Origin: Methylomonas rapida
GTDB taxonomy: Bacteria > Pseudomonadota > Gammaproteobacteria > Methylococcales > Methylomonadaceae
DNA: 64,000 nt
Reading direction: 5' to 3'
NCBI RefSeq assembly: GCF_024360925.2
Contig: NZ_CP113517.1
Span: forward strand, 1,488,001 to 1,552,000
Shown: piece by piece, positions 1 to 64,000 of the stretch
Position numbering within the stretch: position 1 is the stretch's first letter
Layout: each line of letters begins with the position of its first letter
Program-made: the position numbers and the translations under genes
Notes under the pieces: generated by a model
The model's input: the letters and a program-made list of their open reading frames with translations, nothing else
What the model was told of the DNA's origin: nothing
The model's database searches: none

Positions 1-180
1 TACATGGGTAGCAAAAAAGCGCAGAACAAAGCATAGCGATTTCATAATTCCATATCAATTTTCACATCGCCTCGCGATGTGCTCAGTGTCAGAAATGTTT
101 CTGTCTCGAAAATACCTACTCAACGAGATAGCGATATTAGTAGAGGCATCAATCCGTCCCGTCGTCGGAAAATTTCAAGC
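1..180. other. Window edge, no gene recognised
   Basis: This stretch ends at the inverted repeat of the IS3-family element. The short reading frames in it have no convincing Shine-Dalgarno sequence or family resemblance. I see no RNA gene or strong hairpin. Confidence 0.5.
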
Positions 181-204
181 TAGTTGTCGCCTCAATGTAA
201 AAAC

Positions 205-1293
205 TTATGCGGTTATTTTGTTTTGGTTAGAGGGCTCCTGGTTCGAGTTGTTTTGGGCTTCGGCATGATCGGGATTGAGATGAACGGTATGGATTCTGTT
301 CCAGTTACGAGTATTTTTACTCCAGCGCTGCGGATTTTGGCGGCGGGCGTTTTCATAGAGCGCGGTGCGTTTCGCCAATAGGGCTAAGTCCAAGCCGGCA
401 TGGCGTTGCGCCGGGGTCACAAATCCAATGGCGCTATGGCGGTGTTCGTGGTTGTACCACTGCACCAGATCGGCCACCCATTGCCGGGCAACCGTCAGGT
501 CGGCAAACGGTTTCAACGGGTATTGCGGGCGATATTTCAAGGTTTTGAACAGCGATTCCGAATAAGGGTTGTCGTTGCTCACGGCCGGGCGGCTAAACGA
601 AGGGACGACGCCGAGCCGCTGCAAGGTCGCGAGCATGGTAGCCCCCTTCATAGGACTGCCGTTGTCGGAATGCAGGATGATCTGCCCAGGCCGCAGGCCT
701 TCGCGTTGAACAATATCCTGCATCAGTTCGCTGGCCCATTGGCTGCTTTCTTCCTCAAATACCTGCCAACCCACAATTTGACGGCTAAAGATGTCGAGGA
801 ACAAGTAGAGATAGTAAAACTGGCCTTTGATCGCCGTCGGCAGATAGGTAATATCCCAACTATAAATCTGGTTCGGCGCGGTAGCAGTCAGCGCGCGGGG
901 TTTGCTGCGCGGCTGACGGGGGCGTTCGCTACGGCGGTGTTTCAGCTGCTGGGCGGCTTTCAGAATGCGATAGATCGTCGATTCGGACGCCAGATAAATG
1001 CCTTGATCGGCCAGGCGAGGCACGATCTGGCTGGGCGGACAATCCGCAAATTCATCGGAATTGGCCACACTCAGGATGTGGGCGCGCTCGGCCTCGGTGA
1101 GCGCATGCGGCGGCGTGTATTGGCGTTGCGGTCGACGATCGGCTTTCACCGGTTCATCGTCACCGGCTTGCCAGCGCTGCAAGGTGCGCGGGCTCAGACC
1201 CAGTACAGCACAGGCTTGGTCTTGGCGGGCACCGGCGGCCATCGCCTCGGCAACGGATTCGATCAGGTTTTGGCGCTGCTGAAGAGACGTCAT
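205..1293 (-). CDS. IS3-family transposase OrfB (DDE integrase domain)
   Basis: This 362-aa protein has an N-terminal helix-turn-helix half (LGLSPRTLQRW) and a C-terminal rve/DDE integrase core. The catalytic triad is visible as D in SWDITY, D in HSDNGSP and E in YSESLFKTL. It catalyses cut-and-copy transposition of the surrounding IS. The gene overlaps orfA by ATGA at 1290-1293, so it is either translationally coupled or fused to OrfA by frameshifting, as is usual in IS3 elements. The long frame on the opposite strand is a shadow of this gene. Confidence 0.9.
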   Translation of the reverse strand: MTSLQQRQNLIESVAEAMAAGARQDQACAVLGLSPRTLQRWQAGDDEPVKADRRPQRQYTPPHALTEAERAHILSVANSDEFADCPPSQIVPRLADQGIYLASESTIYRILKAAQQLKHRRSERPRQPRSKPRALTATAPNQIYSWDITYLPTAIKGQFYYLYLFLDIFSRQIVGWQVFEEESSQWASELMQDIVQREGLRPGQIILHSDNGSPMKGATMLATLQRLGVVPSFSRPAVSNDNPYSESLFKTLKYRPQYPLKPFADLTVARQWVADLVQWYNHEHRHSAIGFVTPAQRHAGLDLALLAKRTALYENARRQNPQRWSKNTRNWNRIHTVHLNPDHAEAQNNSNQEPSNQNKITA

Positions 1294-1793
1294 TCGACCT
1301 CGCCCCCCAACAGCGCCCGGACCTTTTTTTGCAGGATCAACAAAGCGGCGGCTTCGGCCAGGGCTTTTTCCTTGCGAGCCAACTCGCGTTCCAGGCGTTG
1401 GTTTTCGGCTTTTAGGCTGCGTAGCGTCTGGCTGTCTTTGCGGTCGTTATCGCTGCTACCGGCTGTGCAGAAATCGGTCTTCCATTGTTGCAATTGATGG
1501 GCAAATAACCCACGTTCGCGACACCAGGCATTCAAGGCCTCGCCCGACAATGTGTGGGTTTCCTGAAGTGCCTGCAAGCGCTGTTCCGGTGACCAATCTT
1601 GAGGGCGTTTTGCTGGGCTTTTTGCCCGGTTCTTATCGTTGAGTGCTGTGTGGCTCATCCAGGTTTTTAAGGTGTGCACGCTGAGATTCAATTCATCAGC
1701 GATGGCTTGTATGCTGCGATTGCCTCGGCTATAGACTTTGGCCAAGGCTTGTTCTTTGAATTCATCAGAATAACGGGTTTTTGAATACTTCAT
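1290..1793 (-). CDS. IS3-family transposase OrfA (HTH)
   Basis: This 167-aa protein begins MKYSKTRYSDEFKEQALAKV, the typical start of the HTH_Tnp_1 family that recognises IS3 terminal inverted repeats. A C-terminal leucine/glutamate-rich stretch (LRSLKAENQRLERELARKE) is the usual coiled coil for multimerisation with OrfB. At 167 aa it is longer than the common ~100-aa OrfA because a second HTH-like segment lies between the first HTH and the coiled coil. Confidence 0.85.
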   Translation of the reverse strand: MKYSKTRYSDEFKEQALAKVYSRGNRSIQAIADELNLSVHTLKTWMSHTALNDKNRAKSPAKRPQDWSPEQRLQALQETHTLSGEALNAWCRERGLFAHQLQQWKTDFCTAGSSDNDRKDSQTLRSLKAENQRLERELARKEKALAEAAALLILQKKVRALLGGEVE

Positions 1794-1841
1794 GTTTAAA
1801 TCTCAAATTTCATACAGTCTGAAAATTTGAGGCGACAACTA

Positions 1842-2145
1842 TTCTGACGCAGGGGGTCGTTCCCGACCGTTGAATCCTATATTCTAGGAAAGATGGGCGC
1901 ACAATCTCTCTCGAACTGGAATTCTTAACGGTTCTCCATTTAGACAACTCTTGCTCAAGAACTATTGGAAGCTGTTCAATCATCACGAATGATTTTCACA
2001 ATCACAGGTAATAAAAAGCGCCTGGCATCAAACATTAAATTAAAATTCCTACACCTTCCGCAGCTGACGTCAAATTCGTCGTCAGCTGCAAAAGCACTCT
2101 TCAAATGTCCCTTCACAATAATGGCCATCCCAACCGGAGGTCATT
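1842..2145 (+). promoter_or_regulatory. Upstream region of the transfer operon, with a perfect 10-bp inverted repeat
   Basis: The region carries GCAGCTGACG (2060-2069), a 10-nt spacer, then CGTCAGCTGC (2080-2089), a perfect inverted repeat ending 57 bp before the traL start. The repeat and its flank (TTCCGCAG...AATTCGTC.TCAGCTGCAA..CAC...TTCAAA) recur imperfectly at about 46006-46050 upstream of ssb. I infer an operator or activator site shared by transfer promoters. The traL Shine-Dalgarno (GGAGG) lies just before 2146. No gene is convincing here. Confidence 0.5.
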
Positions 2146-2427
2146 ATGGAACCCGTTGCCATCCCCCAATCGATCGACGATCCAATCCACATTTTGCTGT
2201 GGAGCGCGGACGAGATTGTACCCTTCATGGTCAGCATGCTGACCGGCATGTTGATCGATCAGTTCATTCCTGGCTTGGCGCTTGGGTTGATTGCGGTCAA
2301 GTTTTACCGGCGTTTCCGCGATAACCGGCCTGATGGCTACACCTTGCACGCGATGTATTGGCTGGGTTTGTTGCCGAGTCGCGCCCAGACCATTCCCAAT
2401 CCCTACATCCGCCGGTTTTTGCCATGA
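2146..2427 (+). CDS. traL: Conjugal transfer protein TraL
   Basis: TraL is a small inner-membrane component of the F-type type IV secretion system. This 93-aa protein has a hydrophobic central segment (about residues 25-50, FMVSMLTGMLIDQFIPGLAL) and the C-terminal YxIRRFLP-like end seen in TraL proteins. The start is fixed by GGAGG seven bases upstream. Its stop overlaps the traE start (ATGA at 2424-2427), so the two are translationally coupled. It is the first gene of the pilus assembly operon, as in F and SXT. Confidence 0.9.
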   Translation: MEPVAIPQSIDDPIHILLWSADEIVPFMVSMLTGMLIDQFIPGLALGLIAVKFYRRFRDNRPDGYTLHAMYWLGLLPSRAQTIPNPYIRRFLP

Positions 2428-3035
2428 GATGGTCGGATTTTCTGCAAACCTGGGACGGGCACGAAACCGAGAACCGGTTTAGCCGCGTCGTCATCATTGG
2501 TCTGCTGGTGGTGTGCGTCATTACCTCGCTGGCCGCCTGGCGCACCGAACGCAGCATCATTCTGGTGCCACCGAGCTTGACGCAGGAGGTCGAAGTCACC
2601 CGCAGCCAAGCGTCCAGCGAGTTCAAAGAGTCCTGGGGCTTGTTCCTGGCCGAATTGCTCGGCAACACCACGCCGGCCAATGCCGACTTCCTAAAAACCG
2701 CGGTTGAGCCGCTATTGGCACCGGATATTTACCGAAGTGTCCTGGATGCCATGAGCGATCAAATCAAGGCCATCAAGATGGACCGGGTCGCGATCAGTTT
2801 TACGCCGCGTCATGTCGATTACGAAGCCGAGACCAACAAGGTTTTTGTCAGCGGCGAACTGAAAAGCCAAGGCCCCAGTTCCAAACCGGACGTGAAACTC
2901 CGTACCTACGAATTCATCATCGCCATCAAAAACTATCGGCCAAGACTGGAATACATCGACGTGTATCCGGATTCCCCCAGAACCCTAGCCCGTTTGAAAG
3001 CTACCCAAGGCCAACCGCATGAGGCTCAACCATGA
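2424..3035 (+). CDS. traE: Conjugal transfer pilus assembly protein TraE (VirB5/VirB8-like position)
   Basis: This 203-aa protein starts MRWSDFLQTWDGHETENRF and has one N-terminal membrane anchor (about residues 22-42, VVIIGLLVVCVITSLAAW) followed by a periplasmic domain, the layout of TraE. TraE contributes to the inner-membrane side of the F-type mating apparatus. An upstream in-frame extension exists, but the ATG at 2424 overlaps the traL stop and is preferred. The stop overlaps traK (ATGA, 3032-3035). Confidence 0.88.
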   Translation: MRWSDFLQTWDGHETENRFSRVVIIGLLVVCVITSLAAWRTERSIILVPPSLTQEVEVTRSQASSEFKESWGLFLAELLGNTTPANADFLKTAVEPLLAPDIYRSVLDAMSDQIKAIKMDRVAISFTPRHVDYEAETNKVFVSGELKSQGPSSKPDVKLRTYEFIIAIKNYRPRLEYIDVYPDSPRTLARLKATQGQPHEAQP

Positions 3036-4003
3036 AACATTCGCTATACCCTTGGCTAGCACTGACCTTCATTCATAACTGTTGGGCCGGGGATGATTTA
3101 CCGATAACGGTCTTGCCGCCTGTGACCACCGTAGCCGAAGGATCTTCACCATCGCAGCCGGTTACCTCGTCTCAGCCGGATTTAGGCATCGAGTTACCAC
3201 CAGTCGATGCCAGCGTCTTGAAAGCGGCAAAACAGCAAGCGGCAGCGTCAAATGAAGTGTCAGCCACTTCCATCGGCCCACAGCACATCGCGGTTAAACC
3301 CGGCATCAACGAACTGATGCCAATTGCCGTCGGCCACTTGAATCGTCTGGTCACGCCATTCGAACATCCGGTAGTCACGACCACCAGTCAAGCCACCACT
3401 AGTACTAAAGGCAAAATCGTTTATGTCGCCACCGCCGACGAAACGCCGGTCACGCTATACATCACGCCCGGCGACAACCAGGACATTGCGCTATCACTGA
3501 CGTTGATCCCCAAGCGCATTCCAGCGCGGGAAATCCACCTCGATTTGGATAAGGAAAGTTACCAGTTGCTGAACCAATGGCAGCGCACCGATGGCGCGAG
3601 TCGATCTTCGAGCCAACAGGAACAAGCCTACATCAGCCAGCTGAAAACCTTGTTCCGGGATTTGGGTTTGCAAAAGAATCCAGCCGGTTATTCACTCCGC
3701 GAACCGAAGCCGCAGGAACAAATTCGGTGCCTGCAGGACCGCGTGCAGATCAAAACCGGTCAAGTCCTGGAAGGTCAGGATAGGCTGATTCTGGTGGGAC
3801 TTGCCAAGAATACCGGCAGTGAGATGCTCGAATTCGACGAACGCAGTTGCGCGACCACCCAACAGGACGTGCTCGCCGTTTCGGTTTGGCCCAACGTGGT
3901 GTTGAAACCCCAGGAAGCTACCGAATTGTATGTCGTGGTCCGACAAGTGCCTGAGGCGTCAGTCAGTTTGCGGCCTTCATTGTTGAATGGGGGGCAACGG
4001 TAA
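3032..4003 (+). CDS. traK: TraK, secretin-like outer core component
   Basis: This 323-aa protein has a short N-terminal signal peptide (cleavage likely after WA or WAG near residue 20). A proline-rich linker follows, then a beta-rich C-terminal region, as expected for TraK/VirB9-type proteins of the outer membrane core complex. TraK binds TraV lipoprotein and TraB. The family call rests mainly on position between traE and traB plus size and signal peptide. It overlaps traB by one base (TAATG). Confidence 0.85.
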   Translation: MKHSLYPWLALTFIHNCWAGDDLPITVLPPVTTVAEGSSPSQPVTSSQPDLGIELPPVDASVLKAAKQQAAASNEVSATSIGPQHIAVKPGINELMPIAVGHLNRLVTPFEHPVVTTTSQATTSTKGKIVYVATADETPVTLYITPGDNQDIALSLTLIPKRIPAREIHLDLDKESYQLLNQWQRTDGASRSSSQQEQAYISQLKTLFRDLGLQKNPAGYSLREPKPQEQIRCLQDRVQIKTGQVLEGQDRLILVGLAKNTGSEMLEFDERSCATTQQDVLAVSVWPNVVLKPQEATELYVVVRQVPEASVSLRPSLLNGGQR

Positions 4004-5382
4004 TGGCGGTCGTCGATACCTGGTGGACACGCTTGAGCCCAACCGCCAAACGCAATCTGGCCGTCGGCGGCATTGGTACCGTAGTGTTAGCCGTCATCAT
4101 CGCATTGGCCACCGTCACCCCGGAAGTCAGCAAACCGCTGAGTAAACAGGCCACCATCCAACACATCCTGACCGATAGCGATCCACGCTCGTTGGGCATC
4201 GACGGCATTTCCGCGCAGTTGCGCGATCTGCTGCAGAAGAACGACGAACAAGCCCGCCGATTGGCTGCCATCGAAGAACAACAAAGGCGCGAGCAGCAAT
4301 CCGACGAATTGCGTTTCAGACAATGGACTATCGCCGAACGGGAAGCCTATGAAGCCAAACTGCAAGCCGTCACCGGTGAAGTCGAGTCGCTGAAAAACAA
4401 AGTACCTACTTCAGCAGTGATAGCCAGTCAAGACAACGCCAATTCAAGCGAGCTGGATAACTCGGCGAGGGCAGGGCGGGTTAATCTCCGCCCAAGCAGC
4501 CCACCGTTCGACAACGGACAAGACGATCTCAACCGCGTCTTCGAGCAAGCGGCTATTCCTGGACCGATATCCAGTAATGCCGGCGTCTCGGGAGGACGAG
4601 CCAATAGCCAAGCGCCGGCGGCGATGCAGATTCGGGTCATCCAGGAAGGCGCTGAGTACTCCAACGGTAAAGATAAAGACACGGCGGCGACCAATGCTCA
4701 CGGCCAGTCTCAGCCAGGCCACGCAAACAGCGACATCTTCATCCCGGCCGGCAGCATTTTAACCGGCGTATTGTTGAATGGTCTGGATGCCCCGACTGGC
4801 CGCAAAGCCAAGAAAGAACCCATGCCGGTGCTGTTTCGCATCAAGAAGGAAGCCATTCTGCCTAACCGTTTCCATGCCGATGTGAGGGAGTGCTTTTTGC
4901 TGGCCGCCGGCTTTGGTGACTTAAGTGCCGAGCGGGCCTACTTTCGCGGCGAGACCTTTTCCTGTGTTCGCCAAGATGGTGGCGTGATCGAAGTACCGAT
5001 GAATGCCTATGCCACCGGCGAAGACGGCAAAAACGGGGTGCGCGGTCGCGTCGTTTCCAAACAAGGCGCGCTACTGGCCCAATCGATGATGGCCGGTTTT
5101 TTACGCGGCTTTTCCGATGCCTTCGGTCGGAACCAGATCCCAGTGTTGATGACCGGCGGCATCGGTGCGTTATCCGGCACCACGCCATTCCAAAGCGCCT
5201 TTTCCTCGCAGTCGATGGAAGGCGGCGCATTGAAAGGCGCGGGCTACGCGATGGAGCGACTGTCGCATTTTTACATGGACATGGCCGAGGAGATTTACCC
5301 GGTCATCGAAGTCGATGCCACCCGCCAGGTTAACTTCATCGTGCAAAAAGGCACGGCATTGAAGCTGAAGTCACTGAGCTGA
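4003..5382 (+). CDS. traB: TraB, VirB10-like envelope-spanning protein
   Basis: TraB spans both membranes and links the inner-membrane ATPases to the outer core. This 459-aa protein has an N-terminal membrane helix (about residues 18-40), a coiled coil (about 65-130; ELRDLLQKNDEQARRLAAI), a Pro/Ser-rich linker, and a C-terminal TrbI/VirB10-like beta-barrel domain starting near IFIPAGSILTGVLLNGLDAP. Length and domain order fit F/SXT TraB. The spacing to dsbC is 27 bp. Confidence 0.92.
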   Translation: MAVVDTWWTRLSPTAKRNLAVGGIGTVVLAVIIALATVTPEVSKPLSKQATIQHILTDSDPRSLGIDGISAQLRDLLQKNDEQARRLAAIEEQQRREQQSDELRFRQWTIAEREAYEAKLQAVTGEVESLKNKVPTSAVIASQDNANSSELDNSARAGRVNLRPSSPPFDNGQDDLNRVFEQAAIPGPISSNAGVSGGRANSQAPAAMQIRVIQEGAEYSNGKDKDTAATNAHGQSQPGHANSDIFIPAGSILTGVLLNGLDAPTGRKAKKEPMPVLFRIKKEAILPNRFHADVRECFLLAAGFGDLSAERAYFRGETFSCVRQDGGVIEVPMNAYATGEDGKNGVRGRVVSKQGALLAQSMMAGFLRGFSDAFGRNQIPVLMTGGIGALSGTTPFQSAFSSQSMEGGALKGAGYAMERLSHFYMDMAEEIYPVIEVDATRQVNFIVQKGTALKLKSLS

Positions 5383-5409
5383 TTCATTAACTAAAACCCA
5401 AAGGTCGTT

Positions 5410-6234
5410 ATGACGCTACGCCAAATTTCTTTATTGATAGCCACGCTACTCGGTACATCCATCGCCCTGGCCGCCAATCCGCAAAAGCCTGCGGGCTCGG
5501 ATATTGCCGCCGGTTTGCTCTCGATCAAAATCGACGGCATGCAGGACTTGCCGATCTCGGGCCTCAAGATGGTCAAGTCCGGCGAGCAAACCGTGTTTAT
5601 ATCCAGTAACGGCCGCTTTGCTTTCTACGGCGGCAAATTGATAGACATCTGGACTCAGCAGGAGATTAAGGAATTGGCGGATATCGACAAAATCGCCAAC
5701 CGCATCGATCTGTCGCGGATGAAACTCAAGGCCGACGACCTTGGCGCCGTGACTGTCGGTCACGGAAAAGCCCAAGTGCTGGTGTTCATCGATCCGCGCT
5801 GCCCATATTGCGGCAAGGTCATGAAAGACCTGCAAGCCTTGCAAGACCAGTACACCTTCAAACTGGTGATGGTCCCCATCCTCGGCCCCGAATCGCAAAA
5901 CATCGTCGTGCAACTTGCGTGTCAGTTGGAAACCAACGAGACAAAAGCTAAAGACACCGTACGCAACCGACTGTTGAAACAGGATTACGCCGGCTTGCCG
6001 ACCGAACCACCCACTCAGTGCAACAAAGAGCCACTGCAAAAAGCCGTGGTCACCGCCAAGTTATTCGATTTGAAGGGTGTGCCATTTCTGATTGCTCCTG
6101 ACGGCCGCACCCACAGTGGCGCACCCGAGGTGTTAGCCGATTGGTTGGCCGACAAACCGAAACCATCGCCCAGTTTGGCAACGACGCCCGCTACAAACGC
6201 CCAAAACGCTAATGCACCGGAGAAACAGCCTTGA
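5410..6234 (+). CDS. dsbC: DsbC-type thiol:disulfide interchange protein
   Basis: This periplasmic disulfide isomerase probably folds the cysteine-rich TraU and TraN made by the same operon. The 274-aa protein has a signal peptide (MTLRQISLLIATLLG...ALAA), a DsbC-like dimerisation domain, and a thioredoxin fold with active site CPYC (FIDPRCPYCGKVM, about residues 131-143). The C terminus is an unusual Ala/Pro/Asn-rich tail. A dsbC inside the tra operon is a hallmark of SXT/IncA-C and IncHI transfer systems. The stop overlaps the traV start codon. Confidence 0.9.
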   Translation: MTLRQISLLIATLLGTSIALAANPQKPAGSDIAAGLLSIKIDGMQDLPISGLKMVKSGEQTVFISSNGRFAFYGGKLIDIWTQQEIKELADIDKIANRIDLSRMKLKADDLGAVTVGHGKAQVLVFIDPRCPYCGKVMKDLQALQDQYTFKLVMVPILGPESQNIVVQLACQLETNETKAKDTVRNRLLKQDYAGLPTEPPTQCNKEPLQKAVVTAKLFDLKGVPFLIAPDGRTHSGAPEVLADWLADKPKPSPSLATTPATNAQNANAPEKQP

Positions 6235-6746
6235 AACCCATGCACCCACATTCCCTGACTTTCATCGGCCTGTTGCTGATGGTGTTAACCAGCGGTTGCG
6301 CCACCACCGAATACGGCTGTAAAGGCATGCCGGACGAACCCAGCTGTCTATCGACGACGCAGGCTTACCAGGTCACCAATACGGCAATAACGGAAGCGCC
6401 CCCGGAAAATAGCCAGGGATTAGAGTCGACCTCATCTCCGACAATCGCACCGCCGTTACAACAACCCGTACCCAAGATCGAAGATCCCACGCCGATACGC
6501 ACGCCCTCACAGGTCATGCGCATCTGGATTGCGCCTTGGGAAGATGCCGACGGCGATTTGATGGTCTCCAATTACATCTACACCGAACTGGAACCCCGGC
6601 GCTGGATGATCGGCAAGGCGGCACCGACAGCCAGTTCTTCGTTGATCCCGCTGCAAGTCGAGCAACGTCCGCCCGAGAAACCACCGACTGTTGACGCAAA
6701 TGATAACGACAGCCCGTCATCCCGACTGGGCAAGCCATTGCCTTGA
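6231..6746 (+). CDS. traV: TraV outer-membrane lipoprotein
   Basis: TraV anchors the core complex in the outer membrane. The 171-aa protein has a lipoprotein signal with lipobox LTSGC (Cys near residue 23) followed by conserved cysteines (YGCKGMPDEPSCLS), then a proline-rich middle and the MRIWIAPWEDADGDL segment typical of TraV. I prefer the TTG start at 6231 (TTGA overlap with dsbC, GGAG 8 bp upstream). An ATG at 6240 would give a protein three residues shorter. Confidence 0.85.
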   Translation: MKPMHPHSLTFIGLLLMVLTSGCATTEYGCKGMPDEPSCLSTTQAYQVTNTAITEAPPENSQGLESTSSPTIAPPLQQPVPKIEDPTPIRTPSQVMRIWIAPWEDADGDLMVSNYIYTELEPRRWMIGKAAPTASSSLIPLQVEQRPPEKPPTVDANDNDSPSSRLGKPLP

Positions 6747-6879
6747 TGGGTCACACCCCATTTAACCGCAGGTCCCACACCCCTTGCGAGAGTGAGCGGG
6801 CAACCGCTTAAACCCTGCCGGACTAACCGTCCGAGATTCGACGGGCAACCGTCTTTTAACCATAACGAGGACATCTTTG
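6747..6879 (+). promoter_or_regulatory. Pilin leader with three tandem hairpins, two with GCAA tetraloops
   Basis: Three short stems sit between traV and traA: AGCGG-GCAA-CCGCT (6795-6808), CGGAC-TAACC-GTCCG (6819-6833) and GACGG-GCAA-CCGTC (6840-6853). The last is followed by TTTT and then the GAGG Shine-Dalgarno. A related 7-bp stem with the same GCAA loop lies in the next-but-one gene at 7221-7238. The array may protect or attenuate the highly expressed pilin message. Confidence 0.5.
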
Positions 6880-7179
6880 ATGAAAACATCCTTTCGAACC
6901 GGGGTCTTGGTCACTCTGGGATCGTTATTTTTTATGCTGATGGCCAATGACGCCATGGCCGGTACCGGCGGTACCGAGTTCAACACTGTCTGGACCTTGC
7001 TGACTGGCTGGGTGGAGGGTTTGCTCGGCCGCATCATCGCCATCGTGTTCGTCATCGTCGGCTTGGTCGCCGGTGTCGTGCGCGGCAGCATCATGGGCTT
7101 TGTGCTTGGCATTGCCAGTGGTGTCGGCTTATTTGCGGCACCGACCATTATCACCAACATCGTGACTGCCACGATTTAG
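6880..7179 (+). CDS. traA: TraA pilin precursor
   Basis: This 99-aa protein starts MKTSFRTGVLVTLG. It has a leader peptide ending near AMA/GT (ANDAMAGTGG), then two hydrophobic helices (about 45-66 and 72-95) separated by a short basic loop (VRGS), which is the F-pilin architecture. The ATG at 6880 has GAGG nine bases upstream; a TTG three bases earlier is possible. It is polymerised into the conjugative pilus. It is separated from traV by a structured 130-bp leader. Confidence 0.85.
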   Translation: MKTSFRTGVLVTLGSLFFMLMANDAMAGTGGTEFNTVWTLLTGWVEGLLGRIIAIVFVIVGLVAGVVRGSIMGFVLGIASGVGLFAAPTIITNIVTATI

Positions 7180-7190
7180 GCCTTACCACG

Positions 7191-7445
7191 ATGACCGGTT
7201 CAATTATTGATACCGAGACTGCGGCGGGCAACCGCCGCCCTGGCTCGTTGGCTAAGGATAAGCGGACCGTTAGGGTTCAAGACGCCAATGGCCAGCCCAT
7301 AAACCCCTGCCATCCGGCCAGAGCCCGGCAGCTGAAACGTAACCACCGGGTGTCGCTGGTGTGCCGGCATCCCTTTACGATTCGTCTCGATCCGGAATGT
7401 CCAGTCGAAGTGCTGCTGTTTTCCGAAGAGGATTTCCTGTTATGA
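7191..7445 (+). CDS. Stand-alone PLMP/RRXRR-domain protein
   Basis: This 84-aa basic protein contains GQPINPCHPARARQLKR followed by RHPFTIRL. That is the signature of the RRXRR (PLMP) domain, known as the N-terminal RNA-binding part of IscB/IsrB-type proteins. No HNH or RuvC domain follows: the gene stops and overlaps traC by ATGA (7442-7445). In SXT-like elements an uncharacterised small gene occupies this place between traA and traC. The role is unknown; I infer nucleic-acid binding. The family match is from motif recognition only. Confidence 0.7.
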   Translation: MTGSIIDTETAAGNRRPGSLAKDKRTVRVQDANGQPINPCHPARARQLKRNHRVSLVCRHPFTIRLDPECPVEVLLFSEEDFLL

Positions 7446-9856
7446 CCACCGCCCAACGCCCCCGTGCCGATCAGTTATTCACGGTACTGGCTTATGAGTA
7501 CGACCATCATCTGTTTTTGATGGCCGATAACAGCCTTGGCTTTGGCTTTTTGTGCCGACCGATGACCGGCGCGGATGCCAGCGTTTCCGCTCGGGTTAAT
7601 GTGTTGTTGAATCAGGACTGGCCGCCCGACACGCTATTACAAGTATCACTGTGGACCTCACCGGACATTGAGGAATCGCTGGCGATCATGCAAACCCGGC
7701 GTCTGAAACAGCAAAAGTCGACTTATAAGACCATGACCCAGGCCAGTATCGAGTTCTTGCGGCAAGGCACCACCAAACCGCCCGAAGCGATTTCGGGGGC
7801 ACGCCTGCGGCGCAGCCATATTCTGGTCACGGTCAAATTGCCGATGGCATCCCCCCGACCGAGCGAAACCGACATCCGTCGTGCCAGTGAATTGCAAATG
7901 GCCACCCAGCAATCGCTGTCGACCATCGGCTTGTATCCGGAGGTTTTGGGTGCCGATCAATATGTCCGCATCCTCAACACGCTGCTCAACTGGCAGCCCG
8001 ATGCCGGCTGGAAAGACCGAGTGGTTCCCGAGTGCGATCCGACCCAACTGATCCGCGACCAATTGCTGGATTACGACAACGCGCTCGAGCTCGATGAAAA
8101 AGGTCTATGGCTGGGACATAAGCGCGTCAAGACCTTGTCCGCCAAACGCACACCCGACCATTTTTACTTCGGCAGCGCCAAAAGCTATCTGGGCGACATT
8201 TTGTCCGGTACCCGCGGCATCCGCCAGAATGCTTTGCTCAGTCTGACCTTGCATTACCCCGATGCCGAATCGACCCGCGCCCGTCAGGAAGGCGTGCGGC
8301 AATTCATCACCAATCAGGTCAATACACCGATTGCCCGGTTTTTGCCGGTGTTGGTGCAGCGTAAACACCATTTCGATGTGTTGTTCGACGCCTACCGCGA
8401 TGGCGACCGTCCGATTAGAGCGTATTTCGGTGTACTGCTGTTTTGCGACGAACAAGAAGAAGCGGCGGCGGTCTCCAATGCCCGCGTCTATTTTCGAGAG
8501 CTGGGTTTTCAGCTGTTGGAAGACAAGTATTTCTGCCTGCCGTTTTTCCTGAACTGTTTGCCCTTTGGTCCCGAGCGTTCGGCGATTGCCGATTTGAAAC
8601 GGTATCGTACCTTGGCCACCCGGCATGCGATTCCGTTGTTACCGTTATTCGGTGACTGGGCAGGCACCGGCACGCCGACATTGAACTTTGTTTCGCGTAA
8701 TGGCGAACAAATGGCCGTGTCCTTATTCGACACTACTGGCAATTACAACTTGTGTATCGCCGCCGAGTCCGGCAAAGGTAAATCCTTTCTGACCAACGAA
8801 ATCATCGTCAGCTACCTGACAGAAGGCGCGCAAATCTGGGCGATCGATGTCGGCCGCTCCTATGAAAACCTTTGCGAGGTACTGGAAGGCGATTTCGTTA
8901 AATTCACTCACGGTTCGAACATCTGTATGAACCCGTTCGAGATCGTGCAGAACTTCGAGGAGGAAGCCGACATGCTGGCCGGCTTGGTCAGCCAAATGGC
9001 GGCGCCGACCGAGAAATTGACCGATTTCCAGACGGCTGGTCTGAAGCGGATATTGAAGCAACTGTGGACCGAAAAGGCTCAGGCCATGTCCGTCGACGAA
9101 ATTGCAAAATGCCTGTGTGCCGAAACCGATCAACGCTTGAAGGATGTCGGCGAGCAGCTTTTTCCATTCACCACTAAAGGCGAATACGGCCGCTACTTCA
9201 ACGGCAAGAACAATGCCAAATTCGCCAACGACTTTACCGTGCTGGAACTCGAAGAACTCAAGGGCCGCAAGCATCTGCAGCAAGTCGTGTTGCTTCAACT
9301 GATCTACCAAATCCAGCAGGAGATGTATCTGGGCGAACGTAACCGACCCAAGATCGTGATTATCGACGAAGCCTGGGATCTACTCACCGAAGGCGATGTC
9401 GCCAAGTTTATGGAACACGGCTACCGGCGGTTTCGCAAATATGGCGGCGCGGCGGTGACCATCACTCAGTCGGTGAACGATTTATACCGAAACGCCGCCG
9501 GTCGGGCCATCGTCGAGAACTCGGCCAATATGTATTTATTGGGCCAAAAAGCCGAAGTCATCGAAGGCATGAAGCAAGATCGCCGTCTGCCGTTGTCCGA
9601 TGGCGGCTACGAGTTACTGAAAACCGTGCATACCTTGCCGGGCGCCTATTCCGAGATTTTCTTCATTACCGAGATGGGCTCCGGTATTGGCCGGCTGATC
9701 GTCGATCCTTACAAACGCATTCTGTTCTCCACCAAGCCCGAAGACGTCAACGCTTTGAAGCAATTGCGCCGGCAAGGCTTGAGCCTGGGTGATGCCATTC
9801 AACAACTCATCGACAACCGCAGCAGAAAACCCAGGGAGACTACCTATGGATCCTAA
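7442..9856 (+). CDS. traC: TraC, VirB4-like conjugation ATPase
   Basis: TraC powers pilus assembly and T4SS function at the inner membrane. This 804-aa protein has the VirB4/TraC N-terminal domain, then a RecA-like ATPase with Walker A (ESGKGKSFL, about residues 442-450) and Walker B (KIVIIDEAWDLL, about 635-646). Longer upstream starts in the same frame overlap the PLMP gene; the ATG at 7442, overlapping that gene's stop, is preferred. It shares 11 bp with the following trbI-like gene. Confidence 0.95.
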   Translation: MTTAQRPRADQLFTVLAYEYDHHLFLMADNSLGFGFLCRPMTGADASVSARVNVLLNQDWPPDTLLQVSLWTSPDIEESLAIMQTRRLKQQKSTYKTMTQASIEFLRQGTTKPPEAISGARLRRSHILVTVKLPMASPRPSETDIRRASELQMATQQSLSTIGLYPEVLGADQYVRILNTLLNWQPDAGWKDRVVPECDPTQLIRDQLLDYDNALELDEKGLWLGHKRVKTLSAKRTPDHFYFGSAKSYLGDILSGTRGIRQNALLSLTLHYPDAESTRARQEGVRQFITNQVNTPIARFLPVLVQRKHHFDVLFDAYRDGDRPIRAYFGVLLFCDEQEEAAAVSNARVYFRELGFQLLEDKYFCLPFFLNCLPFGPERSAIADLKRYRTLATRHAIPLLPLFGDWAGTGTPTLNFVSRNGEQMAVSLFDTTGNYNLCIAAESGKGKSFLTNEIIVSYLTEGAQIWAIDVGRSYENLCEVLEGDFVKFTHGSNICMNPFEIVQNFEEEADMLAGLVSQMAAPTEKLTDFQTAGLKRILKQLWTEKAQAMSVDEIAKCLCAETDQRLKDVGEQLFPFTTKGEYGRYFNGKNNAKFANDFTVLELEELKGRKHLQQVVLLQLIYQIQQEMYLGERNRPKIVIIDEAWDLLTEGDVAKFMEHGYRRFRKYGGAAVTITQSVNDLYRNAAGRAIVENSANMYLLGQKAEVIEGMKQDRRLPLSDGGYELLKTVHTLPGAYSEIFFITEMGSGIGRLIVDPYKRILFSTKPEDVNALKQLRRQGLSLGDAIQQLIDNRSRKPRETTYGS

Positions 9857-10163
9857 ATCGCAATGGCTCAGCACCGTTTTCATCGCAGCCTGTCTGGGCG
9901 GCATCGGCGGTTGGCTGGCGGCGCAACAGCAATTACAACAGCCCATCGCTCGATTAAATATGGTCACACCGGTGTTTGTACTTGACCGGGCCAAGCTGAT
10001 TCAAAGCATTCCACCCAATGCGAGCCAGGAACACATGGCCAAGATCGTCGATGACTGGCAGGCTCAGGCCAAAAAGCTCAGTGATGCAGGTTATCTGGTG
10101 ATTGATTCGACGGCGGTGGTGGCTGCACCGGAGGATGTCTATGTTCGACAAGCCGGACGCTAA
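9846..10163 (+). CDS. trbI: TrbI-family F-type conjugal transfer protein
   Basis: This 105-aa protein has one N-terminal membrane segment (about 8-26) and a periplasmic region ending in VIDSTAVVAAPEDVYVRQ, similar in layout to F TrbI, which affects pilus retraction and length. The ATG at 9846 is chosen because GGGAG lies eight bases upstream; it overlaps the end of traC. The gene name is inferred from position (after traC, before the peptidase) and the F-type TrbI pattern. Confidence 0.7.
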   Translation: MDPKSQWLSTVFIAACLGGIGGWLAAQQQLQQPIARLNMVTPVFVLDRAKLIQSIPPNASQEHMAKIVDDWQAQAKKLSDAGYLVIDSTAVVAAPEDVYVRQAGR

Positions 10164-10686
10164 AGATATGAACAAACCACAGGCCCATAAGCGACCGCGT
10201 TTAGACCAGTTTCTGCTCAAGGCGGTACCGATTTTGTTGTTGGCTCTAGCCGTTGAACGCTATATCGGCCAACGCTTTCTAATCGGCGGCGACGATCAGG
10301 TCGATCGCTGCCTACCGGACAAATGGGTTTACCTGATCGACACCCACAACAAGGATATCTGGCGCGGCGATTTGATTGCCTTTCGAGCAGAACGCATGGC
10401 TCCATTTTTCAAGGATGGCCAAATCATCGTCAAAATCGCCGCCGGCGTCACCGGCGACACCATACACGTCGATCCGCAGCACACCACGATTAACGGTGAA
10501 CGAATCATCGACGGGTTGCCTTTAACGGAGAAACTCAAAAGGCCCGCGACCCAATTCAAACGTCATGAAACCATTCCACCGGCTGCCTACTGGGTAACCG
10601 GACAAACCGACAAAAGCTTCGATTCGCGTTACTGGGGCTATGTCTACGACCACCAAGTGATTGGACGGGCCTATGCGTTGTTTTGA
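10141..10686 (+). CDS. trhF: TrhF/TraF-like S26 signal peptidase
   Basis: This 181-aa inner-membrane protein has one N-terminal helix and the S26 peptidase fold: RGDLIAFRAE, the lysine box VKIAAGVTGDTI, and the terminal SFDSRYWGYV box. It probably processes the TraA prepilin. At the usual serine-nucleophile position the sequence reads DRCLPDKW, so a cysteine sits where SMxP has serine. GGAGG at 10130 supports the ATG at 10141. It overlaps traW by 14 bp. Confidence 0.85.
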   Translation: MFDKPDAKDMNKPQAHKRPRLDQFLLKAVPILLLALAVERYIGQRFLIGGDDQVDRCLPDKWVYLIDTHNKDIWRGDLIAFRAERMAPFFKDGQIIVKIAAGVTGDTIHVDPQHTTINGERIIDGLPLTEKLKRPATQFKRHETIPPAAYWVTGQTDKSFDSRYWGYVYDHQVIGRAYALF

Positions 10687-11887
10687 TCCACCTCAATTTC
10701 CTTGGCGGCAAGTGGCGGTCTGTTTGCTCAGTTGTTTCGGCGGTGTGCTGACGGTTCACGCTGAAGAAGCCTGGCTGCAACGTTCTAAAGCCATTTTGCA
10801 GGCATTGGAAGGCCAGGCTAGGCCCGATTGGTTGAATGGCCAATCTGAACAGTTGGACATGAAACGCCAGGCGCAACATGTGTTGGAAGCGTCGCAAGCG
10901 ATCCAAACAGAGGCACTATCGACACGATTGCCAACGGTGGCAAGTGGTCTGCCGACAACAACTTCGAATAAACCACTCAGGCTGTTGTTTGTGTCCTTCT
11001 CACTGGGTGAGTCCGCACTGAAAGGCATCTTCGAAGAGGCCGCAGGCCGAAACGATGTTCTGCTGGTTTTTCGCGGTCCCAAGCCCGGCCAAAAGTTACC
11101 GGCCTTGATGGCCGACCTCAAGCGCTTTTTGAAAGGCATTGAGCCATTGCCAAACATTGTCATAGATCCCACCCGTTTTCAGCGCTGGTCGGTGACGGCG
11201 GTACCAGACATCGTTGTCGAACAGGACGGTAAAGCCCGGCTACACGTTCGAGGTGTCAGCAGCCTGTCCTGGCTGGACGAGCAACTCAAAGCCGGCAAGC
11301 AGGGTGATTTGGGAACCTTGGGTGATGTCGGCCAGATTGCCGAAATCGACTTGCTCGAAGAGATCAAACGTAGGATGACTACCATTGACTGGAAACAAAA
11401 GCAGCAACAGGCGATTGCTCGATTTTGGGAACAACAGAAATTTGAAGACTTACCCACAGCTCAGGTGAATCTTGACCGGACCGTGGATCTGACCATCACC
11501 GCTCCGCGCGATCTGGCAGCGCCGAACGGTCAGCTAATCATCCGTGCCGGACAAACCGTCAATCCGTTGGACAAAATGCCGTTTAGCTTATGTCTAAAGG
11601 TGTTCGATGCCACGGTGCCGGCTCAAGTCGAGCTGATAGAGCATCAGTCCTGCCAGGACAAACAGGCACGCGTGATGTATCTGGCCACGTCACTACCGCG
11701 CCAGTCTGGGTGGGATAGCTTGCAGCGTTTGGAAACTGCGCTGCAGGCACCGGTGTATTTACTGACGCCGGATGTGCGCCGCCGATTTCAATTACAAAAT
11801 GTGCCGGCTATAGTCGAACAATCCGGTAACCGTCTACTGGTTCGCGAACGCAAGCTGCCTGTTTCAACGGCGGGAGCTAAATCATGA
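10673..11887 (+). CDS. traW: TraW, with fused TrbC-like domain
   Basis: This 404-aa exported protein has a signal peptide (VCLLSCFGGVLTVHA). An N-terminal F-type TrbC-like thioredoxin-fold region follows (RLLFVSFSLGESALKGIFEEA, about 102-125; TAVPDIVVEQDG), then a C-terminal TraW domain (QAIARFWEQQKF; LIIRAGQTVNPLDKMPFS). In F these are two genes; the fused form is typical of SXT/IncHI systems. It acts in the periplasm with TraU in pilus assembly. The stop overlaps traU (ATGA). Confidence 0.88.
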   Translation: MRCFDPPQFPWRQVAVCLLSCFGGVLTVHAEEAWLQRSKAILQALEGQARPDWLNGQSEQLDMKRQAQHVLEASQAIQTEALSTRLPTVASGLPTTTSNKPLRLLFVSFSLGESALKGIFEEAAGRNDVLLVFRGPKPGQKLPALMADLKRFLKGIEPLPNIVIDPTRFQRWSVTAVPDIVVEQDGKARLHVRGVSSLSWLDEQLKAGKQGDLGTLGDVGQIAEIDLLEEIKRRMTTIDWKQKQQQAIARFWEQQKFEDLPTAQVNLDRTVDLTITAPRDLAAPNGQLIIRAGQTVNPLDKMPFSLCLKVFDATVPAQVELIEHQSCQDKQARVMYLATSLPRQSGWDSLQRLETALQAPVYLLTPDVRRRFQLQNVPAIVEQSGNRLLVRERKLPVSTAGAKS

Positions 11888-12924
11888 AGCGATTACAGCG
11901 GACGGCTATCATGGCCTTGGGATTTTTATGGCTGTTGATCTCGGGTGTAACAGCGGCCGAAACCACTACGAATAGCGTCGACCCGTTGTGCTCGGACGCC
12001 GAACTGTGGTCCGGCAAGCTGATTACCGATATTTGTTGGAGCTGCTTGTTTCCGATTCGAGCGGCCGGAGCATCGCTGGGTGGCGGCAATGTGCCCAGTA
12101 TCGCCACCGATGAGAAGTTTTGCTTTTGTACCAACAGCAGGAACATTCCGGAACTCGGCATGACCATGGGCTTATGGAATCCTGCTCGGCTGATCGAGAT
12201 CGTCAGAAATCCTTGGTGCTCGCCGGCACTGGGCGGCCATAAGTTCAGTGCTTCAAATGTGCGATTGATCGCCACCACCGGCAAGGCCGACTTCGATGCC
12301 AGTGAAATGTCGTTTTTCAATTACCACTATTTCGCCTTTCCGTTGACCATCCTGCTGGATTTGTTCTGGGATGGCCGCTGCAACAGTGATGGCTACCGGG
12401 ATTTCGATTTGCTATATGTCTCGGAACTGGACCCGACCTGGAACAACGATTTATTGGCGTTTTTTACCAGTCCGGAAACGGCGTTGTTCGCCAATCCGGT
12501 GGCCATCTCCGCGTGCGTCGCGGATGCTGCGGCGGCGGCCACCGGCAATCCTCTCGATGCCTTGTTCTGGTGTGCCGGTGCTTGGGGGCATATGTATCCC
12601 TTGTCCGGCATTTCACCCACCAGTTACGGCACCGACCCACGCATCACCAGTTTATTAGCCACCCGCGCCACGGCATCCTTGCATCGCCGCGGGTTGGCCT
12701 GGAAAACCTCGGGCAACGATGCTTTATGCGGCGGCTATATCTATCCCTTCATTCCCAAGTCGCAATACCGGCTATCGATGTTTTATCCGGTCGCGGAAAC
12801 CGAGTCCAATCATGCCATTGGAGAAACCACCTTCAAATGGGGTGCGGGCCGCACTTATCCGGGACCGGGCGAGGACCATCTATACATCCTGTTTAGGTGG
12901 CAGGACTGTTGTGTTGGGTTATAA
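11884..12924 (+). CDS. traU: TraU, cysteine-rich periplasmic transfer protein
   Basis: TraU is needed for DNA transfer and pilus assembly. The 346-aa protein has a signal peptide (MALGFLWLLISGVTAAE) and many cysteines, including DICWSCLFPIR, FCFCTNS, NPWCSPALGGH and the terminal RWQDCCVGL, all characteristic of TraU. Its disulfides are probable substrates of the DsbC encoded upstream. It is coupled to traW by ATGA and followed by traN after 4 bp. Confidence 0.92.
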   Translation: MKRLQRTAIMALGFLWLLISGVTAAETTTNSVDPLCSDAELWSGKLITDICWSCLFPIRAAGASLGGGNVPSIATDEKFCFCTNSRNIPELGMTMGLWNPARLIEIVRNPWCSPALGGHKFSASNVRLIATTGKADFDASEMSFFNYHYFAFPLTILLDLFWDGRCNSDGYRDFDLLYVSELDPTWNNDLLAFFTSPETALFANPVAISACVADAAAAATGNPLDALFWCAGAWGHMYPLSGISPTSYGTDPRITSLLATRATASLHRRGLAWKTSGNDALCGGYIYPFIPKSQYRLSMFYPVAETESNHAIGETTFKWGAGRTYPGPGEDHLYILFRWQDCCVGL

Positions 12925-12928
12925 GGCG

Positions 12929-15706
12929 ATGAGAAAGTTCTTTGAACCTCAAGCATTCGTCACGCAAAGCCTATCTGCGGTACTGTGCGTCACACTCGCT
13001 TGGACTCCGTTTGGCGTTTCCTGGGCGGATGCCATTCAGGCGGCCGGGCGTGATGGCCAACAATTGGGCCAGCAAGTTCTGGGCGGTTTTGCGTTTCCGC
13101 TCGATACCGGTAACGGCACGCTAACCTTGAATCCGGGGACTGCTCAGGAAAGTGCCATATCGATTGGCACCTTGTTTCCGGATACTAACAGCGCTACGAC
13201 CACGGCCCAGGACTTTGCCGATCTCTATGGCAACAACCCCGGCACACTGGCGGCGGGGTTAAACGCGCAGACCGCCTTGAACGGCGAAACCAGCTTCACC
13301 GGCGAAGCCTATCGCACCCTGATTGACAACGCCCACCAGTCGCATCCGGATTTTCACAACGATGCAGTCTGGACTGCCGGTGATCAGGTGTTTGCCAATT
13401 TCACGCCCTGGGCGCAGTCGTTTTCGGACTGTACCACCGTGACCACGCAAACCGAGACCAGCCATTCGGTCCGTATCCCCGACTATCAGTTGTGTCTGCG
13501 CCAACCGACAGTACCGCATAGCTGTACAGCCACCCATCAAGTCAATGTAGAGACGCTACTCAGCTTTGTATCCGGTAACGGAGGCATGTCCAGCTGTGGA
13601 TCTGGCTGCATGGATTTGTACGTGGGCCGCGTTGGCGATAACTATTGGTCAGCCGGCTGCGGCATATTCAACTGGGAAGTTACATACAACGTCCTTCACC
13701 CGGAAGCCATCATCAGTGCCACGCTGGAAGACGTCGAATTCGATGACCATGCCCGCGTCTATTACGGCGGGAATCTGATCTATACCGGTTCCACCGGCTG
13801 GGGAGGCTCATGTGAGCTCAGCAATAGCTGGGTCGACCATCCCAATCGCGACGTCACCTATGCCTTCAACAGTACGGGCAACAAAGTCTTCAAACAGGAA
13901 ACCATGGTTGGTGGTAATGGTGAAGGTTATTCCAGGATTCGGCTCCGTTATGATTTGTCGAAATTGATCACCCAGGATCAATGGAGTTGGAGTGGCCCGA
14001 ATTGCCAAAACTTAGCCAATGCGATTACTGACGGCATTTGTCAGGCCGGCAGCCAATTGAGTTGTACTAGCGATCCTGCCAATGCCTCGGGTTGTTACGT
14101 CGATCCGACATCGCAAGTCATGGTCTGCGGCTCGGATTTGGCGCAAGCACCAGTAGCCAGTTCGACGGGGATCCGTAATACCTGTATGAGTATCCAGGCC
14201 GCCGGGAACTGCGATCTTAATCAGTATGGCCAATGCTGGACCGATACCGCCGGCACCCACTGTTTGGAGCCGCCGGCCAACGGGATACCCAACAAGACCT
14301 GTGCGTCATTAGAAACCCAAGGCTGCTCGTTCATCAAAAGCCAATGTACCAGTGTATTGGCCTCAGGAACCTGCTGGGACAGTGTCGATACCTACGACTG
14401 CGGGCAAACGGTGGGCATTCCCGGCATTCAAAGCAGTACCCAACAACAATGCGCCGGGCCGATCCGCTGCATGGGCGAAGATTGCATTACCGTGAATCGC
14501 ACCCAGAGCCAGGATTTTAGCAAGGCGGTGGCCTTGCTCAATAGCTCCCAGCAAATGGCGATGGATTTACATTGCGACTACGCCAATGCCAATTTACAAC
14601 AAAAGGATCCGACCACCTGCCAGGTATTCCAGGGCAAACCGGCCAGTTGCAAAATGGTCGGCGGTGCACTCAGTCTGGTGGATTGTTGCGAAACGCCCTC
14701 GGGCGCGATGGGGTTAGGCCGCTACATTGATTTGCTGATCGCCACCAGTCAAATGGACAGCGCAGTGATGGCCATGGACAGCACCTCGGCTATTAGAGGC
14801 GCCTGGGAAACCATGCGTACACCGTTCACTTTGGCCGGCGATGCCTGGAACAGTTTTCAGGCGGATTTTGCCTCGGGCGTAAATGACTTGGTCGGCACCG
14901 ATATGCTCAGTACCAGCGATATTGCCTCGCAAGGTTTACTCGACTCGCTGAAAGGTGAATTAATGAAGTCGGTAGCGGAATGGATCGGCCAGACCTTTGG
15001 CGAAGCCGCCGGCAATGCCTTGTTCAGCGCCGGTGGTCAGGCTGCCTTCGACTCGGCGGGTAATCTGACCCCGGCAGCGGAATCGGGTGGCGTCGAGTTA
15101 GGAGGCGGTGCCGCGGTCGCCGGCGAACTGCTCGGCACATTGATGACAGCCTATACTGTGGTGATGATCATCATCATGATCATCCAGATCGTCTATTCCT
15201 GCGAGGAACCGGAGTATGAACTCGCCGCCAAGAAACAGCTCAAAGTCTGCACGGACCTCGGCACCTATTGCGAAAGCAAGGTGGCTGGCGTGTGTTGGGT
15301 CCGCAAGGAAAGTTACTGTTGCTACAACTCACCGCTAGCACGCATCCTCAACGAACAAATCAAACCGCAATTGGGGATGGATTTCGGTACACCGGAAAGT
15401 CCCAGTTGTACCGGCATCAAAGTCGCTGACCTGGACCGCGTGGATTGGACACGAGTCAATTTGGACGAATGGTTGGCGATTCTGGCTCAGACCGGGCATT
15501 TACCGACCGCAGCCAATGCGGCGTCCATGCTGAATCTGGATCAACTCACCGGCACAGGCAGCCGACTCAATCCGCAGAAATACGGCGCAGCCTCCAGCGG
15601 CCGCCAAGACACCTTAACCCGTACTCAAGGCCGGATGACCGATTTGGATGTACCCACGGTCAAACGGCAGTCGGAACTGGAAGGCTGGGGTATGGGGCCG
15701 CAATGA
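12929..15706 (+). CDS. traN: TraN, outer-membrane mating-pair stabilisation protein
   Basis: This large (925-aa) exported, cysteine-rich adhesin stabilises contact with the recipient. The signal peptide ends near SWADAIQ. Dozens of cysteines occur in the middle (CQAGSQLSCTSDPANASGCYVDP; CASLETQGCSF) and near the C terminus, as in TraN. I chose the ATG at 12929 (MRKFFEPQ), four bases after traU, rather than upstream starts inside traU. It is the last core gene before the defence cargo. Confidence 0.9.
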   Translation: MRKFFEPQAFVTQSLSAVLCVTLAWTPFGVSWADAIQAAGRDGQQLGQQVLGGFAFPLDTGNGTLTLNPGTAQESAISIGTLFPDTNSATTTAQDFADLYGNNPGTLAAGLNAQTALNGETSFTGEAYRTLIDNAHQSHPDFHNDAVWTAGDQVFANFTPWAQSFSDCTTVTTQTETSHSVRIPDYQLCLRQPTVPHSCTATHQVNVETLLSFVSGNGGMSSCGSGCMDLYVGRVGDNYWSAGCGIFNWEVTYNVLHPEAIISATLEDVEFDDHARVYYGGNLIYTGSTGWGGSCELSNSWVDHPNRDVTYAFNSTGNKVFKQETMVGGNGEGYSRIRLRYDLSKLITQDQWSWSGPNCQNLANAITDGICQAGSQLSCTSDPANASGCYVDPTSQVMVCGSDLAQAPVASSTGIRNTCMSIQAAGNCDLNQYGQCWTDTAGTHCLEPPANGIPNKTCASLETQGCSFIKSQCTSVLASGTCWDSVDTYDCGQTVGIPGIQSSTQQQCAGPIRCMGEDCITVNRTQSQDFSKAVALLNSSQQMAMDLHCDYANANLQQKDPTTCQVFQGKPASCKMVGGALSLVDCCETPSGAMGLGRYIDLLIATSQMDSAVMAMDSTSAIRGAWETMRTPFTLAGDAWNSFQADFASGVNDLVGTDMLSTSDIASQGLLDSLKGELMKSVAEWIGQTFGEAAGNALFSAGGQAAFDSAGNLTPAAESGGVELGGGAAVAGELLGTLMTAYTVVMIIIMIIQIVYSCEEPEYELAAKKQLKVCTDLGTYCESKVAGVCWVRKESYCCYNSPLARILNEQIKPQLGMDFGTPESPSCTGIKVADLDRVDWTRVNLDEWLAILAQTGHLPTAANAASMLNLDQLTGTGSRLNPQKYGAASSGRQDTLTRTQGRMTDLDVPTVKRQSELEGWGMGPQ

Positions 15707-15771
15707 GCGATCTAAAACTTACTGAACCGCGTCTTTCAAGCCTTTGTCGACTTTGGAAGAAGGTAATTTAG
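15703..15771 (+). pseudogene. 22-codon remnant reading frame after traN
   Basis: The frame MSDLKLTEPRLSSLCRLWKK starts on an ATGA overlapping the traN stop, like the other coupled junctions of this operon, but stops after 22 codons. It may be the 5' stub of the next transfer gene, cut where the defence island entered. It could equally be a chance frame. Confidence 0.25.
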
Positions 15772-16083
15772 ACGATGCAGACTACTGACACGAGGTTACA
15801 GAGATAGCATTAAGGGCTGAACAATTAGGGCATGCTAGCCGTCCTAAATGAATGCTAGGAGTCTTACTTTTAACCATAATAGTCAATGAGACAGTTTCAT
15901 CGGCAAATGAAGATGTATTGTTCTGACTGGATCATTCTCCAAGCACATACACATAAATCAAATCCAATACACCATTTCTAGTATCTCTCACACAAAAGTT
16001 TGTACAGAATTCAGGCGCATATAATTGCTGCATTGAAAATTTTGCACTATCCTGTCAAAGTTTGTCCTAAATTGGCCATCAAT
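15772..16083. other. Junction between transfer operon and defence island
   Basis: About 310 AT-rich bases without a credible gene. They probably hold the end of the tra transcript and the promoter of the defence operon. I see no strong terminator hairpin and could not define -35/-10 boxes with confidence. Confidence 0.4.
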
Positions 16084-16278
16084 ATGTCATCAAGTACCAG
16101 CGAGGGCGAAATCCTCACTATCAAGCAGGTCGCCGACTACCTGAAGGTCACGGAGCGAACGATCTACAGACTGGCGGCTGCTAAGCAAATCCCCGCTTTC
16201 AAAGTTGGTGGGAGCTGGCGGTTCTCGCGAGCCGAAATCGATAGCTGGATCAAGCAGCAGTCGATGGATAGACTTTAA
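16084..16278 (+). CDS. Excisionase-family helix-turn-helix protein
   Basis: This 64-aa MerR/Xis-type HTH_17 protein contains EILTIKQVADYLKVTERTIYR and AFKVGGSWRFSRAEIDSWI. Such proteins bind DNA as small regulators or excisionases. It lies 60 bp before the DUF499 gene, so I infer a regulator of the defence operon rather than of excision. The ATG at 16084 is preferred; an upstream TTG extension lacks a clear ribosome-binding site and conservation. Confidence 0.75.
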   Translation: MSSSTSEGEILTIKQVADYLKVTERTIYRLAAAKQIPAFKVGGSWRFSRAEIDSWIKQQSMDRL

Positions 16279-16338
16279 ACAAGCCGTGAACATGATAGTG
16301 ATACCTAGGGCCAACAGAACAATGGAGATCGAAAGTTA

Positions 16339-19143
16339 ATGCTTGGACTGACTCTACGAGAAGAATTTCGAGGCAAACGCCTCAAAGGGACCGCTATTGA
16401 GCTCTCCAACGATTCCAACACCGGTGCGACACAGATTGCCGCGCAGCAGTTCTTGGAGATCACGTATCCGACCCATGACCTTTTGAAGGGCATTGAGGCC
16501 GTCGGCCCCAATCAGGGGCGTCCGGTGGTTGTGATCGGTGAGCGTGGCCTGGGTAAGTCGCACTTGATGGCTGCTCTGTATCACGCCGTCAGCGATGCCA
16601 AATCGACTGGCGCATGGCTGAGTTCTTGGGCTACCACGTTGGGTGACGCTAATATCGGCAAGATTGCCTTGCGCAATGAAATGCTGGTCATTGGTGAGAG
16701 CCTGCACCGCCAGCGCTACAAATTCCTATGGGACTTGCTTTTTGAACGTCATCCTCGCGGTGAATTCATCAAGGGTAAGTGGGAAGGTATGGGAGCAGCC
16801 AAGACTGACATCCCCTCCGACAAGCTCATCGTCGAGCTCCTTGAGCACACACCAACGATGCTGCTGCTAGATGAATTCCAGACCTGGTTCGACGGTTTAA
16901 CCAACACCAAGCAGTACCCCTGGAAGAATTGGGCATTTAATTTTATCCAGATCCTTTCGGAGATTGCCAAAGAGCGGCCTGATCTATTGGTTCTGGTTAT
17001 CTCCGTTCGCAATGGCGGCAGCGACGCCTATCAGCAGGTGCACCGCGTCAATCCCGTGGCGATTGATTTCAAAGCGGGTGGCAATGCCGAGCGTATCCAG
17101 CAGGATCGGAGGCGAATGCTGTTGCACCGTCTGTTCGACAACCGTCTACATATTGCAGACAGCACCATTGAATCACTGGTCGCCCAGCACGTCTCAGAGT
17201 ACTTCCGCCTGCTTGATGTGCCGCCAGCAGAGCAAGATCGCAAGCGCCGCGAGTTCACCGAATCCTGGCCTTACGCACCACACCTGCTGCGTCTGCTTGA
17301 GGAACAGGTGCTGATCGCTACAGACGCTCAGGAAACGCGGGACATGATTCGCATCTTGGCCAATCTTTACAAGAGTCAAGGCGAAGCTGTGCCCGTACTT
17401 ACCGCAGCCGATTTCCGGCTGGATGACGATACCTCGGGCATTGGCGCGCTACTGGATTCGGTATCCAACGAGCATCATCGCACCCTGCGTGAAAAGGCAC
17501 AGCACAACATTATTTCGGTGACCGAAGCGGTATACGACCATGCCAACCTTGCGCCACACTTGCAAGAGATCGTTGGCGCACTGTGGCTGCGGTCGATTGC
17601 CGTCGGCAACCTCGCAGGGGCCGATCCCGCTACTTTGCAGGTGGACATCACCCGCAACAAACCAGTGGACAGCAACGCCTTTCAGGTCGAGCTGGCAACT
17701 ATTGTTGAGAACAGCTTCAACATCCATCAAGAGGGCCTCCGCCTAGTCTTCCGAGAGGAAGAAAACCCACGTGCCAAATTGATGGCATGTGCCCGCAATG
17801 ACAAGCTGTTCACCGACGGGTCTGATCAGGCCCAGCTTGCCAAGCAGGTTCGCTACATCATTGGCGGCAGCGAAGATGCCGCTGGTAAATTCCGCGTCAT
17901 TCCATTGCCTAAAACGTGGCAAACAGATCCATGGAAATCGCTCGACGAAACAGAGCAGCCAGAGCGCTGGGATGAGCGTTTGCCGGTACTGGTACTGCCG
18001 GAGGAGCCAGAAAAAATCGACCAGACGTTGGGTCGTTGGCTCAAAGATCACCTGCAAAAGCGCCGTAATACCATTCGCTTCTTACTGCCTCGATCTGGTT
18101 CCACCAATGCATTCCTGGATCGCGACCTGCTCATCCTCGCCCGCGCTGAAATGAAGGCGCATGAATGGAGTGGCCAGAACCCGGAATACAAAAAGCTGCA
18201 CAAAGAATTCGAAGGCACCCTGCGTGATAACCTGAAGAAACGATTTGACCGGTTCGCCGTCCTGCACCGTTACGACCACCAGAATCCACAGCAGTCCCTT
18301 TTCAGTGTTGAACACATCAAAAAGCAAGGGGCTCAAATCCCTGAAGGCATTGAGGAAACCCTGACCAACGATCTCTTCGTTCCCGAAGACTTCGAAGACC
18401 TCGTGCTTGAAGCTGCTTCGGAGAACGCACCCCTCGGCAAGTTGTTGCGCGAACTGCAGGAGCCACGCCCGGCAGGTCAGGATTGTATCCCCTGGCTAGG
18501 TGAAACCGCGATGAAAGAACGTATCTTGCGTTTGTGCGCACGCGGCAAGATTGCCATCAACCTGCGAAATCTGGAACACCTGCAAACCCACGCAGGCGAA
18601 GACGAAGAATCCGCGTGGCGACGCTTGCGACCCAAACTCTCCTACACTGGGCGTCAGCTTGATGAAGTGTTTCTGATGGAACCATCGGCGGTGCCTGCAA
18701 CCGGTGGCACCACCCCAGCTACGCCACAGCCGCCAGTGAGTGGAAACGGCGGAGTCATAATTGGCGGTGGTACAGTTCCTATCCCCGGCGTAAACGAGCC
18801 AGAGCCTGGCACTACGCCCTCGCCGGGCGGTATTTTCGGGGGTGCAAGCGCTACCACAAAACCACGCATCCCATTTTCTAACCCGCCAACTTCACCGCTC
18901 AACCTGATCGGTAAGCTTGAAGGCTGGGGTATAGGCCCTGCTTCCCCTGTACACGAGATTCGACTCGCCTCCATTGGGAGTACGAATAGTCGCCTGGTGG
19001 ACGCCTTGAAATTCGTTGGCGAAGCCAACAGTGAGATCACGATCAAGGTGTCTGCTGCTACCGGCGCGCAGCTAAAGGAACTGCTCAAGAAACTGCCCGA
19101 CGGTATGACTTTCGAGCTGAGCCTTGAGAAGGAAGAAAACTGA
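16339..19143 (+). CDS. DUF499 ATPase (BrxC/PglY-like), defence operon
   Basis: This 934-aa protein has a P-loop GERGLGKSH (about residues 68-76) and Walker B MLLLDEFQTW (about 173-182), with the QQFLEITYPTHDLL N terminus seen in DUF499 proteins. DUF499 ATPases are the PglY/BrxC-type component that partners with PglZ in BREX and related phage-exclusion systems. A Pro/Gly-rich low-complexity linker (about 775-850) precedes a small C-terminal domain. The stop and the pglZ start share one base (TGATG at 19141-19145), so the two are coupled. Confidence 0.85.
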   Translation: MLGLTLREEFRGKRLKGTAIELSNDSNTGATQIAAQQFLEITYPTHDLLKGIEAVGPNQGRPVVVIGERGLGKSHLMAALYHAVSDAKSTGAWLSSWATTLGDANIGKIALRNEMLVIGESLHRQRYKFLWDLLFERHPRGEFIKGKWEGMGAAKTDIPSDKLIVELLEHTPTMLLLDEFQTWFDGLTNTKQYPWKNWAFNFIQILSEIAKERPDLLVLVISVRNGGSDAYQQVHRVNPVAIDFKAGGNAERIQQDRRRMLLHRLFDNRLHIADSTIESLVAQHVSEYFRLLDVPPAEQDRKRREFTESWPYAPHLLRLLEEQVLIATDAQETRDMIRILANLYKSQGEAVPVLTAADFRLDDDTSGIGALLDSVSNEHHRTLREKAQHNIISVTEAVYDHANLAPHLQEIVGALWLRSIAVGNLAGADPATLQVDITRNKPVDSNAFQVELATIVENSFNIHQEGLRLVFREEENPRAKLMACARNDKLFTDGSDQAQLAKQVRYIIGGSEDAAGKFRVIPLPKTWQTDPWKSLDETEQPERWDERLPVLVLPEEPEKIDQTLGRWLKDHLQKRRNTIRFLLPRSGSTNAFLDRDLLILARAEMKAHEWSGQNPEYKKLHKEFEGTLRDNLKKRFDRFAVLHRYDHQNPQQSLFSVEHIKKQGAQIPEGIEETLTNDLFVPEDFEDLVLEAASENAPLGKLLRELQEPRPAGQDCIPWLGETAMKERILRLCARGKIAINLRNLEHLQTHAGEDEESAWRRLRPKLSYTGRQLDEVFLMEPSAVPATGGTTPATPQPPVSGNGGVIIGGGTVPIPGVNEPEPGTTPSPGGIFGGASATTKPRIPFSNPPTSPLNLIGKLEGWGIGPASPVHEIRLASIGSTNSRLVDALKFVGEANSEITIKVSAATGAQLKELLKKLPDGMTFELSLEKEEN

Positions 19144-20165
19144 TGGCACTCGATGCAGGAATATTACAGCACCTGACTCAGTGCTCCACTGTAGATGCGT
19201 GGCGTTTCATCATCGAACGCACATTCGAAATTGCAGCAAGACCATTAGCGGAGGGCAATGCCCCTGGAGAGGTAGTCAAGCGCGAGCGCGAAATCGGCGA
19301 ACTCGATCTGTTTCTTGCCTCGAGCGGCTGGGATTTGTGGCAAAGCTTCGGCCAGCCAGACATCAGCGGTGTGGAACGTACCTCCGACCGTCTTGCGCGC
19401 TGGTGGAACGAACCAAGTTATGGCAATAGCGCTGCTCGCGCCGTGCTGATTCTAGATGCATTGAGCCTACGCGAATTGCCCTGGATATTGCAGGGAGCCA
19501 AGCAACGTGGCTTTACCTTGAACAGCGTCACTGCCACAGCCTCCGAATTGCCCGGTGAAACCAACGAATTCGCCCGAGCACTGGGCTGGGCCAGCCGTAG
19601 CCAGTTGCAGGCCAACAGCGGCGGTTTGGTTCACAAACTGCAACCAGCGCAGACCGAAACCATCGATCTGCCGTTGAAGGATTGTGAAAGCCTGGTGGGC
19701 AGTGCCTCGGGAGCGAAGAACTGGGTATTTTGGCACCACTGGCCGGACGCTAAGCTTCATGACTACAGTGCAGGCCAGGGTTTGGAGCTGCTGACCAAAG
19801 ATGCTGCGCAGAATCTTTCCAGTGACGATTTCTGGGCTTTTATTGAGCGTCTCGCCACCGGGCGACGCCTAGTTATCACCTCGGATCACGGTTACGCTGC
19901 CACAGGGTACTTTCCCGATGCCGATGGTGAGGTTGCCACTCACCTCAAGCAGACTTTTTCCAGCGGGCGCAGCAAGGCAGGCAATGGTGATGCAGGCCCC
20001 TTCGCTCCACCGGTCGCATTGCAAATCGACAGCCCGCATGGGCCACACCTGTTGGCTCTGGGTCGAAGAAAGTGGCGAAGCCAGGGCGGGTACCCGACGC
20101 TGACACACGGTGGTCTCTCGTTGCTGGAGGTGCTGTCGCCGTTTGTTGAAGTCTCAAGGGGGTGA
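19143..20165 (+). CDS. pglZ: PglZ-domain protein (alkaline-phosphatase fold)
   Basis: This 340-aa protein carries the PglZ landmarks: AVLILDALSLRELPW (metal-binding Asp, near residue 102), VITSDHGYA (near 245) and LTHGGLSLLEVL (near 319). PglZ is the shared core protein of BREX/Pgl systems and is required for exclusion. The protein is short compared with the ~800-aa PglZ of type 1 BREX, so it belongs to a compact branch. It sits between the DUF499 ATPase and an unknown gene, overlapping both. Confidence 0.85.
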   Translation: MALDAGILQHLTQCSTVDAWRFIIERTFEIAARPLAEGNAPGEVVKREREIGELDLFLASSGWDLWQSFGQPDISGVERTSDRLARWWNEPSYGNSAARAVLILDALSLRELPWILQGAKQRGFTLNSVTATASELPGETNEFARALGWASRSQLQANSGGLVHKLQPAQTETIDLPLKDCESLVGSASGAKNWVFWHHWPDAKLHDYSAGQGLELLTKDAAQNLSSDDFWAFIERLATGRRLVITSDHGYAATGYFPDADGEVATHLKQTFSSGRSKAGNGDAGPFAPPVALQIDSPHGPHLLALGRRKWRSQGGYPTLTHGGLSLLEVLSPFVEVSRG

Positions 20166-20167
20166 AC

Positions 20168-21127
20168 ATGGCGACTAGTTACCAGATTGCGTCGGATCTT
20201 ACCGAGAAACAGATTGAAGCTGATGTATCAGCTTATTTTGGTAGGCTCAGTCCATTTTTTGGCCAGAGCCTCCGGCTATTGGATATTAACGAGCAGCTTA
20301 CTGGGGCCGACAAACTGCACAAAACAAAGGGCATCGCCTTCTACTTTCAATTCAAAGCACCGATTGGATTGAAGTCTGTTGCAGCTCAAAAACTACCAGT
20401 AGCACCGAGAAAGAATGAATCAAAGCTAATGGGCATTCGCCGCTTCAGGCATACGCAAGGACTATTGGATTCGCCCTACAGCATTTGCTTTAACCTTCAT
20501 GACAACAAGCCGTCAGCTCTAAATCAACTACAGCATAATGTCCTTTTTGCGCATGAACGCCCGCCATTTAGTCGCGCTATGTACATTTGCCCAACCGTAT
20601 TACATGACGAGGAGTACGTTCGGCAAATGCAACTGCCGTGGTGGCGCAGGCCGTTCGCTCGCCCGTTCTATCGCCATGAAGCAAGGCAATTAGCCGTTGG
20701 CATGTTGTGTCATGAACTCAGCAGTGCTCCGTTTCTAAGAGCCCACGCCACAATTGTTCCCCATGCATTGGTGGCATCTGCCGATCACTACTACTCCTTT
20801 TCAAAACACGCCACGGACTACGCATTCCATTCGCCTATTGTCGTCGATGATGGTGACCCTCTTCGTTTGTCAGACTTCTTGTCAAAGCAAGTAGATCGTA
20901 TCTACTCCAATATAGATTCCGTACCTCAGCTGGCGGAGTTGGTTAAGATAATTTCCGCAGCTACGCGAGAAAATTTACCAGACACTCAACTCGGCGAACC
21001 TGAGCCAGGTAATGAGGTAGCTTGGCTGCAAGCCTACGGCCAACAGATTAAGAAGGTTTATGGAATAAGGCAGGTTATTGCTTTGGTAGATGATCGTTTA
21101 GATACAGAATATTGGAGAGGATTTTAA
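20168..21127 (+). CDS. Unknown defence-operon protein, possible PD-(D/Q)xK-like nuclease
   Basis: I do not recognise the family of this 319-aa soluble protein. Near the N terminus an acidic position (E17), TGAD (D48) and FQFK (Q61-F62-K63, after a hydrophobic strand) are spaced like the D...(E/Q)xK core of Mrr-type nucleases; this is inference only. No signal peptide or membrane segment is seen. The ATG at 20168 has GGGGG six bases upstream, and the stop overlaps the methylase start (TAATG). The gene lies between pglZ and the methylase, so it probably belongs to the system. Confidence 0.6.
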   Translation: MATSYQIASDLTEKQIEADVSAYFGRLSPFFGQSLRLLDINEQLTGADKLHKTKGIAFYFQFKAPIGLKSVAAQKLPVAPRKNESKLMGIRRFRHTQGLLDSPYSICFNLHDNKPSALNQLQHNVLFAHERPPFSRAMYICPTVLHDEEYVRQMQLPWWRRPFARPFYRHEARQLAVGMLCHELSSAPFLRAHATIVPHALVASADHYYSFSKHATDYAFHSPIVVDDGDPLRLSDFLSKQVDRIYSNIDSVPQLAELVKIISAATRENLPDTQLGEPEPGNEVAWLQAYGQQIKKVYGIRQVIALVDDRLDTEYWRGF

Positions 21128-24100
21128 TGGCCACCAAAAAGCAAATACTCGCTCAGGAAGTTGCCAAGGCCGTCGGCGCTGGCAAGACAGTTGCGCTTGA
21201 AACCGTTGACTTCAACGACCCAGATCGCCCCAAGACTTGCCTGGAGGTGGATTTCCCGATCCTGCCGGTCAATCAGGTGGCGATTATCGAAGGCAATGCG
21301 GGCAAGCCGATTTATCAGATGTCGAAATGGTGGGCGCGCCGGCGCTCCAGCGTGTTCCGCTCGATGTTGATCGCGGCGGCCACCAAGGCTCCGGAGGACA
21401 AATCGCACGCGGCCAAGCTGGTGTGGGACAACTACTACGCCAACCACCAGAAGAAAGGCGCGTTCAAGCACCTGAAGGTGGCCGACATCTTCATGGGCGG
21501 CGGCACCACACTAGTCGAAGGCTCGCGCCTCGGCATGCAGATGGTCGGCAACGACCTCAACCCGGTCGCGTGGTTTGTTGTAAAACAGGAATTGGCCAAC
21601 GTTGATCTTGAGGAAGTGAAGAGTCTGCTCGCTGACATTGAGGCGGAAGTCAAGCCGCAGATCATGCCGTACTACTACTGCGACGGCCCGGATGGTGAAA
21701 AAGGCACGTGGACGCACCTGCCAACCAAGAAGGTGATGCCCGCCGATTTTGATCCGCTGACCATCCCGCGCGACGAGCGCAAGGACTACCGTTACGAAGG
21801 TCCGGAGATCATTTACACCTTCTGGGCCAAACACGGCCCTTGTCAGGTTACAGGTTGCGGCCATCGCACACCAATCATGACCAGTCCGGTGATGGCAGTG
21901 AAGACAATCAGCGTCAAGCACTGGGAACACACCTGCGGCAAATGCGGCGGCGAATTCCATGTTGAGGAGAACGCCGCCCGAATGGCCCCGGATGCGCCGT
22001 TGTATGTAGGACCTTCCGAACTCCCATTCTCCGTGCTCGACCAAAGGAAGGGTGTTATTTGTCCGCATTGTGGTCATTCGGCGATGGTCAACCTCGGCAA
22101 GGGCAAGAACAAGAAGGTCGAATTGAGTCTGCTAGTGCATCCGCAATGGCTGGCGGGTTCGCCCAAGCAGGATGCGGAAGGCCAGCCCTACGGCGGCTCC
22201 GCGCAGGACAATGTGGCCGCGACCACGCGTTGGGACAGTGAGCGCGCATCCAAGATTCGGCTGCTGGAGGTGCGTGGAGCACTGCCGGAAGAGGTGACGT
22301 GCCCAGAAACGAAAATCACCTTCGCACCGGAAAACGGAACGGTGCCGAAAAAATCGCACTACGCCTGCGCAGCCTGCGGCACGGTGCAGGATGTGTTGAC
22401 CACTATCAAGGCCACCGGCAAAACCGGGCCGATGGCTGCCTACGCGGTGCAAGGCTACGCGCCCAAGCGCGATGCGGCGGGCAAACCGTACAGCGGTCGC
22501 TTCTTCGCGGCCTATGGCACAGCGCACACGCGGCAGTACGACACCGCGTTCGCCGAATGGGAAGCGCGCAAGGATGACGACCTCAAGGACTACTGGCCGC
22601 GTTCTGAACTTCCCTACGGCTTCATGACCCACCACCTGCAAGGTGGCGTCCCGAACCACGGCTTCACGCATTGGTGGACGATGTTCAATCCACGCCAGTT
22701 GCTGGTGCACGCGCAACTGCTCAAGGCTATAGTCGAAGTCGGGAACTACGACTGGAAAGTGCGTGAGTTTGTAGTCGGGGCCTTTCAGCAGTATTTGCGC
22801 AATCAAAACCTGTTCTGTTTCTGGGACAGTGGTTACGACAAGCTCGTGCCTCACATGAGCAACAACAACTATCACCCGAAGAACAATGTCGTTGAAAACT
22901 GCGTTTTTTCGGTGTTGGGACGTGGCAATTGGGCTTCTTGCACGGATGGGATCAATGAAGGCCGCGAATGGGCAGCTCAACCGTGGGATTCGGTCAGCAT
23001 CGAAGCGTTGAAGCGTCGTGATCCCGCATTGGCCGACCAACTGAGTGGCAAGAGCGAAAAGGTTTTCCCTGGCGATCCTGTGCTGGATGTGGCCGTGCAT
23101 CAGGGCTCATCCACTGATCTGGCACAGCTTGAAAGCAGCAGCCTCGATCTGGTGATCACCGATCCTCCGTTCGGCGGTTTGCTGCACTACTCGGAACTGT
23201 CTGACTTCTTCTATGTCTGGCTGCGTCTGGCGCTCAAGGGTCAGTACCCGCAGATTTTCGGGACGGAATACACGCCCAAATCACTGGAGGCAGTGGCCAA
23301 CCGCGCTCGCGAGCCGGAAGATCCGGATGGTTTCTACCGGCGCCTACTCACCCAGTGCTGGCGCGAGGCGCATCGCCTCTTGAAGCCCAGCGGCATCCTG
23401 GCCTTCACCTTCCACCACAGCGAGGACGAGCCGTGGGTGGCCGTGCTGGAGTCATTGTTCGACGCTGGCTACTACCTCGAAGCGACGTATCCGATCCGCT
23501 CAGATGAAACCAAGGGCGAAGGCGAGTTCGGCTCCAAGACTATCGAATACGACATCATCCACGTCTGCCGTAAGCGCACGGAAGAGCCCAAACCAGTGAG
23601 CTGGGGAAGGATGCGCCGCGAGGTGATGGCCGACGTGCGCCAATTGCAGGGGATGCTGGAGAACCACGCCAAGGAAGGTCTGCCAGCGGCGGACATTCAG
23701 GTGATCCGGCGCGGCAAGGCGCTGGAATATTTCTCTCGCCATTACGGCAAGGTCTACGTCGACGAGGGACGAGCCATTTCGGTGAAGGATGCGCTGGTCG
23801 GCATCAACCAGCTCATCGACGAAGACGCCGACAAGGGCAAGGAGCCACCACCGGTGAATGCCGAGCCGATGACGCGCCAGTTTTTGCGCACCTTCGGTAC
23901 GGCTACCGAAATGAAGCGCGATCAGTTGCAGAAGTTCCTGCGTGGCACCATCACCACGCCGGACGAATTCGTGCAGCGTGGCTGGTGCTCTGAGGTGAAG
24001 AAGGTGTTCACGCGCACCAATCCGCTCGACTTTGCCCGCGATTGGTCCGGCAAGCACAAACGCAAACTCACATCCGATCTCGATCAGGCACTGGTGCTAA

Positions 24101-24336
24101 TTGGTGCATGCGTCGATGGCAGTGGTATCAATGCCTTGGATACATTGAAGAACGAAAACTTTAAGCCGCACGTGGCGCTCAAGCCGCTGCTGGAGTGGTT
24201 ACAGAAAAATGGGTCGGATCAAACTACTCGCAACGCAGCATCGCGTGCAGTGTCGATCTTCAACTCATGGAAAGCTAGCCAGGGACCCCAGCCTTTGCAG
24301 GCTTCGCTGTTCGATGACGATGGAGAGTATGCGTAA
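21127..24336 (+). CDS. Zn-ribbon adenine-specific DNA methylase (COG1743/DUF1156 type)
   Basis: This 1069-aa methyltransferase starts with a DUF1156-like segment (PILPVNQVAIIEGNAGKP; KWWARRRSSVFRS). SAM motif I is FMGGGTT (about residues 120-127) and catalytic motif IV is TDPPF (about 678). Several CxxC ribbons lie between (HTCGKCGG, ICPHCGH, CAACG). Such methylases occur with DUF499, PglZ and SNF2 helicases in BREX-type loci, where methylation is thought to mark self DNA. It is coupled to neighbours on both sides by TAATG overlaps. Confidence 0.88.
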   Translation: MATKKQILAQEVAKAVGAGKTVALETVDFNDPDRPKTCLEVDFPILPVNQVAIIEGNAGKPIYQMSKWWARRRSSVFRSMLIAAATKAPEDKSHAAKLVWDNYYANHQKKGAFKHLKVADIFMGGGTTLVEGSRLGMQMVGNDLNPVAWFVVKQELANVDLEEVKSLLADIEAEVKPQIMPYYYCDGPDGEKGTWTHLPTKKVMPADFDPLTIPRDERKDYRYEGPEIIYTFWAKHGPCQVTGCGHRTPIMTSPVMAVKTISVKHWEHTCGKCGGEFHVEENAARMAPDAPLYVGPSELPFSVLDQRKGVICPHCGHSAMVNLGKGKNKKVELSLLVHPQWLAGSPKQDAEGQPYGGSAQDNVAATTRWDSERASKIRLLEVRGALPEEVTCPETKITFAPENGTVPKKSHYACAACGTVQDVLTTIKATGKTGPMAAYAVQGYAPKRDAAGKPYSGRFFAAYGTAHTRQYDTAFAEWEARKDDDLKDYWPRSELPYGFMTHHLQGGVPNHGFTHWWTMFNPRQLLVHAQLLKAIVEVGNYDWKVREFVVGAFQQYLRNQNLFCFWDSGYDKLVPHMSNNNYHPKNNVVENCVFSVLGRGNWASCTDGINEGREWAAQPWDSVSIEALKRRDPALADQLSGKSEKVFPGDPVLDVAVHQGSSTDLAQLESSSLDLVITDPPFGGLLHYSELSDFFYVWLRLALKGQYPQIFGTEYTPKSLEAVANRAREPEDPDGFYRRLLTQCWREAHRLLKPSGILAFTFHHSEDEPWVAVLESLFDAGYYLEATYPIRSDETKGEGEFGSKTIEYDIIHVCRKRTEEPKPVSWGRMRREVMADVRQLQGMLENHAKEGLPAADIQVIRRGKALEYFSRHYGKVYVDEGRAISVKDALVGINQLIDEDADKGKEPPPVNAEPMTRQFLRTFGTATEMKRDQLQKFLRGTITTPDEFVQRGWCSEVKKVFTRTNPLDFARDWSGKHKRKLTSDLDQALVLIGACVDGSGINALDTLKNENFKPHVALKPLLEWLQKNGSDQTTRNAASRAVSIFNSWKASQGPQPLQASLFDDDGEYA

Positions 24337-24848
24337 TGAGGCAACTGCTTGATACGGTGTGGCAAAGGCACGGAACCAGTTGGCTGTGGGATGAGGAAGC
24401 ACGTAATACGGTGTGTGAGGCTAGCGAGGTGTGGAGTCTGCGGCAGTTCTTACTGGCCGCCGCGCCAAATGGAAATGGGTGGCCAGAAGACCTACCCAGT
24501 AACGACAACCAGACGCTGGTGGTGGCCGGCCTGGAAGGCAGCTTAGATCTTCTTTCTCCCGATCAGGGCGAAATCTGGTTGGGAGACACGATCAAACGCG
24601 CCATCCTCTCGTTTCAGGATGCCTATGCTGGCGAGGCTGCGCTGATCTTCTGGTTGCCACAGGGAGATAGTCGTCTCAAGGTGCAGACCTCGACTGATGC
24701 GGTGTCGTGGTTGTGCGAAGCTCCGCATCGTGGCAGCCTGCTCGACTTTGGTCGCCTGTTATGGGGCGAGGCCAACGAATACCCGCAGGAGATTATGCTG
24801 CGCAATAGCGCAAAAGCGGTGGGCCTCTTCCATTTGCGGATTACCTAG
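24336..24848 (+). CDS. Unknown 170-aa protein of the defence operon
   Basis: I recognise no family. The protein is small, soluble and acidic, Trp-rich (WLWDEEAR, WLPQGDSRLK, WLCEAPH), without a P-loop or catalytic motif. It overlaps the methylase stop by one base (TAATG) and is 9 bp from the AAA gene. Position suggests a methylase partner or adaptor. It could correspond to the small accessory subunits of BREX-like loci, but I see no BrxA, BrxB or BrxF motif. Confidence 0.6.
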   Translation: MRQLLDTVWQRHGTSWLWDEEARNTVCEASEVWSLRQFLLAAAPNGNGWPEDLPSNDNQTLVVAGLEGSLDLLSPDQGEIWLGDTIKRAILSFQDAYAGEAALIFWLPQGDSRLKVQTSTDAVSWLCEAPHRGSLLDFGRLLWGEANEYPQEIMLRNSAKAVGLFHLRIT

Positions 24849-24857
24849 GATGCTGCG

Positions 24858-25928
24858 ATGAAAACCTTACGCAAGGTCAAAATCGAGGGCTTCAAATCCA
24901 TCGCCAGCGCGGAGCTGAAGTTGGGTGATCTCAATGTGGTCATCGGTGCGAATGGCTCAGGGAAATCGAATCTGATCGGCGTGTTCCGCCTCCTTGAGCG
25001 CGTGCTGTCGCACAACCTGCAAGTGTATGTGGCGAGCGAGCCGGATCGGTTTTTACACCACGGGCGCAAAATCACGCCCGCGCTGGCACTCGATTTTGCC
25101 CTTGACCAGAACTCCTATGGCTTCAGGCTCAAGGCCGCACAGGACTCGCTAATCTTTGAGTCCGAGCGCGTGGAATACAGCGGTTTTTGGAACTATGGCG
25201 AGCCAATTGCTAGAGGGCACAAGGAAAGCAAACTCGAGGAAGCGGCAAAGACGTACCACAACAAGATTCCCCAATATGTATTCCCCAAGGTGCGCAATCT
25301 GGTCGTGTATCACTTCCATGACACGTCGGACACCTCTCCGGCCAAACAAACCTGTGACGTGTCGGACAATCGTGCGTTCCGCCCTGATGCGGCGAATTTA
25401 CCCGCCTACCTGTACTGGTTGCAGGAGAAACACCCAGTGCAGTTCCGCCACATCGAAGAGCATATTCGGTTAGTGGCCCCGTTCTTTGATCGTTTCGAGC
25501 TAGCGCCTTCGCGCCTGAACGAACAGAAAATCAAGCTTGAATGGCGACAAAAAGGCTCGGATGCCTATTTCGACGCCTATTCGCTGTCGGACGGGACCAT
25601 CCGCTTTATTTGTCTGGCAACCTTGTTGTTACAACCCAGCCCGCCTGCACTGATTTTGATGGATGAGCCCGAGCTTGGTCTGCATCCGTTTGCCATTCGC
25701 ATCCTGGCCGAAATGATCGAGGCCGCGTCAAAGCGCGTACAGGTAATTCTGGCAACGCAATCAGTCACGTTGCTGAACAACTTCGAGCCCAAAAGCGTGA
25801 TTGTGGCCGAAAACGATGGCCTCAAGACCACGTTTAATCGGCTGGACGAGGAGAAGCTCAAGCACTGGCTGGATGAATTCAGCATCGGCGAACTGTGGGA
25901 GAAGAATGTGTTGGGAGGCCGCCCATGA
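24858..25928 (+). CDS. AAA ATPase of the RecF/OLD-like type
   Basis: This 356-aa protein has Walker A GANGSGKSN (about residues 30-38), an ABC/SMC-like Walker B LILMDEPELGLHP (about 262-274) and a following ATQSVTLLN sensor, typical of COG4637-like stand-alone ATPases. It is coupled by ATGA to a DUF4276 gene. ATPase plus TOPRIM-like pairs act as defence sensors/effectors in OLD-, Abi- and PARIS-type systems. Here the pair lies inside the methylase-helicase operon. Confidence 0.8.
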   Translation: MKTLRKVKIEGFKSIASAELKLGDLNVVIGANGSGKSNLIGVFRLLERVLSHNLQVYVASEPDRFLHHGRKITPALALDFALDQNSYGFRLKAAQDSLIFESERVEYSGFWNYGEPIARGHKESKLEEAAKTYHNKIPQYVFPKVRNLVVYHFHDTSDTSPAKQTCDVSDNRAFRPDAANLPAYLYWLQEKHPVQFRHIEEHIRLVAPFFDRFELAPSRLNEQKIKLEWRQKGSDAYFDAYSLSDGTIRFICLATLLLQPSPPALILMDEPELGLHPFAIRILAEMIEAASKRVQVILATQSVTLLNNFEPKSVIVAENDGLKTTFNRLDEEKLKHWLDEFSIGELWEKNVLGGRP

Positions 25929-26596
25929 CTCGGCTTCTGATGCTGGTAGAAGGCCAGTCGGAGGAGATTTTTGTTAATCGAACCTTGAAGCCTTACCTTG
26001 CGGAGCGGGGTGTCTTTATCGAAGGGCCGATTGTGTTGTGGACTAAGCGTCTGCCGAGTGGCGGCGGTTATCGCGGCGGCGTAACTAGCTGGAAAAAGAT
26101 TCAAGACAGTCTGCTACCACTGACCCGGGATGGCAACGCTTGGGTTACAACGCTGCTCGATTTCTACGGTTTGCCGGAGGATGTACCCGGCTATCAGGAA
26201 GCGCGCGGCTCGGGGAATCCTCGCGACAATGTAGTTGCAGTTCAAGAACGGTTGAGCGCTGAGATCAACCACCCAAGGTTTATTCCCTTTCTGGCCCTGC
26301 ATGAATTTGAAGCATGGATTTTTTGTGCCCCAGACGTCGTAGCCACGCATTTTAACCGGGCAATCCTGGCGCAAAAAGTACAGCAGGCAATAGCCCAAGC
26401 CGGCGAACCAGAACTTATAAATCACGGGGAAACCACTCATCCCAAAGCGCGTTTGAATTCGATGGTGGGAGGTTACAAGGAAACCTCAGACGGCCCCACT
26501 TTGATGGACAAAATCGGTATCCCTGCCATTCGTGCAGCCTGTCCACATTTTGCTGGTTGGCTAGATCTGCTCGAAGCACTAGCTCAGGAGATTTGA
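25925..26596 (+). CDS. DUF4276 (TOPRIM-like) protein, partner of the AAA ATPase
   Basis: This 223-aa protein begins RLLMLVEGQSEEIFV, a TOPRIM-like glutamate motif, and has LLDFYGLPEDVPG and FLALHEFEAWIF, both characteristic of DUF4276. TOPRIM-like proteins cleave nucleic acid or serve as effectors when paired with an ATPase. The ATG at 25925 overlaps the AAA stop. Its own stop overlaps the helicase start (TGATG), so the pair is translationally embedded in the larger operon. Confidence 0.8.
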   Translation: MTRLLMLVEGQSEEIFVNRTLKPYLAERGVFIEGPIVLWTKRLPSGGGYRGGVTSWKKIQDSLLPLTRDGNAWVTTLLDFYGLPEDVPGYQEARGSGNPRDNVVAVQERLSAEINHPRFIPFLALHEFEAWIFCAPDVVATHFNRAILAQKVQQAIAQAGEPELINHGETTHPKARLNSMVGGYKETSDGPTLMDKIGIPAIRAACPHFAGWLDLLEALAQEI

Positions 26597-29379
26597 TGCT
26601 GGCAGATATCGGCATCGGCTTCGCTCCAGGCGACCGAATCACCCACTACGAATTCGGCCAAGGCGTCGTTCTTGACCCGGCGCGAGATGGCTACTTGCGC
26701 GCCTTCTTCGGCGTGGGTGAGCGCCGTGTGCCAGTTGGCGCGGTACGTCGCCAGCTATCGCGCACCGAGAGCATTCTGCGAGCAGTGGATGGAGGAATTG
26801 AACGAGCACGCAAGGCATGGCTATCTTACGAGGCTCATGCGCTGCCTGTGATGGAAAGCGCATCGTCGCTGACCTCCGCCAAAATCGACTTGCTGCCGCA
26901 TCAGGTGGTGCTAACCCATCGCATTGCCACCGCATCTCCTCGGCGCTATCTGATTGCCGACGAGGTGGGTTTGGGCAAGACCATCGAAACTGCGCTGATC
27001 TTGCGCGAGCTGGCTAGCCGTGGCGAGTTGAACCGCGCACTGATGGTGGTGCCTGCCGGTCTGGTGAATAACTGGCACCGCGAACTGAACGAAGTGTTTA
27101 ACCTCGATTTCGAGGTGTTCGGCTCTGAGGGCGACATCACCGACCGCAAGACCAATGCTTTTGCTAAGCACGACCGGCTGATCGCAAGCATCGACACGCT
27201 TAAAAGACCAGCGCGGATTAAGCGTATGCTGGATGCACCACGCTGGGATTTGGTGGTCTTCGACGAGGCACACCACCTGACCGCCCATCGAACTGGTGGC
27301 AAGGTCAGGAAGACAGAGAACTATAAGCTAGCTGAAGCTCTAAAGGATCATTCGCGTGACCTGCTGCTACTGTCTGCCACTCCTCACCAAGGCAATCATT
27401 TCCAGTTTTGGATGCTGGCTCAATTGCTGAACTCCACATTGTTTGATAGTCCCGAAGAAATGCTGGACAACCGTCATCGCCTGAACACGGTGATGTTTCG
27501 GCGCACTAAAGCCGACGCTTGTCAGCCTGATGGTTCACCGCTATTTGCACGTCGCTGGGTACATACAGAGTCCTTTCTGATGAATCCAGAAGAGAGACTG
27601 TTTTATGAAAAGCTGCGCGAATATTTAGAAGACGGCTTCGATCTCGCTCGCCGACAAGGTAATAAAGGGCGTGCACTTGGTTTCCTTATGGCGATTTTTC
27701 AGAAGATCGCTGCATCAAGCTTTGCTGCTGTTCGGCGGACATTGAAGCGCCGTTTGTTGATGCTAACACTGCATGAGGCCTTTCTGCGTGATAAGGAACT
27801 TGATATCGAAGGCAGGGAGCGCCTAACTGAGGAAGCTCGAGAGCTAATCCATGAACAATACAGATTAACTTATGACAGTATTGGACGTAGCGAAGTTGAT
27901 CGTGTGCTCGCAGACCTTAAGTACCGTTTGGTCAAACGATTAGACGAGGAAGCATTGGAATTGGCATCAGATCCATATGGCAGCGAATATTCTGCAAGCC
28001 ATGCAGAAGAGGCTGCTTCTGCAGTCGTGGAAATCCATTTGCCAGAAGAGCGCTTACGGATTGGTGACCTATTAAAGGTATTTCCACAGCAACGGGAAAC
28101 CAAGGCGCAGAAGTTGCTAGATGGCTTGGGTTATCTGTGGCGACAAAATTCAAGCGAGAAGATCGTCATCTTCGCCACCTACCTCGGCACGGTCGACCTT
28201 ATTGCTGGAGAGATTGAGCGGGCATATCCCGGCCAGGGTGTAGTGGTTCTGCGTGGCGGTGATCACGGTGCCAAGCTGGCGGCTGAACGCAAATTCCGCC
28301 TAAAAGACGGGCCTCGTGTTCTGGTGTGTACAGCAGCTGGCCGCGAAGGCTTAAACCTGCAATTTGCACGAATCCTGTTCAATTTCGATTTACCGTGGAA
28401 TCCGATGGATGTGGAACAACGCATCGGGCGTATCCACCGCTATGGACAGAATCACACTGCCCAGGTGTACAACCTCGTATTGTCTGACACCATCGAAGGG
28501 CGAATTTTCCTGATGCTGGATGAGAAGCTGACGGAAATTGCCAAGACGGTCGGCAAGGTCGATGACCAAGGCAACGTCGCTGAAGACCTGCGTGCACAGA
28601 TTCTTGGTCAGCTATCTGAGCGGCTCAATTATGATCGCTTGTACCAGGAGGCGTTGTCCGACCCTGAATTGAAACGCACACAGGTGGAGTTGGAAGCGGC
28701 GCTCTCGAATTCACGCGAAGCGCGGCAGGTGGTGTTCGATCTGTTCCAAGACCTCGAAGGCTTCAGTCTCGATGACTATAAGCCTTTTTCCGACGTGTCA
28801 TCCAGTTTGGATCGGCTAGTACGTTTCCTGTCGGCAGCGGTAGTGGATCGTCAGCAGCGCTTGGTCAAGATCGACAACGAAACCTACGACCTCGTGACTG
28901 TTGATGGCGCACGTCGGGCACGATTTACCTTGAGCCGCAATACGGCTACAAGCAGTGATAACGTGGAACTGATGGGCCTGGATCATCCACTGATACAGGA
29001 AGAGCTAGGACGCTGGCGCAGCGTTCCGCCTGAGGATATTGGAATTGCGGTTTCAGGGGACGTAGACGCGCCAGTTCTGCTTTCTCTCTGGATTGTTGAG
29101 GCGTCCGCAGGCAACGGCGAACGCCGTGTCGTCGTTCAACCCATTGCCGTCAAGCAGGATGGTACACGGGTTCCGGTAGTCGAGCGTCAGGCTGAGCAAT
29201 ACCTACAGGCACCAGCAACGTCTCCGAGGTTTGCGCCAGAACAACGGCAGGAACTGTTCTCGCATGTGGTTGAGCCGACACTGCAGCGGGAACTGAAGCA
29301 CAAGGGCGCAGCGAATGGGGATGGCAGCTATTCGGCGGAGCTGATCGGCTATGTAGAGATTATTAATCAGGTGGATTGA
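26596..29379 (+). CDS. SNF2/DEAD-family helicase (DrmD/BrxH-like)
   Basis: This 927-aa SF2 ATPase has Walker A DEVGLGKTIET (about residues 118-128), DEAH in VVFDEAHHL (about 221), motif III LLSATPHQG (about 259), and the C-terminal helicase half with GREGLNLQ and QRIGRIHRYGQ (about 608). Such translocases accompany DUF1156 methylases in BREX-type loci and are also part of DISARM. It probably scans or remodels invading DNA. The ATG at 26596 is preferred because it overlaps the DUF4276 stop. Confidence 0.88.
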   Translation: MLADIGIGFAPGDRITHYEFGQGVVLDPARDGYLRAFFGVGERRVPVGAVRRQLSRTESILRAVDGGIERARKAWLSYEAHALPVMESASSLTSAKIDLLPHQVVLTHRIATASPRRYLIADEVGLGKTIETALILRELASRGELNRALMVVPAGLVNNWHRELNEVFNLDFEVFGSEGDITDRKTNAFAKHDRLIASIDTLKRPARIKRMLDAPRWDLVVFDEAHHLTAHRTGGKVRKTENYKLAEALKDHSRDLLLLSATPHQGNHFQFWMLAQLLNSTLFDSPEEMLDNRHRLNTVMFRRTKADACQPDGSPLFARRWVHTESFLMNPEERLFYEKLREYLEDGFDLARRQGNKGRALGFLMAIFQKIAASSFAAVRRTLKRRLLMLTLHEAFLRDKELDIEGRERLTEEARELIHEQYRLTYDSIGRSEVDRVLADLKYRLVKRLDEEALELASDPYGSEYSASHAEEAASAVVEIHLPEERLRIGDLLKVFPQQRETKAQKLLDGLGYLWRQNSSEKIVIFATYLGTVDLIAGEIERAYPGQGVVVLRGGDHGAKLAAERKFRLKDGPRVLVCTAAGREGLNLQFARILFNFDLPWNPMDVEQRIGRIHRYGQNHTAQVYNLVLSDTIEGRIFLMLDEKLTEIAKTVGKVDDQGNVAEDLRAQILGQLSERLNYDRLYQEALSDPELKRTQVELEAALSNSREARQVVFDLFQDLEGFSLDDYKPFSDVSSSLDRLVRFLSAAVVDRQQRLVKIDNETYDLVTVDGARRARFTLSRNTATSSDNVELMGLDHPLIQEELGRWRSVPPEDIGIAVSGDVDAPVLLSLWIVEASAGNGERRVVVQPIAVKQDGTRVPVVERQAEQYLQAPATSPRFAPEQRQELFSHVVEPTLQRELKHKGAANGDGSYSAELIGYVEIINQVD

Positions 29380-30680
29380 TGCTGGACGAGTACTCAATTG
29401 AGCAGCGCGCAACGCAAATTTTCGATGCACGAACCAAAGAATATTTTTCCGAGGTGTTGAGCTGCTATTCGGCAGGCAACCATCGGTCAGCGGTCGTGAT
29501 GCTCTGGTCCGTCGTGGTTTGCGATCTGCTGTTTAAGCTCCAGCACTTGGTTGATCTCTACGGGGATGACAAGGCCAAAGGTATTCTGGCCGAGATTGGG
29601 CAGATGCAGCAAGATAACGAACGGTCGCCGGTGTGGGAAACGAAACTGGTGGAATCGGTAGCTGAGCAGACTCAGTTACTGGATATTGCCGAACGTGAGA
29701 ATCTGCTCCACCTGCAACGGCAGCGTCATCTTGCAGCACACCCGGTAGTCAACGCGAACTTTCAGTTGCATCGCCCGAATCGTGACACTGCCCGTGCCCT
29801 GATCCGCAACGCACTTGACGGTCTCCTCACGAAGGCCCCGATCCTGTCGAAGCAGATTGTGGGTGATCTGGTCGAAGACCTTGAACTGGTATCCGGCATT
29901 CTGATCGATGATAAGAAGCTGAAGGCCTACTTGCAGAGCAAGTATTTCTCGCGCTTCAATCCGGAGGTTGAAAAAGCCGTATTCAGAGCCCTCTGGAAAT
30001 TCGTGTTCCGGCTGACGGACGAAAAATGCGAGAAGAATCGTCCCATCAACTACAGTGCGCTGACCCTACTCCATAGCCGCAACCCCGGCCAATTTCGGGC
30101 GCAGATCGAAGCCGACAAGGATTACTTCAGCACAATAGCGACTGGCGGCACAGCGCTGGTCTGCCTGATCCACTTTCTATCGCGGTCAGGCGCGATCTAC
30201 GAGTTGTTGGCTGATCACGCCAAAACCGCGATTCAGCACGTCGTCGATAACGACGTGTCGTCCCGATGCTTGGCTTGGTTTACGGCAGCGTCCTTACCGG
30301 AGCATGCCCAGCAGCTACAAGCTTGGATTGTTGGCGATACATATCCGGAGGTCGGTCGCGAAACCTGGGATGCTTTGCTGGAAATATCGGACTCTCTGGA
30401 ATGGGAGAAAACCGTAGTGCGACTTGCAAGCGCGTACTACACGGCAAGCGCCAGCTACAACACCGCGGACAGACGCTTCAATGAGGCAATCCGGCCTTTG
30501 CTTCCGGTATTTGATCTGGACGAATGCATCGAGCTGATTCGCTGCATCGAACAAAACGGTCAGACGTGGGAGCGACGCGGAGCCTATATAGACCACCGAG
30601 ATCTTCGCGCCCGTGTGCTGGAGATAAACCCGGCAGCAGATTTAACCGAATACCAAGTATTCAATCGTAACCTCGGCTGA
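29379..30680 (+). CDS. Unknown defence protein with candidate HEPN motif
   Basis: This 433-aa helical protein has no overall family I can name. Around residues 108-121 it reads LLHLQRQRHLAAHP, with R-x4-H followed by P. That resembles the RNase motif of HEPN domains, and the preceding NHRSAVVMLWSVVVCDLLF helix also fits an N-terminal HEPN fold. The rest lacks motifs. It overlaps the helicase stop (TGATG), so it belongs to the same operon. A toxin-like RNase role is inference. Confidence 0.6.
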   Translation: MLDEYSIEQRATQIFDARTKEYFSEVLSCYSAGNHRSAVVMLWSVVVCDLLFKLQHLVDLYGDDKAKGILAEIGQMQQDNERSPVWETKLVESVAEQTQLLDIAERENLLHLQRQRHLAAHPVVNANFQLHRPNRDTARALIRNALDGLLTKAPILSKQIVGDLVEDLELVSGILIDDKKLKAYLQSKYFSRFNPEVEKAVFRALWKFVFRLTDEKCEKNRPINYSALTLLHSRNPGQFRAQIEADKDYFSTIATGGTALVCLIHFLSRSGAIYELLADHAKTAIQHVVDNDVSSRCLAWFTAASLPEHAQQLQAWIVGDTYPEVGRETWDALLEISDSLEWEKTVVRLASAYYTASASYNTADRRFNEAIRPLLPVFDLDECIELIRCIEQNGQTWERRGAYIDHRDLRARVLEINPAADLTEYQVFNRNLG

Positions 30681-30721
30681 AGCCGTATCACGACAAAGAA
30701 CGAGACAGGAACAAGACAAGC

Positions 30722-32557
30722 ATGGCTCGCATCGAAAACCACAAATACAGCATTGAGGAAGCGTTCAGGGAATGCTTCTATATCGTTCCGGACTACCAGC
30801 GCGAGTACGTCTGGACAGACAAGGAAGTGCATCAGCTGCTGGAGGACATCGGTGAGCAGATCGATGCGGGCACGACACGAGAATATTTCATTGGCACTGT
30901 GCTGGTGTCACCAACCGACCAGAAGAATCATTACGATGTCATCGATGGTCAGCAGCGCCTTACCACATTCTTCTTGCTGCTTTGTGCATTGAAGCATCTG
31001 TTCCAGGGCGAGCCGCAACGGCAGATGATTTCTGGGTTGATCTCGACCAGCTATGTGGATAGCGACGGTGAGGTGCGCACCAACCTAAAGTTAGAGCCTC
31101 GCTACGAGAATGCGGGCGAAGTGATGGCCAAGTTGGTGGAATTGGATGCCGATCCTCAGACCGTGCGCACGGGCATCCAGTCAGCGGGCATCGCCAGCTT
31201 TGGCTCGCTCGAAAATCTGGTCAACGCCTACGGCACGCTGTATCGCTATCTGAAGGACAACTACGACGACATCGCTAAGCTCAAAAAGTATTGGGGCTAC
31301 CTGGCCAACAACGTGGTGTTCATTCAGATCTCCACTGACGTTAGTAGCGCGCTGAAGATCTTTGAGACCATCAACGAGCGTGGTGTCGGTTTGAACCCGA
31401 TGGACCTGCTCAAGAACCTGCTGTTCACGCAGGTCAAACAAGCCCAGTTCACTCAGCTCAAGGACGAGTGGAAGAAGATCACCAAGCCGCTGGAGAAGGA
31501 GAAGGAAAAGCCGCTGCGTTTCCTGCGCTACTTCCTGATGGCCAACTACGTCATCAAAAACGATCGCAGTGACTCGGTGGTGCGCGAGGACGAAATTTAC
31601 GATTGGTTCGTGGCCAAAGACAACGCGGCTTTGTGCGATTATGCGAACAAGCCCTTCGAGTTCGTCCGCAAGGTGATCCGTAATGTTGAGCACTACCTTG
31701 CCTTTGCCAATGGGCTCGGTAATGACGGCAAGCCTAGCCTGGTAATGGACAGTCTCAAGCGGCTGGCCGGTGGCGCGTTCAGCTTGCATTACGTTCTACT
31801 GCTGGCGGCGGCCAATTTTCCCAAGCCGTTGTTCGACCATTTCGTAGCGCAGCTGGAGAGCTTCCTCTTCTACTACATCTTCACCAAGACCCCGACCAAG
31901 GATCTGGAGCGCAGCTTCTCGCAATGGGCCGACGAGCTACGCCCGATTGCGGAAACCACAGATCCGGTGAAGCAGAAGGTTCAGCTCAACGCATTCGTCG
32001 CTGACCGTTTCGAGAAAAACATGGCGGGCAAGGCACAAGAGCTGGCCGATGCCCTCAAACGCTTTACCTTGTATTCGATGCAGCAGTACCGGACACGTTA
32101 CCTGCTGGCACGGCTGACGCAGCACGTCGAGATGGCCTTCAGCGGGCTTAAGGTGCCTGGTAGCCTGGAACCTTTCACCAATTTAGAAATCGAGCATATC
32201 CTGCCCAACAAGCCAGAGGACGATCTTCGTGCCAAGTGGGCCACCGAAAATCCGGGGATGGTTTACGACGATTTCAAGAACCGGCTGGGCAATCTGACCT
32301 TGCTGGAGAAGCCCATTAACATCGTCGCGAGTAATGATTTCTACACGGCCAAGCAGGTCGAGTACAGCAAGAGTGGAAACTACCTGACCCGCAGTTTGGT
32401 GGTGCTGACCGACGTTGGGCAAAACACGTCCATTTCTCGAATCAACTCAAAGCTTGAGGCTTTCCCTGCATGGAATGCGGCAGCGATTGAAAAGCGGCAC
32501 GGCATGCTCATCGCTTTGGCTCAGGATGTTTGGAAAACGACTCCAATTGATGTCTGA
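30722..32557 (+). CDS. DUF262/DUF1524 protein (GmrSD-like)
   Basis: This 611-aa single-chain protein has a DUF262 N-terminal ParB/Srx-like domain (VPDYQREYVW, VIDGQQRLTTF near residue 74) and a C-terminal DUF1524 HNH-type domain (LEIEHILPNK near 490; RLGNLTLLEKPIN). This is the organisation of GmrSD-type nucleases, NTP-dependent restriction factors against modified phage DNA. It is 41 bp after the previous gene and is the last member of the island's operon. Methylation by the upstream enzyme might determine what it ignores or attacks. Confidence 0.85.
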   Translation: MARIENHKYSIEEAFRECFYIVPDYQREYVWTDKEVHQLLEDIGEQIDAGTTREYFIGTVLVSPTDQKNHYDVIDGQQRLTTFFLLLCALKHLFQGEPQRQMISGLISTSYVDSDGEVRTNLKLEPRYENAGEVMAKLVELDADPQTVRTGIQSAGIASFGSLENLVNAYGTLYRYLKDNYDDIAKLKKYWGYLANNVVFIQISTDVSSALKIFETINERGVGLNPMDLLKNLLFTQVKQAQFTQLKDEWKKITKPLEKEKEKPLRFLRYFLMANYVIKNDRSDSVVREDEIYDWFVAKDNAALCDYANKPFEFVRKVIRNVEHYLAFANGLGNDGKPSLVMDSLKRLAGGAFSLHYVLLLAAANFPKPLFDHFVAQLESFLFYYIFTKTPTKDLERSFSQWADELRPIAETTDPVKQKVQLNAFVADRFEKNMAGKAQELADALKRFTLYSMQQYRTRYLLARLTQHVEMAFSGLKVPGSLEPFTNLEIEHILPNKPEDDLRAKWATENPGMVYDDFKNRLGNLTLLEKPINIVASNDFYTAKQVEYSKSGNYLTRSLVVLTDVGQNTSISRINSKLEAFPAWNAAAIEKRHGMLIALAQDVWKTTPIDV

Positions 32558-32734
32558 CAAAAAGAATCGATCAATATGGCAAGCACAGAGCCCCCTATCT
32601 CAATGTGTGCAGATTGCAAAATCTCTGGTTGGTGCTTCCCGACGCGCCTAACCGTATGCCAATCTAGAGTATAGGGATGGTCGGAAAGTCACTTCGATAA
32701 TTGGGGTCCACTGATATTTCATCCAGATGAACGC
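32558..32734. other. Intergenic end of the defence island
   Basis: Nothing convincing is encoded here. It separates the convergent DUF262 gene and the remnant acaB-like gene. Confidence 0.4.
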
Positions 32735-32889
32735 TCATTGGTCACCAGCCTTATCCGAGTCGGTCTCATCAACCAATGATTCCTCATCCTCGGAAAGCTT
32801 CGCTGGCTCATTCAACAGTCCTGACTCCTGCCGGGCCAGTCGCACTTCCTCCCCATGCCCATGCTCATACGCTGCTTGATGCGCATGTC
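32735..32889 (-). pseudogene. 3' fragment of acaB-like ICE gene, copy 1
   Basis: Read on the minus strand this encodes the last ~51 residues of a protein matching the C terminus of the intact gene at 45264-45950. Both contain GEEVRLARQESGLL followed by an acidic SEDE tail. It is cut at 32889 by the end of the IS21 element. Another piece of the same gene copy lies at 38988-39087, on the far side of the IS cluster. Confidence 0.8.
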
Positions 32890-33704
32890 TGTTGACACCG
32901 GTATAAAATTGACCAACCGTACCGGTTGAAATTTGACCAGGGGGCGGAGCCGGTTTTTGAAGTCACCGGCTGTGGATAAGTGTAAAGGAAACGGATAACA
33001 ATCGGTAGTCTTGCTACCCGTTTCCAAGCTGGATTTTTAAAACGGATTTTCCTCGTAGGCGATATCTTCCGGTGTTTTTCCACTGCGTTTAGCTTGCTCT
33101 CTCGCTTGTATCCGAGCCTTGGCTTCTTCAGAACTTTGCCGGAAGCGATAGGATTCGTTGCCAGTTTCAAGGATATAGCAGTGGTGCGTCAGTCGATCCA
33201 ATAAGGCGGTGGTCATTTTGGCATCACTGAACACGCTGGGCCATTCGGCAAAGGTCAAGTTGGTGGTGATGACCACGCTGGTTCGCTCGTACAGCTTCGA
33301 TAACAAGTGAAACAACAACGCGCCACCATCCTTGGAAAACGGCAAGTAGCCCAGTTCATCCAAGATGACCAAATCGACCTGCATCAAGCGATAGGCTAAT
33401 TTGCCTTGGTTGCCAGCGGCCTTTTCCCGTTCGAGTTGTGTGACCAGATCGATGGTGGAATAAAAACGGACGCGCTTGCTGTGGTCAGTAACGGCTTTGA
33501 CGCCGAACGCGGTGGCCAGATGCGTCTTGCCGGTACCGGTGCCGCCCACCAGCACCACGTTATGGGCGGCGTCGATAAAGGCGCCGCTCGCCAGTTGTTC
33601 CACCAAGACGCGATCCACCTTGGCTTGCTCAAAGTCAAAACCGGCCAAGTTGCGATGCACGGTAAGCGCGTAGCGGTACCACGACCCCAGCTCGCTGGCA
33701 GGAC

Positions 33705-35297
33705 TTAATCGGCGTTAGCAAACGGCAGCAGTTCGTCGATGCGGCTGTTGGGCCAGGTGGGGAGTTTTTCCAGGGTGTCGCTTAGCCAAGCGGCCGGATC
33801 GAGGCCGTTGAGTTTGGCGGTACCGAGCAGGGTTTGAATGACGGCCGCCCGCTGGCCGGCGCGTTCCGAGCCTGCGAACAACCAATTCTTTTTGCCCAGG
33901 GCAATGGGTCGAATGCTGTTCTCGACGGGATTGTTGTCGATGGGCAGATCGCCGGTTTCGGCGTAACGCGTCAGCGCGGGCCAGCGCTTCAGACTGTAAT
34001 CGATGGCTTTGGCGGTTGCGCTGTTGGGCGCCATCAGCAGTCGGGTTTTCTGCAGCCAATCGTGCAGCTCGGTTAAGGCAGGCTGGCTTTTTTCCGCCCG
34101 CAGGCGTTGGCGCTCGTCGCTGCTCATGTCTCGCCCCTCGGCTTCAATGGCATACAGGGCGCCGATCCGCTGCAAGGCGGCTTGCGCCACGGGGCTTTGG
34201 CTGGCTTGGAACAGGTCGAAGAACTTTCTGCGCGCATGTGTCCAACACGCCAGTTCGATACACGGTTCAAGCAGAAGTCGGGTTTCCGGGTGCGCGCGGG
34301 CAGTGGCAAACAAGGCCTTATAGCCGCCATAGTCGTCGACCATCAGGTGACCGTGCCAATCTTGTAGAAACTGTTGCGCATGCCGGCCGCTGCGACCGGC
34401 TTGATAGTCGAAGACGATGATCTTGGGGCCCGGTTGCAAGTCGTTGCTGCGGTAGGCCCACAGATAGGCTTTCTTGGTTTTGCCGTTGCCCGGATCGAGT
34501 TGTGGCACCGGGGTTTCATCGGCGTGCAAGCTATCGCGTTGCAATAGATGCCAAGTCAGGCGATCGGCCAAGGGCAGCAAGGCCACGCCGATGCGTCCGA
34601 CCCAATCGGCCAGGGTGGAGCGGGACAGGATCACGCCATTCCTGGCGGCGATTTGTTCCAGTCGGTACAAGGGCAAATGATCCAGGAATTTACTGATCAT
34701 GACCCAAGTCAGCAAACCGATCGCCGCCATGCCGCCATCGATCACGGCCGGTGGAATCGGTGCCGCCGTGATGGTTTCGCAGGCTCGGCAGGCGTATTGT
34801 GGACGGATGTGGCGATGCACGAAAAACTTGGCGGGTTCGACGTCCAGTTGCTCGGTCACGTCTTCGCCGATCTTGACCAAGTCTTTACCGCATTGACCGC
34901 AGGTGCAGGATTCGGGTTCGTGACGGTGTTCGATGCGTGGCAGATGTTCAGGCAAAGGTTGACGACCGGCACGGGGGCGTTTGGGCCGAGTGACCGTATC
35001 GGATGGGCTGTTGTCCTGTAGTTGCTCGACCTCGGCTTCAATCGCCGACATGTCGGTGTTCCAGGTTTCCTCGAACACATCGCGTTGCAACGGCGCCAGG
35101 GCTTCACTCTTGTGGCTGAAGCGGATGCGCTTGTAATACGCCAATTCGTGCGTCAGCGCGGCGATTTTGGCGTCTTTCTTGGCGATGGTTTGCGCATCCT
35201 GCGCGGCTTGATCGACCAGCGTCTGAATCATTGCCGTGACGTGGATTTTCGCGGCAGGTTCCAGGTTCAATTGATCGAGTTCGGCCAAGGGATTCAT
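33705..35297 (-). CDS. tnpC: IS66 transposase TnpC, copy A
   Basis: This 530-aa IS66 transposase has an N-terminal coiled coil ([18 protein letters not shown]), a Cys4 zinc finger (CTCGQCG ... CRAC) and the DDE catalytic core: [22 protein letters not shown], and a C-terminal glutamate in [20 protein letters not shown]. It is nearly identical to copy B, which indicates recent transposition. Confidence 0.95.
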
Positions 35298-35383
35298 GGG
35301 GTTTATTATACCCCATGAACCCCCTGAATGCCTTGATTTTATTGGGTTTTGCCGGATTTTAGAGCCTCTTTTTCAGCCTCATT

Positions 35384-35734
35384 TTAAACCTGCCATTCGG
35401 CTTTGGGGACGGCTGATAACCGCTGCCAGTCGACACCGGCCACTAACCAGTGCCATTGCGCCTGGCTGAGCGCAAACACCGCGTCAGGGGCCTTGGGCCA
35501 GACAAAGCTGCCCTGATGCAATCGGCGTTGACACAACCAGACGCCATTGCCATCCCACAGCAGCAAGCGCAAGCGATTACCCGCTCGATTGCGGAAGATG
35601 AAAGCCGAGCCGGCGCAAGGTGCATGCCCCAAACTGTGCTGCACGAGGGCCGACAAGCCATCCAGGCCGCGCCGCATGTCCACCGGCGCCACGGCAATCC
35701 AAATCTGCGCTGGATAACCGATCAGGCCAGGCAT
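35384..35734 (-). CDS. tnpB: IS66 accessory protein TnpB, copy A
   Basis: This 116-aa protein has the IS66 Orf2 signature (VDMRRGLDGLSALVQ; AFIFRNRAGNRLRLLLWDGNG). It is required for IS66 transposition with an unclear biochemical role. It overlaps tnpA by 13 bp. Confidence 0.93.
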   Translation of the reverse strand: MPGLIGYPAQIWIAVAPVDMRRGLDGLSALVQHSLGHAPCAGSAFIFRNRAGNRLRLLLWDGNGVWLCQRRLHQGSFVWPKAPDAVFALSQAQWHWLVAGVDWQRLSAVPKAEWQV

Positions 35735-36015
35735 CGCAGCAACTCCGCCACCCAGCGCGCTGATACCGAAGCAGGCAGCGCCAAGCGATGGCCTTGGACA
35801 TGGGTAAAGAGAATGCCCGCATCGACGGGCTCAGAAGGCGCAACCTGGACGGGTATCAATGCAACCGAATCGGCTTTGGGCAATTTGCGATAGTCGCTCA
35901 GTCGCGCCGTGAACGTGCGAACATTGATCTGCTGCGCTGCGCAATACTCGGCTTGCGACAGTCCACTGCGTTGCCACGCTTCAATATGCTGACGCCATTT
36001 CGATGTGATGGCCAT
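35722..36015 (-). CDS. tnpA: IS66 accessory protein TnpA, copy A
   Basis: This 97-aa protein starts with the helix-turn-helix WRQHIEAWQRSGLSQAEYCA characteristic of IS66 TnpA, probably recognising the ends of the element. It is the first gene of the IS66 operon. Confidence 0.9.
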   Translation of the reverse strand: MAITSKWRQHIEAWQRSGLSQAEYCAAQQINVRTFTARLSDYRKLPKADSVALIPVQVAPSEPVDAGILFTHVQGHRLALPASVSARWVAELLRCLA

Positions 36016-36281
36016 ACCTGCTCCTGTTCAAAAAATCACAGGATGCCGTAGGACGAATGTTTTTCACAGGTGGGACGGCTGGGCGCTTACGATGCACGGG
36101 GAATCGTGCGCTTTGAAGTTGGTACCGAATCGAGCGAATGTGTTGGTCCTCGATTTCCGCGTGCAGTAGTTGCCACAGCAACCATTCCGAGGATTGCAAT
36201 TTGGCACCGCCTTGGCTGGCGACTTCGGCGTAAGCTGAGGCCATGCCGAAGAGTTTAAGAGATTTCAATTCCGCTTCCAGA

Positions 36282-37832
36282 TCACGCATCGCCGTTCTCC
36301 TGATCCACCAGAGCTAAGTCGAACGCTTCGCGCAATTGCTCATATCGCGCGGTATCGGCGATGGGCGCATCCTTGATCTGTAAGACGTCAGGCGTGATTA
36401 CCGTCTGCGGTTCGGCAGGCGGTTGACCGTCCACGGCGAGCGTAGACACGAGATGTTTGACCTGCTCGATACTGATCACCCCGGCGGCCAGCAAAGACTC
36501 AACCGCCGCCAACACCGCATCCAGCCCTTGCCGGGGTACGCAGGCTAAAAGATCAGCCATCGCTCGATCACCGCCAGGGCGCTTGTTTAACACGAGCCGC
36601 AAAGAAGACAACGGTTTCGGCATCTCAACAAAGGGCGCACCATTGCGTAACGCGCCGGGTTTACGCGCCAATAACGGCAGATAGTGTTGCCAATCGTAGC
36701 TGACCTGATCGCGATCCAACAGTCGCACATGGCTGGCAATCCAGGCATCGTCGGCATAGAGTTCAAGCTGTTCCGGATACAAGCGCACACTGATCCGTCG
36801 ATTAGCAAAACGGCAAGGCACCGAATAGCGGTTTCGTTTCACCGTCACCAAGCAGGTGCTGGATACACGAGCCACAAACTCAATGTAACCATCGAACACG
36901 CCAGGCATGGGCATCAACTCCGGTTGTTCCAGTTCCAGCGCCTCTTGTAGCGTTAACCCTTGGCGTTCCGGCCAAGATAGTTCCGTCCATAAGGCTCGGC
37001 AACGGGCTTCCAGCCACTCATTCAACTCGGCAAAGCTGGCAAAACATTGTTGACTGGCATCCAGCCAAATGCGCCGCCGGCTATCCTGCACATTCTTCTC
37101 AACGATGCCTTTTTCCCAGCCGGATGCGACATTGCAGAAGTCAGGATCGAACAAGTAATACGCCGTCATTGCCGCAAAACGCGTATTGACGATGCGTTCT
37201 TTGCCTTTCTGTACCTTGTCGACCGCCGTCTTCATGTTGTCGTATATCCCCCGCAAGGGCACGCCGCCAAAAGCCTGAAATGCGCGGCGATGGGCGTCGA
37301 ACAGCATCTCATGGCTTTGGCTTGGATAAGCGGAAAGCAAAAAGGCACGGCTGGCACACAGCTTGGTATGGGCAATCTGCAAACGCCTATAAACGCCACC
37401 GACCACCAGAGACTCTTCGCACCAGTCGAATTGAAAGGCTTCCCCCCAACGGAATTTCAATGGGACAAAGGCGTGTTTGCCAGCCTGGCTACCGGCACCC
37501 TGACGCCAGGCACGGATGTAATCGGTAAGCTGCGTGTAGCCGCCGTCATAGCCGGCTTTCTGTAACTCTTCCAATAACTTCAAGGCGGTTCGTCGCTCCC
37601 GCTTGGGGCGATAGCTGTCAGCGATCAGCGCTTGTTTGAGTTGATCCTCAAACGGGGAAAGCTTGGTTGAGCCGGGCTGGCGTTTATATTTCGGGTCGGT
37701 CCCATTGGGCATACGCAACCACTTTTTAACGGTATTGCGAGACAGACTCGTCCGTTTGGCAATCTCGTTGATGGAGAGTTTGTCACGGAAATACATCCGC
37801 CGAATTTTTGAAAATAAAATCATGGTTATCAC
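36282..37832 (-). CDS. istA: IS21-family transposase IstA
   Basis: This 516-aa DDE transposase has an N-terminal HTH (SINEIAKRTSLSRNTVKKWL), an rve core beginning FQFDWCEESLVV with GIYDNMKTAVDK, and the usual C-terminal beta domain. It overlaps istB by 8 bp. IstA is intact, but its partner IstB is broken, so this IS21 copy cannot transpose on its own. Confidence 0.93.
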   Translation of the reverse strand: MITMILFSKIRRMYFRDKLSINEIAKRTSLSRNTVKKWLRMPNGTDPKYKRQPGSTKLSPFEDQLKQALIADSYRPKRERRTALKLLEELQKAGYDGGYTQLTDYIRAWRQGAGSQAGKHAFVPLKFRWGEAFQFDWCEESLVVGGVYRRLQIAHTKLCASRAFLLSAYPSQSHEMLFDAHRRAFQAFGGVPLRGIYDNMKTAVDKVQKGKERIVNTRFAAMTAYYLFDPDFCNVASGWEKGIVEKNVQDSRRRIWLDASQQCFASFAELNEWLEARCRALWTELSWPERQGLTLQEALELEQPELMPMPGVFDGYIEFVARVSSTCLVTVKRNRYSVPCRFANRRISVRLYPEQLELYADDAWIASHVRLLDRDQVSYDWQHYLPLLARKPGALRNGAPFVEMPKPLSSLRLVLNKRPGGDRAMADLLACVPRQGLDAVLAAVESLLAAGVISIEQVKHLVSTLAVDGQPPAEPQTVITPDVLQIKDAPIADTARYEQLREAFDLALVDQENGDA

Positions 37833-37938
37833 CTTCTAAGCTCCTGTCTAATTTTTGGACAGGACAGGTTAATAACCCTGGTCAATTTTCGGCCGGAATT
37901 CGGCCTCTTACTTGGTCAATTTTCAACCGGCGTCAACA

Positions 37939-38944
37939 GACTTGGGTCATGATCAGTAAATTCCTGGATCATTTGCCCTTGTACCGACTGGAACAAATCG
38001 CCGCCAGGAATGGCGTGATCCTGTCCCGCTCCACCCTGGCCGATTGGGTCGGACGCATCGGCGTGGCCTTGCTGCCCTTGGCCGATCGCCTGACTTGGCA
38101 TCTATTGCAACGCGATAGCTTGCACGCCGATGAAACCCCGGTGCCACAACTCGATCCGGGCAACGGCAAAACCAAGAAAGCCTATCTGTGGGCCTACCGC
38201 AGCAACGACTTGCAACCGGGCCCCAAGATCATCGTCTTCGACTATCAAGCCGGTCGCAGCGGCCGGCATGCGCAACAGTTTCTACAAGATTGGCACGGTC
38301 ACCTGATGGTCGACGACTATGGCGGCTATAAGGCCTTGTTTGCCACTGCCCGCGCGCACCCGGAAACCCGACTTCTGCTTGAACCGTGTATCGAACTGGC
38401 GTGTTGGACACATGCGCGCAGAAAGTTCTTCGACCTGTTCCAAGCCAGCCAAAGCCCCGTGGCGCAAGCCGCCTTGCAGCGGATCGGCGCCCTGTATGCC
38501 ATTGAAGCCGAGGGGCGAGACATGAGCAGCGACGAGCGCCAACGCCTGCGGGCGGAAAAAAGCCAGCCTGCCTTAACCGAGCTGCACGATTGGCTGCAGA
38601 AAACCCGACTGCTGATGGCGCCCAACAGCGCAACCGCCAAAGCCATCGATTACAGTCTGAAGCGCTGGCCCGCGCTGACGCGTTACGCCGAAACCGGCGA
38701 TCTGCCCATCGACAACAATCCCGTCGAGAACAGCATTCGACCCATTGCCCTGGGCAAAAAGAATTGGTTGTTCGCAGGCTCGGAACGCGCCGGCCAGCGG
38801 GCGGCCGTCATTCAAACCCTGCTCGGTACCGCCAAACTCAACGGCCTCGATCCGGCCGCTTGGCTAAGCGACACCCTGGAAAAACTCCCCACCTGGCCCA
38901 ACAGCCGCATCGACGAACTGCTGCCGTTTGCTAACGCCGATTAA
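37939..38944 (+). pseudogene. tnpC: Truncated IS66 tnpC, copy C
   Basis: From [16 protein letters not shown] onward the sequence matches the C-terminal ~334 residues of TnpC in copies A and B and keeps the catalytic region. The frame runs back into IS21 terminal DNA (start at 37808), which yields a chimeric N terminus with no meaning for function. Confidence 0.9.
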
Positions 38945-38987
38945 GTCCTGCCAGCGAGCTGGGGTCGTGGTACCGCTACGCGCTTAC
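37939..38987 (+). mobile_element. IS66 copy C, 5'-truncated by the IS21 element
   Basis: Only the distal ~1.05 kb of a third IS66 remains, on the plus strand, ending in a normal terminus (GCGCTTAC at 38980-38987). Its left part, with tnpA, tnpB and about 195 codons of tnpC, is missing exactly at the IS21 end at 37938. Confidence 0.9.
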
Positions 38988-39087
38988 AATGCTTGTTGGA
39001 GATGACCTGGCACAGCCACAAGGTGTCCATCACTATCATCAACTGATCCAGCAAGCGAATCAATTCGACGAATTGCGCAATCTGCGG
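38988..39087 (-). pseudogene. Internal fragment of acaB-like ICE gene, copy 1
   Basis: On the minus strand it encodes PQIAQFVELIRLLDQLMIVM...CQVISNKHC, nearly identical to the same segment of the intact gene at 45264-45950. It stops abruptly at the CTGCGG around 39087, where similarity ends and the WYL fragment begins. With 32735-32889 it shows that a second full copy once existed here, later hit by IS66 copy C and then IS21. Confidence 0.82.
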
Positions 39088-39368
39088 CAAGCCAGGGCCA
39101 TTTTGGTTTAGCATCGCCCATTCAATTTGAAGCAAAGATTTGTGATCATTTGGCCTTAATTCTGCAAGAGTCGCATCTAAATGAAAGCCAAACCGTTTCC
39201 GACGCCGACGGATCGGGATTTAGGATGTTAACCGCTGAAGTACTGGATACTTGGCAATTGCGCTGGTGGATTATGGGAGAAGTCGATCGGGTTGAGGTTC
39301 TGCTACCGATAGAACTTCGACAGGATATACAAGGTATGCTGGCCAGAGCGCATGCCCAGTATCTTTAG
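39088..39368 (+). pseudogene. C-terminal fragment of a WYL-domain transcription regulator
   Basis: The open frame encodes about 92 residues resembling the WCX C-terminal domain of WYL proteins (SPIQFEAKICDHLALIL; DTWQLRWWIMGEVDRVEVLLP; ELRQDIQGMLARAHAQYL). No HTH or WYL core is present upstream: the frame begins at the junction with the acaB fragment. WYL proteins (BrxR/CapW type) often control BREX and CBASS operons, so this may be the relic of a defence regulator. Confidence 0.65.
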
Positions 39369-39537
39369 CATATACAGGGCACAGTCGCGAATTCACGCCA
39401 TACGGCCAAATTGTAAGCTAAGCGCTTAACATACATTTCGGTTGGCATCGTTTGTTTACTGAAACAGTGTAAAAACCGGGCTGTACAAATTCAAAAAAGT
39501 TAAACTGTAAGGCTACTTTTATTTCATATTAGGGAAC
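39369..39537 (+). promoter_or_regulatory. Likely promoter region of the unknown-TPR-NYN gene group
   Basis: These 169 AT-rich bases precede a group of same-strand genes. An AGGGAAC weak ribosome-binding site lies immediately before 39538. I cannot assign -35/-10 boxes with confidence. Confidence 0.35.
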
Positions 39538-40281
39538 ATGCCAGACACCACCTACAAACAAGCCGCCGGATTGATCCGTGAAGCCGAAAAAATCAGTGCT
39601 ATTCCGGTGCGCGTGACCTGGGACGATACGCTTCAAGTTGGCGCCGTGCTGCATTTGAGCGAAGCTCAATGGTCAAAACAGTTGCGAATTTCGGTAAAAC
39701 CCACCCGACCGGACATCCCTTATCTCGTAGGCGTGCAATGTGCGCTGGCGATTCGTTTTTACACAAAACGCGAACAACGGCATTTAACCGCTTCGCAAGC
39801 CAGTCGCGACAAAGCTGTCAGTGAATTTCGCGAACTGGGTTATGCGCCCGAAATGGCTAAATCGCTGGCCGAAAATTTGTTGGCACAGCTGGGCAGCCAA
39901 ATTCGCAGCGCCGGACCTTTGATTAAGCTTTCTGCGCAGATTTACAGAGACTATCCAGAATTGCGGGACAGCCAGTTGACGCATTTTCTCTTGGAAAAAG
40001 AAGACGGTGAACGGTCGTTAGGCATTGATACAACGAAATTTCCGGACTGGATTTTACGCAGTCACCAAGCCATCAACGGCGCTAACGCATTGGCCGCCGA
40101 CTATTTGTTTGATCGTACCGATTTCTTTGCGCCGTTTAAGCAAGCCGGTTTTGAGGCGATTTGTACCGGATTAGTGGGTGATGTCACCGGTAGCCAAGCG
40201 GATGTATCCGATAGTGAATTGGTTAATGCCTGGCTGAATCGATTGGATTTGAACGACCGTTTTGAATGGATGACACCCTGA
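39538..40281 (+). CDS. Unknown 247-aa protein
   Basis: I recognise no family. The protein is soluble, with a mixed composition; segments such as DIPYLVGVQCALAIRFYTKREQRH and ELGYAPEMAKSLAENLLAQLG look like alpha/beta followed by helical regions. No signal peptide, P-loop or obvious catalytic motif is visible. It is 1 bp from the following TPR gene and about 2 kb from a NYN-LOTUS RNase gene on the same strand, so the three may form one functional unit. Confidence 0.65.
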   Translation: MPDTTYKQAAGLIREAEKISAIPVRVTWDDTLQVGAVLHLSEAQWSKQLRISVKPTRPDIPYLVGVQCALAIRFYTKREQRHLTASQASRDKAVSEFRELGYAPEMAKSLAENLLAQLGSQIRSAGPLIKLSAQIYRDYPELRDSQLTHFLLEKEDGERSLGIDTTKFPDWILRSHQAINGANALAADYLFDRTDFFAPFKQAGFEAICTGLVGDVTGSQADVSDSELVNAWLNRLDLNDRFEWMTP

Positions 40282-40282
40282 T

Positions 40283-41368
40283 ATGCAAACACCCAGTACC
40301 GTTTTTATCAAAATCGCCGATTACGATTTGTCGGCCTTACCGGAAATCTGCCGTGATCCGAATGCACCCGGTTTCGCGGATACTTTGATTCGACATGTTT
40401 CAGACGAGTATGCGACTGATGGGATGTTTGCCAAAGTCAGCATCGAACAGGATACCTTGATTATCGCTGAAGATTTGGAAGCGAAGGCCAAGTCTGATGA
40501 AGGCTTGGATGCGTTACAACGCGGCGTTTATGCAACAGGCAAGGCTATTTTCGAAGCCTTGCTATCCGAGCATCCGAACAACGCGATTGTGCTTTACAAC
40601 TTAGGCATGGTCTACAGCGACGAAGGCAATCTGGGCAAGGCCATCGAGTTGTTATCGACATTGATTTGCCTCAAACCGGATTACGCCCATGGTTGGGTCG
40701 CCTTAGCGGTGGCTTACATGCGGAACAACCAAATCATCGAAGCCGATCAAGCCGCGCAAAAGGCGGTTCAGTTAGCGCCAAACGATCAATATGCTCTACG
40801 CACTGCCGGTTATATTGCGTCAAAGCTCAACGAACCGGATGCGGCCGCCTTACTGGAAAATGCGGTCAGAGCGGGCCCCGAGGATCCCATCGCGTTATTG
40901 GCATTAGCAGAAAACTTACTGACTACGCATAAAGACGAAGCCATCAAAAAGCGAGTGTCAGCCTTACTGACGCAAGTCATCGATGTAGCGCCGGGTTCGA
41001 AAGCGGCAGAGCGTGCGGAAGAAATCTTGCGTGGCATCGCTTACGATAAATTTCGCCAAACCGGATCACTCAATCCGCAAGCCATCGACTACTGCCTGCA
41101 TGCTCTAAAGGCGCTTCAAGGCATGTCGCATCAAGAAGTGGCGGGTGTCGCCATGGAAACCGCCGCACTGGGACAAAGCGGATTGGATGTGAATAATCCC
41201 AATAAAACCTATCAGCTTCGATCTATCCCCGGCAACTACACCGGCCTGCAGGTGGTTTGCTTCATGTACGTTGCTCTGGAACAGGTCGCACCTGGGCAGG
41301 ATATTGGGTTTGATCTCCAGGCGGAATACGAAGAAGCGTTGCGGATTTATAATGCCAACCAACGTTGA
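40283..41368 (+). CDS. Tetratricopeptide-repeat protein
   Basis: This 361-aa protein has at least three TPR units in the middle (PNNAIVLYNLGMVYSDEGNLGKA; PDYAHGWVALAVAYMRNNQIIEA; PNDQYALRTAGYIASKLNEPDAA, residues ~95-200), flanked by a unique N terminus and a helical C terminus. TPR proteins mediate protein-protein contacts. It is 1 bp after the unknown gene at 39538 and 124 bp before the NYN-LOTUS gene, suggesting an operon. Confidence 0.75.
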   Translation: MQTPSTVFIKIADYDLSALPEICRDPNAPGFADTLIRHVSDEYATDGMFAKVSIEQDTLIIAEDLEAKAKSDEGLDALQRGVYATGKAIFEALLSEHPNNAIVLYNLGMVYSDEGNLGKAIELLSTLICLKPDYAHGWVALAVAYMRNNQIIEADQAAQKAVQLAPNDQYALRTAGYIASKLNEPDAAALLENAVRAGPEDPIALLALAENLLTTHKDEAIKKRVSALLTQVIDVAPGSKAAERAEEILRGIAYDKFRQTGSLNPQAIDYCLHALKALQGMSHQEVAGVAMETAALGQSGLDVNNPNKTYQLRSIPGNYTGLQVVCFMYVALEQVAPGQDIGFDLQAEYEEALRIYNANQR

Positions 41369-41912
41369 CGGCGATAGACTATTTTTAATGAAGCCATTCC
41401 ATGTTGATGGATAATTTTGTCGCTTCATTCCCTAACGCAGCAAGGTAGCCTGGGAATAAAGTGAAACCGGATTTGAATACACCGCATCCCTCATGACACA
41501 GCAAAAAGCCAATCGCATTGCGGTATTCGTAGACGCCGAAAATGTTACAAACTGGATCAAGCACGACGGCGTCAGATTACTAATGGAAGAGCTGAATCAG
41601 TATGGCCAGATCATTATCCGTCGCGCCTACGGTGTTTGGAGCAAGCCGAATTTGGCCATGCACCAAGCAGCCATCAACCAATCCGGATTTGAACTCATCC
41701 ATTGCTACCATCCCGTGACCGGCAAGAATACGGCGGATATTCAGATGACGGTGGATGTCATTGAATGCGCTTGGCAACTACCAAACATTAGCTGCTTTGT
41801 GCTGGTTACCGGCGACTCAGACTTTACGCCAGTCTTTCGCCGACTTCGAGAAATGGACAAGGATGTGATGTAAGCGCGTAGCGGTACCACGACCCCAGCT
41901 CGCTGGCAGGAC

Positions 41913-43505
41913 TTAATCGGCGTTAGCAAACGGCAGCAGTTCGTCGATGCGGCTGTTGGGCCAGGTGGGGAGTTTTTCCAGGGTGTCGCTTAGCCAAGCG
42001 GCCGGATCGAGGCCGTTGAGTTTGGCGGTACCGAGCAGGGTTTGAATGACGGCCGCCCGCTGGCCGGCGCGTTCCGAGCCTGCGAACAACCAATTTTTTT
42101 TGCCCAGGGCAATGGGTCGAATGCTGTTCTCGACGGGATTGTTGTCGATGGGCAGATCGCCGGTTTCGGCGTAACGCGTCAGCGCGGGCCAGCGCTTCAG
42201 ACTGTAATCGATGGCTTTGGCGGTTGCGCTGCTGGGCGCCATCAGCAGTCGGGTTTTCTGCAGCCAATCGTGCAGCTCGGTTAAGGCAGGCTGGCTTTTT
42301 TCCGCCCGCAGGCGTTGGCGCTCGTCGCTGCTCATGTCTCGCCCCTCGGCTTCAATGGCATACAGGGCGCCGATACGCTGCAAGGCTGCTTGCGCCACGG
42401 GGCTTTGGCTGGCTTGGAACAGGTCGAAGAACTTTCTGCGCGCATGTGTCCAACACGCCAGTTCGATACACGGTTCAAGCAGAAGTCGGGTTTCCGGGTG
42501 CGCGCGGGCAGTGGCAAACAAGGCCTTATAGCCGCCATAGTCGTCGACCATCAGGTGACCGTGCCAATCTTGTAGAAACTGCTGCGCATGCCGGCCGCTG
42601 CGACCGGCTTGATAGTCGAAGACGATGATCTTGGGGCCCGGTTGCAAGTCGTTGCTGCGGTAGGCCCACAGATAGGCTTTCTTGGTTTTGCCGTTGCCGG
42701 GATCGAGCTGCGGCACCGGGGTTTCATCGGCGTGCAAGCTATCGCGTTGCAATAGATGCCAAGTCAGGCGGTCGGCCAAGGGCAGCAAGGCCACGCCGAT
42801 GCGTCCGACCCAATCGGCCAGGGTGGAGCGGGACAAGATCACGCCATTCCTGGCGGCGATTTGTTCCAGTCGGTACAAGGGCAAATGATCCAGGAATTTA
42901 CTGATCATGACCCAGGTCAGCAAACCGATCGCCGCCATGCCGCCATCGATCACGGCCGGCGGAATCGGCGCTGCCGTGATGGTTTCGCAAGCTCGGCAGG
43001 CGTATTGTGGACGGATGTGGCGATGCACGAAAAACTTGGCCGGCTCTACGTCCAGTTGCTCGGTCACGTCTTCGCCGATCTTGACCAAGTCTTTTCCGCA
43101 TTTTCCGCAGGTACAGGATTCGGGTTCGTGACGGTGTTCGATGCGTGGCAGATGTTCAGGCAAAGGTTGACGACCGGCACGGGGGCGTTTGGGCCGAGTG
43201 ACCGTATCGGATGGGCTGTTGTCCTGTAGTTGCTCGACCTCGGCTTCAATCGCCGACATGTCGGTGTTCCAGGTTTCCTCGAACACATCGCGTTGCAACG
43301 GCGCCAGGGCTTCACTCTTGTGGCTGAAGCGGATGCGCTTGTAATACGCCAATTCGTGCGTCAGCGCGGCGATTTTGGCGTCTTTCTTGGCGATGGTTTG
43401 CGCATCCTGCGCGGCTTGCTCGACCAGCGTCTGAATCATTGCCGTGACGTGGATTTTCGCGGCGGGTTCCAGGTTTAATTGATCGAGTTCGGCCAAGGGA
43501 TTCAT
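41913..43505 (-). CDS. tnpC: IS66 transposase TnpC, copy B
   Basis: This 530-aa transposase is nearly identical to copy A, with the same coiled coil, Cys4 finger (CTCGKCG) and DDE residues. It differs from copy A at a handful of positions (for example DQ to EQ near residue 33 and PNSA to PSSA). Confidence 0.95.
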   Translation of the reverse strand: MNPLAELDQLNLEPAAKIHVTAMIQTLVEQAAQDAQTIAKKDAKIAALTHELAYYKRIRFSHKSEALAPLQRDVFEETWNTDMSAIEAEVEQLQDNSPSDTVTRPKRPRAGRQPLPEHLPRIEHRHEPESCTCGKCGKDLVKIGEDVTEQLDVEPAKFFVHRHIRPQYACRACETITAAPIPPAVIDGGMAAIGLLTWVMISKFLDHLPLYRLEQIAARNGVILSRSTLADWVGRIGVALLPLADRLTWHLLQRDSLHADETPVPQLDPGNGKTKKAYLWAYRSNDLQPGPKIIVFDYQAGRSGRHAQQFLQDWHGHLMVDDYGGYKALFATARAHPETRLLLEPCIELACWTHARRKFFDLFQASQSPVAQAALQRIGALYAIEAEGRDMSSDERQRLRAEKSQPALTELHDWLQKTRLLMAPSSATAKAIDYSLKRWPALTRYAETGDLPIDNNPVENSIRPIALGKKNWLFAGSERAGQRAAVIQTLLGTAKLNGLDPAAWLSDTLEKLPTWPNSRIDELLPFANAD

Positions 43506-43591
43506 GGGGTTTATTATACCCTATGAATCCCCTGAATGCCTTGATATTATTGGGTTTTGCCGGATTTTAGAGCCTCTTTTTCAGCCTCATT

Positions 43592-43942
43592 TTAAACCTG
43601 CCATTCGGCTTTGGGGACGGCTGATAACCGCTGCCAGTCGACACCGGCCACTAACCAGTGCCATTGAGTCTGGCTGAGCGCAAATACCGCATCATGGGTC
43701 TTGGGCCAGACAAAGCTGCCCTGATGCAATCGGCGTTGACACAACCAGACGCCATTGCCATCCCACAGCAACAAGCGCAAGCGATTACCCGCTCGATTGC
43801 GGAAGATGAAAGCCGAGCCGGCGCAAGGTGCATGCCCCAAGCTGTGCTGCACGAGGGCCGACAAACCATCCAGGCCGCGCCGCATGTCCACCGGCGCCAC
43901 GGCAATCCAAATCTGCGCTGGATAACCGATCAGGCCAGGCAT
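43592..43942 (-). CDS. tnpB: IS66 accessory protein TnpB, copy B
   Basis: This 116-aa IS66 Orf2 protein (VDMRRGLDGLSALVQ) differs slightly from copy A near the middle (WPKTHDAVFALSQTQ). It overlaps tnpA by 13 bp. Confidence 0.93.
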   Translation of the reverse strand: MPGLIGYPAQIWIAVAPVDMRRGLDGLSALVQHSLGHAPCAGSAFIFRNRAGNRLRLLLWDGNGVWLCQRRLHQGSFVWPKTHDAVFALSQTQWHWLVAGVDWQRLSAVPKAEWQV

Positions 43943-44223
43943 CGCAGCAACTCCGCCACCCAGCGCGCTGATACCGAAGCAGGCAGCGCCAAGCGATGGC
44001 CTTGGACATGGGTAAAGAGAATGCCCGCATCGACGGGCTCAGAGGGTGAAACCTGCACGGGTATCAAGACTACCGAATCGGATTGGGATAATTTGCGATA
44101 GTCGCTCAGTCGTGCCGCGAACGTGCGAACATTGATCTGCTGCGCTGCGCAATACTCGGCTTGCGACAGTCCACTGCGTTGCCACGCTTCAATATGCTGA
44201 CGCCATTTCGATGTGATGGCCAT
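43930..44223 (-). CDS. tnpA: IS66 accessory protein TnpA, copy B
   Basis: This 97-aa HTH protein equals copy A over the N terminus (WRQHIEAWQRSGLSQAEYCA) and differs in the middle (SQSDSVVLIPVQVSPSE), where copies A and B have diverged most. Confidence 0.9.
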   Translation of the reverse strand: MAITSKWRQHIEAWQRSGLSQAEYCAAQQINVRTFAARLSDYRKLSQSDSVVLIPVQVSPSEPVDAGILFTHVQGHRLALPASVSARWVAELLRCLA

Positions 44224-45263
44224 ACCTGCTCCTGTTCAAAAAATCACAGGATGCCGTAGGACGAATGTTTTTCACAGGTGGGACGGCTGGGCGCTTACGA
44301 TGTGATTGGCGTTGGCCAGCATTCAACCTTGAGCGAATGTGTAAAGACGTCTTGCACTCGATTCATTTATACGGACGATGTCATTAACACGTTAGCCGGT
44401 AAAAAGGTCACGCCACTAGCGCCCCTACCTCCGCAGCCATTACCGAGTTCCCCACCGACGCTTACGCTTGCACAGGCCGATGCGTTAGTCATTGCCCACT
44501 TGAAAGCATCACCTGCGCCGATCAATACCTCTCAAATCAAAAATTTTCTCAAGCAGAATGCGGCAGACTTTGACGAAAAGCATTACGGATTTAAAACATT
44601 TACCGATTACCTAATTGCTAACAAGGCCATTGAAATCAGCAAAAGCGGCACGATTAATTTCGCCCGTTTGGCTAAGCCTGCCCAGCCAACCAAAACAGTT
44701 AAAGTCGTTGCAACTGCGGAAGCCTACAAAGCCCTGCTGAAAAAGCACAATTCACTGCCAGACAATGCCGACACGCTGAAAAAAATTTACAAACACGCCG
44801 TTGCCTTGAAAGACATCTGCCCCGATCCAGCACAATTCAGAGCGGCCTTATTCGATCTGTGTCATAAGGTTGATGCGAGCATTACTAAAACGACCGTGAA
44901 CAAGGCATTTTCCTATTTTATTGTCATGGGCCTGGTTCATACCGAAAAGGCTAAAGGTGGCGTCGATACCGTGCGTGTGAAAAAAATCACACTCAAGGAT
45001 TTTTTATTGAAATCCGACAAGTTGGTCATCGCCAAACTGCTGGAACTTGGCAAAACTCAGGCCTTGGACTTGAAAGCCAAGGAAATCAAGAAAATCACGC
45101 TGTCAACGATCAGTAAAGACAGCATCAAAAAATTGATTGGAGAATAAGACACCATAAACCGGCCGATCATTGATCCTGCGACTCAACGTACGCGAAGCGT
45201 TGTGCTACCAATCCGACACATTAGCAAGCGGAACCATCAAACCTATTTCATTCGGATTAGCGG

Positions 45264-45950
45264 TCATAGCGCACCGGTCTTATTCGAACTTAGGGATGAT
45301 TCATTGTCATCCACCACTGAATCCTCATCTTCCGAAAGCCTCGCTGGCTCATCCAACAGTCCTGACTCCTGCCGGGCCAATCGTACTTCCTCCCCATGCC
45401 CTTGTTCATACGCTGCTTGATGCGCATGTCTTTCCATCGTCACAATTTTATTGGCTAGTCGCTGCAATCGCTGCTGCCACTCCAGGCGCGCGGCAATGCA
45501 GTGTTTGTTGGAGATGACCTGGCACAGCCACAAGGTGTCCATCACGATCATCAACTGATCCAGCAAACGAATCAACTCGACGAATTGTGCAATCTGCGGC
45601 GAGGCGATCTTCGCCACAAACTCCCTGGGGTGAGTGTAGGTCGGCGTTTCATTGATGCCGTTGTCAGCCTTGAGTTTTTCCAGCCGACTTTTTTCCTGCT
45701 GCAGCTGCTCCGCGCATTCGGCAATCATCTGACTGACGAGGCTTTCGATTTCGTCAACGGTGTCCTCCCGACCAATGATGCGCAGGATTACGTCGATCGC
45801 ATACAAGGACACCATCAGCCGGTGATAGCTGTTGCGAATCACCCTAATAGCTTGTTCGCTGTTGATGCTAAACGTGCGCTCAAATATCGGCCGACTTATG
45901 GCGCGACGCGAGGCTGGTTTGGGTTGTGGAGCTATTTCGGACATGAGCAT
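45264..45950 (-). CDS. AcaB-like / TIGR03761-type ICE protein, copy 2 (intact)
   Basis: This 228-aa protein resembles the PFL_4669/TIGR03761 family of integrating-conjugative-element proteins (AcaB-like regulators): IFERTFSINSEQAIRVIRNSYHRLMVSLYAID, then a charged helical middle and LIRLLDQLMIVMDTLWLC. The C terminus is acidic. It is transcribed away from the ssb module and converges with the NYN gene. Fragments of a second copy lie at 32735 and 38988, so copies flank the WYL-TPR-NYN segment in direct orientation. Confidence 0.65.
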   Translation of the reverse strand: MLMSEIAPQPKPASRRAISRPIFERTFSINSEQAIRVIRNSYHRLMVSLYAIDVILRIIGREDTVDEIESLVSQMIAECAEQLQQEKSRLEKLKADNGINETPTYTHPREFVAKIASPQIAQFVELIRLLDQLMIVMDTLWLCQVISNKHCIAARLEWQQRLQRLANKIVTMERHAHQAAYEQGHGEEVRLARQESGLLDEPARLSEDEDSVVDDNESSLSSNKTGAL

Positions 45951-46144
45951 TTCCTGATGTGGACGAATGGTTCATGATCGTATGCCAAATTCTTTAAAGC
46001 CTTTCCGCAGACGACGGCGAATTCGTCATCAGCTGCAAGCACACTTCAAAAAATCTCTGCTTCAATAGCCGCCAATGGAATCGGTTGGCCGTCAGCCAGC
46101 CTTTTCTTCCCAGACTTTCTTGGCTGGTCTTTCATGATCACCTT
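45951..46144 (+). promoter_or_regulatory. Upstream region of ssb with imperfect inverted repeat shared with traL
   Basis: The segment around 46006-46050 (TTCCGCAGACGACGGCG, then AATTCGTCATCAGCTGC) matches the perfect inverted repeat upstream of traL, including the downstream CAC...TTCAAA. It is a candidate binding site for an element-encoded activator or repressor that coordinates the two operons. Divergent promoters for the acaB-like gene and ssb must also lie here. Confidence 0.45.
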
Positions 46145-46225
46145 GATCCGACTTCGGTCGGCGTTCCGTTTTTAAGCGGCGACGGTGGATTTCCATCGGC
46201 GTGTCAGGTGCGTCAAGCCTGATGT
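46145..46225 (+). ncRNA. Structured RNA candidate, copy 1 (5' of ssb)
   Basis: Stems: H1 CCGAC-TTCG-GTCGG (46148-46161), H2 CCGTT-TTTA-AGCGG (46166-46179), a variable hairpin GGTGGA/TCCATC, and H3 TCAGG-9 nt-CCTGA (46204-46222). The H3 loop is TGCGTCAAG. The same order, loops and linkers recur at 49571 and 54520 with paired base changes. It lies about 130 nt before the ssb start. Confidence 0.7.
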
Positions 46226-46356
46226 GACTATTGATTGTGTTTACCCTGCCGGGCTTCTCGATTCCCGTGGGGATTCAGCGTGCCGGCATGTCCATCGCCG
46301 CGCCGCTGGGTATTGTTATCGTTGAGTCGGGCGCGGCCGACAGGAGGAATGTCATC

Positions 46357-46788
46357 ATGGCCAATCGCGGTGTGAACAAAGTCATCTTGCTGGGCCGGCT
46401 CGGCGCCGATCCGGATGTTCGCTTTATGCCCGATAACGGCGGCAAAGTAGTCGCCGTCCGTTTGGCAACCAGTGAAGTCTGGAACGATCCCAAAAACGGC
46501 AAACAGGAGCGGACCGAATGGCATCGAGTGGTGTTTTTCAAAAAACTCGCCGATACCGCCGAACAGTATTTGCATAAAGGCAGCCAGATCTACATCGAAG
46601 GCCGTTTGCGTACCCAGCAATGGGGCCAAGCAAATGACAAGCGTTACCGTACCGAAATCGCCGCCTTTGAATTGCAGTTGCTGGATCGCCCAAATGCATC
46701 GGCAGCCGCCAACGGTTCGTCATCATCGCCAGCGACGCCCGAGGACGCCGATTGGGATGACGACTACAGCGATATGCCCATCCATTAA
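46357..46788 (+). CDS. ssb: Single-stranded DNA-binding protein
   Basis: This 143-aa SSB has the OB-fold N terminus [22 protein letters not shown] and [18 protein letters not shown], a short linker, and an acidic tail ending [10 protein letters not shown], a variant of the usual DDDIPF interaction tip. The ATG at 46357 is set by AGGAGG ten bases upstream; longer in-frame starts are in the leader. It protects transferred single strands and works with the Bet/Exo pair downstream. Confidence 0.95.
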
Positions 46789-46865
46789 AACCTGGATCGC
46801 CGATTATTGGCGTTCATTGGATAAACGGTTACACCGCCGACCCGTTTCCGGTTTCGGTATTTCAA

Positions 46866-46913
46866 CCCCCTGGGGAACTCCATTCCCCGGCGGGCGATGG
46901 CGTTCCCTTTTTT
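46866..46913 (+). promoter_or_regulatory. Alternative-pairing leader hairpin of bet
   Basis: GGGGAA (46872-46877) can pair with TTCCCC (46883-46888). Alternatively GGGAAC (46873-46878) can pair with GTTCCC (46902-46907), which is directly followed by TTTTTT (46908-46913) and AAGGAG. The two folds exclude each other. Confidence 0.55.
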
Positions 46914-46930
46914 ATTGAAGGAGACCCACC

Positions 46931-47980
46931 ATGAGCCAAAACAACCGCAACACCTTACCCAAAACCCGTGACTTACCGATGCCAGCTGTTGTTCAGCAAA
47001 GCTACGGCCTGTCGGAACAGTCCTGGAAAGTATTAACCGAAGTCACCTTTCCGACTGCCAAAACCCCGGAAGCGATCCTGATGGCGCTGGATTATTGCAA
47101 GGCCCGCAAGCTCGACATCTTCAAAAAGCCGGTGCATATCGTGCCGATGTGGAGCGCGGCTTTAGGCCGTAATGTCGAAACCGTCTGGCCGTCCATTATG
47201 GAAATCCAGACCACCGCATCACGGACCGGTGTTTGGGCCGGCATGGATAGACCCGTCTGGGGCCCGGATGTCACCAAAACCTTTACCGGTCGCTACAAGG
47301 ACGACAACGAGCAATGGCAGGAATCCAGCGTCACTGTGACCTTTCCCGAATGGGTGGCGGTTACTGTGTACCGGATCGTCGGCGGCAAACGCTGCGCCTT
47401 TACCGAGGAAGTCTACTGGCTAGAGGCTTATAGCACGGCAGGCGGTAAAAACTCGCAAGTGCCGACCGCGATGTGGATCAAACGCCCCAAGGGGCAATTG
47501 GCCAAATGCGGTAAAGCGGCGTCCTTGCGCGCAGCCTTTCCTGAGGAATGCGGTTATGCCGCCGAGGAAATGGATGGCAAAACGCTCGATGATGTTGTCG
47601 ACGGTTCGGTGATCGATGGCGAGGCGACACATTGGGAAACCGATGTTGGCCAAGCGGGTGATTGGTTTTCCGGATCATCCGAGCAAACGCCGCACGTGAT
47701 CGACGTGTCGCAAATCCATCCCAAGGTGCAAAAAGCCGTCGCCGAGCTGGTACGTCGTACAGCGGCAGCCGGTGCCTGGAAAGCAGCCTACGACTATGCC
47801 AACCAAAAGTTCAAAGGCATCGACCTGACCTTTGCATTGGCCGAGCTAGACAAGGTATCGGAGGTTGATCCCATGGCATCATCAGCCTTAGTTAAAACGG
47901 ACAGTACCGGCATGCCGCCATTGTCCGCGAAAGACATGGCCATGAATCAGGCCCGTCAAACCTTGGGGCACGCAGCTTAG
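46931..47980 (+). CDS. bet: RecT/Bet-family single-strand annealing protein
   Basis: This 349-aa Redbeta/RecT protein has ALDYCKARKLDIFKKPVHIVPM, TVWPSIMEIQTTASRTGVWAG and WIKRPKGQLAKCGKAASLRAAFPEE, the conserved Bet core. It anneals complementary single strands and, with the exonuclease encoded 430 bp downstream, forms a phage-type recombination pair as in SXT. The C-terminal region is variable. The AAGGAG site lies seven bases before the ATG. Confidence 0.95.
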   Translation: MSQNNRNTLPKTRDLPMPAVVQQSYGLSEQSWKVLTEVTFPTAKTPEAILMALDYCKARKLDIFKKPVHIVPMWSAALGRNVETVWPSIMEIQTTASRTGVWAGMDRPVWGPDVTKTFTGRYKDDNEQWQESSVTVTFPEWVAVTVYRIVGGKRCAFTEEVYWLEAYSTAGGKNSQVPTAMWIKRPKGQLAKCGKAASLRAAFPEECGYAAEEMDGKTLDDVVDGSVIDGEATHWETDVGQAGDWFSGSSEQTPHVIDVSQIHPKVQKAVAELVRRTAAAGAWKAAYDYANQKFKGIDLTFALAELDKVSEVDPMASSALVKTDSTGMPPLSAKDMAMNQARQTLGHAA

Positions 47981-48014
47981 AAGCGCTGCAATCCCAAATT
48001 CTTTAACCACCCAC

Positions 48015-48064
48015 AAGGGCGTCCTGTTTCGCCCACGGGGTAGGACATGACGCTCTTGGTTTTT
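48015..48064 (+). promoter_or_regulatory. Alternative-pairing leader hairpin before the 111-aa gene
   Basis: GGGCG/CGCCC (48017-48021 with 48030-48034) competes with AAGGGCGTC/GACGCTCTT (48015-48023 with 48049-48057, one G-T pair), followed by a T-run and then the AGGAGAGG ribosome-binding site. Confidence 0.55.
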
Positions 48065-48077
48065 ATCAGGAGAGGTC

Positions 48078-48413
48078 ATGAACACAAACGATCAATCATT
48101 AAACCGCGTGCCCTGTCATACCGACTGGCAACGTTACGATTCACCCACGGTGTTACGCCGTCACGGCCGAGGTTTTCTGGAACGCCTGTGGCGACCCCAG
48201 TGCAACGAACCCAATCCGCAGCCCTTAAGCCAGCCAGAACTAACAACACTGGCCGAGAGTTTTGGCGGGGTGTGTTTGCCGGCGCAAGACGAACTGCTGT
48301 TGCTGTTTGGCGATGGCCATTGGGCCCGGCGTTGCCAGAACCAGTTGCACAAGCTCGGCATCGAGACGGTACGCTTCGGCTGCCAGGTGCAGTTGACCGG
48401 ATTTTCGCGATGA
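48078..48413 (+). CDS. Unknown 111-aa protein between bet and exo
   Basis: I recognise no family. The protein is soluble and basic in the middle (RRHGRGFLERLWRPQ), with a hydrophobic C-terminal half (LLLLFGDGHWARRCQNQL). Small genes of unknown function sit between bet and exo in SXT-like elements. Its stop overlaps the exo start (ATGA at 48410-48413), so exo translation is coupled to it. The start has AGGAGAGG upstream. Confidence 0.7.
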   Translation: MNTNDQSLNRVPCHTDWQRYDSPTVLRRHGRGFLERLWRPQCNEPNPQPLSQPELTTLAESFGGVCLPAQDELLLLFGDGHWARRCQNQLHKLGIETVRFGCQVQLTGFSR

Positions 48414-49411
48414 AGGTCATCGACGTTTCGCAACGTTCCGACGTATGGCGGCATTGGCGATTACAAGGCGTCAGTGCCAGTGAAGCGGCCATCGTCATGA
48501 ATCGCTCGCCCTACAAAAGCCATTGGCGGCTCTGGGCCGAGAAAATTGGCTTGGTACTGGAAGCCAGTCTGGACAACAACCCGTTGATCCGCGCTGGTAT
48601 CCAGCAGGAGCCTGAAGCTTTGCAACGCTTCGAGGATAAACACGATCTGATGTTGTTGCCGCTGTGCGGCGAGTCGGAACAGTATCCGTTGATGCGGGCT
48701 TCTTTCGACGGCTTATCCGACGCGAATGAGCCAGTGGAAATCAAATGTCCGCACGAAACCACGTTTTTGGATGTGCTGTTAAACCGGGAAGCCTCGGCTG
48801 CCTATCAGTTGTATTGGTGCCAGGTGCAACAGCAACTGCTGGTATCCGAAGCGCAACGCGGCTTTTTGTTTTTCTATCACCAAGGCCAGGACATCGAGTT
48901 TGAAATTCAGCGCGATGAGATTTTTCTCACCCAGCTGGTCGATAAAGCGATGGATTTCTGGTCGGCGGTCAAATCGAAAAAGGAACCACAAAAGGATCCC
49001 GAACGCGATTTGTATTTGCCGCAAGGTGAGTCGGAACGGCAATGGCAACAACTGGCGGCGACGTATCGGCAACGGGCGTTGACCATCTTGGACATCAAAA
49101 GCCAACTCAACCAGTTGGAGGACGAGCAGTCGCGCATTGAAGACACCTTAGTGACATTGATGGGCGATTACGTAGCTGCGGAGCATTCCGGGTTACGGAT
49201 CAGCCGGTTTCAAAGCCAGGGTGCTATCGATTACAAGGCGGCACTGCAAGCCTTGCAACCGGATGTTCAGGCTGGGGCGCTGGACGTCTATCGAAAACCG
49301 TCGGCCATGCGGGTCCGGGTGACCTGCCGGGACGACGACGGTAAACATGCCGAAGTGCCGTTCGATGCCCAAGCCTTGAAAGACTTGGCGGGTGTGGACT
49401 TTTGGTTTTGA
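48410..49411 (+). CDS. exo: YqaJ/lambda-Exo-like recombination exonuclease
   Basis: This 333-aa nuclease has the YqaJ fold: GVSASEAAIVMNRSPYKS, the GxxxEPEAL-type glutamate in GIQQEPEALQRFE, the metal site D in MRASFDGLSD with E-x-K in EPVEIKCP, and YWCQVQQQLLVSE. It degrades 5' strands to produce 3' overhangs for the annealing protein. A longer in-frame start exists, but the ATG at 48410 overlaps the upstream stop and is preferred. Confidence 0.92.
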   Translation: MKVIDVSQRSDVWRHWRLQGVSASEAAIVMNRSPYKSHWRLWAEKIGLVLEASLDNNPLIRAGIQQEPEALQRFEDKHDLMLLPLCGESEQYPLMRASFDGLSDANEPVEIKCPHETTFLDVLLNREASAAYQLYWCQVQQQLLVSEAQRGFLFFYHQGQDIEFEIQRDEIFLTQLVDKAMDFWSAVKSKKEPQKDPERDLYLPQGESERQWQQLAATYRQRALTILDIKSQLNQLEDEQSRIEDTLVTLMGDYVAAEHSGLRISRFQSQGAIDYKAALQALQPDVQAGALDVYRKPSAMRVRVTCRDDDGKHAEVPFDAQALKDLAGVDFWF

Positions 49412-49570
49412 TGGTTCGTTTCAAGACATCCTGTAATCCTAGTGGTTACGGGATGTTCATTCATTGACGGCATGATTGATTCGGTTAGGGCATGTCGGTT
49501 TTAGGCTGGGCTTTCCCGCAAAACCCAACCCAAAACCCGCATCGTTCAGGCATTCCCTTCGTGGAATCCC
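49412..49570 (+). terminator. Gene-end hairpin after exo
   Basis: CATCCTGTAA (49427-49436) pairs with TTACGGGATG (49446-49455) around a 9-nt loop, shortly after the exo stop. It may end the ssb-bet-exo transcript before the second structured RNA copy. There is no long T-run. Confidence 0.4.
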
Positions 49571-49650
49571 GAATCCGGTTTCGACCGGCGTTCCGTTGTT
49601 AAGCGGCATGAGCGTTTGCCTCGTGTGCCAGGTGCGTCAAGCCTGGTGTG
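49571..49650 (+). ncRNA. Structured RNA candidate, copy 2
   Basis: Stems: H1 CCGGT-TTCG-ACCGG (49575-49588), H2 CCGTT-GTTA-AGCGG (49593-49606), and H3 CCAGG-TGCGTCAAG-CCTGG (49628-49646). Relative to copy 1, H1 and H3 change on both strands and keep pairing. Confidence 0.7.
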
Positions 49651-49658
49651 TTTAGTTT

Positions 49659-49704
49659 GTCCCGTTGGGGTTCATCACCTTTACGGGACTCGATGACCCC
49701 TTTT
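49659..49704 (+). promoter_or_regulatory. Leader hairpin or pseudoknot before the 70-aa gene
   Basis: GTCCCGT (49659-49665) pairs with ACGGGAC (49683-49689). GGGGTTCATC (49667-49676) pairs with GATGACCCC (49692-49700), with one bulge. The strands are interleaved, so both together would be an H-type pseudoknot; otherwise they exclude each other. TTTT and AAGGAGG follow. Confidence 0.55.
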
Positions 49705-49724
49705 ATTCATTGAAGGAGGTCATC

Positions 49725-49937
49725 ATGAATCACGACTTTTGGAAAACCTTGCATGGCTGGTTGAACGTTGCCCATAGCGACGACATTCAGGCCAAAAAGC
49801 GTGTGCTGCTGGAGATGCATCGTCAAATCTCGGACCCCGGTTTGAGAAGCGACATTCAGCGTATCCTGCGCTTGATGGATCGGGAGTTGTTGGCCCGTGC
49901 CGAATGGGCGATGTACTGCGTCATGCAGTTGCGCTAG
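49725..49937 (+). CDS. Unknown 70-aa protein
   Basis: This small helical, mildly basic protein (MNHDFWKTLHGWLNVAHS; LLEMHRQISDPGLRSDIQRILRLMDRELLARAEW) belongs to no family I recognise. GGAGG lies directly upstream of the ATG at 49725. It opens the cobS-cobT transcription unit and lies after the second structured RNA copy. Confidence 0.65.
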   Translation: MNHDFWKTLHGWLNVAHSDDIQAKKRVLLEMHRQISDPGLRSDIQRILRLMDRELLARAEWAMYCVMQLR

Positions 49938-49951
49938 CCATTTTCTATTTA

Positions 49952-50015
49952 CCCTGGTTTGCCAGGGTTTTAATCACCCGTTGGGGCTCATTACCCCTCG
50001 GGGCTGGTGCGCCCC
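49952..50015 (+). promoter_or_regulatory. Terminator-like stem plus leader hairpin before cobS
   Basis: CCCTGG-TTTG-CCAGGG-TTTT (49952-49971) looks like an intrinsic terminator just after the 70-aa gene. Then GGGG (49983-49986) can pair with CCCC (49994-49997), or GGGGC (49983-49987 or 50000-50004) with GCCCC (50011-50015). The ribosome-binding site GAGGAG overlaps a CCTCGAGG palindrome (50034-50041). Confidence 0.5.
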
Positions 50016-50049
50016 TTGTCATTTGAGGCTAGTCCTCGAGGAGCTCACC

Positions 50050-50853
50050 ATGTACCAACAATATTCCATTGCCGACACCTTCGGCATTCAGGCCCCGTCG
50101 TCCATGAAAGTGGAAGGTTTTGTACCCGCCGGACAAAACACCTATGTACCGGCACAAAAGCCGTACGTGTTTCGCAAGGATCACTTGCGCGATGTGTTGG
50201 CGTTTTTAGGCGCAGCCAATGGCGACGGCTTATACCTGTCCGGTCCTACCGGTTCCGGTAAAACCTCATTGTTGGAGCAAGTCGCGGCGCGTCTCCATTG
50301 GGGCGTGCATTCCGTCACCGGTCACGGTCGATTGGAACTCAACGATCTGCTCGGCCAGTACATGCTGGTCGACGGCGGCGCGATGAAGTGGATTGATGGT
50401 CCGTTGACCTTGGCTGTTCGCCTGGGACATGTGCTGTTGATCAACGAAATCGATGCCATTGATCCTGCCGAGCTGATTGGCTTGAATGAAATCGTCGAAG
50501 GGAAACCTTTAACGATTCCGCAAACCGGCGATGTGATTACGCCGCATCCTAAGTTTCGTTTGGTCGCCACCGGCAATAGTGCCGGATCGGGTGATCAGTC
50601 GGGCTTGTACCAAGGGGTGTTACGTCAAAACCTGGCGTTTTTGGATCGTTTTAGGCTGATGGAAGTCGGCTACCCCGAACCCGAAGACGAAATGAAGCTA
50701 TTGGCCGATGTGGTGCCGACCATGCCGGAAACGGTACGCGAAAGTATGATCAAAGTCGCCAATCAGATTCGTAAAGTCTTTATCGGCGGTGCGGATGGCG
50801 GTGGCATGTTATCGGTGACTGATCTTGCTCGTGTTTCACAGACAGATAGCTAA
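50050..50853 (+). pseudogene. cobS: CobS-like AAA ATPase (MoxR class), 3' end lost to IS3
   Basis: The gene encodes an N-terminal region, YLSGPTGSGKTSLLEQVAARL (Walker A, near residue 65), LLINEIDAIDPAEL (Walker B) and RLVATGNSAGSGDQSG (sensor). This matches the CobS-like ATPase that pairs with a VWA CobT-like partner in SXT-type elements. At about codon 257 the frame enters the IS3 element and stops, so the AAA lid domain is missing. Joining the IS flanks does not restore a lid-containing frame, so flanking DNA has probably been deleted. Confidence 0.8.
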
Positions 50854-51710
50854 GAGACATGTTTAAGTTCAAAGGCTTCAGGGGATAGATAGCCCAATTT
50901 GGAATGAAGCCGTTTGCGATTGTAATACACTTCGATGTATTCGAAGACATGTTGCTTGGCGTCGGCTCGTGTTGATAGCCGCTCACCATGAATGGCTTCG
51001 ACCTTGAAGCTGTGGTTCCAGCTTTCCATGGCGGCGTTATCGTAGCAATCGCCTTTCTTGCTCATGCTACAAATCAATTGGTGTTGTTTGAGCAAGGCTT
51101 GATAGGCTGCTGAACAATACTGGCTGCCTCGATCCGAATGGACGATAACGTCTTTGGGTAATTTTCGCCGCCACAGCGCCATGGTCAAAGCATCGCAAAC
51201 CAGGCTGGCAGTCATGCGTTCAGCCATGGCCCAACCAATGACCTTGCGTGAATACAACTCCAAGACGACGGCTAGATAAAGCCAACCCTCGTCCGTCCAG
51301 ATATAGGTAATGTCTGAGACCCATTTCTGATCGGGCGCCGTCGCTCCAAAATCTTGAGCCAAGTGGTTGGGGGCTACGGGCAAGTTGTGATTGCTGTTGG
51401 TTGTAGCCTTGTATTTCCGTGCGGCCTTGGCCCGCCAACCCTTGGACTTCATGATCTTGGCCACGGTATGACGGCTGACGCGATGGCCTTCATCGTTGAG
51501 TCGCTTGGTTATTCGGGGCGAACCGGCACGCGCTTTTTCATCATCGAATACCCGTTTGATCTCATCGGCCATGGCTTCTTGCGATTGCGCTCTTGGCGAG
51601 GGCGGACGCTTTTTCCACTGATAATAGCCGCTGCGCGAAACTTTAAAACAGCGACACATCAGCTTGACGGAAAATTCAGATTCAAGGGATTGCATCATGG
51701 CGTACTTCAC
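50850..51710 (-). CDS. IS3-family transposase OrfB
   Basis: This 286-aa protein has an N-terminal HTH_21 region (MCRCFKVSRSGYYQW) and rve core: WVSDITYI, VIVHSDRGSQYCS and the catalytic glutamate in NAAMESWNHSFKVE. It is probably made as an OrfAB fusion by -1 frameshifting at an A6G run (51740-51746, read on the minus strand) in orfA. Confidence 0.93.
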   Translation of the reverse strand: MKYAMMQSLESEFSVKLMCRCFKVSRSGYYQWKKRPPSPRAQSQEAMADEIKRVFDDEKARAGSPRITKRLNDEGHRVSRHTVAKIMKSKGWRAKAARKYKATTNSNHNLPVAPNHLAQDFGATAPDQKWVSDITYIWTDEGWLYLAVVLELYSRKVIGWAMAERMTASLVCDALTMALWRRKLPKDVIVHSDRGSQYCSAAYQALLKQHQLICSMSKKGDCYDNAAMESWNHSFKVEAIHGERLSTRADAKQHVFEYIEVYYNRKRLHSKLGYLSPEAFELKHVS

Positions 51711-52018
51711 CGGGGCTGCTTGGCAAAGTACGCTGCCGCCTTTTTTAAAAAGGCGACTTCCTCTTCCAGGCGTGCATTTTCCCGTTTAAGCCGTGCGATT
51801 TCAGCTTGTTGCAGTTTTTGCTCTTCAAAGGGCTGACCGGTTTGGCGGCTTTTGGCTTGCCAGCTATACAGCATGGCTTGCGCAATTCCCAAATCTTTGG
51901 CTGCTTTTGAGACACCGTCTTGCTTTGCTCGCTCCAAGGCTTGCTCTTTAAACTGAGACGTATATTTGTTGCGTTTAGACTTTGTAGCGATAGTCGCTGG
52001 TTGATCGTTGTTTTTCAT
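51707..52018 (-). CDS. IS3-family transposase OrfA
   Basis: This 103-aa HTH_Tnp_1 protein (YTSQFKEQALERAKQDG; AAKDLGIAQAMLYSWQ) has a C-terminal leucine zipper (QQAEIARLKRENARLEEEVAFL). The zipper runs into the AAAAAAG frameshift site that connects to OrfB. Confidence 0.92.
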   Translation of the reverse strand: MKNNDQPATIATKSKRNKYTSQFKEQALERAKQDGVSKAAKDLGIAQAMLYSWQAKSRQTGQPFEEQKLQQAEIARLKRENARLEEEVAFLKKAAAYFAKQPR

Positions 52019-52076
52019 AAGACTCCTCAGGCATAGAGATTACTCTCTTAACTGGGTGTCTGTGAAATTTGGGCAA

Positions 52077-52464
52077 GATCAGTGAAGGCTTGTTGGTTAA
52101 TCAAACACCCGTGTTTGAAGAGACAGACGTTGATGAAACCTTCGAATACGCGGATTTAGAGCTATCAACGGTACCAACAGAAACAACAGTCTCAACCGAA
52201 GCAAAACCCGTCATCGCTGAATGCGTTTCAGACAATTCCGATTTTACCGATCTGTTTGACGGGATCTTTGATGATGAATTGGACGCGGAATCGGCATCGG
52301 ATGACTGGGCGCTTGAAGTCTTGCTGGACAAAAGCCAGACCAATCTGGAAACCGGTAACGATGCCGATCGAGCCAATGATTTGGAAAACGCAGCGAAACC
52401 GGAACCGGTGACGGCAGGAGACGATGAGGAGGCGGACGATTCCGACCAGGATTACTGGTTCTGA
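52077..52464 (+). pseudogene. Acidic C-terminal fragment downstream of the IS3 element
   Basis: A frame open from the IS end encodes about 128 residues, strongly acidic and without a start codon of its own (SEGLLVNQTPVFEETDVDE ... EEADDSDQDYWF). It has no catalytic motif. It may be the tail of the original cobS gene product or of a separate gene whose beginning was removed with the cobS 3' end. Confidence 0.5.
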
Positions 52465-52492
52465 TCCTACGCCATTTAACACTTCACCCACT

Positions 52493-52538
52493 GGGGCAAA
52501 TTCATGTCCCGCTGGGGCCGTGGTTTGCCCCAACTTTT
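52493..52538 (+). promoter_or_regulatory. Leader hairpin of cobT
   Basis: GGGGCAAA (52493-52500) pairs with TTTGCCCC (52524-52531) and is followed by AACTTTTGGAG. An inner CCC/GGG pairing (52508-52516) and an alternative GGGG/CCC pairing are possible. Confidence 0.5.
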
Positions 52539-52548
52539 GGAGCACACC

Positions 52549-54369
52549 ATGAAAAATAGAACCTTACACAACGCATTTCCCATCGTTGCGGCGGCCATTG
52601 GCAATCGCTTTGGCGTCAAAGTCAGTGTCGGCGGTGATAAAGCCGAAACCGATGGCCAAACCATTTGGCTGCCGGCCTATGAGGGCGACGATGCGGATTA
52701 TCAGGATTACGCCTGGGGCCTGTTGGCCCACGAAGCGGCGCATATTCGCTATTCGGATTTTACGCTGCGCTATGGCAGTTCGGTCTTACGTCGGCGTTTA
52801 TGCAATGCCATCGAAGATGTTCGCATTGAGCACGAACTGGCCAAGGACTTTCCGGGTACCCGGCTGACTATCCGCACCGTAATTGAAAAGATGATTGCCA
52901 AAGGCGACTTTGTGGCCGCCAGTGAAAGCGATCATCCGGCCAACATTTTGTATGGATTCGTGTTGAAAAGCTTGCGTGCACGGGTACTGGGTCAAACGGC
53001 CCTATTACCGTTGGTCGAACAAACCGAAGCGGCATTGAAGTCAGCGTTTCCGAAAGGAACCGTAACGCGGTTGAAAGGCTTGCTGTCGGAAGTCCCGAAG
53101 TGCTTGCAATCGGAGAGTGATTGCCTGCAGTTGACTGATCGCATCCTGACCATGATTGAGCAGGAATTCGAGCAACAACGGCAGCGTCATCAGGCACAGC
53201 CATCGGAAGATGAGGAAAACTCGCCTGAGCCGGATGATGCGGATCAGGATGCTGAATCAACCGATTCGGACGATTCGAATGGCCAGATTTCCCAGGATGA
53301 CATGGAGCCCGATGAACGATTGCCCAACGACACTGCAGACGATCCGTCTTCAGCATCCGATGGTGACGATGATTCGAATCCCAAAAATCCTGACGATGAA
53401 CTGGCAACGCCATCCGACAGTTCGACATCCGACCCGCAAGGTGAAGATGAGGAAAATGCTGAGATTGCCGACCCGATGGGCGTCTTGCAAACCCTGTTGT
53501 CCGCCGAAGACACTGACATCGAGCAGGATCTGTTTGAGTCGCTGAAATCGGCGTTGTCGTTAGCGGCAGAAAACTTATCGGAACTGCTGATGCCCAGTGG
53601 CCTCGAACCGCCCATGGACGAACGAGCCGGTGTGATTTTACTGCGCAAGGTGCAAGGCGAATCGGGAAAAATCCGCGCCGCTTTGCAAGGCATCGTGCAA
53701 TCGCAAACCATGAGCCGCACGAAACATGCCTGTCGTGGCCGGCGGCTGGATGGCAAGCGTTTGCATCGGCTGCCCTTGGGTGAAACCAAGCTGTTTCAGC
53801 GCAAGCAGGCCAAATCGGCCCCCAATACGGCCATTCATCTGTTACTCGATAAATCCGAAAGCATGGGGTATCAGGTCACCGATAGCCAAGGCAACCCGAT
53901 GGGATCGCGGATGCCGATTGCATTGGAAGCCACCTTGGCACTGGCGTTGGCCTTTGAAGGTATACCCGGAGTCAATCCTGGCGTCACCGCGTTTCCAGGG
54001 CGTCAGGACGATTCGGTCTATAGCTTGCTGGAACATGGTCAACGTGTGAATGCTCGAACCGGTGCCTTTTCGGTAGCCGCCGCCGGCAGTACACCAATGA
54101 CTGAAGCGATTTGGTTTGGTGTGGCGTCACTGCTGCGATGCCGGGAACCGCGCAAAGTGTTGATGGTGATGACCGATGGTCAGCCCAACGAGTCACTGAG
54201 CACACTGGAGTTGTTGCAGCGCTGCCGCGATAGCGGTATTGAAACCGTCGGTGTGGGGTTGGGACTGGATGTCAGTCATCTCTTCCCGGTTGCCATCACC
54301 ATCAACGATCTATCGGAGCTGAGAGCGCAATTGTTCGAGCTCTCGAAATCGTTGTTGTTGGCGGCGTAA
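52549..54369 (+). CDS. cobT: CobT-like VWA-domain protein
   Basis: This 606-aa protein has an N-terminal metalloprotease-like HEAAH motif (near residue 62; LLAHEAAHIRYSDF), a long acidic low-complexity region (about 217-305, rich in D, E and S), and a C-terminal von Willebrand A domain with MIDAS IHLLLDKSESMG (about 427) and MVMTDGQPNES. Such proteins pair with MoxR/CobS-like ATPases as a chelatase-type remodelling machine; here the ATPase gene is broken. The role in conjugative elements is unknown. Confidence 0.88.
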   Translation: MKNRTLHNAFPIVAAAIGNRFGVKVSVGGDKAETDGQTIWLPAYEGDDADYQDYAWGLLAHEAAHIRYSDFTLRYGSSVLRRRLCNAIEDVRIEHELAKDFPGTRLTIRTVIEKMIAKGDFVAASESDHPANILYGFVLKSLRARVLGQTALLPLVEQTEAALKSAFPKGTVTRLKGLLSEVPKCLQSESDCLQLTDRILTMIEQEFEQQRQRHQAQPSEDEENSPEPDDADQDAESTDSDDSNGQISQDDMEPDERLPNDTADDPSSASDGDDDSNPKNPDDELATPSDSSTSDPQGEDEENAEIADPMGVLQTLLSAEDTDIEQDLFESLKSALSLAAENLSELLMPSGLEPPMDERAGVILLRKVQGESGKIRAALQGIVQSQTMSRTKHACRGRRLDGKRLHRLPLGETKLFQRKQAKSAPNTAIHLLLDKSESMGYQVTDSQGNPMGSRMPIALEATLALALAFEGIPGVNPGVTAFPGRQDDSVYSLLEHGQRVNARTGAFSVAAAGSTPMTEAIWFGVASLLRCREPRKVLMVMTDGQPNESLSTLELLQRCRDSGIETVGVGLGLDVSHLFPVAITINDLSELRAQLFELSKSLLLAA

Positions 54370-54519
54370 TCCTCAGTCCGTTATCCGTAGCCCAATCCTT
54401 GGCTTAATGCCTTGGATTATGGCTACGGGTAGCTGATTGCAACCGCAGTTTGTCGAATGCACTCAAATCCTGGAGTCCATTCGACAAACAGACATTTCAT
54501 GCGTTCTTTCCAGAATGCT
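54370..54519 (+). terminator. Two strong hairpins after cobT
   Basis: CCGTAGCC (54385-54392) with GGCTACGG (54421-54428), extended by AATCC/GGATT, forms one hairpin. TTTGTCGAATG (54449-54459) with CATTCGACAAA (54478-54488) forms a perfect 11-bp second one. They probably terminate the cobS-cobT transcript or protect its 3' end; no long T-run follows. Confidence 0.5.
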
Positions 54520-54602
54520 GAATCCGACTTCGGTCGGCGTTCCGCCTTTAGGCGGCGAGCACGTTAAACCGTGATCGTGTCGGGTGCGTTAAGCCCGATG
54601 TA
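54520..54602 (+). ncRNA. Structured RNA candidate, copy 3
   Basis: Stems: H1 CCGAC-TTCG-GTCGG (54524-54537), H2 CCGCC-TTTA-GGCGG (54542-54555), a variable CACG/CGTG hairpin, and H3 TCGGG-TGCGTTAAG-CCCGA (54580-54598). H2 and H3 differ from the other copies by paired changes. Confidence 0.7.
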
Positions 54603-54714
54603 AAGCGCAGTGGAATTCTCTGCTGCAAATCTAAAACCCGCTTCGGGCGACCATCGCCCGGCCGGGTGCTGTTCATTCGAAGTGTTTTCGTTAATTTTTG
54701 CTAGGAGAACTTCA

Positions 54715-55251
54715 ATGAACTTTATTTTTGGTGTCATCTTACTGGCTATGTTTATCCTCGCCTTGCGTGTGATTTGGGCAACAGTATTGCAACTGCTGAG
54801 CTCATTGAAACAATCGGCTCAAGTGTTGCACCGCTATCGTGCACAGCGATTGGCGCGGAACCGGCTACCGGTGATTATGCCACGTAGCCGCGAGGAGATG
54901 GATTGGTTGGCAATATCGGATTCGGTGCGCCAGGAAATTCAGAGTCGTAATCGTGAAACAAATCGCGAGTTGGAGCGATTGGAACTTCAATATCAAGCCA
55001 AACAGAAAACAATCAAACTCTACGAGGCGGATATTGAAATCGCCAAACTGGAGCGGGAGCTATTGAAAATCAAACCGATGACTGTTGCGGTCGAAATCGA
55101 GCCTAAACCGCGTCGGCGTACAAAAAAAGCGACCGGGCCAACCATGGTGGACGACAAGTCCGCTAAAACTGCCCAACAAGTATTTCAATTGCGGGAAGCG
55201 CTGAAAGGTAACGCCAACGCGTTAACGATTAATCAGCAAGCCCGCCATTGA
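54715..55251 (+). CDS. Unknown membrane-anchored coiled-coil protein
   Basis: This 178-aa protein has one N-terminal transmembrane helix (MNFIFGVILLAMFILALRVI) and a long charged coiled coil (about 75-125; RNRETNRELERLELQYQAKQ), then a basic tail. I recognise no family. AGGAG precedes the ATG at 54715. It lies after the third structured RNA copy. Its 3' end overlaps the convergent gene at 55229 by 23 bp. Confidence 0.7.
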   Translation: MNFIFGVILLAMFILALRVIWATVLQLLSSLKQSAQVLHRYRAQRLARNRLPVIMPRSREEMDWLAISDSVRQEIQSRNRETNRELERLELQYQAKQKTIKLYEADIEIAKLERELLKIKPMTVAVEIEPKPRRRTKKATGPTMVDDKSAKTAQQVFQLREALKGNANALTINQQARH

Positions 55252-55606
55252 ATACCCGCAACGTGGTTCCGGTTGCCGTATTGATACGGCGAACTGGAAT
55301 CTCGTGTTGATTCGATTCATCAGCAAACACCCAGCTGCCTTCGGGCAATAGCGACAACAAATCGTTCTGGGTTTCCCGGCGAATTTGTCGAATCTTGTTT
55401 AGAAACGGCCAGGCTTGCTCTGGATTATCAACCCGCTTGAGCACGTCGGCTTCTAAAACATCCAATTTTTGGAAAATTTGTTGGCAATGTCGAACGACTT
55501 TCAATGGTTCGTCGACCGGAATCGCCATCGGTTTTCGCCTTGGATATGGCTCCTCTGTCCGCTTAGTACTGAGGAAATCAAAAATGCGCAAAATATCGTC
55601 GAACAT
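55229..55606 (-). CDS. Unknown 125-aa protein on the opposite strand
   Basis: This is the only minus-strand candidate within the ssb-radC module. The frame encodes a coherent mixed alpha/beta protein (MFDDILRIFDFLSTKRTEE; VVRHCQQIFQKLDVLEADVLKRV; GSWVFADESNQHEIPVRRI), and no real plus-strand gene covers it. The ribosome-binding site is weak. I recognise no family. Confidence 0.5.
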   Translation of the reverse strand: MFDDILRIFDFLSTKRTEEPYPRRKPMAIPVDEPLKVVRHCQQIFQKLDVLEADVLKRVDNPEQAWPFLNKIRQIRRETQNDLLSLLPEGSWVFADESNQHEIPVRRINTATGTTLRVFNGGLAD

Positions 55607-55715
55607 GGCAATTTCTCTGCTTTTTAATGAGTTTTAGTCACCATATACCGATTTTTACGCGAATTCAACCCCGCTGCATGAGCCGATTTTAGGCTTTAAT
55701 CAGCGTTTTTTACCT

Positions 55716-55757
55716 GCAGGAACACCATCCTGCCGGGTGGTAGTTCCTGCGTTTTTT
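55716..55757 (+). promoter_or_regulatory. Alternative-pairing leader hairpin before the zinc-ribbon gene
   Basis: GCAGGA (55716-55721) pairs with TCCTGC (55728-55733). Alternatively GCAGGAAC (55716-55723) pairs perfectly with GTTCCTGC (55743-55750), which runs into TTTTTT (55752-55757) and GGAGGA. The 8-bp fold is terminator-like; the 6-bp fold prevents it. Confidence 0.6.
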
Positions 55758-55770
55758 GGAGGACATGACC

Positions 55771-56448
55771 ATGAAAACAATCAACCAACCCAGCGTTGGC
55801 GTAACCCCTGCCGAAAACAGCTCGGTTCGCTATCTGAATCAGTACCGCTGCCCTTACTGCCAGACTGAATGGGAGGATGGTTGGGATTGCGGCTGTAACG
55901 ATCGCTGCCCGGATTGCAACAAGGAAATCGAGCCTTATGAAAGCGCATTGCTCGAGAGTGAATCGGCGGAAACCGAATCGCCAGTCGACGAACCCGCCTC
56001 AACCCATGTCACGGTGGCGGGGGTGAATCGGCTCTTCGTCGTCTCTTACGAAATCGACTACCTGCACCGCGTGTCGGTTGGTATCGCTGCGGATAGTCCC
56101 GATGCGGCACAACAGATTGCCGAACAGGCATTCAATGACGCCACGATTTGGGATGACACCGCCGCCATGCCGTTATTATCCGATGAGTACCTTGAGTCGG
56201 GCGATGAAAGCCTGGTCTGGGAATGCGTGGCCGTTGCCCGGTTGCCGGAACCGGATCATTCGGTACGGCAGTTGAAGAACGAGCAAGCGGCCATGCGGAT
56301 TTGCCGGGGATTGGTTGAAGCTTATCAACAAGGCGAAATCAACGGCGGCAGTATCGATTGGGAGGATTTGGATCAGTTAATCCCTCTGGCATTACAAGCC
56401 TTGGGAAAACCTGCACTGGAAATCCAATCCAAAAAATGCGCGCGTTGA
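55771..56448 (+). CDS. Unknown zinc-ribbon protein
   Basis: This 225-aa protein has an N-terminal zinc-ribbon-like cysteine cluster (RCPYCQTEWEDGWDCGCNDRCPDC, residues ~27-50), an acidic linker, and an alpha/beta domain (VVSYEIDYLHRVSVGIAA). It likely binds nucleic acid or protein, but no family is recognised. GGAGGA seven bases before the ATG at 55771 supports this start over ATG 55765. Confidence 0.65.
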   Translation: MKTINQPSVGVTPAENSSVRYLNQYRCPYCQTEWEDGWDCGCNDRCPDCNKEIEPYESALLESESAETESPVDEPASTHVTVAGVNRLFVVSYEIDYLHRVSVGIAADSPDAAQQIAEQAFNDATIWDDTAAMPLLSDEYLESGDESLVWECVAVARLPEPDHSVRQLKNEQAAMRICRGLVEAYQQGEINGGSIDWEDLDQLIPLALQALGKPALEIQSKKCAR

Positions 56449-56511
56449 GAAGCGCTATTTGGAAAAACCTGAGCTAGCCAAGTCATTTGATTCGGCGCTC
56501 ATTTTTATCCA

Positions 56512-56565
56512 CCCACACGGGAATGTCCTATTCCCGCTGGGGAATCGTGATGTTTCCGTTTTTTT
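56512..56565 (+). promoter_or_regulatory. Alternative-pairing leader hairpin before the 165-aa gene
   Basis: CGGGAAT (56518-56524) pairs with ATTCCCG (56530-56536). Alternatively CGGGAA, or a second GGGGAA at 56539-56544, pairs with TTTCC(G) (56553-56558), followed by a T7 run and GAGGA. Confidence 0.55.
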
Positions 56566-56577
56566 GAGGACAACATC

Positions 56578-57075
56578 ATGAAACAAATTTTTGAACACAC
56601 GTTTGGCAACGGTCATTGCATCCAATATCAACGGTTGCCCTCCGGCACCTGTTATCACGCCGACACACCGGAACCGGTGGTCGAGTTGTTGGAACAACTT
56701 CGCCATAGTCGGCGCAAAATCCGGCTCTATTACGGCGATCCCACCACGGGTCAATCCTGGCTCGATGAACACGATGTCATCGGCTGGATCGGTCGCTCAA
56801 TGGGATCCATCAAAGTCCCATTGCTAATCGAACCCGGCGATATCGGTGGTCCGGCATTGCTGGATCAGTGCATCGTTCGCATAGATAGCCCTCGCCAGGT
56901 GCTTTACCAACACGATGATTTTAAGGTTGGTCAGGTAGATCTGGTGAGAGGTGAGCTCAAACGCTTGCCGTGGGAAATCTGGATCGACGGCAGCGTGCAT
57001 GCCCGATTCAAAGCAAAAACTGAAGCCCGGCAGTATCAGGACTTCATTCAAGGTAAGCGGTTCGCGTTGATCTGA
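56578..57075 (+). CDS. Unknown 165-aa conserved-looking protein
   Basis: This soluble alpha/beta protein (RKIRLYYGDPTTGQSWLDEHDVIGWIGRS; LLIEPGDIGGPALLDQCIVRI) matches no family I can name. Similar small proteins of unknown function with a GDPxTGxxW..E...G.IGRS core occur in conjugative elements, to my recollection. TGAGGA lies eight bases upstream of the ATG. Confidence 0.65.
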   Translation: MKQIFEHTFGNGHCIQYQRLPSGTCYHADTPEPVVELLEQLRHSRRKIRLYYGDPTTGQSWLDEHDVIGWIGRSMGSIKVPLLIEPGDIGGPALLDQCIVRIDSPRQVLYQHDDFKVGQVDLVRGELKRLPWEIWIDGSVHARFKAKTEARQYQDFIQGKRFALI

Positions 57076-57124
57076 TACGCCGTTTTCATTTTTGACACTC
57101 GGTTAAGCCGAGTTTTTCACTGTA

Positions 57125-57180
57125 CCCCTGCGGGATGATTCTATCCCGCCGGGGATAAATCGGTCGTCAGGGGCTTTTTT
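57125..57180 (+). promoter_or_regulatory. Nested leader hairpins before the methyltransferase gene
   Basis: GCGGGAT (57130-57136) pairs with ATCCCGC (57143-57149) inside CCCCTG (57125-57130) / CAGGGG (57168-57173), followed by TTTTTT (57175-57180) and GGAG. CCCC can also pair with GGGG at 57151-57154. Confidence 0.55.
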
Positions 57181-57190
57181 GGAGAATACC

Positions 57191-58954
57191 ATGACAGACC
57201 CTTATCAATACTACCCCACGCCAGAAGCACTGAGTCGTAAAGCTTGGGCGATGTTCAAGAACCAGCAATTCGCTCGGGTATTAGAGCCTTCAGCAGGCGA
57301 AGGACATTTGTTGCGTCCAGGGCCATACCAGTACGGTAAACGTTTGCCGATCGATTGCATTGAAATCGATATCCGCAAACACGCGGTTCTTCGCGATGAA
57401 GGTTATGCGGTGGTGGGGATGGATTTTCTGCAGTTTTAAAGCGGCAGTGTCTACTCCCACATCATCATGAATCCGCCGTTTTCCGAAGGCGCCAAACACG
57501 TGTTGAAGGCTTGGGAGATATTGTTTGACGGTGAAATCGTCGCCATTCTCAATGCCGAAACCGTGCGCAATCCTTTTTCGAAAGAACGCCTGCTGTTATT
57601 ACGTTTGATTGAGCAGCACGGCGAGGTCGAGTTTCTACAAGAAATGTTCGTCGGCGAGGATGCCGAACGCAAAACGCCGGTCGACGTGGCTCTGGTCTGG
57701 TTGAAAAAAACTTCGACGTTCGAACAGGACATCCTCGGCAATATTCTGGACGATTTGCGCCAGGATCATCGGGAGGCCGACGATTTAGCGGGCGAGTTTC
57801 AACTGCCCCATGAGTTGGCCTTGCCTAATGCCTTCATCGATAACGCGGTGTTGATGTTCAATGCCGCTGTCGAAGCAGCGCGACAGGCCGTGGTCAGTGA
57901 AGCCCGTGCCAGCCGTTATCGGACCATGCTGGGCAAAACGCTCGGCGAACTGAGCGGTGGCGGTATCAGCAGTGAAAACGAGTCGTCGTCGGATGGGGTG
58001 AAGCGGACGCTGTTTAAACGCTATCACGATCTGAAGAATCGGGCTTGGGCCAGCATTTTACGCTCGACTCAGGTCACTTCGCGCTTGTCATCGGCGGCGC
58101 AGAAACGCTTGTAGTCGGATTTCGAAACGGTCAAGTCCTTGGAATTTACCGTGCCGAATATCTATGGCTTTCTGCAAGGCATCATCGATCAGCAAGGTGA
58201 AATTCAACTGAGCATGGTGTGCGATGTGTTCGATCTGATCACTCGCTATTACAGCGATAACGCGGTGTTTTACATGGGTTGGAAATCCAACGATAAACAT
58301 CGCTCGTTGGGCATGCGGATCAAAACCACGCGCTTCATTCTGCCGGGTCATGGCTCGAGTTCTTACCAGAACGGCCTGAATTGGGAGTCGGAACGGCTAT
58401 TAGAGGATTTCGATAAGGTGTTTGCCTTGCTCGATGGCAAGACCGAAGCTGAAGTGAGTTTGGTGTCGGTGTTTCGGCAGCATTTTCACGCGCCTCGGGT
58501 TGGAAAACGGATAGGCGGCAGTTATTTTGACGTTCGCTATTATCCGGGCGTTGGCACCATCCACTTTTTTCCGAAAAGCAAAACCTTGATCGACTGCATG
58601 AACCGTTGGGTCGGTCGCCAGCGCCGCTGGTTGCCGCCGGTGGACACGCAAGCTGGAAAAGGTTTCTGGCAGCAGTTCGAACAGGCAGAGACCTTAGATC
58701 GGGCGTTTCACACTGAAGTGAACAAGCAGTGTCCACGCACTAGCCGGCATGTCCATTTCGATCCCTTTTGGGCGATCAAGCACGGCGGCGAGTCGGAACG
58801 GGAAAAAGGTCATCGTTTGTTAACCCAGGCGATGAGCACAGTACTTGCCAGCCGAGGCATCGATCCCGATGCGGTATTGGAAAACAAACCATCCAGCTTG
58901 CTGGAATGGACGGGCTCATTACCATCTTCTACAGACCTGGCTCTGGCATCGTAA
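57191..58954 (+). pseudogene. DUF4942-type DNA methyltransferase with two in-frame stops
   Basis: A single reading frame of 588 codons encodes an adenine methyltransferase: YPTPEALSRKAW start, SAM motif I LEPSAGEGHLLR, catalytic MNPPFSEGAKH, and a long C-terminal DUF4942-like domain. It is interrupted by TAA at 57437-57439 (between motif I and motif IV) and TAG at 58112-58114. No frameshift exists, and codon use on both sides stays intact. Two recent nonsense mutations or stop-codon readthrough would explain this. GGAG six bases upstream supports ATG 57191. Confidence 0.8.
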
Positions 58955-58984
58955 TCCGGTGTTATACAGGTCTTTAACTTAACC

Positions 58985-59057
58985 ACTGGCCTAGCCAGTA
59001 CTACCCGCCTCGGGGAGATGATCCGTTCTCCCTGTCGGGGTTGGACTGTGTCGTGTC
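58985..59057 (+). promoter_or_regulatory. Leader hairpins before the GHKL ATPase gene
   Basis: ACTGGC-CTA-GCCAGT (58985-58999), GGGAGA/TCTCCC (59013-59018 with 59027-59032) and GGAC/GTCC (59043-59046 with 59054-59057) lie between the methyltransferase gene and the GAGGA site at 59076. Confidence 0.5.
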
Positions 59058-59086
59058 CTCGGGGCTTTATTATTTGAGGAACTCAC

Positions 59087-60682
59087 ATGAACACCACACA
59101 ATTATCGGTAAACCCGGAAAAATTAATCAAAAACTTGCGCTTCAGCTTTACCCAGTCCACCACGGTACTTGGCGAACTGATGCAAAATGCCCGCCGCGCC
59201 GACGCCACGTTCGTCAGCTTCGAGTATTCGCAAGACACTCGAACCTTGAAGGTGTGTGACGATGGCTGCGGCATCGCCTGTTTGAAAACGTTACTGACCG
59301 TGGCCGAGTCCGGCTGGGATGTTGACGTCATCGAACGCGAGCATGCTTTTGGGATTGGCTTTTTATCAGCACTATTTTCGTGCGAAGCCATCAGCGTCGA
59401 CAGCAAGTGTGGTCGATTTTCGGTGGATACGGCTGCGCTTTTGGCCTTCCAACCGATTGTAATCGAACCCGCGGACTGGCAAGGCATCACGAGTTTGACG
59501 CTGACCCAGTTCAAACCGGAAGCGGATCAGGTCGAATCCCAGTTGCGTCGGTTGGCGAGGGGATTTCCGATTGAGGTGCGCTTTAATGGTGTCAGCCTGG
59601 ATCGGCCGCGTGCGATCAATTCAACATTACCGTTCATCGAAACCGAACTGGGTGAGCTGTATGTGTATGGTTTGTCCCAGGACGAAGACTGGTTACGGCA
59701 ATCGGAGTATTTTCATCTGTATCTGCAAGGCTTGCCGGTCTATCACAGTCATCACGAACGAGATCCCGGCCATGTCATCCACTTGGATTCCAGCCACTTT
59801 TTCGCGCGTCTGCCGGACCGGGATAAATTGATCGATGAAGCACAGGTGATTGCTGAGGTTAAACACGTTCTGCAACGGGAAGCCAGGCAACGCCTGGAAG
59901 CGATCAAGAACCAGCTATCGGCGGAGGACTTTGTACAGGGCTATGACACCCTGAAAACATACCGCTGCCTGGATTTACTGAATGACGTGCCGTTATTGCC
60001 CAAACAGGTATTGGCGATCATTCAAGATTATCCGATCAAGGAAGGTTGCAGCAGCGTCAATTTGACATCGGTTTCGCAACCGGTCAGTCGAAGCGATGTG
60101 GAAAATGGCCTTGTCAAAGTTGCCGATTTGGGTGACCTCGATGAAGTCGGTGCGCTACGCTGGATGTTCGCTTGGCACAGGGATTATTGGGTGTTTCGGC
60201 CGGGGTTGGATGCCAGGCATTGGCTGTTTTCGTACCTGGTCGATTTGAACGCGCCGGTCATCACCCTAGACATCGTCAACGAAACGCACCGCGCGTTTTT
60301 TGAAGGGCAATGGGTGAGTGGTCAGGCGGTATTTTGTGAAAAATACCGGTTAACCCTGAATGGCGAGTCTGTCGATATCGATCACGATGCCGTGTATGAC
60401 GAGGATCAGGACTGCTTCATCGTACCCAGTCGGGAGTCATCCGGGTTGGTAGTTTGCCAGGCATCGTCCTACTACGACGAATGGGATACGTTCATGGAAT
60501 CCGCCAAGGAAGCCGATGAATGGGATTTTGATAACTTCGTGGTGGCCAATACGGCGGATAAACCGGCGGACGCATTGCAACGACTGCTGCCGACATTTGG
60601 CAGTTGTCCGGCGCTGTTTTCCAGGACCTTTCAAATCGTGCTCGGCAATGATGGCGATGTCGTCACCGTTGCGGAAATGTAG
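59087..60682 (+). CDS. GHKL-type ATP-binding protein
   Basis: This 531-aa protein has the Bergerat fold: GELMQNARRADATF (N box), VCDDGCGIAC (G1) and HAFGIGFLSALFS (G2), as in Hsp90/MutL-type ATPases, followed by a second alpha/beta domain and an acidic C-terminal part. Similar proteins of unknown function occur between the cobT and radC genes of SXT-like elements. TGAGGA precedes the ATG at 59087. Confidence 0.82.
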   Translation: MNTTQLSVNPEKLIKNLRFSFTQSTTVLGELMQNARRADATFVSFEYSQDTRTLKVCDDGCGIACLKTLLTVAESGWDVDVIEREHAFGIGFLSALFSCEAISVDSKCGRFSVDTAALLAFQPIVIEPADWQGITSLTLTQFKPEADQVESQLRRLARGFPIEVRFNGVSLDRPRAINSTLPFIETELGELYVYGLSQDEDWLRQSEYFHLYLQGLPVYHSHHERDPGHVIHLDSSHFFARLPDRDKLIDEAQVIAEVKHVLQREARQRLEAIKNQLSAEDFVQGYDTLKTYRCLDLLNDVPLLPKQVLAIIQDYPIKEGCSSVNLTSVSQPVSRSDVENGLVKVADLGDLDEVGALRWMFAWHRDYWVFRPGLDARHWLFSYLVDLNAPVITLDIVNETHRAFFEGQWVSGQAVFCEKYRLTLNGESVDIDHDAVYDEDQDCFIVPSRESSGLVVCQASSYYDEWDTFMESAKEADEWDFDNFVVANTADKPADALQRLLPTFGSCPALFSRTFQIVLGNDGDVVTVAEM

Positions 60683-60888
60683 TCGAAACTCTATCTCGGG
60701 GCGATGGCCGCGTCTGAGTTAGCGCGTGGCTTTTGGCTGGTTTTCTGGCGAACGACCACTTAACAAGCACGCATTCCAAAACACCTGACGCAGTCATGGC
60801 GTCAGCTTAAGCCTCTTTAGCGAAATGTGTTCTGCCGACGGTCAACGTCGGTAGACATCGCAGACGAGGCTTTGCATATTTTTGACAA
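60683..60888 (+). promoter_or_regulatory. Upstream part of the radC leader, with inverted repeat
   Basis: CTGACGC-AGTCATG-GCGTCAG (60785-60805) followed by CTTAAGCCTCTTT resembles the TGACG...CGTCAGCT..AAGC..CTCTT arrangement upstream of traL. It is a third candidate of that operator-like family. No gene is present here. Confidence 0.4.
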
Positions 60889-60957
60889 CCCTTCCGGAGA
60901 AAGTCCATCCCGGAAGGGGACGGCTTTCTCCAAATTTTAATATTCCGGGAGAAAGCC
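60889..60957 (+). promoter_or_regulatory. radC leader with Shine-Dalgarno-sequestering switch
   Basis: CCCTTCCGG (60889-60897) pairs with CCGGAAGGG (60910-60918). GGCTTTCTCC (60922-60931) is perfectly complementary over 10 bp to GGAGAAAGCC (60948-60957), which contains the radC ribosome-binding site. It is also complementary to a copy GGAGAAAG at 60896-60903. So the anti-SD can be held by either the upstream copy or the SD itself. Confidence 0.65.
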
Positions 60958-60958
60958 C

Positions 60959-61432
60959 ATGTTATACATTCGAGGAACCAATAATCGTTACCGTATGGCC
61001 GATGAACAGGATGTCATCTTCGAGGCCATTCAGATCTACAACCGCAACTTCAGTCGAGGCGAAGCCTTGACCAGTCCGGACAAGGCGAAGGACTGTATCA
61101 AATTGAAATTGGCGCCGTATGAGCACGAAGTATTTGTGTGTCTGTTTCTGGACAATCAACACCGGGTCATCGCTTGCGATGAATTATTCCGGGGTACGAT
61201 TGATGGTGCAAGCGTGTATCCGCGCGAAGTGGTCAAAGCCTCGCTGCACTATAATGCGGCGGCGCTAATTATTGCGCATAACCACCCGTCCGGCATTAGT
61301 GACCCCAGTCAGGCCGATCGCGTGATTACAGCAAAACTTAAAGAAGCCTTGGCCTTGATTGACGTTCGCGTACTTGATCACTTCATCGTCGGCGAAACCG
61401 TGTATTCCTTTGCGGAGCATGGCTTGTTGTGA
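60959..61432 (+). CDS. radC: RadC-family JAB/MPN-domain protein
   Basis: This 157-aa protein has the JAB metalloprotease-like motif [17 protein letters not shown] (near residues 99-115) and [10 protein letters not shown]. It is the short mobile-element type lacking the N-terminal HhH region of chromosomal RadC. It closes the conserved module; in SXT the equivalent gene borders a cargo hot spot. The GGGAG site seven bases upstream can be masked by the leader. Confidence 0.92.
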
Positions 61433-61778
61433 AAAGGTATTAGCGCCGAAACTATTCCTCGGTATCCAAGGCAAGCATATGTATCAACGAAGTTGAGCAA
61501 TGGATTCGCCATTGGTAACCATGAGGCGGCATTGATGCGACTTCGTATAATGAAATAAAACCCACGTCTCTCCAGAATTAGTAGCTAAGCATGCTCTGGT
61601 TTCTGGGGAGGCTAACTCTTGGCGAGTCAGGATACGGCCGATTGTGTTGGAAAAGTGCCTTTCTTGGAAAACTGGGTTAAACCATAAAATCCATTTCCAA
61701 TAAAAACAACACCTTACAAGTCATCAAGGCCATCAGACTAGCCAAAATTCGTGAAAAACCGACTTTTTCAACACTATC

Positions 61779-62217
61779 GGCCATTATGTGAAGTTTCCTT
61801 TTATGTATAGCGTTGTTGCCGCAAACTAGGTGCGGCCTAGCTTTGAGGCATCTATTTCGCTCATGAGCTTTGCATAATTTCCATGTTTTGAAACAAGCTT
61901 TCAAGCACGCCAAAAGGGAACAGTATCAGCGTTTATTTCAGCCGATGTCATCAGGCCTATCGAATTCTTAGTATTTATCGACATGACGGATAAATTCTGC
62001 ACGATTGTTTGACTGTTGGAAACTATTTTAAGCAAGAAAAGCCATCTGTTGTGCTGAGGATTGTTTTCAGAATTGAATAGCAGAAAATCCGCCTCTGAAC
62101 TTTGCAAAAATTATGATCAGCTTTTTATCTGGCTGCCTTGTTCGACCCGGTTAATTCCTGATGTCGACTAGTCGAAAACAAAATACTGTGCATAAAAGGA
62201 AACTTCACATAATGGCC
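61779..62217. repeat. 439-bp segment bounded by perfect 27-bp inverted repeats
   Basis: The sequence at 61779-61805 (begins GGCCATTATGTGAAGTTTCC) recurs exactly inverted at 62191-62217. The 385 bp between carries no gene. This is the form of a MITE or a pair of IS ends. No short direct repeat flanks the outside clearly. Confidence 0.75.
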
Positions 62218-62243
62218 GTTATGCAAAGCTTTGCATAACGGCC
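62214..62243. repeat. Perfect 30-bp palindrome
   Basis: The palindrome has arms GGCCGTTATGCAAAG and CTTTGCATAACGGCC and is centred on AAGCTT. It shares GGCC with the outer edge of the 27-bp repeat, so the two are adjacent. It could be a recombination site or a bidirectional terminator stem; no T-run follows. Confidence 0.7.
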
Positions 62244-62507
62244 AATTGCAGTCGGTCGAGGGTTCTTTTGAATGGCCGGTTAATGACATAAATGCTCGCT
62301 TAACGTTTACCACAGCCGGCGTCAAAAACAGAGCGAGGCGGTGCATTTTCTCGTCCGCATTGATGGCATTAGTTGGCATCGGCATATGCTTAGTTACTTT
62401 TGGCAGTTTGTTGTCACTATTGGCGTATCAATGTCTCTCGATCGTTCTTCTGCCCCCATAATCGACGACGACAAATTAATAAAAGGAACAGCTTTTTTCT
62501 AGTGCCC

Positions 62508-62663
62508 TTAGGCAGATTGGTTGCCAACCGCCCCGTGCATCGCCAAAGATGCCGCCGCAACAATTACCGATTTCAAGAATTTCTTCTTGTTGGTTTTCAT
62601 GCGGTTTTGGTCAAGTCTTTTTTGGGTGTCTTTGCGAGGTATTTGTTTCGTTACTTTCTTCAT
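62508..62663 (-). CDS. Small basic peptide (51 aa)
   Basis: ATG at 62663 has AGGAG six bases upstream (minus strand). The peptide is very basic in its first 31 residues (MKKVTKQIPRKDTQKR ... MKTNKKKFLKS), followed by a hydrophobic stretch VIVAAASLAMHGAVG. It may be a small membrane or precursor-type peptide; I recognise no family. It is about 130 bp downstream of the S-4TM gene in the same direction. Confidence 0.45.
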   Translation of the reverse strand: MKKVTKQIPRKDTQKRLDQNRMKTNKKKFLKSVIVAAASLAMHGAVGNQSA

Positions 62664-62796
62664 AGCTATCTCCTTTGTACTAAATTTAGATGAAAATTGA
62701 CTTTGGATATTTGCTCGGAAATTGGCGGCAACATCTACCGACGACACAACAGGGTGCTGAATCGAACAGCTATATCTACCCATCTGCCTAAGGGCA

Positions 62797-63720
62797 TTAA
62801 CTTCTATTATATTTTTCGATCATTTGATTAACATTATAGTACATTGCATCTTCATACTTATTTTTTAATTTATCATAAATTTCATCAAAAAATAGCTGAT
62901 TGTCTTTTCTGTTTTTGTAAATTTCATCTTGAATTCTCCTAGCAAAAACATTATTTTCGATTGAGTCTTTATTTTCAATCAATTCCTGCCAGTATGAGTC
63001 CATATCCTGTTTAAGTTTTTCAAGATTTTCAATTGAATCCTTGTTTTCTCTGTATTGTTCTATGCAAAAAGTAAGAATTGGCAATAACGGGGTCGCAACA
63101 TTGAGCACAAAATTACTAAATGTAATATCTGACAAAAAGCCAAATACAGCTATGACAAGACCAAAAATAACGGAAAATTTAAAAATGTATTTTATGTACT
63201 CATTTCTTAAGCCAACATTCCACACAAGATTAGACCTTTGACAAAGAAATCTTGCAACATAAAAGGGAACATTTGCCACAGATTTGGCATACCAATCCTT
63301 CAACTCTGAATAATTCCTTTTCTCTTTAAACCTTTCGGAAAAAAGTTTTATAACTTCGTTGTCAGGAGGATTCCCAACATTTACATCATTCCAATCAAAA
63401 GATAAAACATTTGTATCAAATTTTTCTTGTATTTTTGCTGCTAACTCTTTTTTGCTTTTTATTACCGGAACAAATATCAATGTGTTCGTAAGGGTTACAA
63501 CAATACTAAAAAAGGCCAGATGAGCAGACATATCATATTTAAACCACAATAAATCGCTGTTTGTTAGATAAGCGACTATGGAGAATACGGCTATAAAAAT
63601 TACATTAAAAAACACCTGCCATTTCATATAAAACTTAGCATTGCTGTATAAGTAACGCATTGCCGCCAGACAATCTAAGTTTTCCGCTCTATTCTGCTTA
63701 AGTATTATTTCATTATCCAT
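62797..63720 (-). CDS. S-4TM family putative pore-forming effector
   Basis: This 307-aa protein has four predicted membrane helices (about 34-52, 68-86, 182-200 and 203-220; for example WQVFFNVIFIAVFSIVAYL) and a long charged C-terminal helical tail. This layout and the RAENLDCLAAMRYLYSNAK N terminus fit the S-4TM/SLATT-type effectors associated with nucleotide-signalling defence. It follows a probable CD-NTase gene by 8 bp, so activation by a cyclic nucleotide and membrane damage is inferred. AT-rich codon use differs from the tra genes, suggesting separate acquisition. Confidence 0.75.
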   Translation of the reverse strand: MDNEIILKQNRAENLDCLAAMRYLYSNAKFYMKWQVFFNVIFIAVFSIVAYLTNSDLLWFKYDMSAHLAFFSIVVTLTNTLIFVPVIKSKKELAAKIQEKFDTNVLSFDWNDVNVGNPPDNEVIKLFSERFKEKRNYSELKDWYAKSVANVPFYVARFLCQRSNLVWNVGLRNEYIKYIFKFSVIFGLVIAVFGFLSDITFSNFVLNVATPLLPILTFCIEQYRENKDSIENLEKLKQDMDSYWQELIENKDSIENNVFARRIQDEIYKNRKDNQLFFDEIYDKLKNKYEDAMYYNVNQMIEKYNRS

Positions 63721-63728
63721 AAATTTTT

Positions 63729-64000
63729 TTATCCGTAAGTTGGGAACTCAGGGCCGAAAATTTCTCTCCATTTATTTATCGATTCTTTGTGTTTATTTTC
63801 ATCTTCAAGTCTTCTCGCTTCATAAGACCTTTGGTAGTCTAAATTTGCCCTATTTTGTATTTTTATCCTATCTTCATAGCTTAATGTATTTATATTCCCT
63901 TGTATGCCTTTTGGGTCATTAACAGAATAATGAATATTATTACTTATATAAAGAAACACTTCAGGCAGGTTCACATCAACATATTGACTTGCGTCTGTTT
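63729..64000 (-). CDS. C-terminal part of a probable CD-NTase (SMODS nucleotidyltransferase), runs off the window
   Basis: The frame is open to the window edge and ends with about 90 residues including VNLPEVFLYISNNIHYSV, RRLEDENKHKESINKWREIFG and PEFPTYG. This resembles the C-terminal end of SMODS-type nucleotidyltransferases of CBASS operons. The catalytic GS...D.D region lies outside, so the call depends on this tail and on the S-4TM neighbour. The in-frame GTG at 63974 is internal, not the real start. Confidence 0.55.
   Translation of the reverse strand, partial: TDASQYVDVNLPEVFLYISNNIHYSVNDPKGIQGNINTLSYEDRIKIQNRANLDYQRSYEARRLEDENKHKESINKWREIFGPEFPTYG

Follow-up and report, generated by a model that had tools for sequence, protein, structure and literature searches.

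The window, that is, the whole stretch of DNA analysed, comprises 64,000 nt of Methylomonas rapida (GCF_024360925.2, contig NZ_CP113517.1, positions 1,488,001–1,552,000, forward strand). It contains three copies of an element made of short hairpins, and these stand 5′ of ssb, of a 70-aa gene and cobS, and of a 178-aa gene (Table 1). The initial annotation had described the stems, loops and spacings of the three copies as well as their position before these genes. Rechecking of the coordinates bore this out: all three copies lie on the plus strand, and each is matched by covariance model R2, which was built from the three window copies and nine sister copies. A 17-letter core pattern with zero mismatches finds exactly these three copies in the window; with up to three mismatches, there are 20 matches against a mean of 10 in shuffles. 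The 4.59 Mb genome has 12 exact matches to the pattern, which fall in threes on four related conjugative elements, and the same three gene contexts are seen downstream of all 12. The element heads up to three gene blocks in the DNA-processing region of conjugative elements of methane-oxidizing bacteria. Neither Pfam nor NCBIfam gave a family match for the 70-aa and 178-aa genes. The 178-aa product shares 33% identity over 171 positions with its counterpart in plasmid pUP202, whereas a BLASTP comparison of the 70-aa product with its positional counterpart in that plasmid gave no match.

Table 1. Positions of leader copies, hairpins, predicted switches and first genes in the window.
Feature	Position	Strand	Remarks
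Leader copy 1, HP0–HP4	46125..46228	+	5′ of ssb; R2 102.5 bits at 46142–46228; HP0 46125–46140, HP1 46148–46161, HP2 46166–46179, HP3 46180–46201, HP4 46204–46222
ssb	46357..46788	+	first gene 3′ of copy 1; PF00436, 8.6e-32
Four-segment switch before bet (recT)	46866..46930	+	
Four-segment switch before 111-aa ORF	48005..48077	+	ORF upstream of exo
Hairpin A upstream of copy 2	49497..49537	.	palindrome, T-rich 5′ and A-rich 3′ ends
Leader copy 2, HP0–HP4	49552..49652	+	5′ of 70-aa gene and cobS; R2 93.1 bits at 49569–49652; HP0 49552–49567, HP1 49575–49588, HP2 49593–49606, HP3 49607–49625, HP4 49628–49646
HP6 and Shine–Dalgarno-masking hairpin of 70-aa gene	49659..49724	+	HP6 49659–49689, masking hairpin 49692–49724
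70-aa gene	49725..49937	+	first gene 3′ of copy 2; no family match
HP6-like hairpin before cobS	49977..50049	+	switch less clear; z = −1.0
Four-segment switch before cobT	52485..52548	+	1:3 stem of 11 pairs
Hairpin A upstream of copy 3	54448..54489	.	
Leader copy 3, HP0–HP4	54501..54604	+	5′ of 178-aa gene; R2 107.2 bits at 54518–54604; HP0 54501–54518, HP1 54524–54537, HP2 54542–54555, HP3 54556–54577, HP4 54580–54598
Four-segment switch before 178-aa gene	54636..54714	+	
178-aa gene	54715..55251	+	first gene 3′ of copy 3; no family match
Four-segment switch before 225-aa gene	55704..55770	+	
Four-segment switch before 165-aa gene	56506..56577	+	
Four-segment switch before 531-aa gene	58996..59086	+	
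Four-segment switch before radC	60884..60958	+	

The leader unit consists of five hairpins in line, HP0–HP4, and measures about 100 nt. HP0 had been missed in the initial annotation; it sits directly 5′ of the hairpins described there, and many relatives keep it with changing stems (the simple finder used for HP0 took another or a shifted stem in some sequences). The loop of HP1 is TTCG in 30/86 parsed sequences and is not conserved. Two unpaired motifs are nearly constant, the linker (GCGTTCC) and the HP4 loop (TGCGTNAA). CGTT is found in the linker of 79/86 and TGCGTNAA in the HP4 loop of 85/86 parsed sequences, both counts being conditional, as the parser required a near match at these places. 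No conserved reading frame is apparent in the element, in which the length differences of the HP1 loop and HP3 are not multiples of three. A leader peptide starting from the frequent TTCATG before HP0 was considered, and this opens a frame in some copies only. It was dropped because the frames, judged by eye, differ between gene positions and the lengths vary by one or two bases.

For the analysis of covariation, 111 distinct stretches were collected, of which 100 were parsed and 11 (incomplete or weak matches) were not. The parsed stretches gave 87 distinct cores; the weak core L147 was left out, so that 86 cores served for the covariation and pair counts, and these were trimmed to 79 distinct cores for the tree test. 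In the alignment, 96.5% of the cells pair, compared with 29–48% when it is slid. The initial annotation had seen strong evidence for selection on structure in stems that covary around constant loops. The stems do change, with both sides differing in 16/24 pairs, and the HP4 loop is constant; the TTCG loop does not fit this description. The wider alignment covaries as well, but the strength of the evidence had been overstated from three copies: under a tree-aware null, 3/24 pairs are significant. All of these lie within stems, and HP3, described initially as a variable stem, holds two of them. Folding energy alone is weak evidence for the structure, with z = −0.6, −2.4, and −2.4 on the plus strand for copies 1, 2, and 3. 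We consider it very probable, judging from the alignment, that HP0–HP4 is a structured cis-acting RNA in the leaders of element genes.

The single-strand promoters Frpo of F and ssi of ColIb-P9 are repeated structured elements before ssb-type early genes of conjugative elements, and in an Frpo-type promoter the structure forms in the template (transferred) strand. HP0–HP4 is alike in position, and it could act as single-stranded DNA on entry into the recipient, as a priming site, a single-strand origin or an Frpo-like promoter. After transfer, ssb and recombination genes typically belong to the early genes; the threefold repeat in front of them is reminiscent of ssi, and the minus strand of copy 3 gives as good a fold as its plus strand (z = −2.8). 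The folded strand here is the mRNA-sense one, however: read in that sense, the pairs include 133 G·U against 12 A·C, which indicates that this strand folds, whereas folding of the template strand would turn the 133 G·U pairs into C·A mismatches. The strand argument bears on an Frpo-type promoter and leaves room for a priming site on the mRNA-sense strand. Also, HP0–HP4 is followed by leaders with Shine–Dalgarno hairpins, and on balance a role as single-stranded DNA is quite improbable.

The covariance model finds HP0–HP4 in 38/301 genomes of the order Methylococcales, covering 14/50 genera and two families. Plasmid NZ_CP014361 of Methylomonas sp. DH-1 is among the carriers, with three copies. 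The search proposed with the initial annotation thus yielded further homologues, which stand in relatives before the same genes as the window copies; in the second family, the gene place is the same in all six stretches examined. The R2 check of pattern and genome loci took in 100/102, with L197 and L198 left out. The copies could be a duplicated repeat with shared ancestry alone and no function. Copies inside one genome are close relatives, and tree-aware covariation is limited to the three pairs, but the spread over genera and families at one gene place and a constant linker and loop beside changing stems make this very improbable indeed.

Beyond the order, weak matches occur in six of 369 genomes of the class and eight of 398 of the phylum (own genome not counted), where about four matches are expected in the phylum search by nominal, and rough, E-values. 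None of the 13 weak loci inspected among these 14 matches has both the linker and the HP4 loop. Plasmids of IncC, Marinobacter, Providencia, Thiomicrorhabdus, and P. alcaligenes were considered as carriers and gave only weak matches to models R2 and R3; the best one, in Providencia (E = 0.088, directly 3′ of exo), is a terminator-like hairpin as judged by eye. Two viral contigs from the pattern scan did not pass R2. The initial annotation knew of no named RNA of this type, and Rfam 15 agrees: neither the window nor any of six related loci has a match at the gathering cut-off, and within 44000–57000 three matches at E 5–8 fall outside the leader elements. STAXI, a repeated structured motif, is described as often lying near genes for single-strand-binding and other DNA-handling proteins of mobile DNA (PMC2864571); it is a tandem-repeated pseudoknot, whereas HP0–HP4 is a single five-hairpin array per leader. 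A conserved, structured leader element in mRNA sense and without an Rfam match is supported by these comparisons, and its best reading is a leader RNA family that would be new to Rfam.

In six copies of the Methylomonas plasmid type, which represent about three distinct sequences, HP0 is preceded at 9–12 bases by a TATAAA or TATAAC box, with CCACTTCCAC (five copies) or CCTCTTCCAC (one) 17 bases above the box. Given these promoter-like boxes, transcription of such copies is expected to start immediately 5′ of HP0. A simple promoter scan of 45900–55300 gave no promoter on the plus strand, so the window copies could sit inside longer transcripts. Copies 2 and 3 are preceded by hairpin A, the arms of which vary among relatives and are still largely complementary. 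Hairpins lined up at the inferred 5′ end would suit a role in mRNA stability, in which the 5′ hairpins protect the block transcripts and hairpin A marks a processing site. In a mere stabilizer, there would be no need to keep loop and linker nearly constant, and we regard this role as improbable.

Many genes of the ssb–cobS–cobT–radC run carry a second feature, a four-segment switch. Segment 3 pairs with either segment 1 or segment 4; segment 1 resembles a ribosome site, so that one segment pairs with an upstream mimic or with the Shine–Dalgarno sequence itself, often before a T-run. Translational attenuators of the ermC type likewise have four segments with mutually exclusive pairings around the Shine–Dalgarno sequence; the present switch differs in that it recurs before many genes, and no conserved leader peptide was noted. 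Stems of type 1:3 with at least 9 pairs and a T-run before the start were found at 21/194 element sites and at 1/143 sites of the control chromosome (Fisher p = 7e-5; sister elements were taken separately, and the cut-off was picked after the run). When the requirement is relaxed to 7 pairs, there is only a slight excess (32/194 against 12/143, p = 0.03), and in own-genome elements a scan also requiring Shine–Dalgarno pairing gave no significant difference (20/194 against 7/143, p = 0.10). All these scans rest on simple start-site rules. We also folded 16 hand-chosen modules (18 were listed, one was skipped, and one was not found). In 15/16, the fold before the Shine–Dalgarno sequence is made is the 1:3 hairpin, and in 12/16 the full-length minimum masks the Shine–Dalgarno sequence; for two modules, forced 1:3 pairing was out of register, and the state was taken from the minimum-energy structure. 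Evident at many genes behind HP0–HP4 are switches predicted to be able to mask the Shine–Dalgarno sequence.

A T-run is present in 29/49 modules of Methylococcales elements and in 4/23 modules of four plasmids without HP0–HP4, a contrast that is essentially one clade against a few plasmids. The remaining 20/49 modules in HP0–HP4 elements, including 7/9 listed for L079, L083, and L084, have no T-run, which rules out the switch as a universal terminator. The switch is also present in an IncC plasmid and in P. alcaligenes, where HP0–HP4 was not found, and hence it does not need the array.

Two readings of the array in relation to these switches have to be weighed. One is translation control, in which an RNA-binding protein or a small RNA would attach to HP0–HP4 and govern the Shine–Dalgarno switch of the first gene in each block. 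The constant unpaired linker and HP4 loop look like binding sites, and among the leaders listed, many have a hairpin holding the Shine–Dalgarno sequence beside the start codon. Against this, the switch precedes many genes, also in plasmids without the array, and the window ssb leader has HP0–HP4 and a start without excess structure (z = −0.1; in this set of z-scores, the start of 86aa is three bases off and 13 control starts are unchecked ORF starts). The initial annotation suggested that the RNA may answer to an element-encoded protein; family searches of the 70-aa and 178-aa genes gave no partner protein. An antisense partner was rejected: across nine stretches, sequences complementary to both the linker and the HP4 loop are confined to the elements, with single complements elsewhere. 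We consider translation control possible but doubtful. When compared with a riboswitch platform, the leaders have masking hairpins, yet the sequence separating HP4 from the start codon shows no conservation from one gene position to another, differing in length and structure, while HP0–HP4 is constant. This arrangement suits action on the polymerase better than a platform-tied aptamer.

The other reading, antitermination like that of canT in Tn916 or put in HK022, is in our view the likeliest mechanism, although a tentative one. The HP0–HP4 array would bind the elongating RNA polymerase while it emerges, and the polymerase so bound would pass the hairpin-plus-T-run signals before many genes of the run. 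Transcripts from the element's own promoters would then lead to expression of these genes, and stray read-through transcripts would end early or have their start signals masked. We count for antitermination the promoter-like boxes before HP0 in the plasmid type, the excess of 1:3 stems with T-runs, the 1:3 hairpin as the early fold of most folded modules, and the T-run contrast. Against it we count the modules without a T-run, the switches in plasmids where HP0–HP4 was not found, and the scan that gave no plus-strand promoter at the window copies. Moreover, with the Shine–Dalgarno sequence masked at the full-length minimum of most folded modules, antitermination alone would not give translation.

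Cis-acting RNA antitermination has been described for a phage, Bacillus operons, and Gram-positive conjugative elements (PMC9378689, PMC8955417, PMC11658703), and the Gram-positive RNAs with internal terminators are counted here as precedent. canT is described as a proposed cis-acting RNA in a 452-bp region behind the DNA-processing promoter of Tn916, with terminators inside the operon (PMC11658703). It is like HP0–HP4 in being an RNA of a conjugative element at DNA-processing genes with stop signals inside the operon (here predicted); canT differs in its Gram-positive element, its larger region, and its demonstrated activity, and HP0–HP4 in being present in up to three copies per element. For conAn of pLS20, the account describes an RNA part, conAn2, which opens a conjugation operon holding over 20 internal terminators and acts with the protein ConAn1 (PMC8955417). 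HP0–HP4 has a similar place in an element with predicted stop signals, which here are fused to Shine–Dalgarno switches. HK022 put is given as a hairpin-forming nascent RNA of ~70 nt with two stem-loops, which suppresses termination from behind an early promoter (PMC9378689); the five short hairpins of HP0–HP4 do not have this form. RfaH/ops shares the Gram-negative conjugative setting and is named as the only processive antitermination known for such operons as of 2022; RfaH is a host protein acting in trans, mainly on Rho-dependent termination (PMC8955417), whereas HP0–HP4 is an RNA array.

The array and switches together look like a built-in on/off control of the element's DNA-processing genes. 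A wider scheme, which we regard as rather unlikely in its entirety, is RNA-based control in Gram-negative, IncC/SXT-like elements: the five-hairpin RNA would make the polymerase terminator-proof for each early block, and bistable locks at many genes would act as terminators while being made and as Shine–Dalgarno masks afterwards, while IncC plasmids also have the lock alone, which would there respond to other inputs.

If true, these findings would mean that a group of conjugative elements has a structured RNA family unmatched in Rfam, and would help to explain how large elements can be silent in the chromosome and yet have their ssb, recombination, and cobS/cobT-like genes expressed block by block. 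For antitermination in Gram-negative conjugation operons, the account in PMC8955417 knew only the protein RfaH. The gene-by-gene switch, which an IncC plasmid has too, would open the post-transcriptional control of such elements to direct tests.

The core pattern of the HP0–HP4 leader element, GTTCCGNNNTTARGCGG, has three mismatch-free matches in the window and 12 in the Methylomonas rapida genome (a single 4.59 Mb contig). The positions initially assigned to the three window copies were borne out when the coordinates were rechecked. The gene contexts claimed for them hold genome-wide: the 12 matches form four groups, each with the same three downstream settings, one copy lies ahead of ssb, one ahead of a 70-aa gene that precedes cobS, and one ahead of a 178-aa gene that follows cobT. 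In the fourth sister element, copies 2 and 3 (before the 70-aa and 178-aa genes) lie approximately 49 kb apart instead of the 5–8 kb seen in the other groups, so a large insertion probably separates them.

From 5' to 3', the element consists of HP0, HP1 with a free loop, the linker CGTT, HP2, HP3 of free sequence, and HP4 with the loop TGCGTNAA. The HP0 stem occurs, for example, as GCGTTCT/AGAATGC, GTTGTCT/AGACAAC and TTTAGCGTT/AACGCTGAA. Across 63 distinct sequences, 96.5% of cells are paired and 16 of the 24 pairs have changed on both sides; pairing falls to 29–48% when the partners are slid, in an alignment that was fitted to the covariance model and is therefore biased towards that structure. 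A tree-aware null was built by re-placing Fitch changes on a FastTree tree of 79 sequences (300 simulations). Under this null, three pairs reached E < 0.05 (HP3 holds two of them, HP4 the third), and no pair outside the structure was significant. The remaining 21 stem pairs fell short of significance, several of them for want of any variation. G·U cells in the four core stems number 133 (52 of them from one HP2 position) against 12 A·C cells.

Two covariance models were used, R2 (12 copies, 24 pairs) and R3 (65 sequences). Within the family, R2 matched 25 of 201 genomes (E up to 0.1); among 369 genomes sampled from the class, its only matches were the own genome and six weak cases. A pattern scan gave 100 stretches in genome contigs and two in viral contigs; on 100 of these 102 loci R2 gave 71 matches, of which 66 scored at least 33 bits (two being truncated at a locus end) and five scored under 20 bits. 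Among the matches listed, confirmed loci belong to Methylomonas, Methylovulum, Methylobacter, Methylomicrobium, Methylocaldum and uncultured Methylococcaceae, and further ones to a gammaproteobacterial MAG (L117, L170), a Methyloversatilis-labelled MAG (L171) and a Geobacteraceae MAG (L178). L171 and G623, a genome of the window's order, have copies that agree in every letter, and L178 shares an identical copy with a Methylobacter contig. Of 301 genomes of the order, 38 gave an R3 match (E up to 0.01); these span 14 of 50 genera and two families. In a phylum sample R3 matched 9 of 398 genomes, eight of them at E 0.0016–0.0064 and the ninth being the own genome. Of the weak loci from the class and phylum samples, 13 were inspected, and none combines the linker with the HP4 loop. 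The covariance-model search proposed in the initial annotation yielded homologues before the same gene: six stretches were covered from the eight second-family genomes matched by R3, and in all six a cobS relative of 66–74% identity lies 0.6–1.2 kb downstream on the same strand, in the position of copy 2.

The window holds parts of an F-type conjugative element, whose closest plasmid relatives are four Methylomonas plasmids; one of the two inspected is of MOBH type. IncC plasmids are more remote (CobT relative, 33% identity), and one of them has the gene order ssb, bet, exo, DUF3150, VWA. In the plasmids L061 and L062, the place of the window's interrupted cobS-like gene is taken by an annotated AAA family ATPase.

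Features of the window and of related elements
Feature	Sequence	Position	Description
Hairpin A	window	49497-49537; 54448-54489	long palindrome, T-rich at one end and A-rich at the other, upstream of two copies
TraE, TraU	window		conjugative-element genes
SSB, RecT/Bet, YqaJ exonuclease, CobS-like AAA protein, CobT/VWA protein, RadC	window		DNA-processing genes
Two ORFs	window	50850-52018	IS3-type insertion by appearance, breaking up the cobS-like gene
Very large ORFs in a row	window	16339-32557	934, 1074, 940 and 611 aa; resembles a defence or restriction island within the conjugative element
Two ORFs	window	41493-41873; 44278-45147	resemble halves of one gene (by eye)
Transposase-like ORFs	window	41913-44101	separate the apparent half-gene ORFs (by eye)
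Fourth sister element	G000:C1 (own genome)	3083497-3135872	
Promoter-like pair	L061; L062	11815-11892; 11690-11768	C(A/T)CTTCCAC + TATAAA/TATAAC ahead of HP0, upstream of bet
Switch	L201 (NC_008612.1 58000-80000), IncC plasmid	~5330-5605; ~10760-10845	before several genes of the ssb-bet-exo-VWA region

On the upstream side, six Methylomonas-plasmid-type copies before bet (about three distinct sequences) carry TATAAA or TATAAC 9–12 bases before HP0, and 17 bases above this box stands CCACTTCCAC in five copies and CCTCTTCCAC in one. The box and the upstream motif would put the transcript start of these copies just before HP0. A simple scan of 45900–55300 found no sigma-70-like promoter on the + strand. 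Hairpin A is present at most copies of the two gene places other than the bet/ssb block. Its arms vary among relatives and remain largely complementary, and in several relatives the simple finder chose a different stem.

Many leaders contain, in the stretch from HP4 to the start codon, an additional hairpin, an HP6 (CCCG..GGGG..CCCC..CGGG) and a hairpin masking the Shine-Dalgarno sequence, with co-varying flanks (CGTTC/GAACG, TGACC/GGTCA, GAAGT/ACTTC, GTGC/GCAC, CGTATCTCC/GGAGATACG). A similar arrangement, called the switch here, precedes many genes from bet through radC: segment 3 of four can pair with segment 1, a ribosome-site mimic, or with segment 4, the ribosome site. Folded before the Shine-Dalgarno sequence is made, 15 of 16 hand-chosen modules adopt the 1:3 pairing, the exception being the 70-aa module; at full length the site is masked in 12 and 1:3 is kept in four. 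In 11 of 12 genes of the run, the 85 bases ahead of the start show more structure than shuffled sequence (z −1.0 to −4.8). No such excess was seen at the ssb start (z −0.1) or at 13 further ORF starts on the + strand of the window (z −0.9 to +1.9).

Switch counts were compared with a 200 kb chromosomal control (143 start sites); the element regions (194 start sites) take in tra and other switch-free genes, and the sister elements are not independent. A stem of at least 7 pairs with a T-run occurs at 32/194 sites against 12/143 (p = 0.03), and one of at least 9 pairs at 21/194 against 1/143 (p = 7e-5), the latter tallied from a listing with a cut-off picked post hoc. When Shine-Dalgarno pairing was also required (8+/7+ pairs), the own-genome regions did not differ significantly from control (20/194 vs 7/143, p = 0.10), and Methylococcales elements elsewhere gave 45/230 (p = 5e-5). 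The switch also occurs without HP0–HP4, at 9 of 28 start sites of the IncC plasmid pP99-018 of Photobacterium (p = 1e-4 vs control) and, less clearly, in P. alcaligenes (6/31), Thiomicrorhabdus (3/23) and Marinobacter (3/33); a Providencia plasmid had it at none of 16. A T-run follows segment 3 in 4 of 23 modules from pP99-018 and the P. alcaligenes, Thiomicrorhabdus and Marinobacter plasmids; in Methylococcales elements the figure is 29 of 49 (p = 0.001). On these counts, masking appears to be the common feature of the switch, and terminator-like T-runs an addition frequent where HP0–HP4 is present.

The initial annotation knew of no named RNA of this type, and an Rfam search without a match agrees; Methylobacterium-1 and STAXI, named in PMC2864571, are Rfam families or are described as pseudoknots. 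Full-text searches, with subscription papers mostly outside their reach, turned up no title or abstract describing HP0–HP4, whether on RNA motifs in these genera, on structured RNAs of conjugative elements, on leading-region promoters, on antitermination, or on attenuation and Shine-Dalgarno hairpins in the IncC and SXT/R391 groups. Since HP0–HP4 is nearly constant and the stretch between it and the gene is variable, its target is probably a general one, the transcription complex for instance, and not a single platform that it would refold. Control of translation through a factor bound to HP0–HP4 is a second, somewhat less likely reading. Conjugative elements that combine an RNA antiterminator with internal terminators include Tn916 (canT; PMC11658703) and pLS20 (conAn; PMC8955417), and phage put RNA offers a structural model for HP0–HP4 (PMC9378689). 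Antitermination is our best candidate for the mechanism, narrowly ahead of translation control, though held with less than even confidence: HP0–HP4 RNA would act as an antiterminator that lets the transcription complex pass internal terminators.
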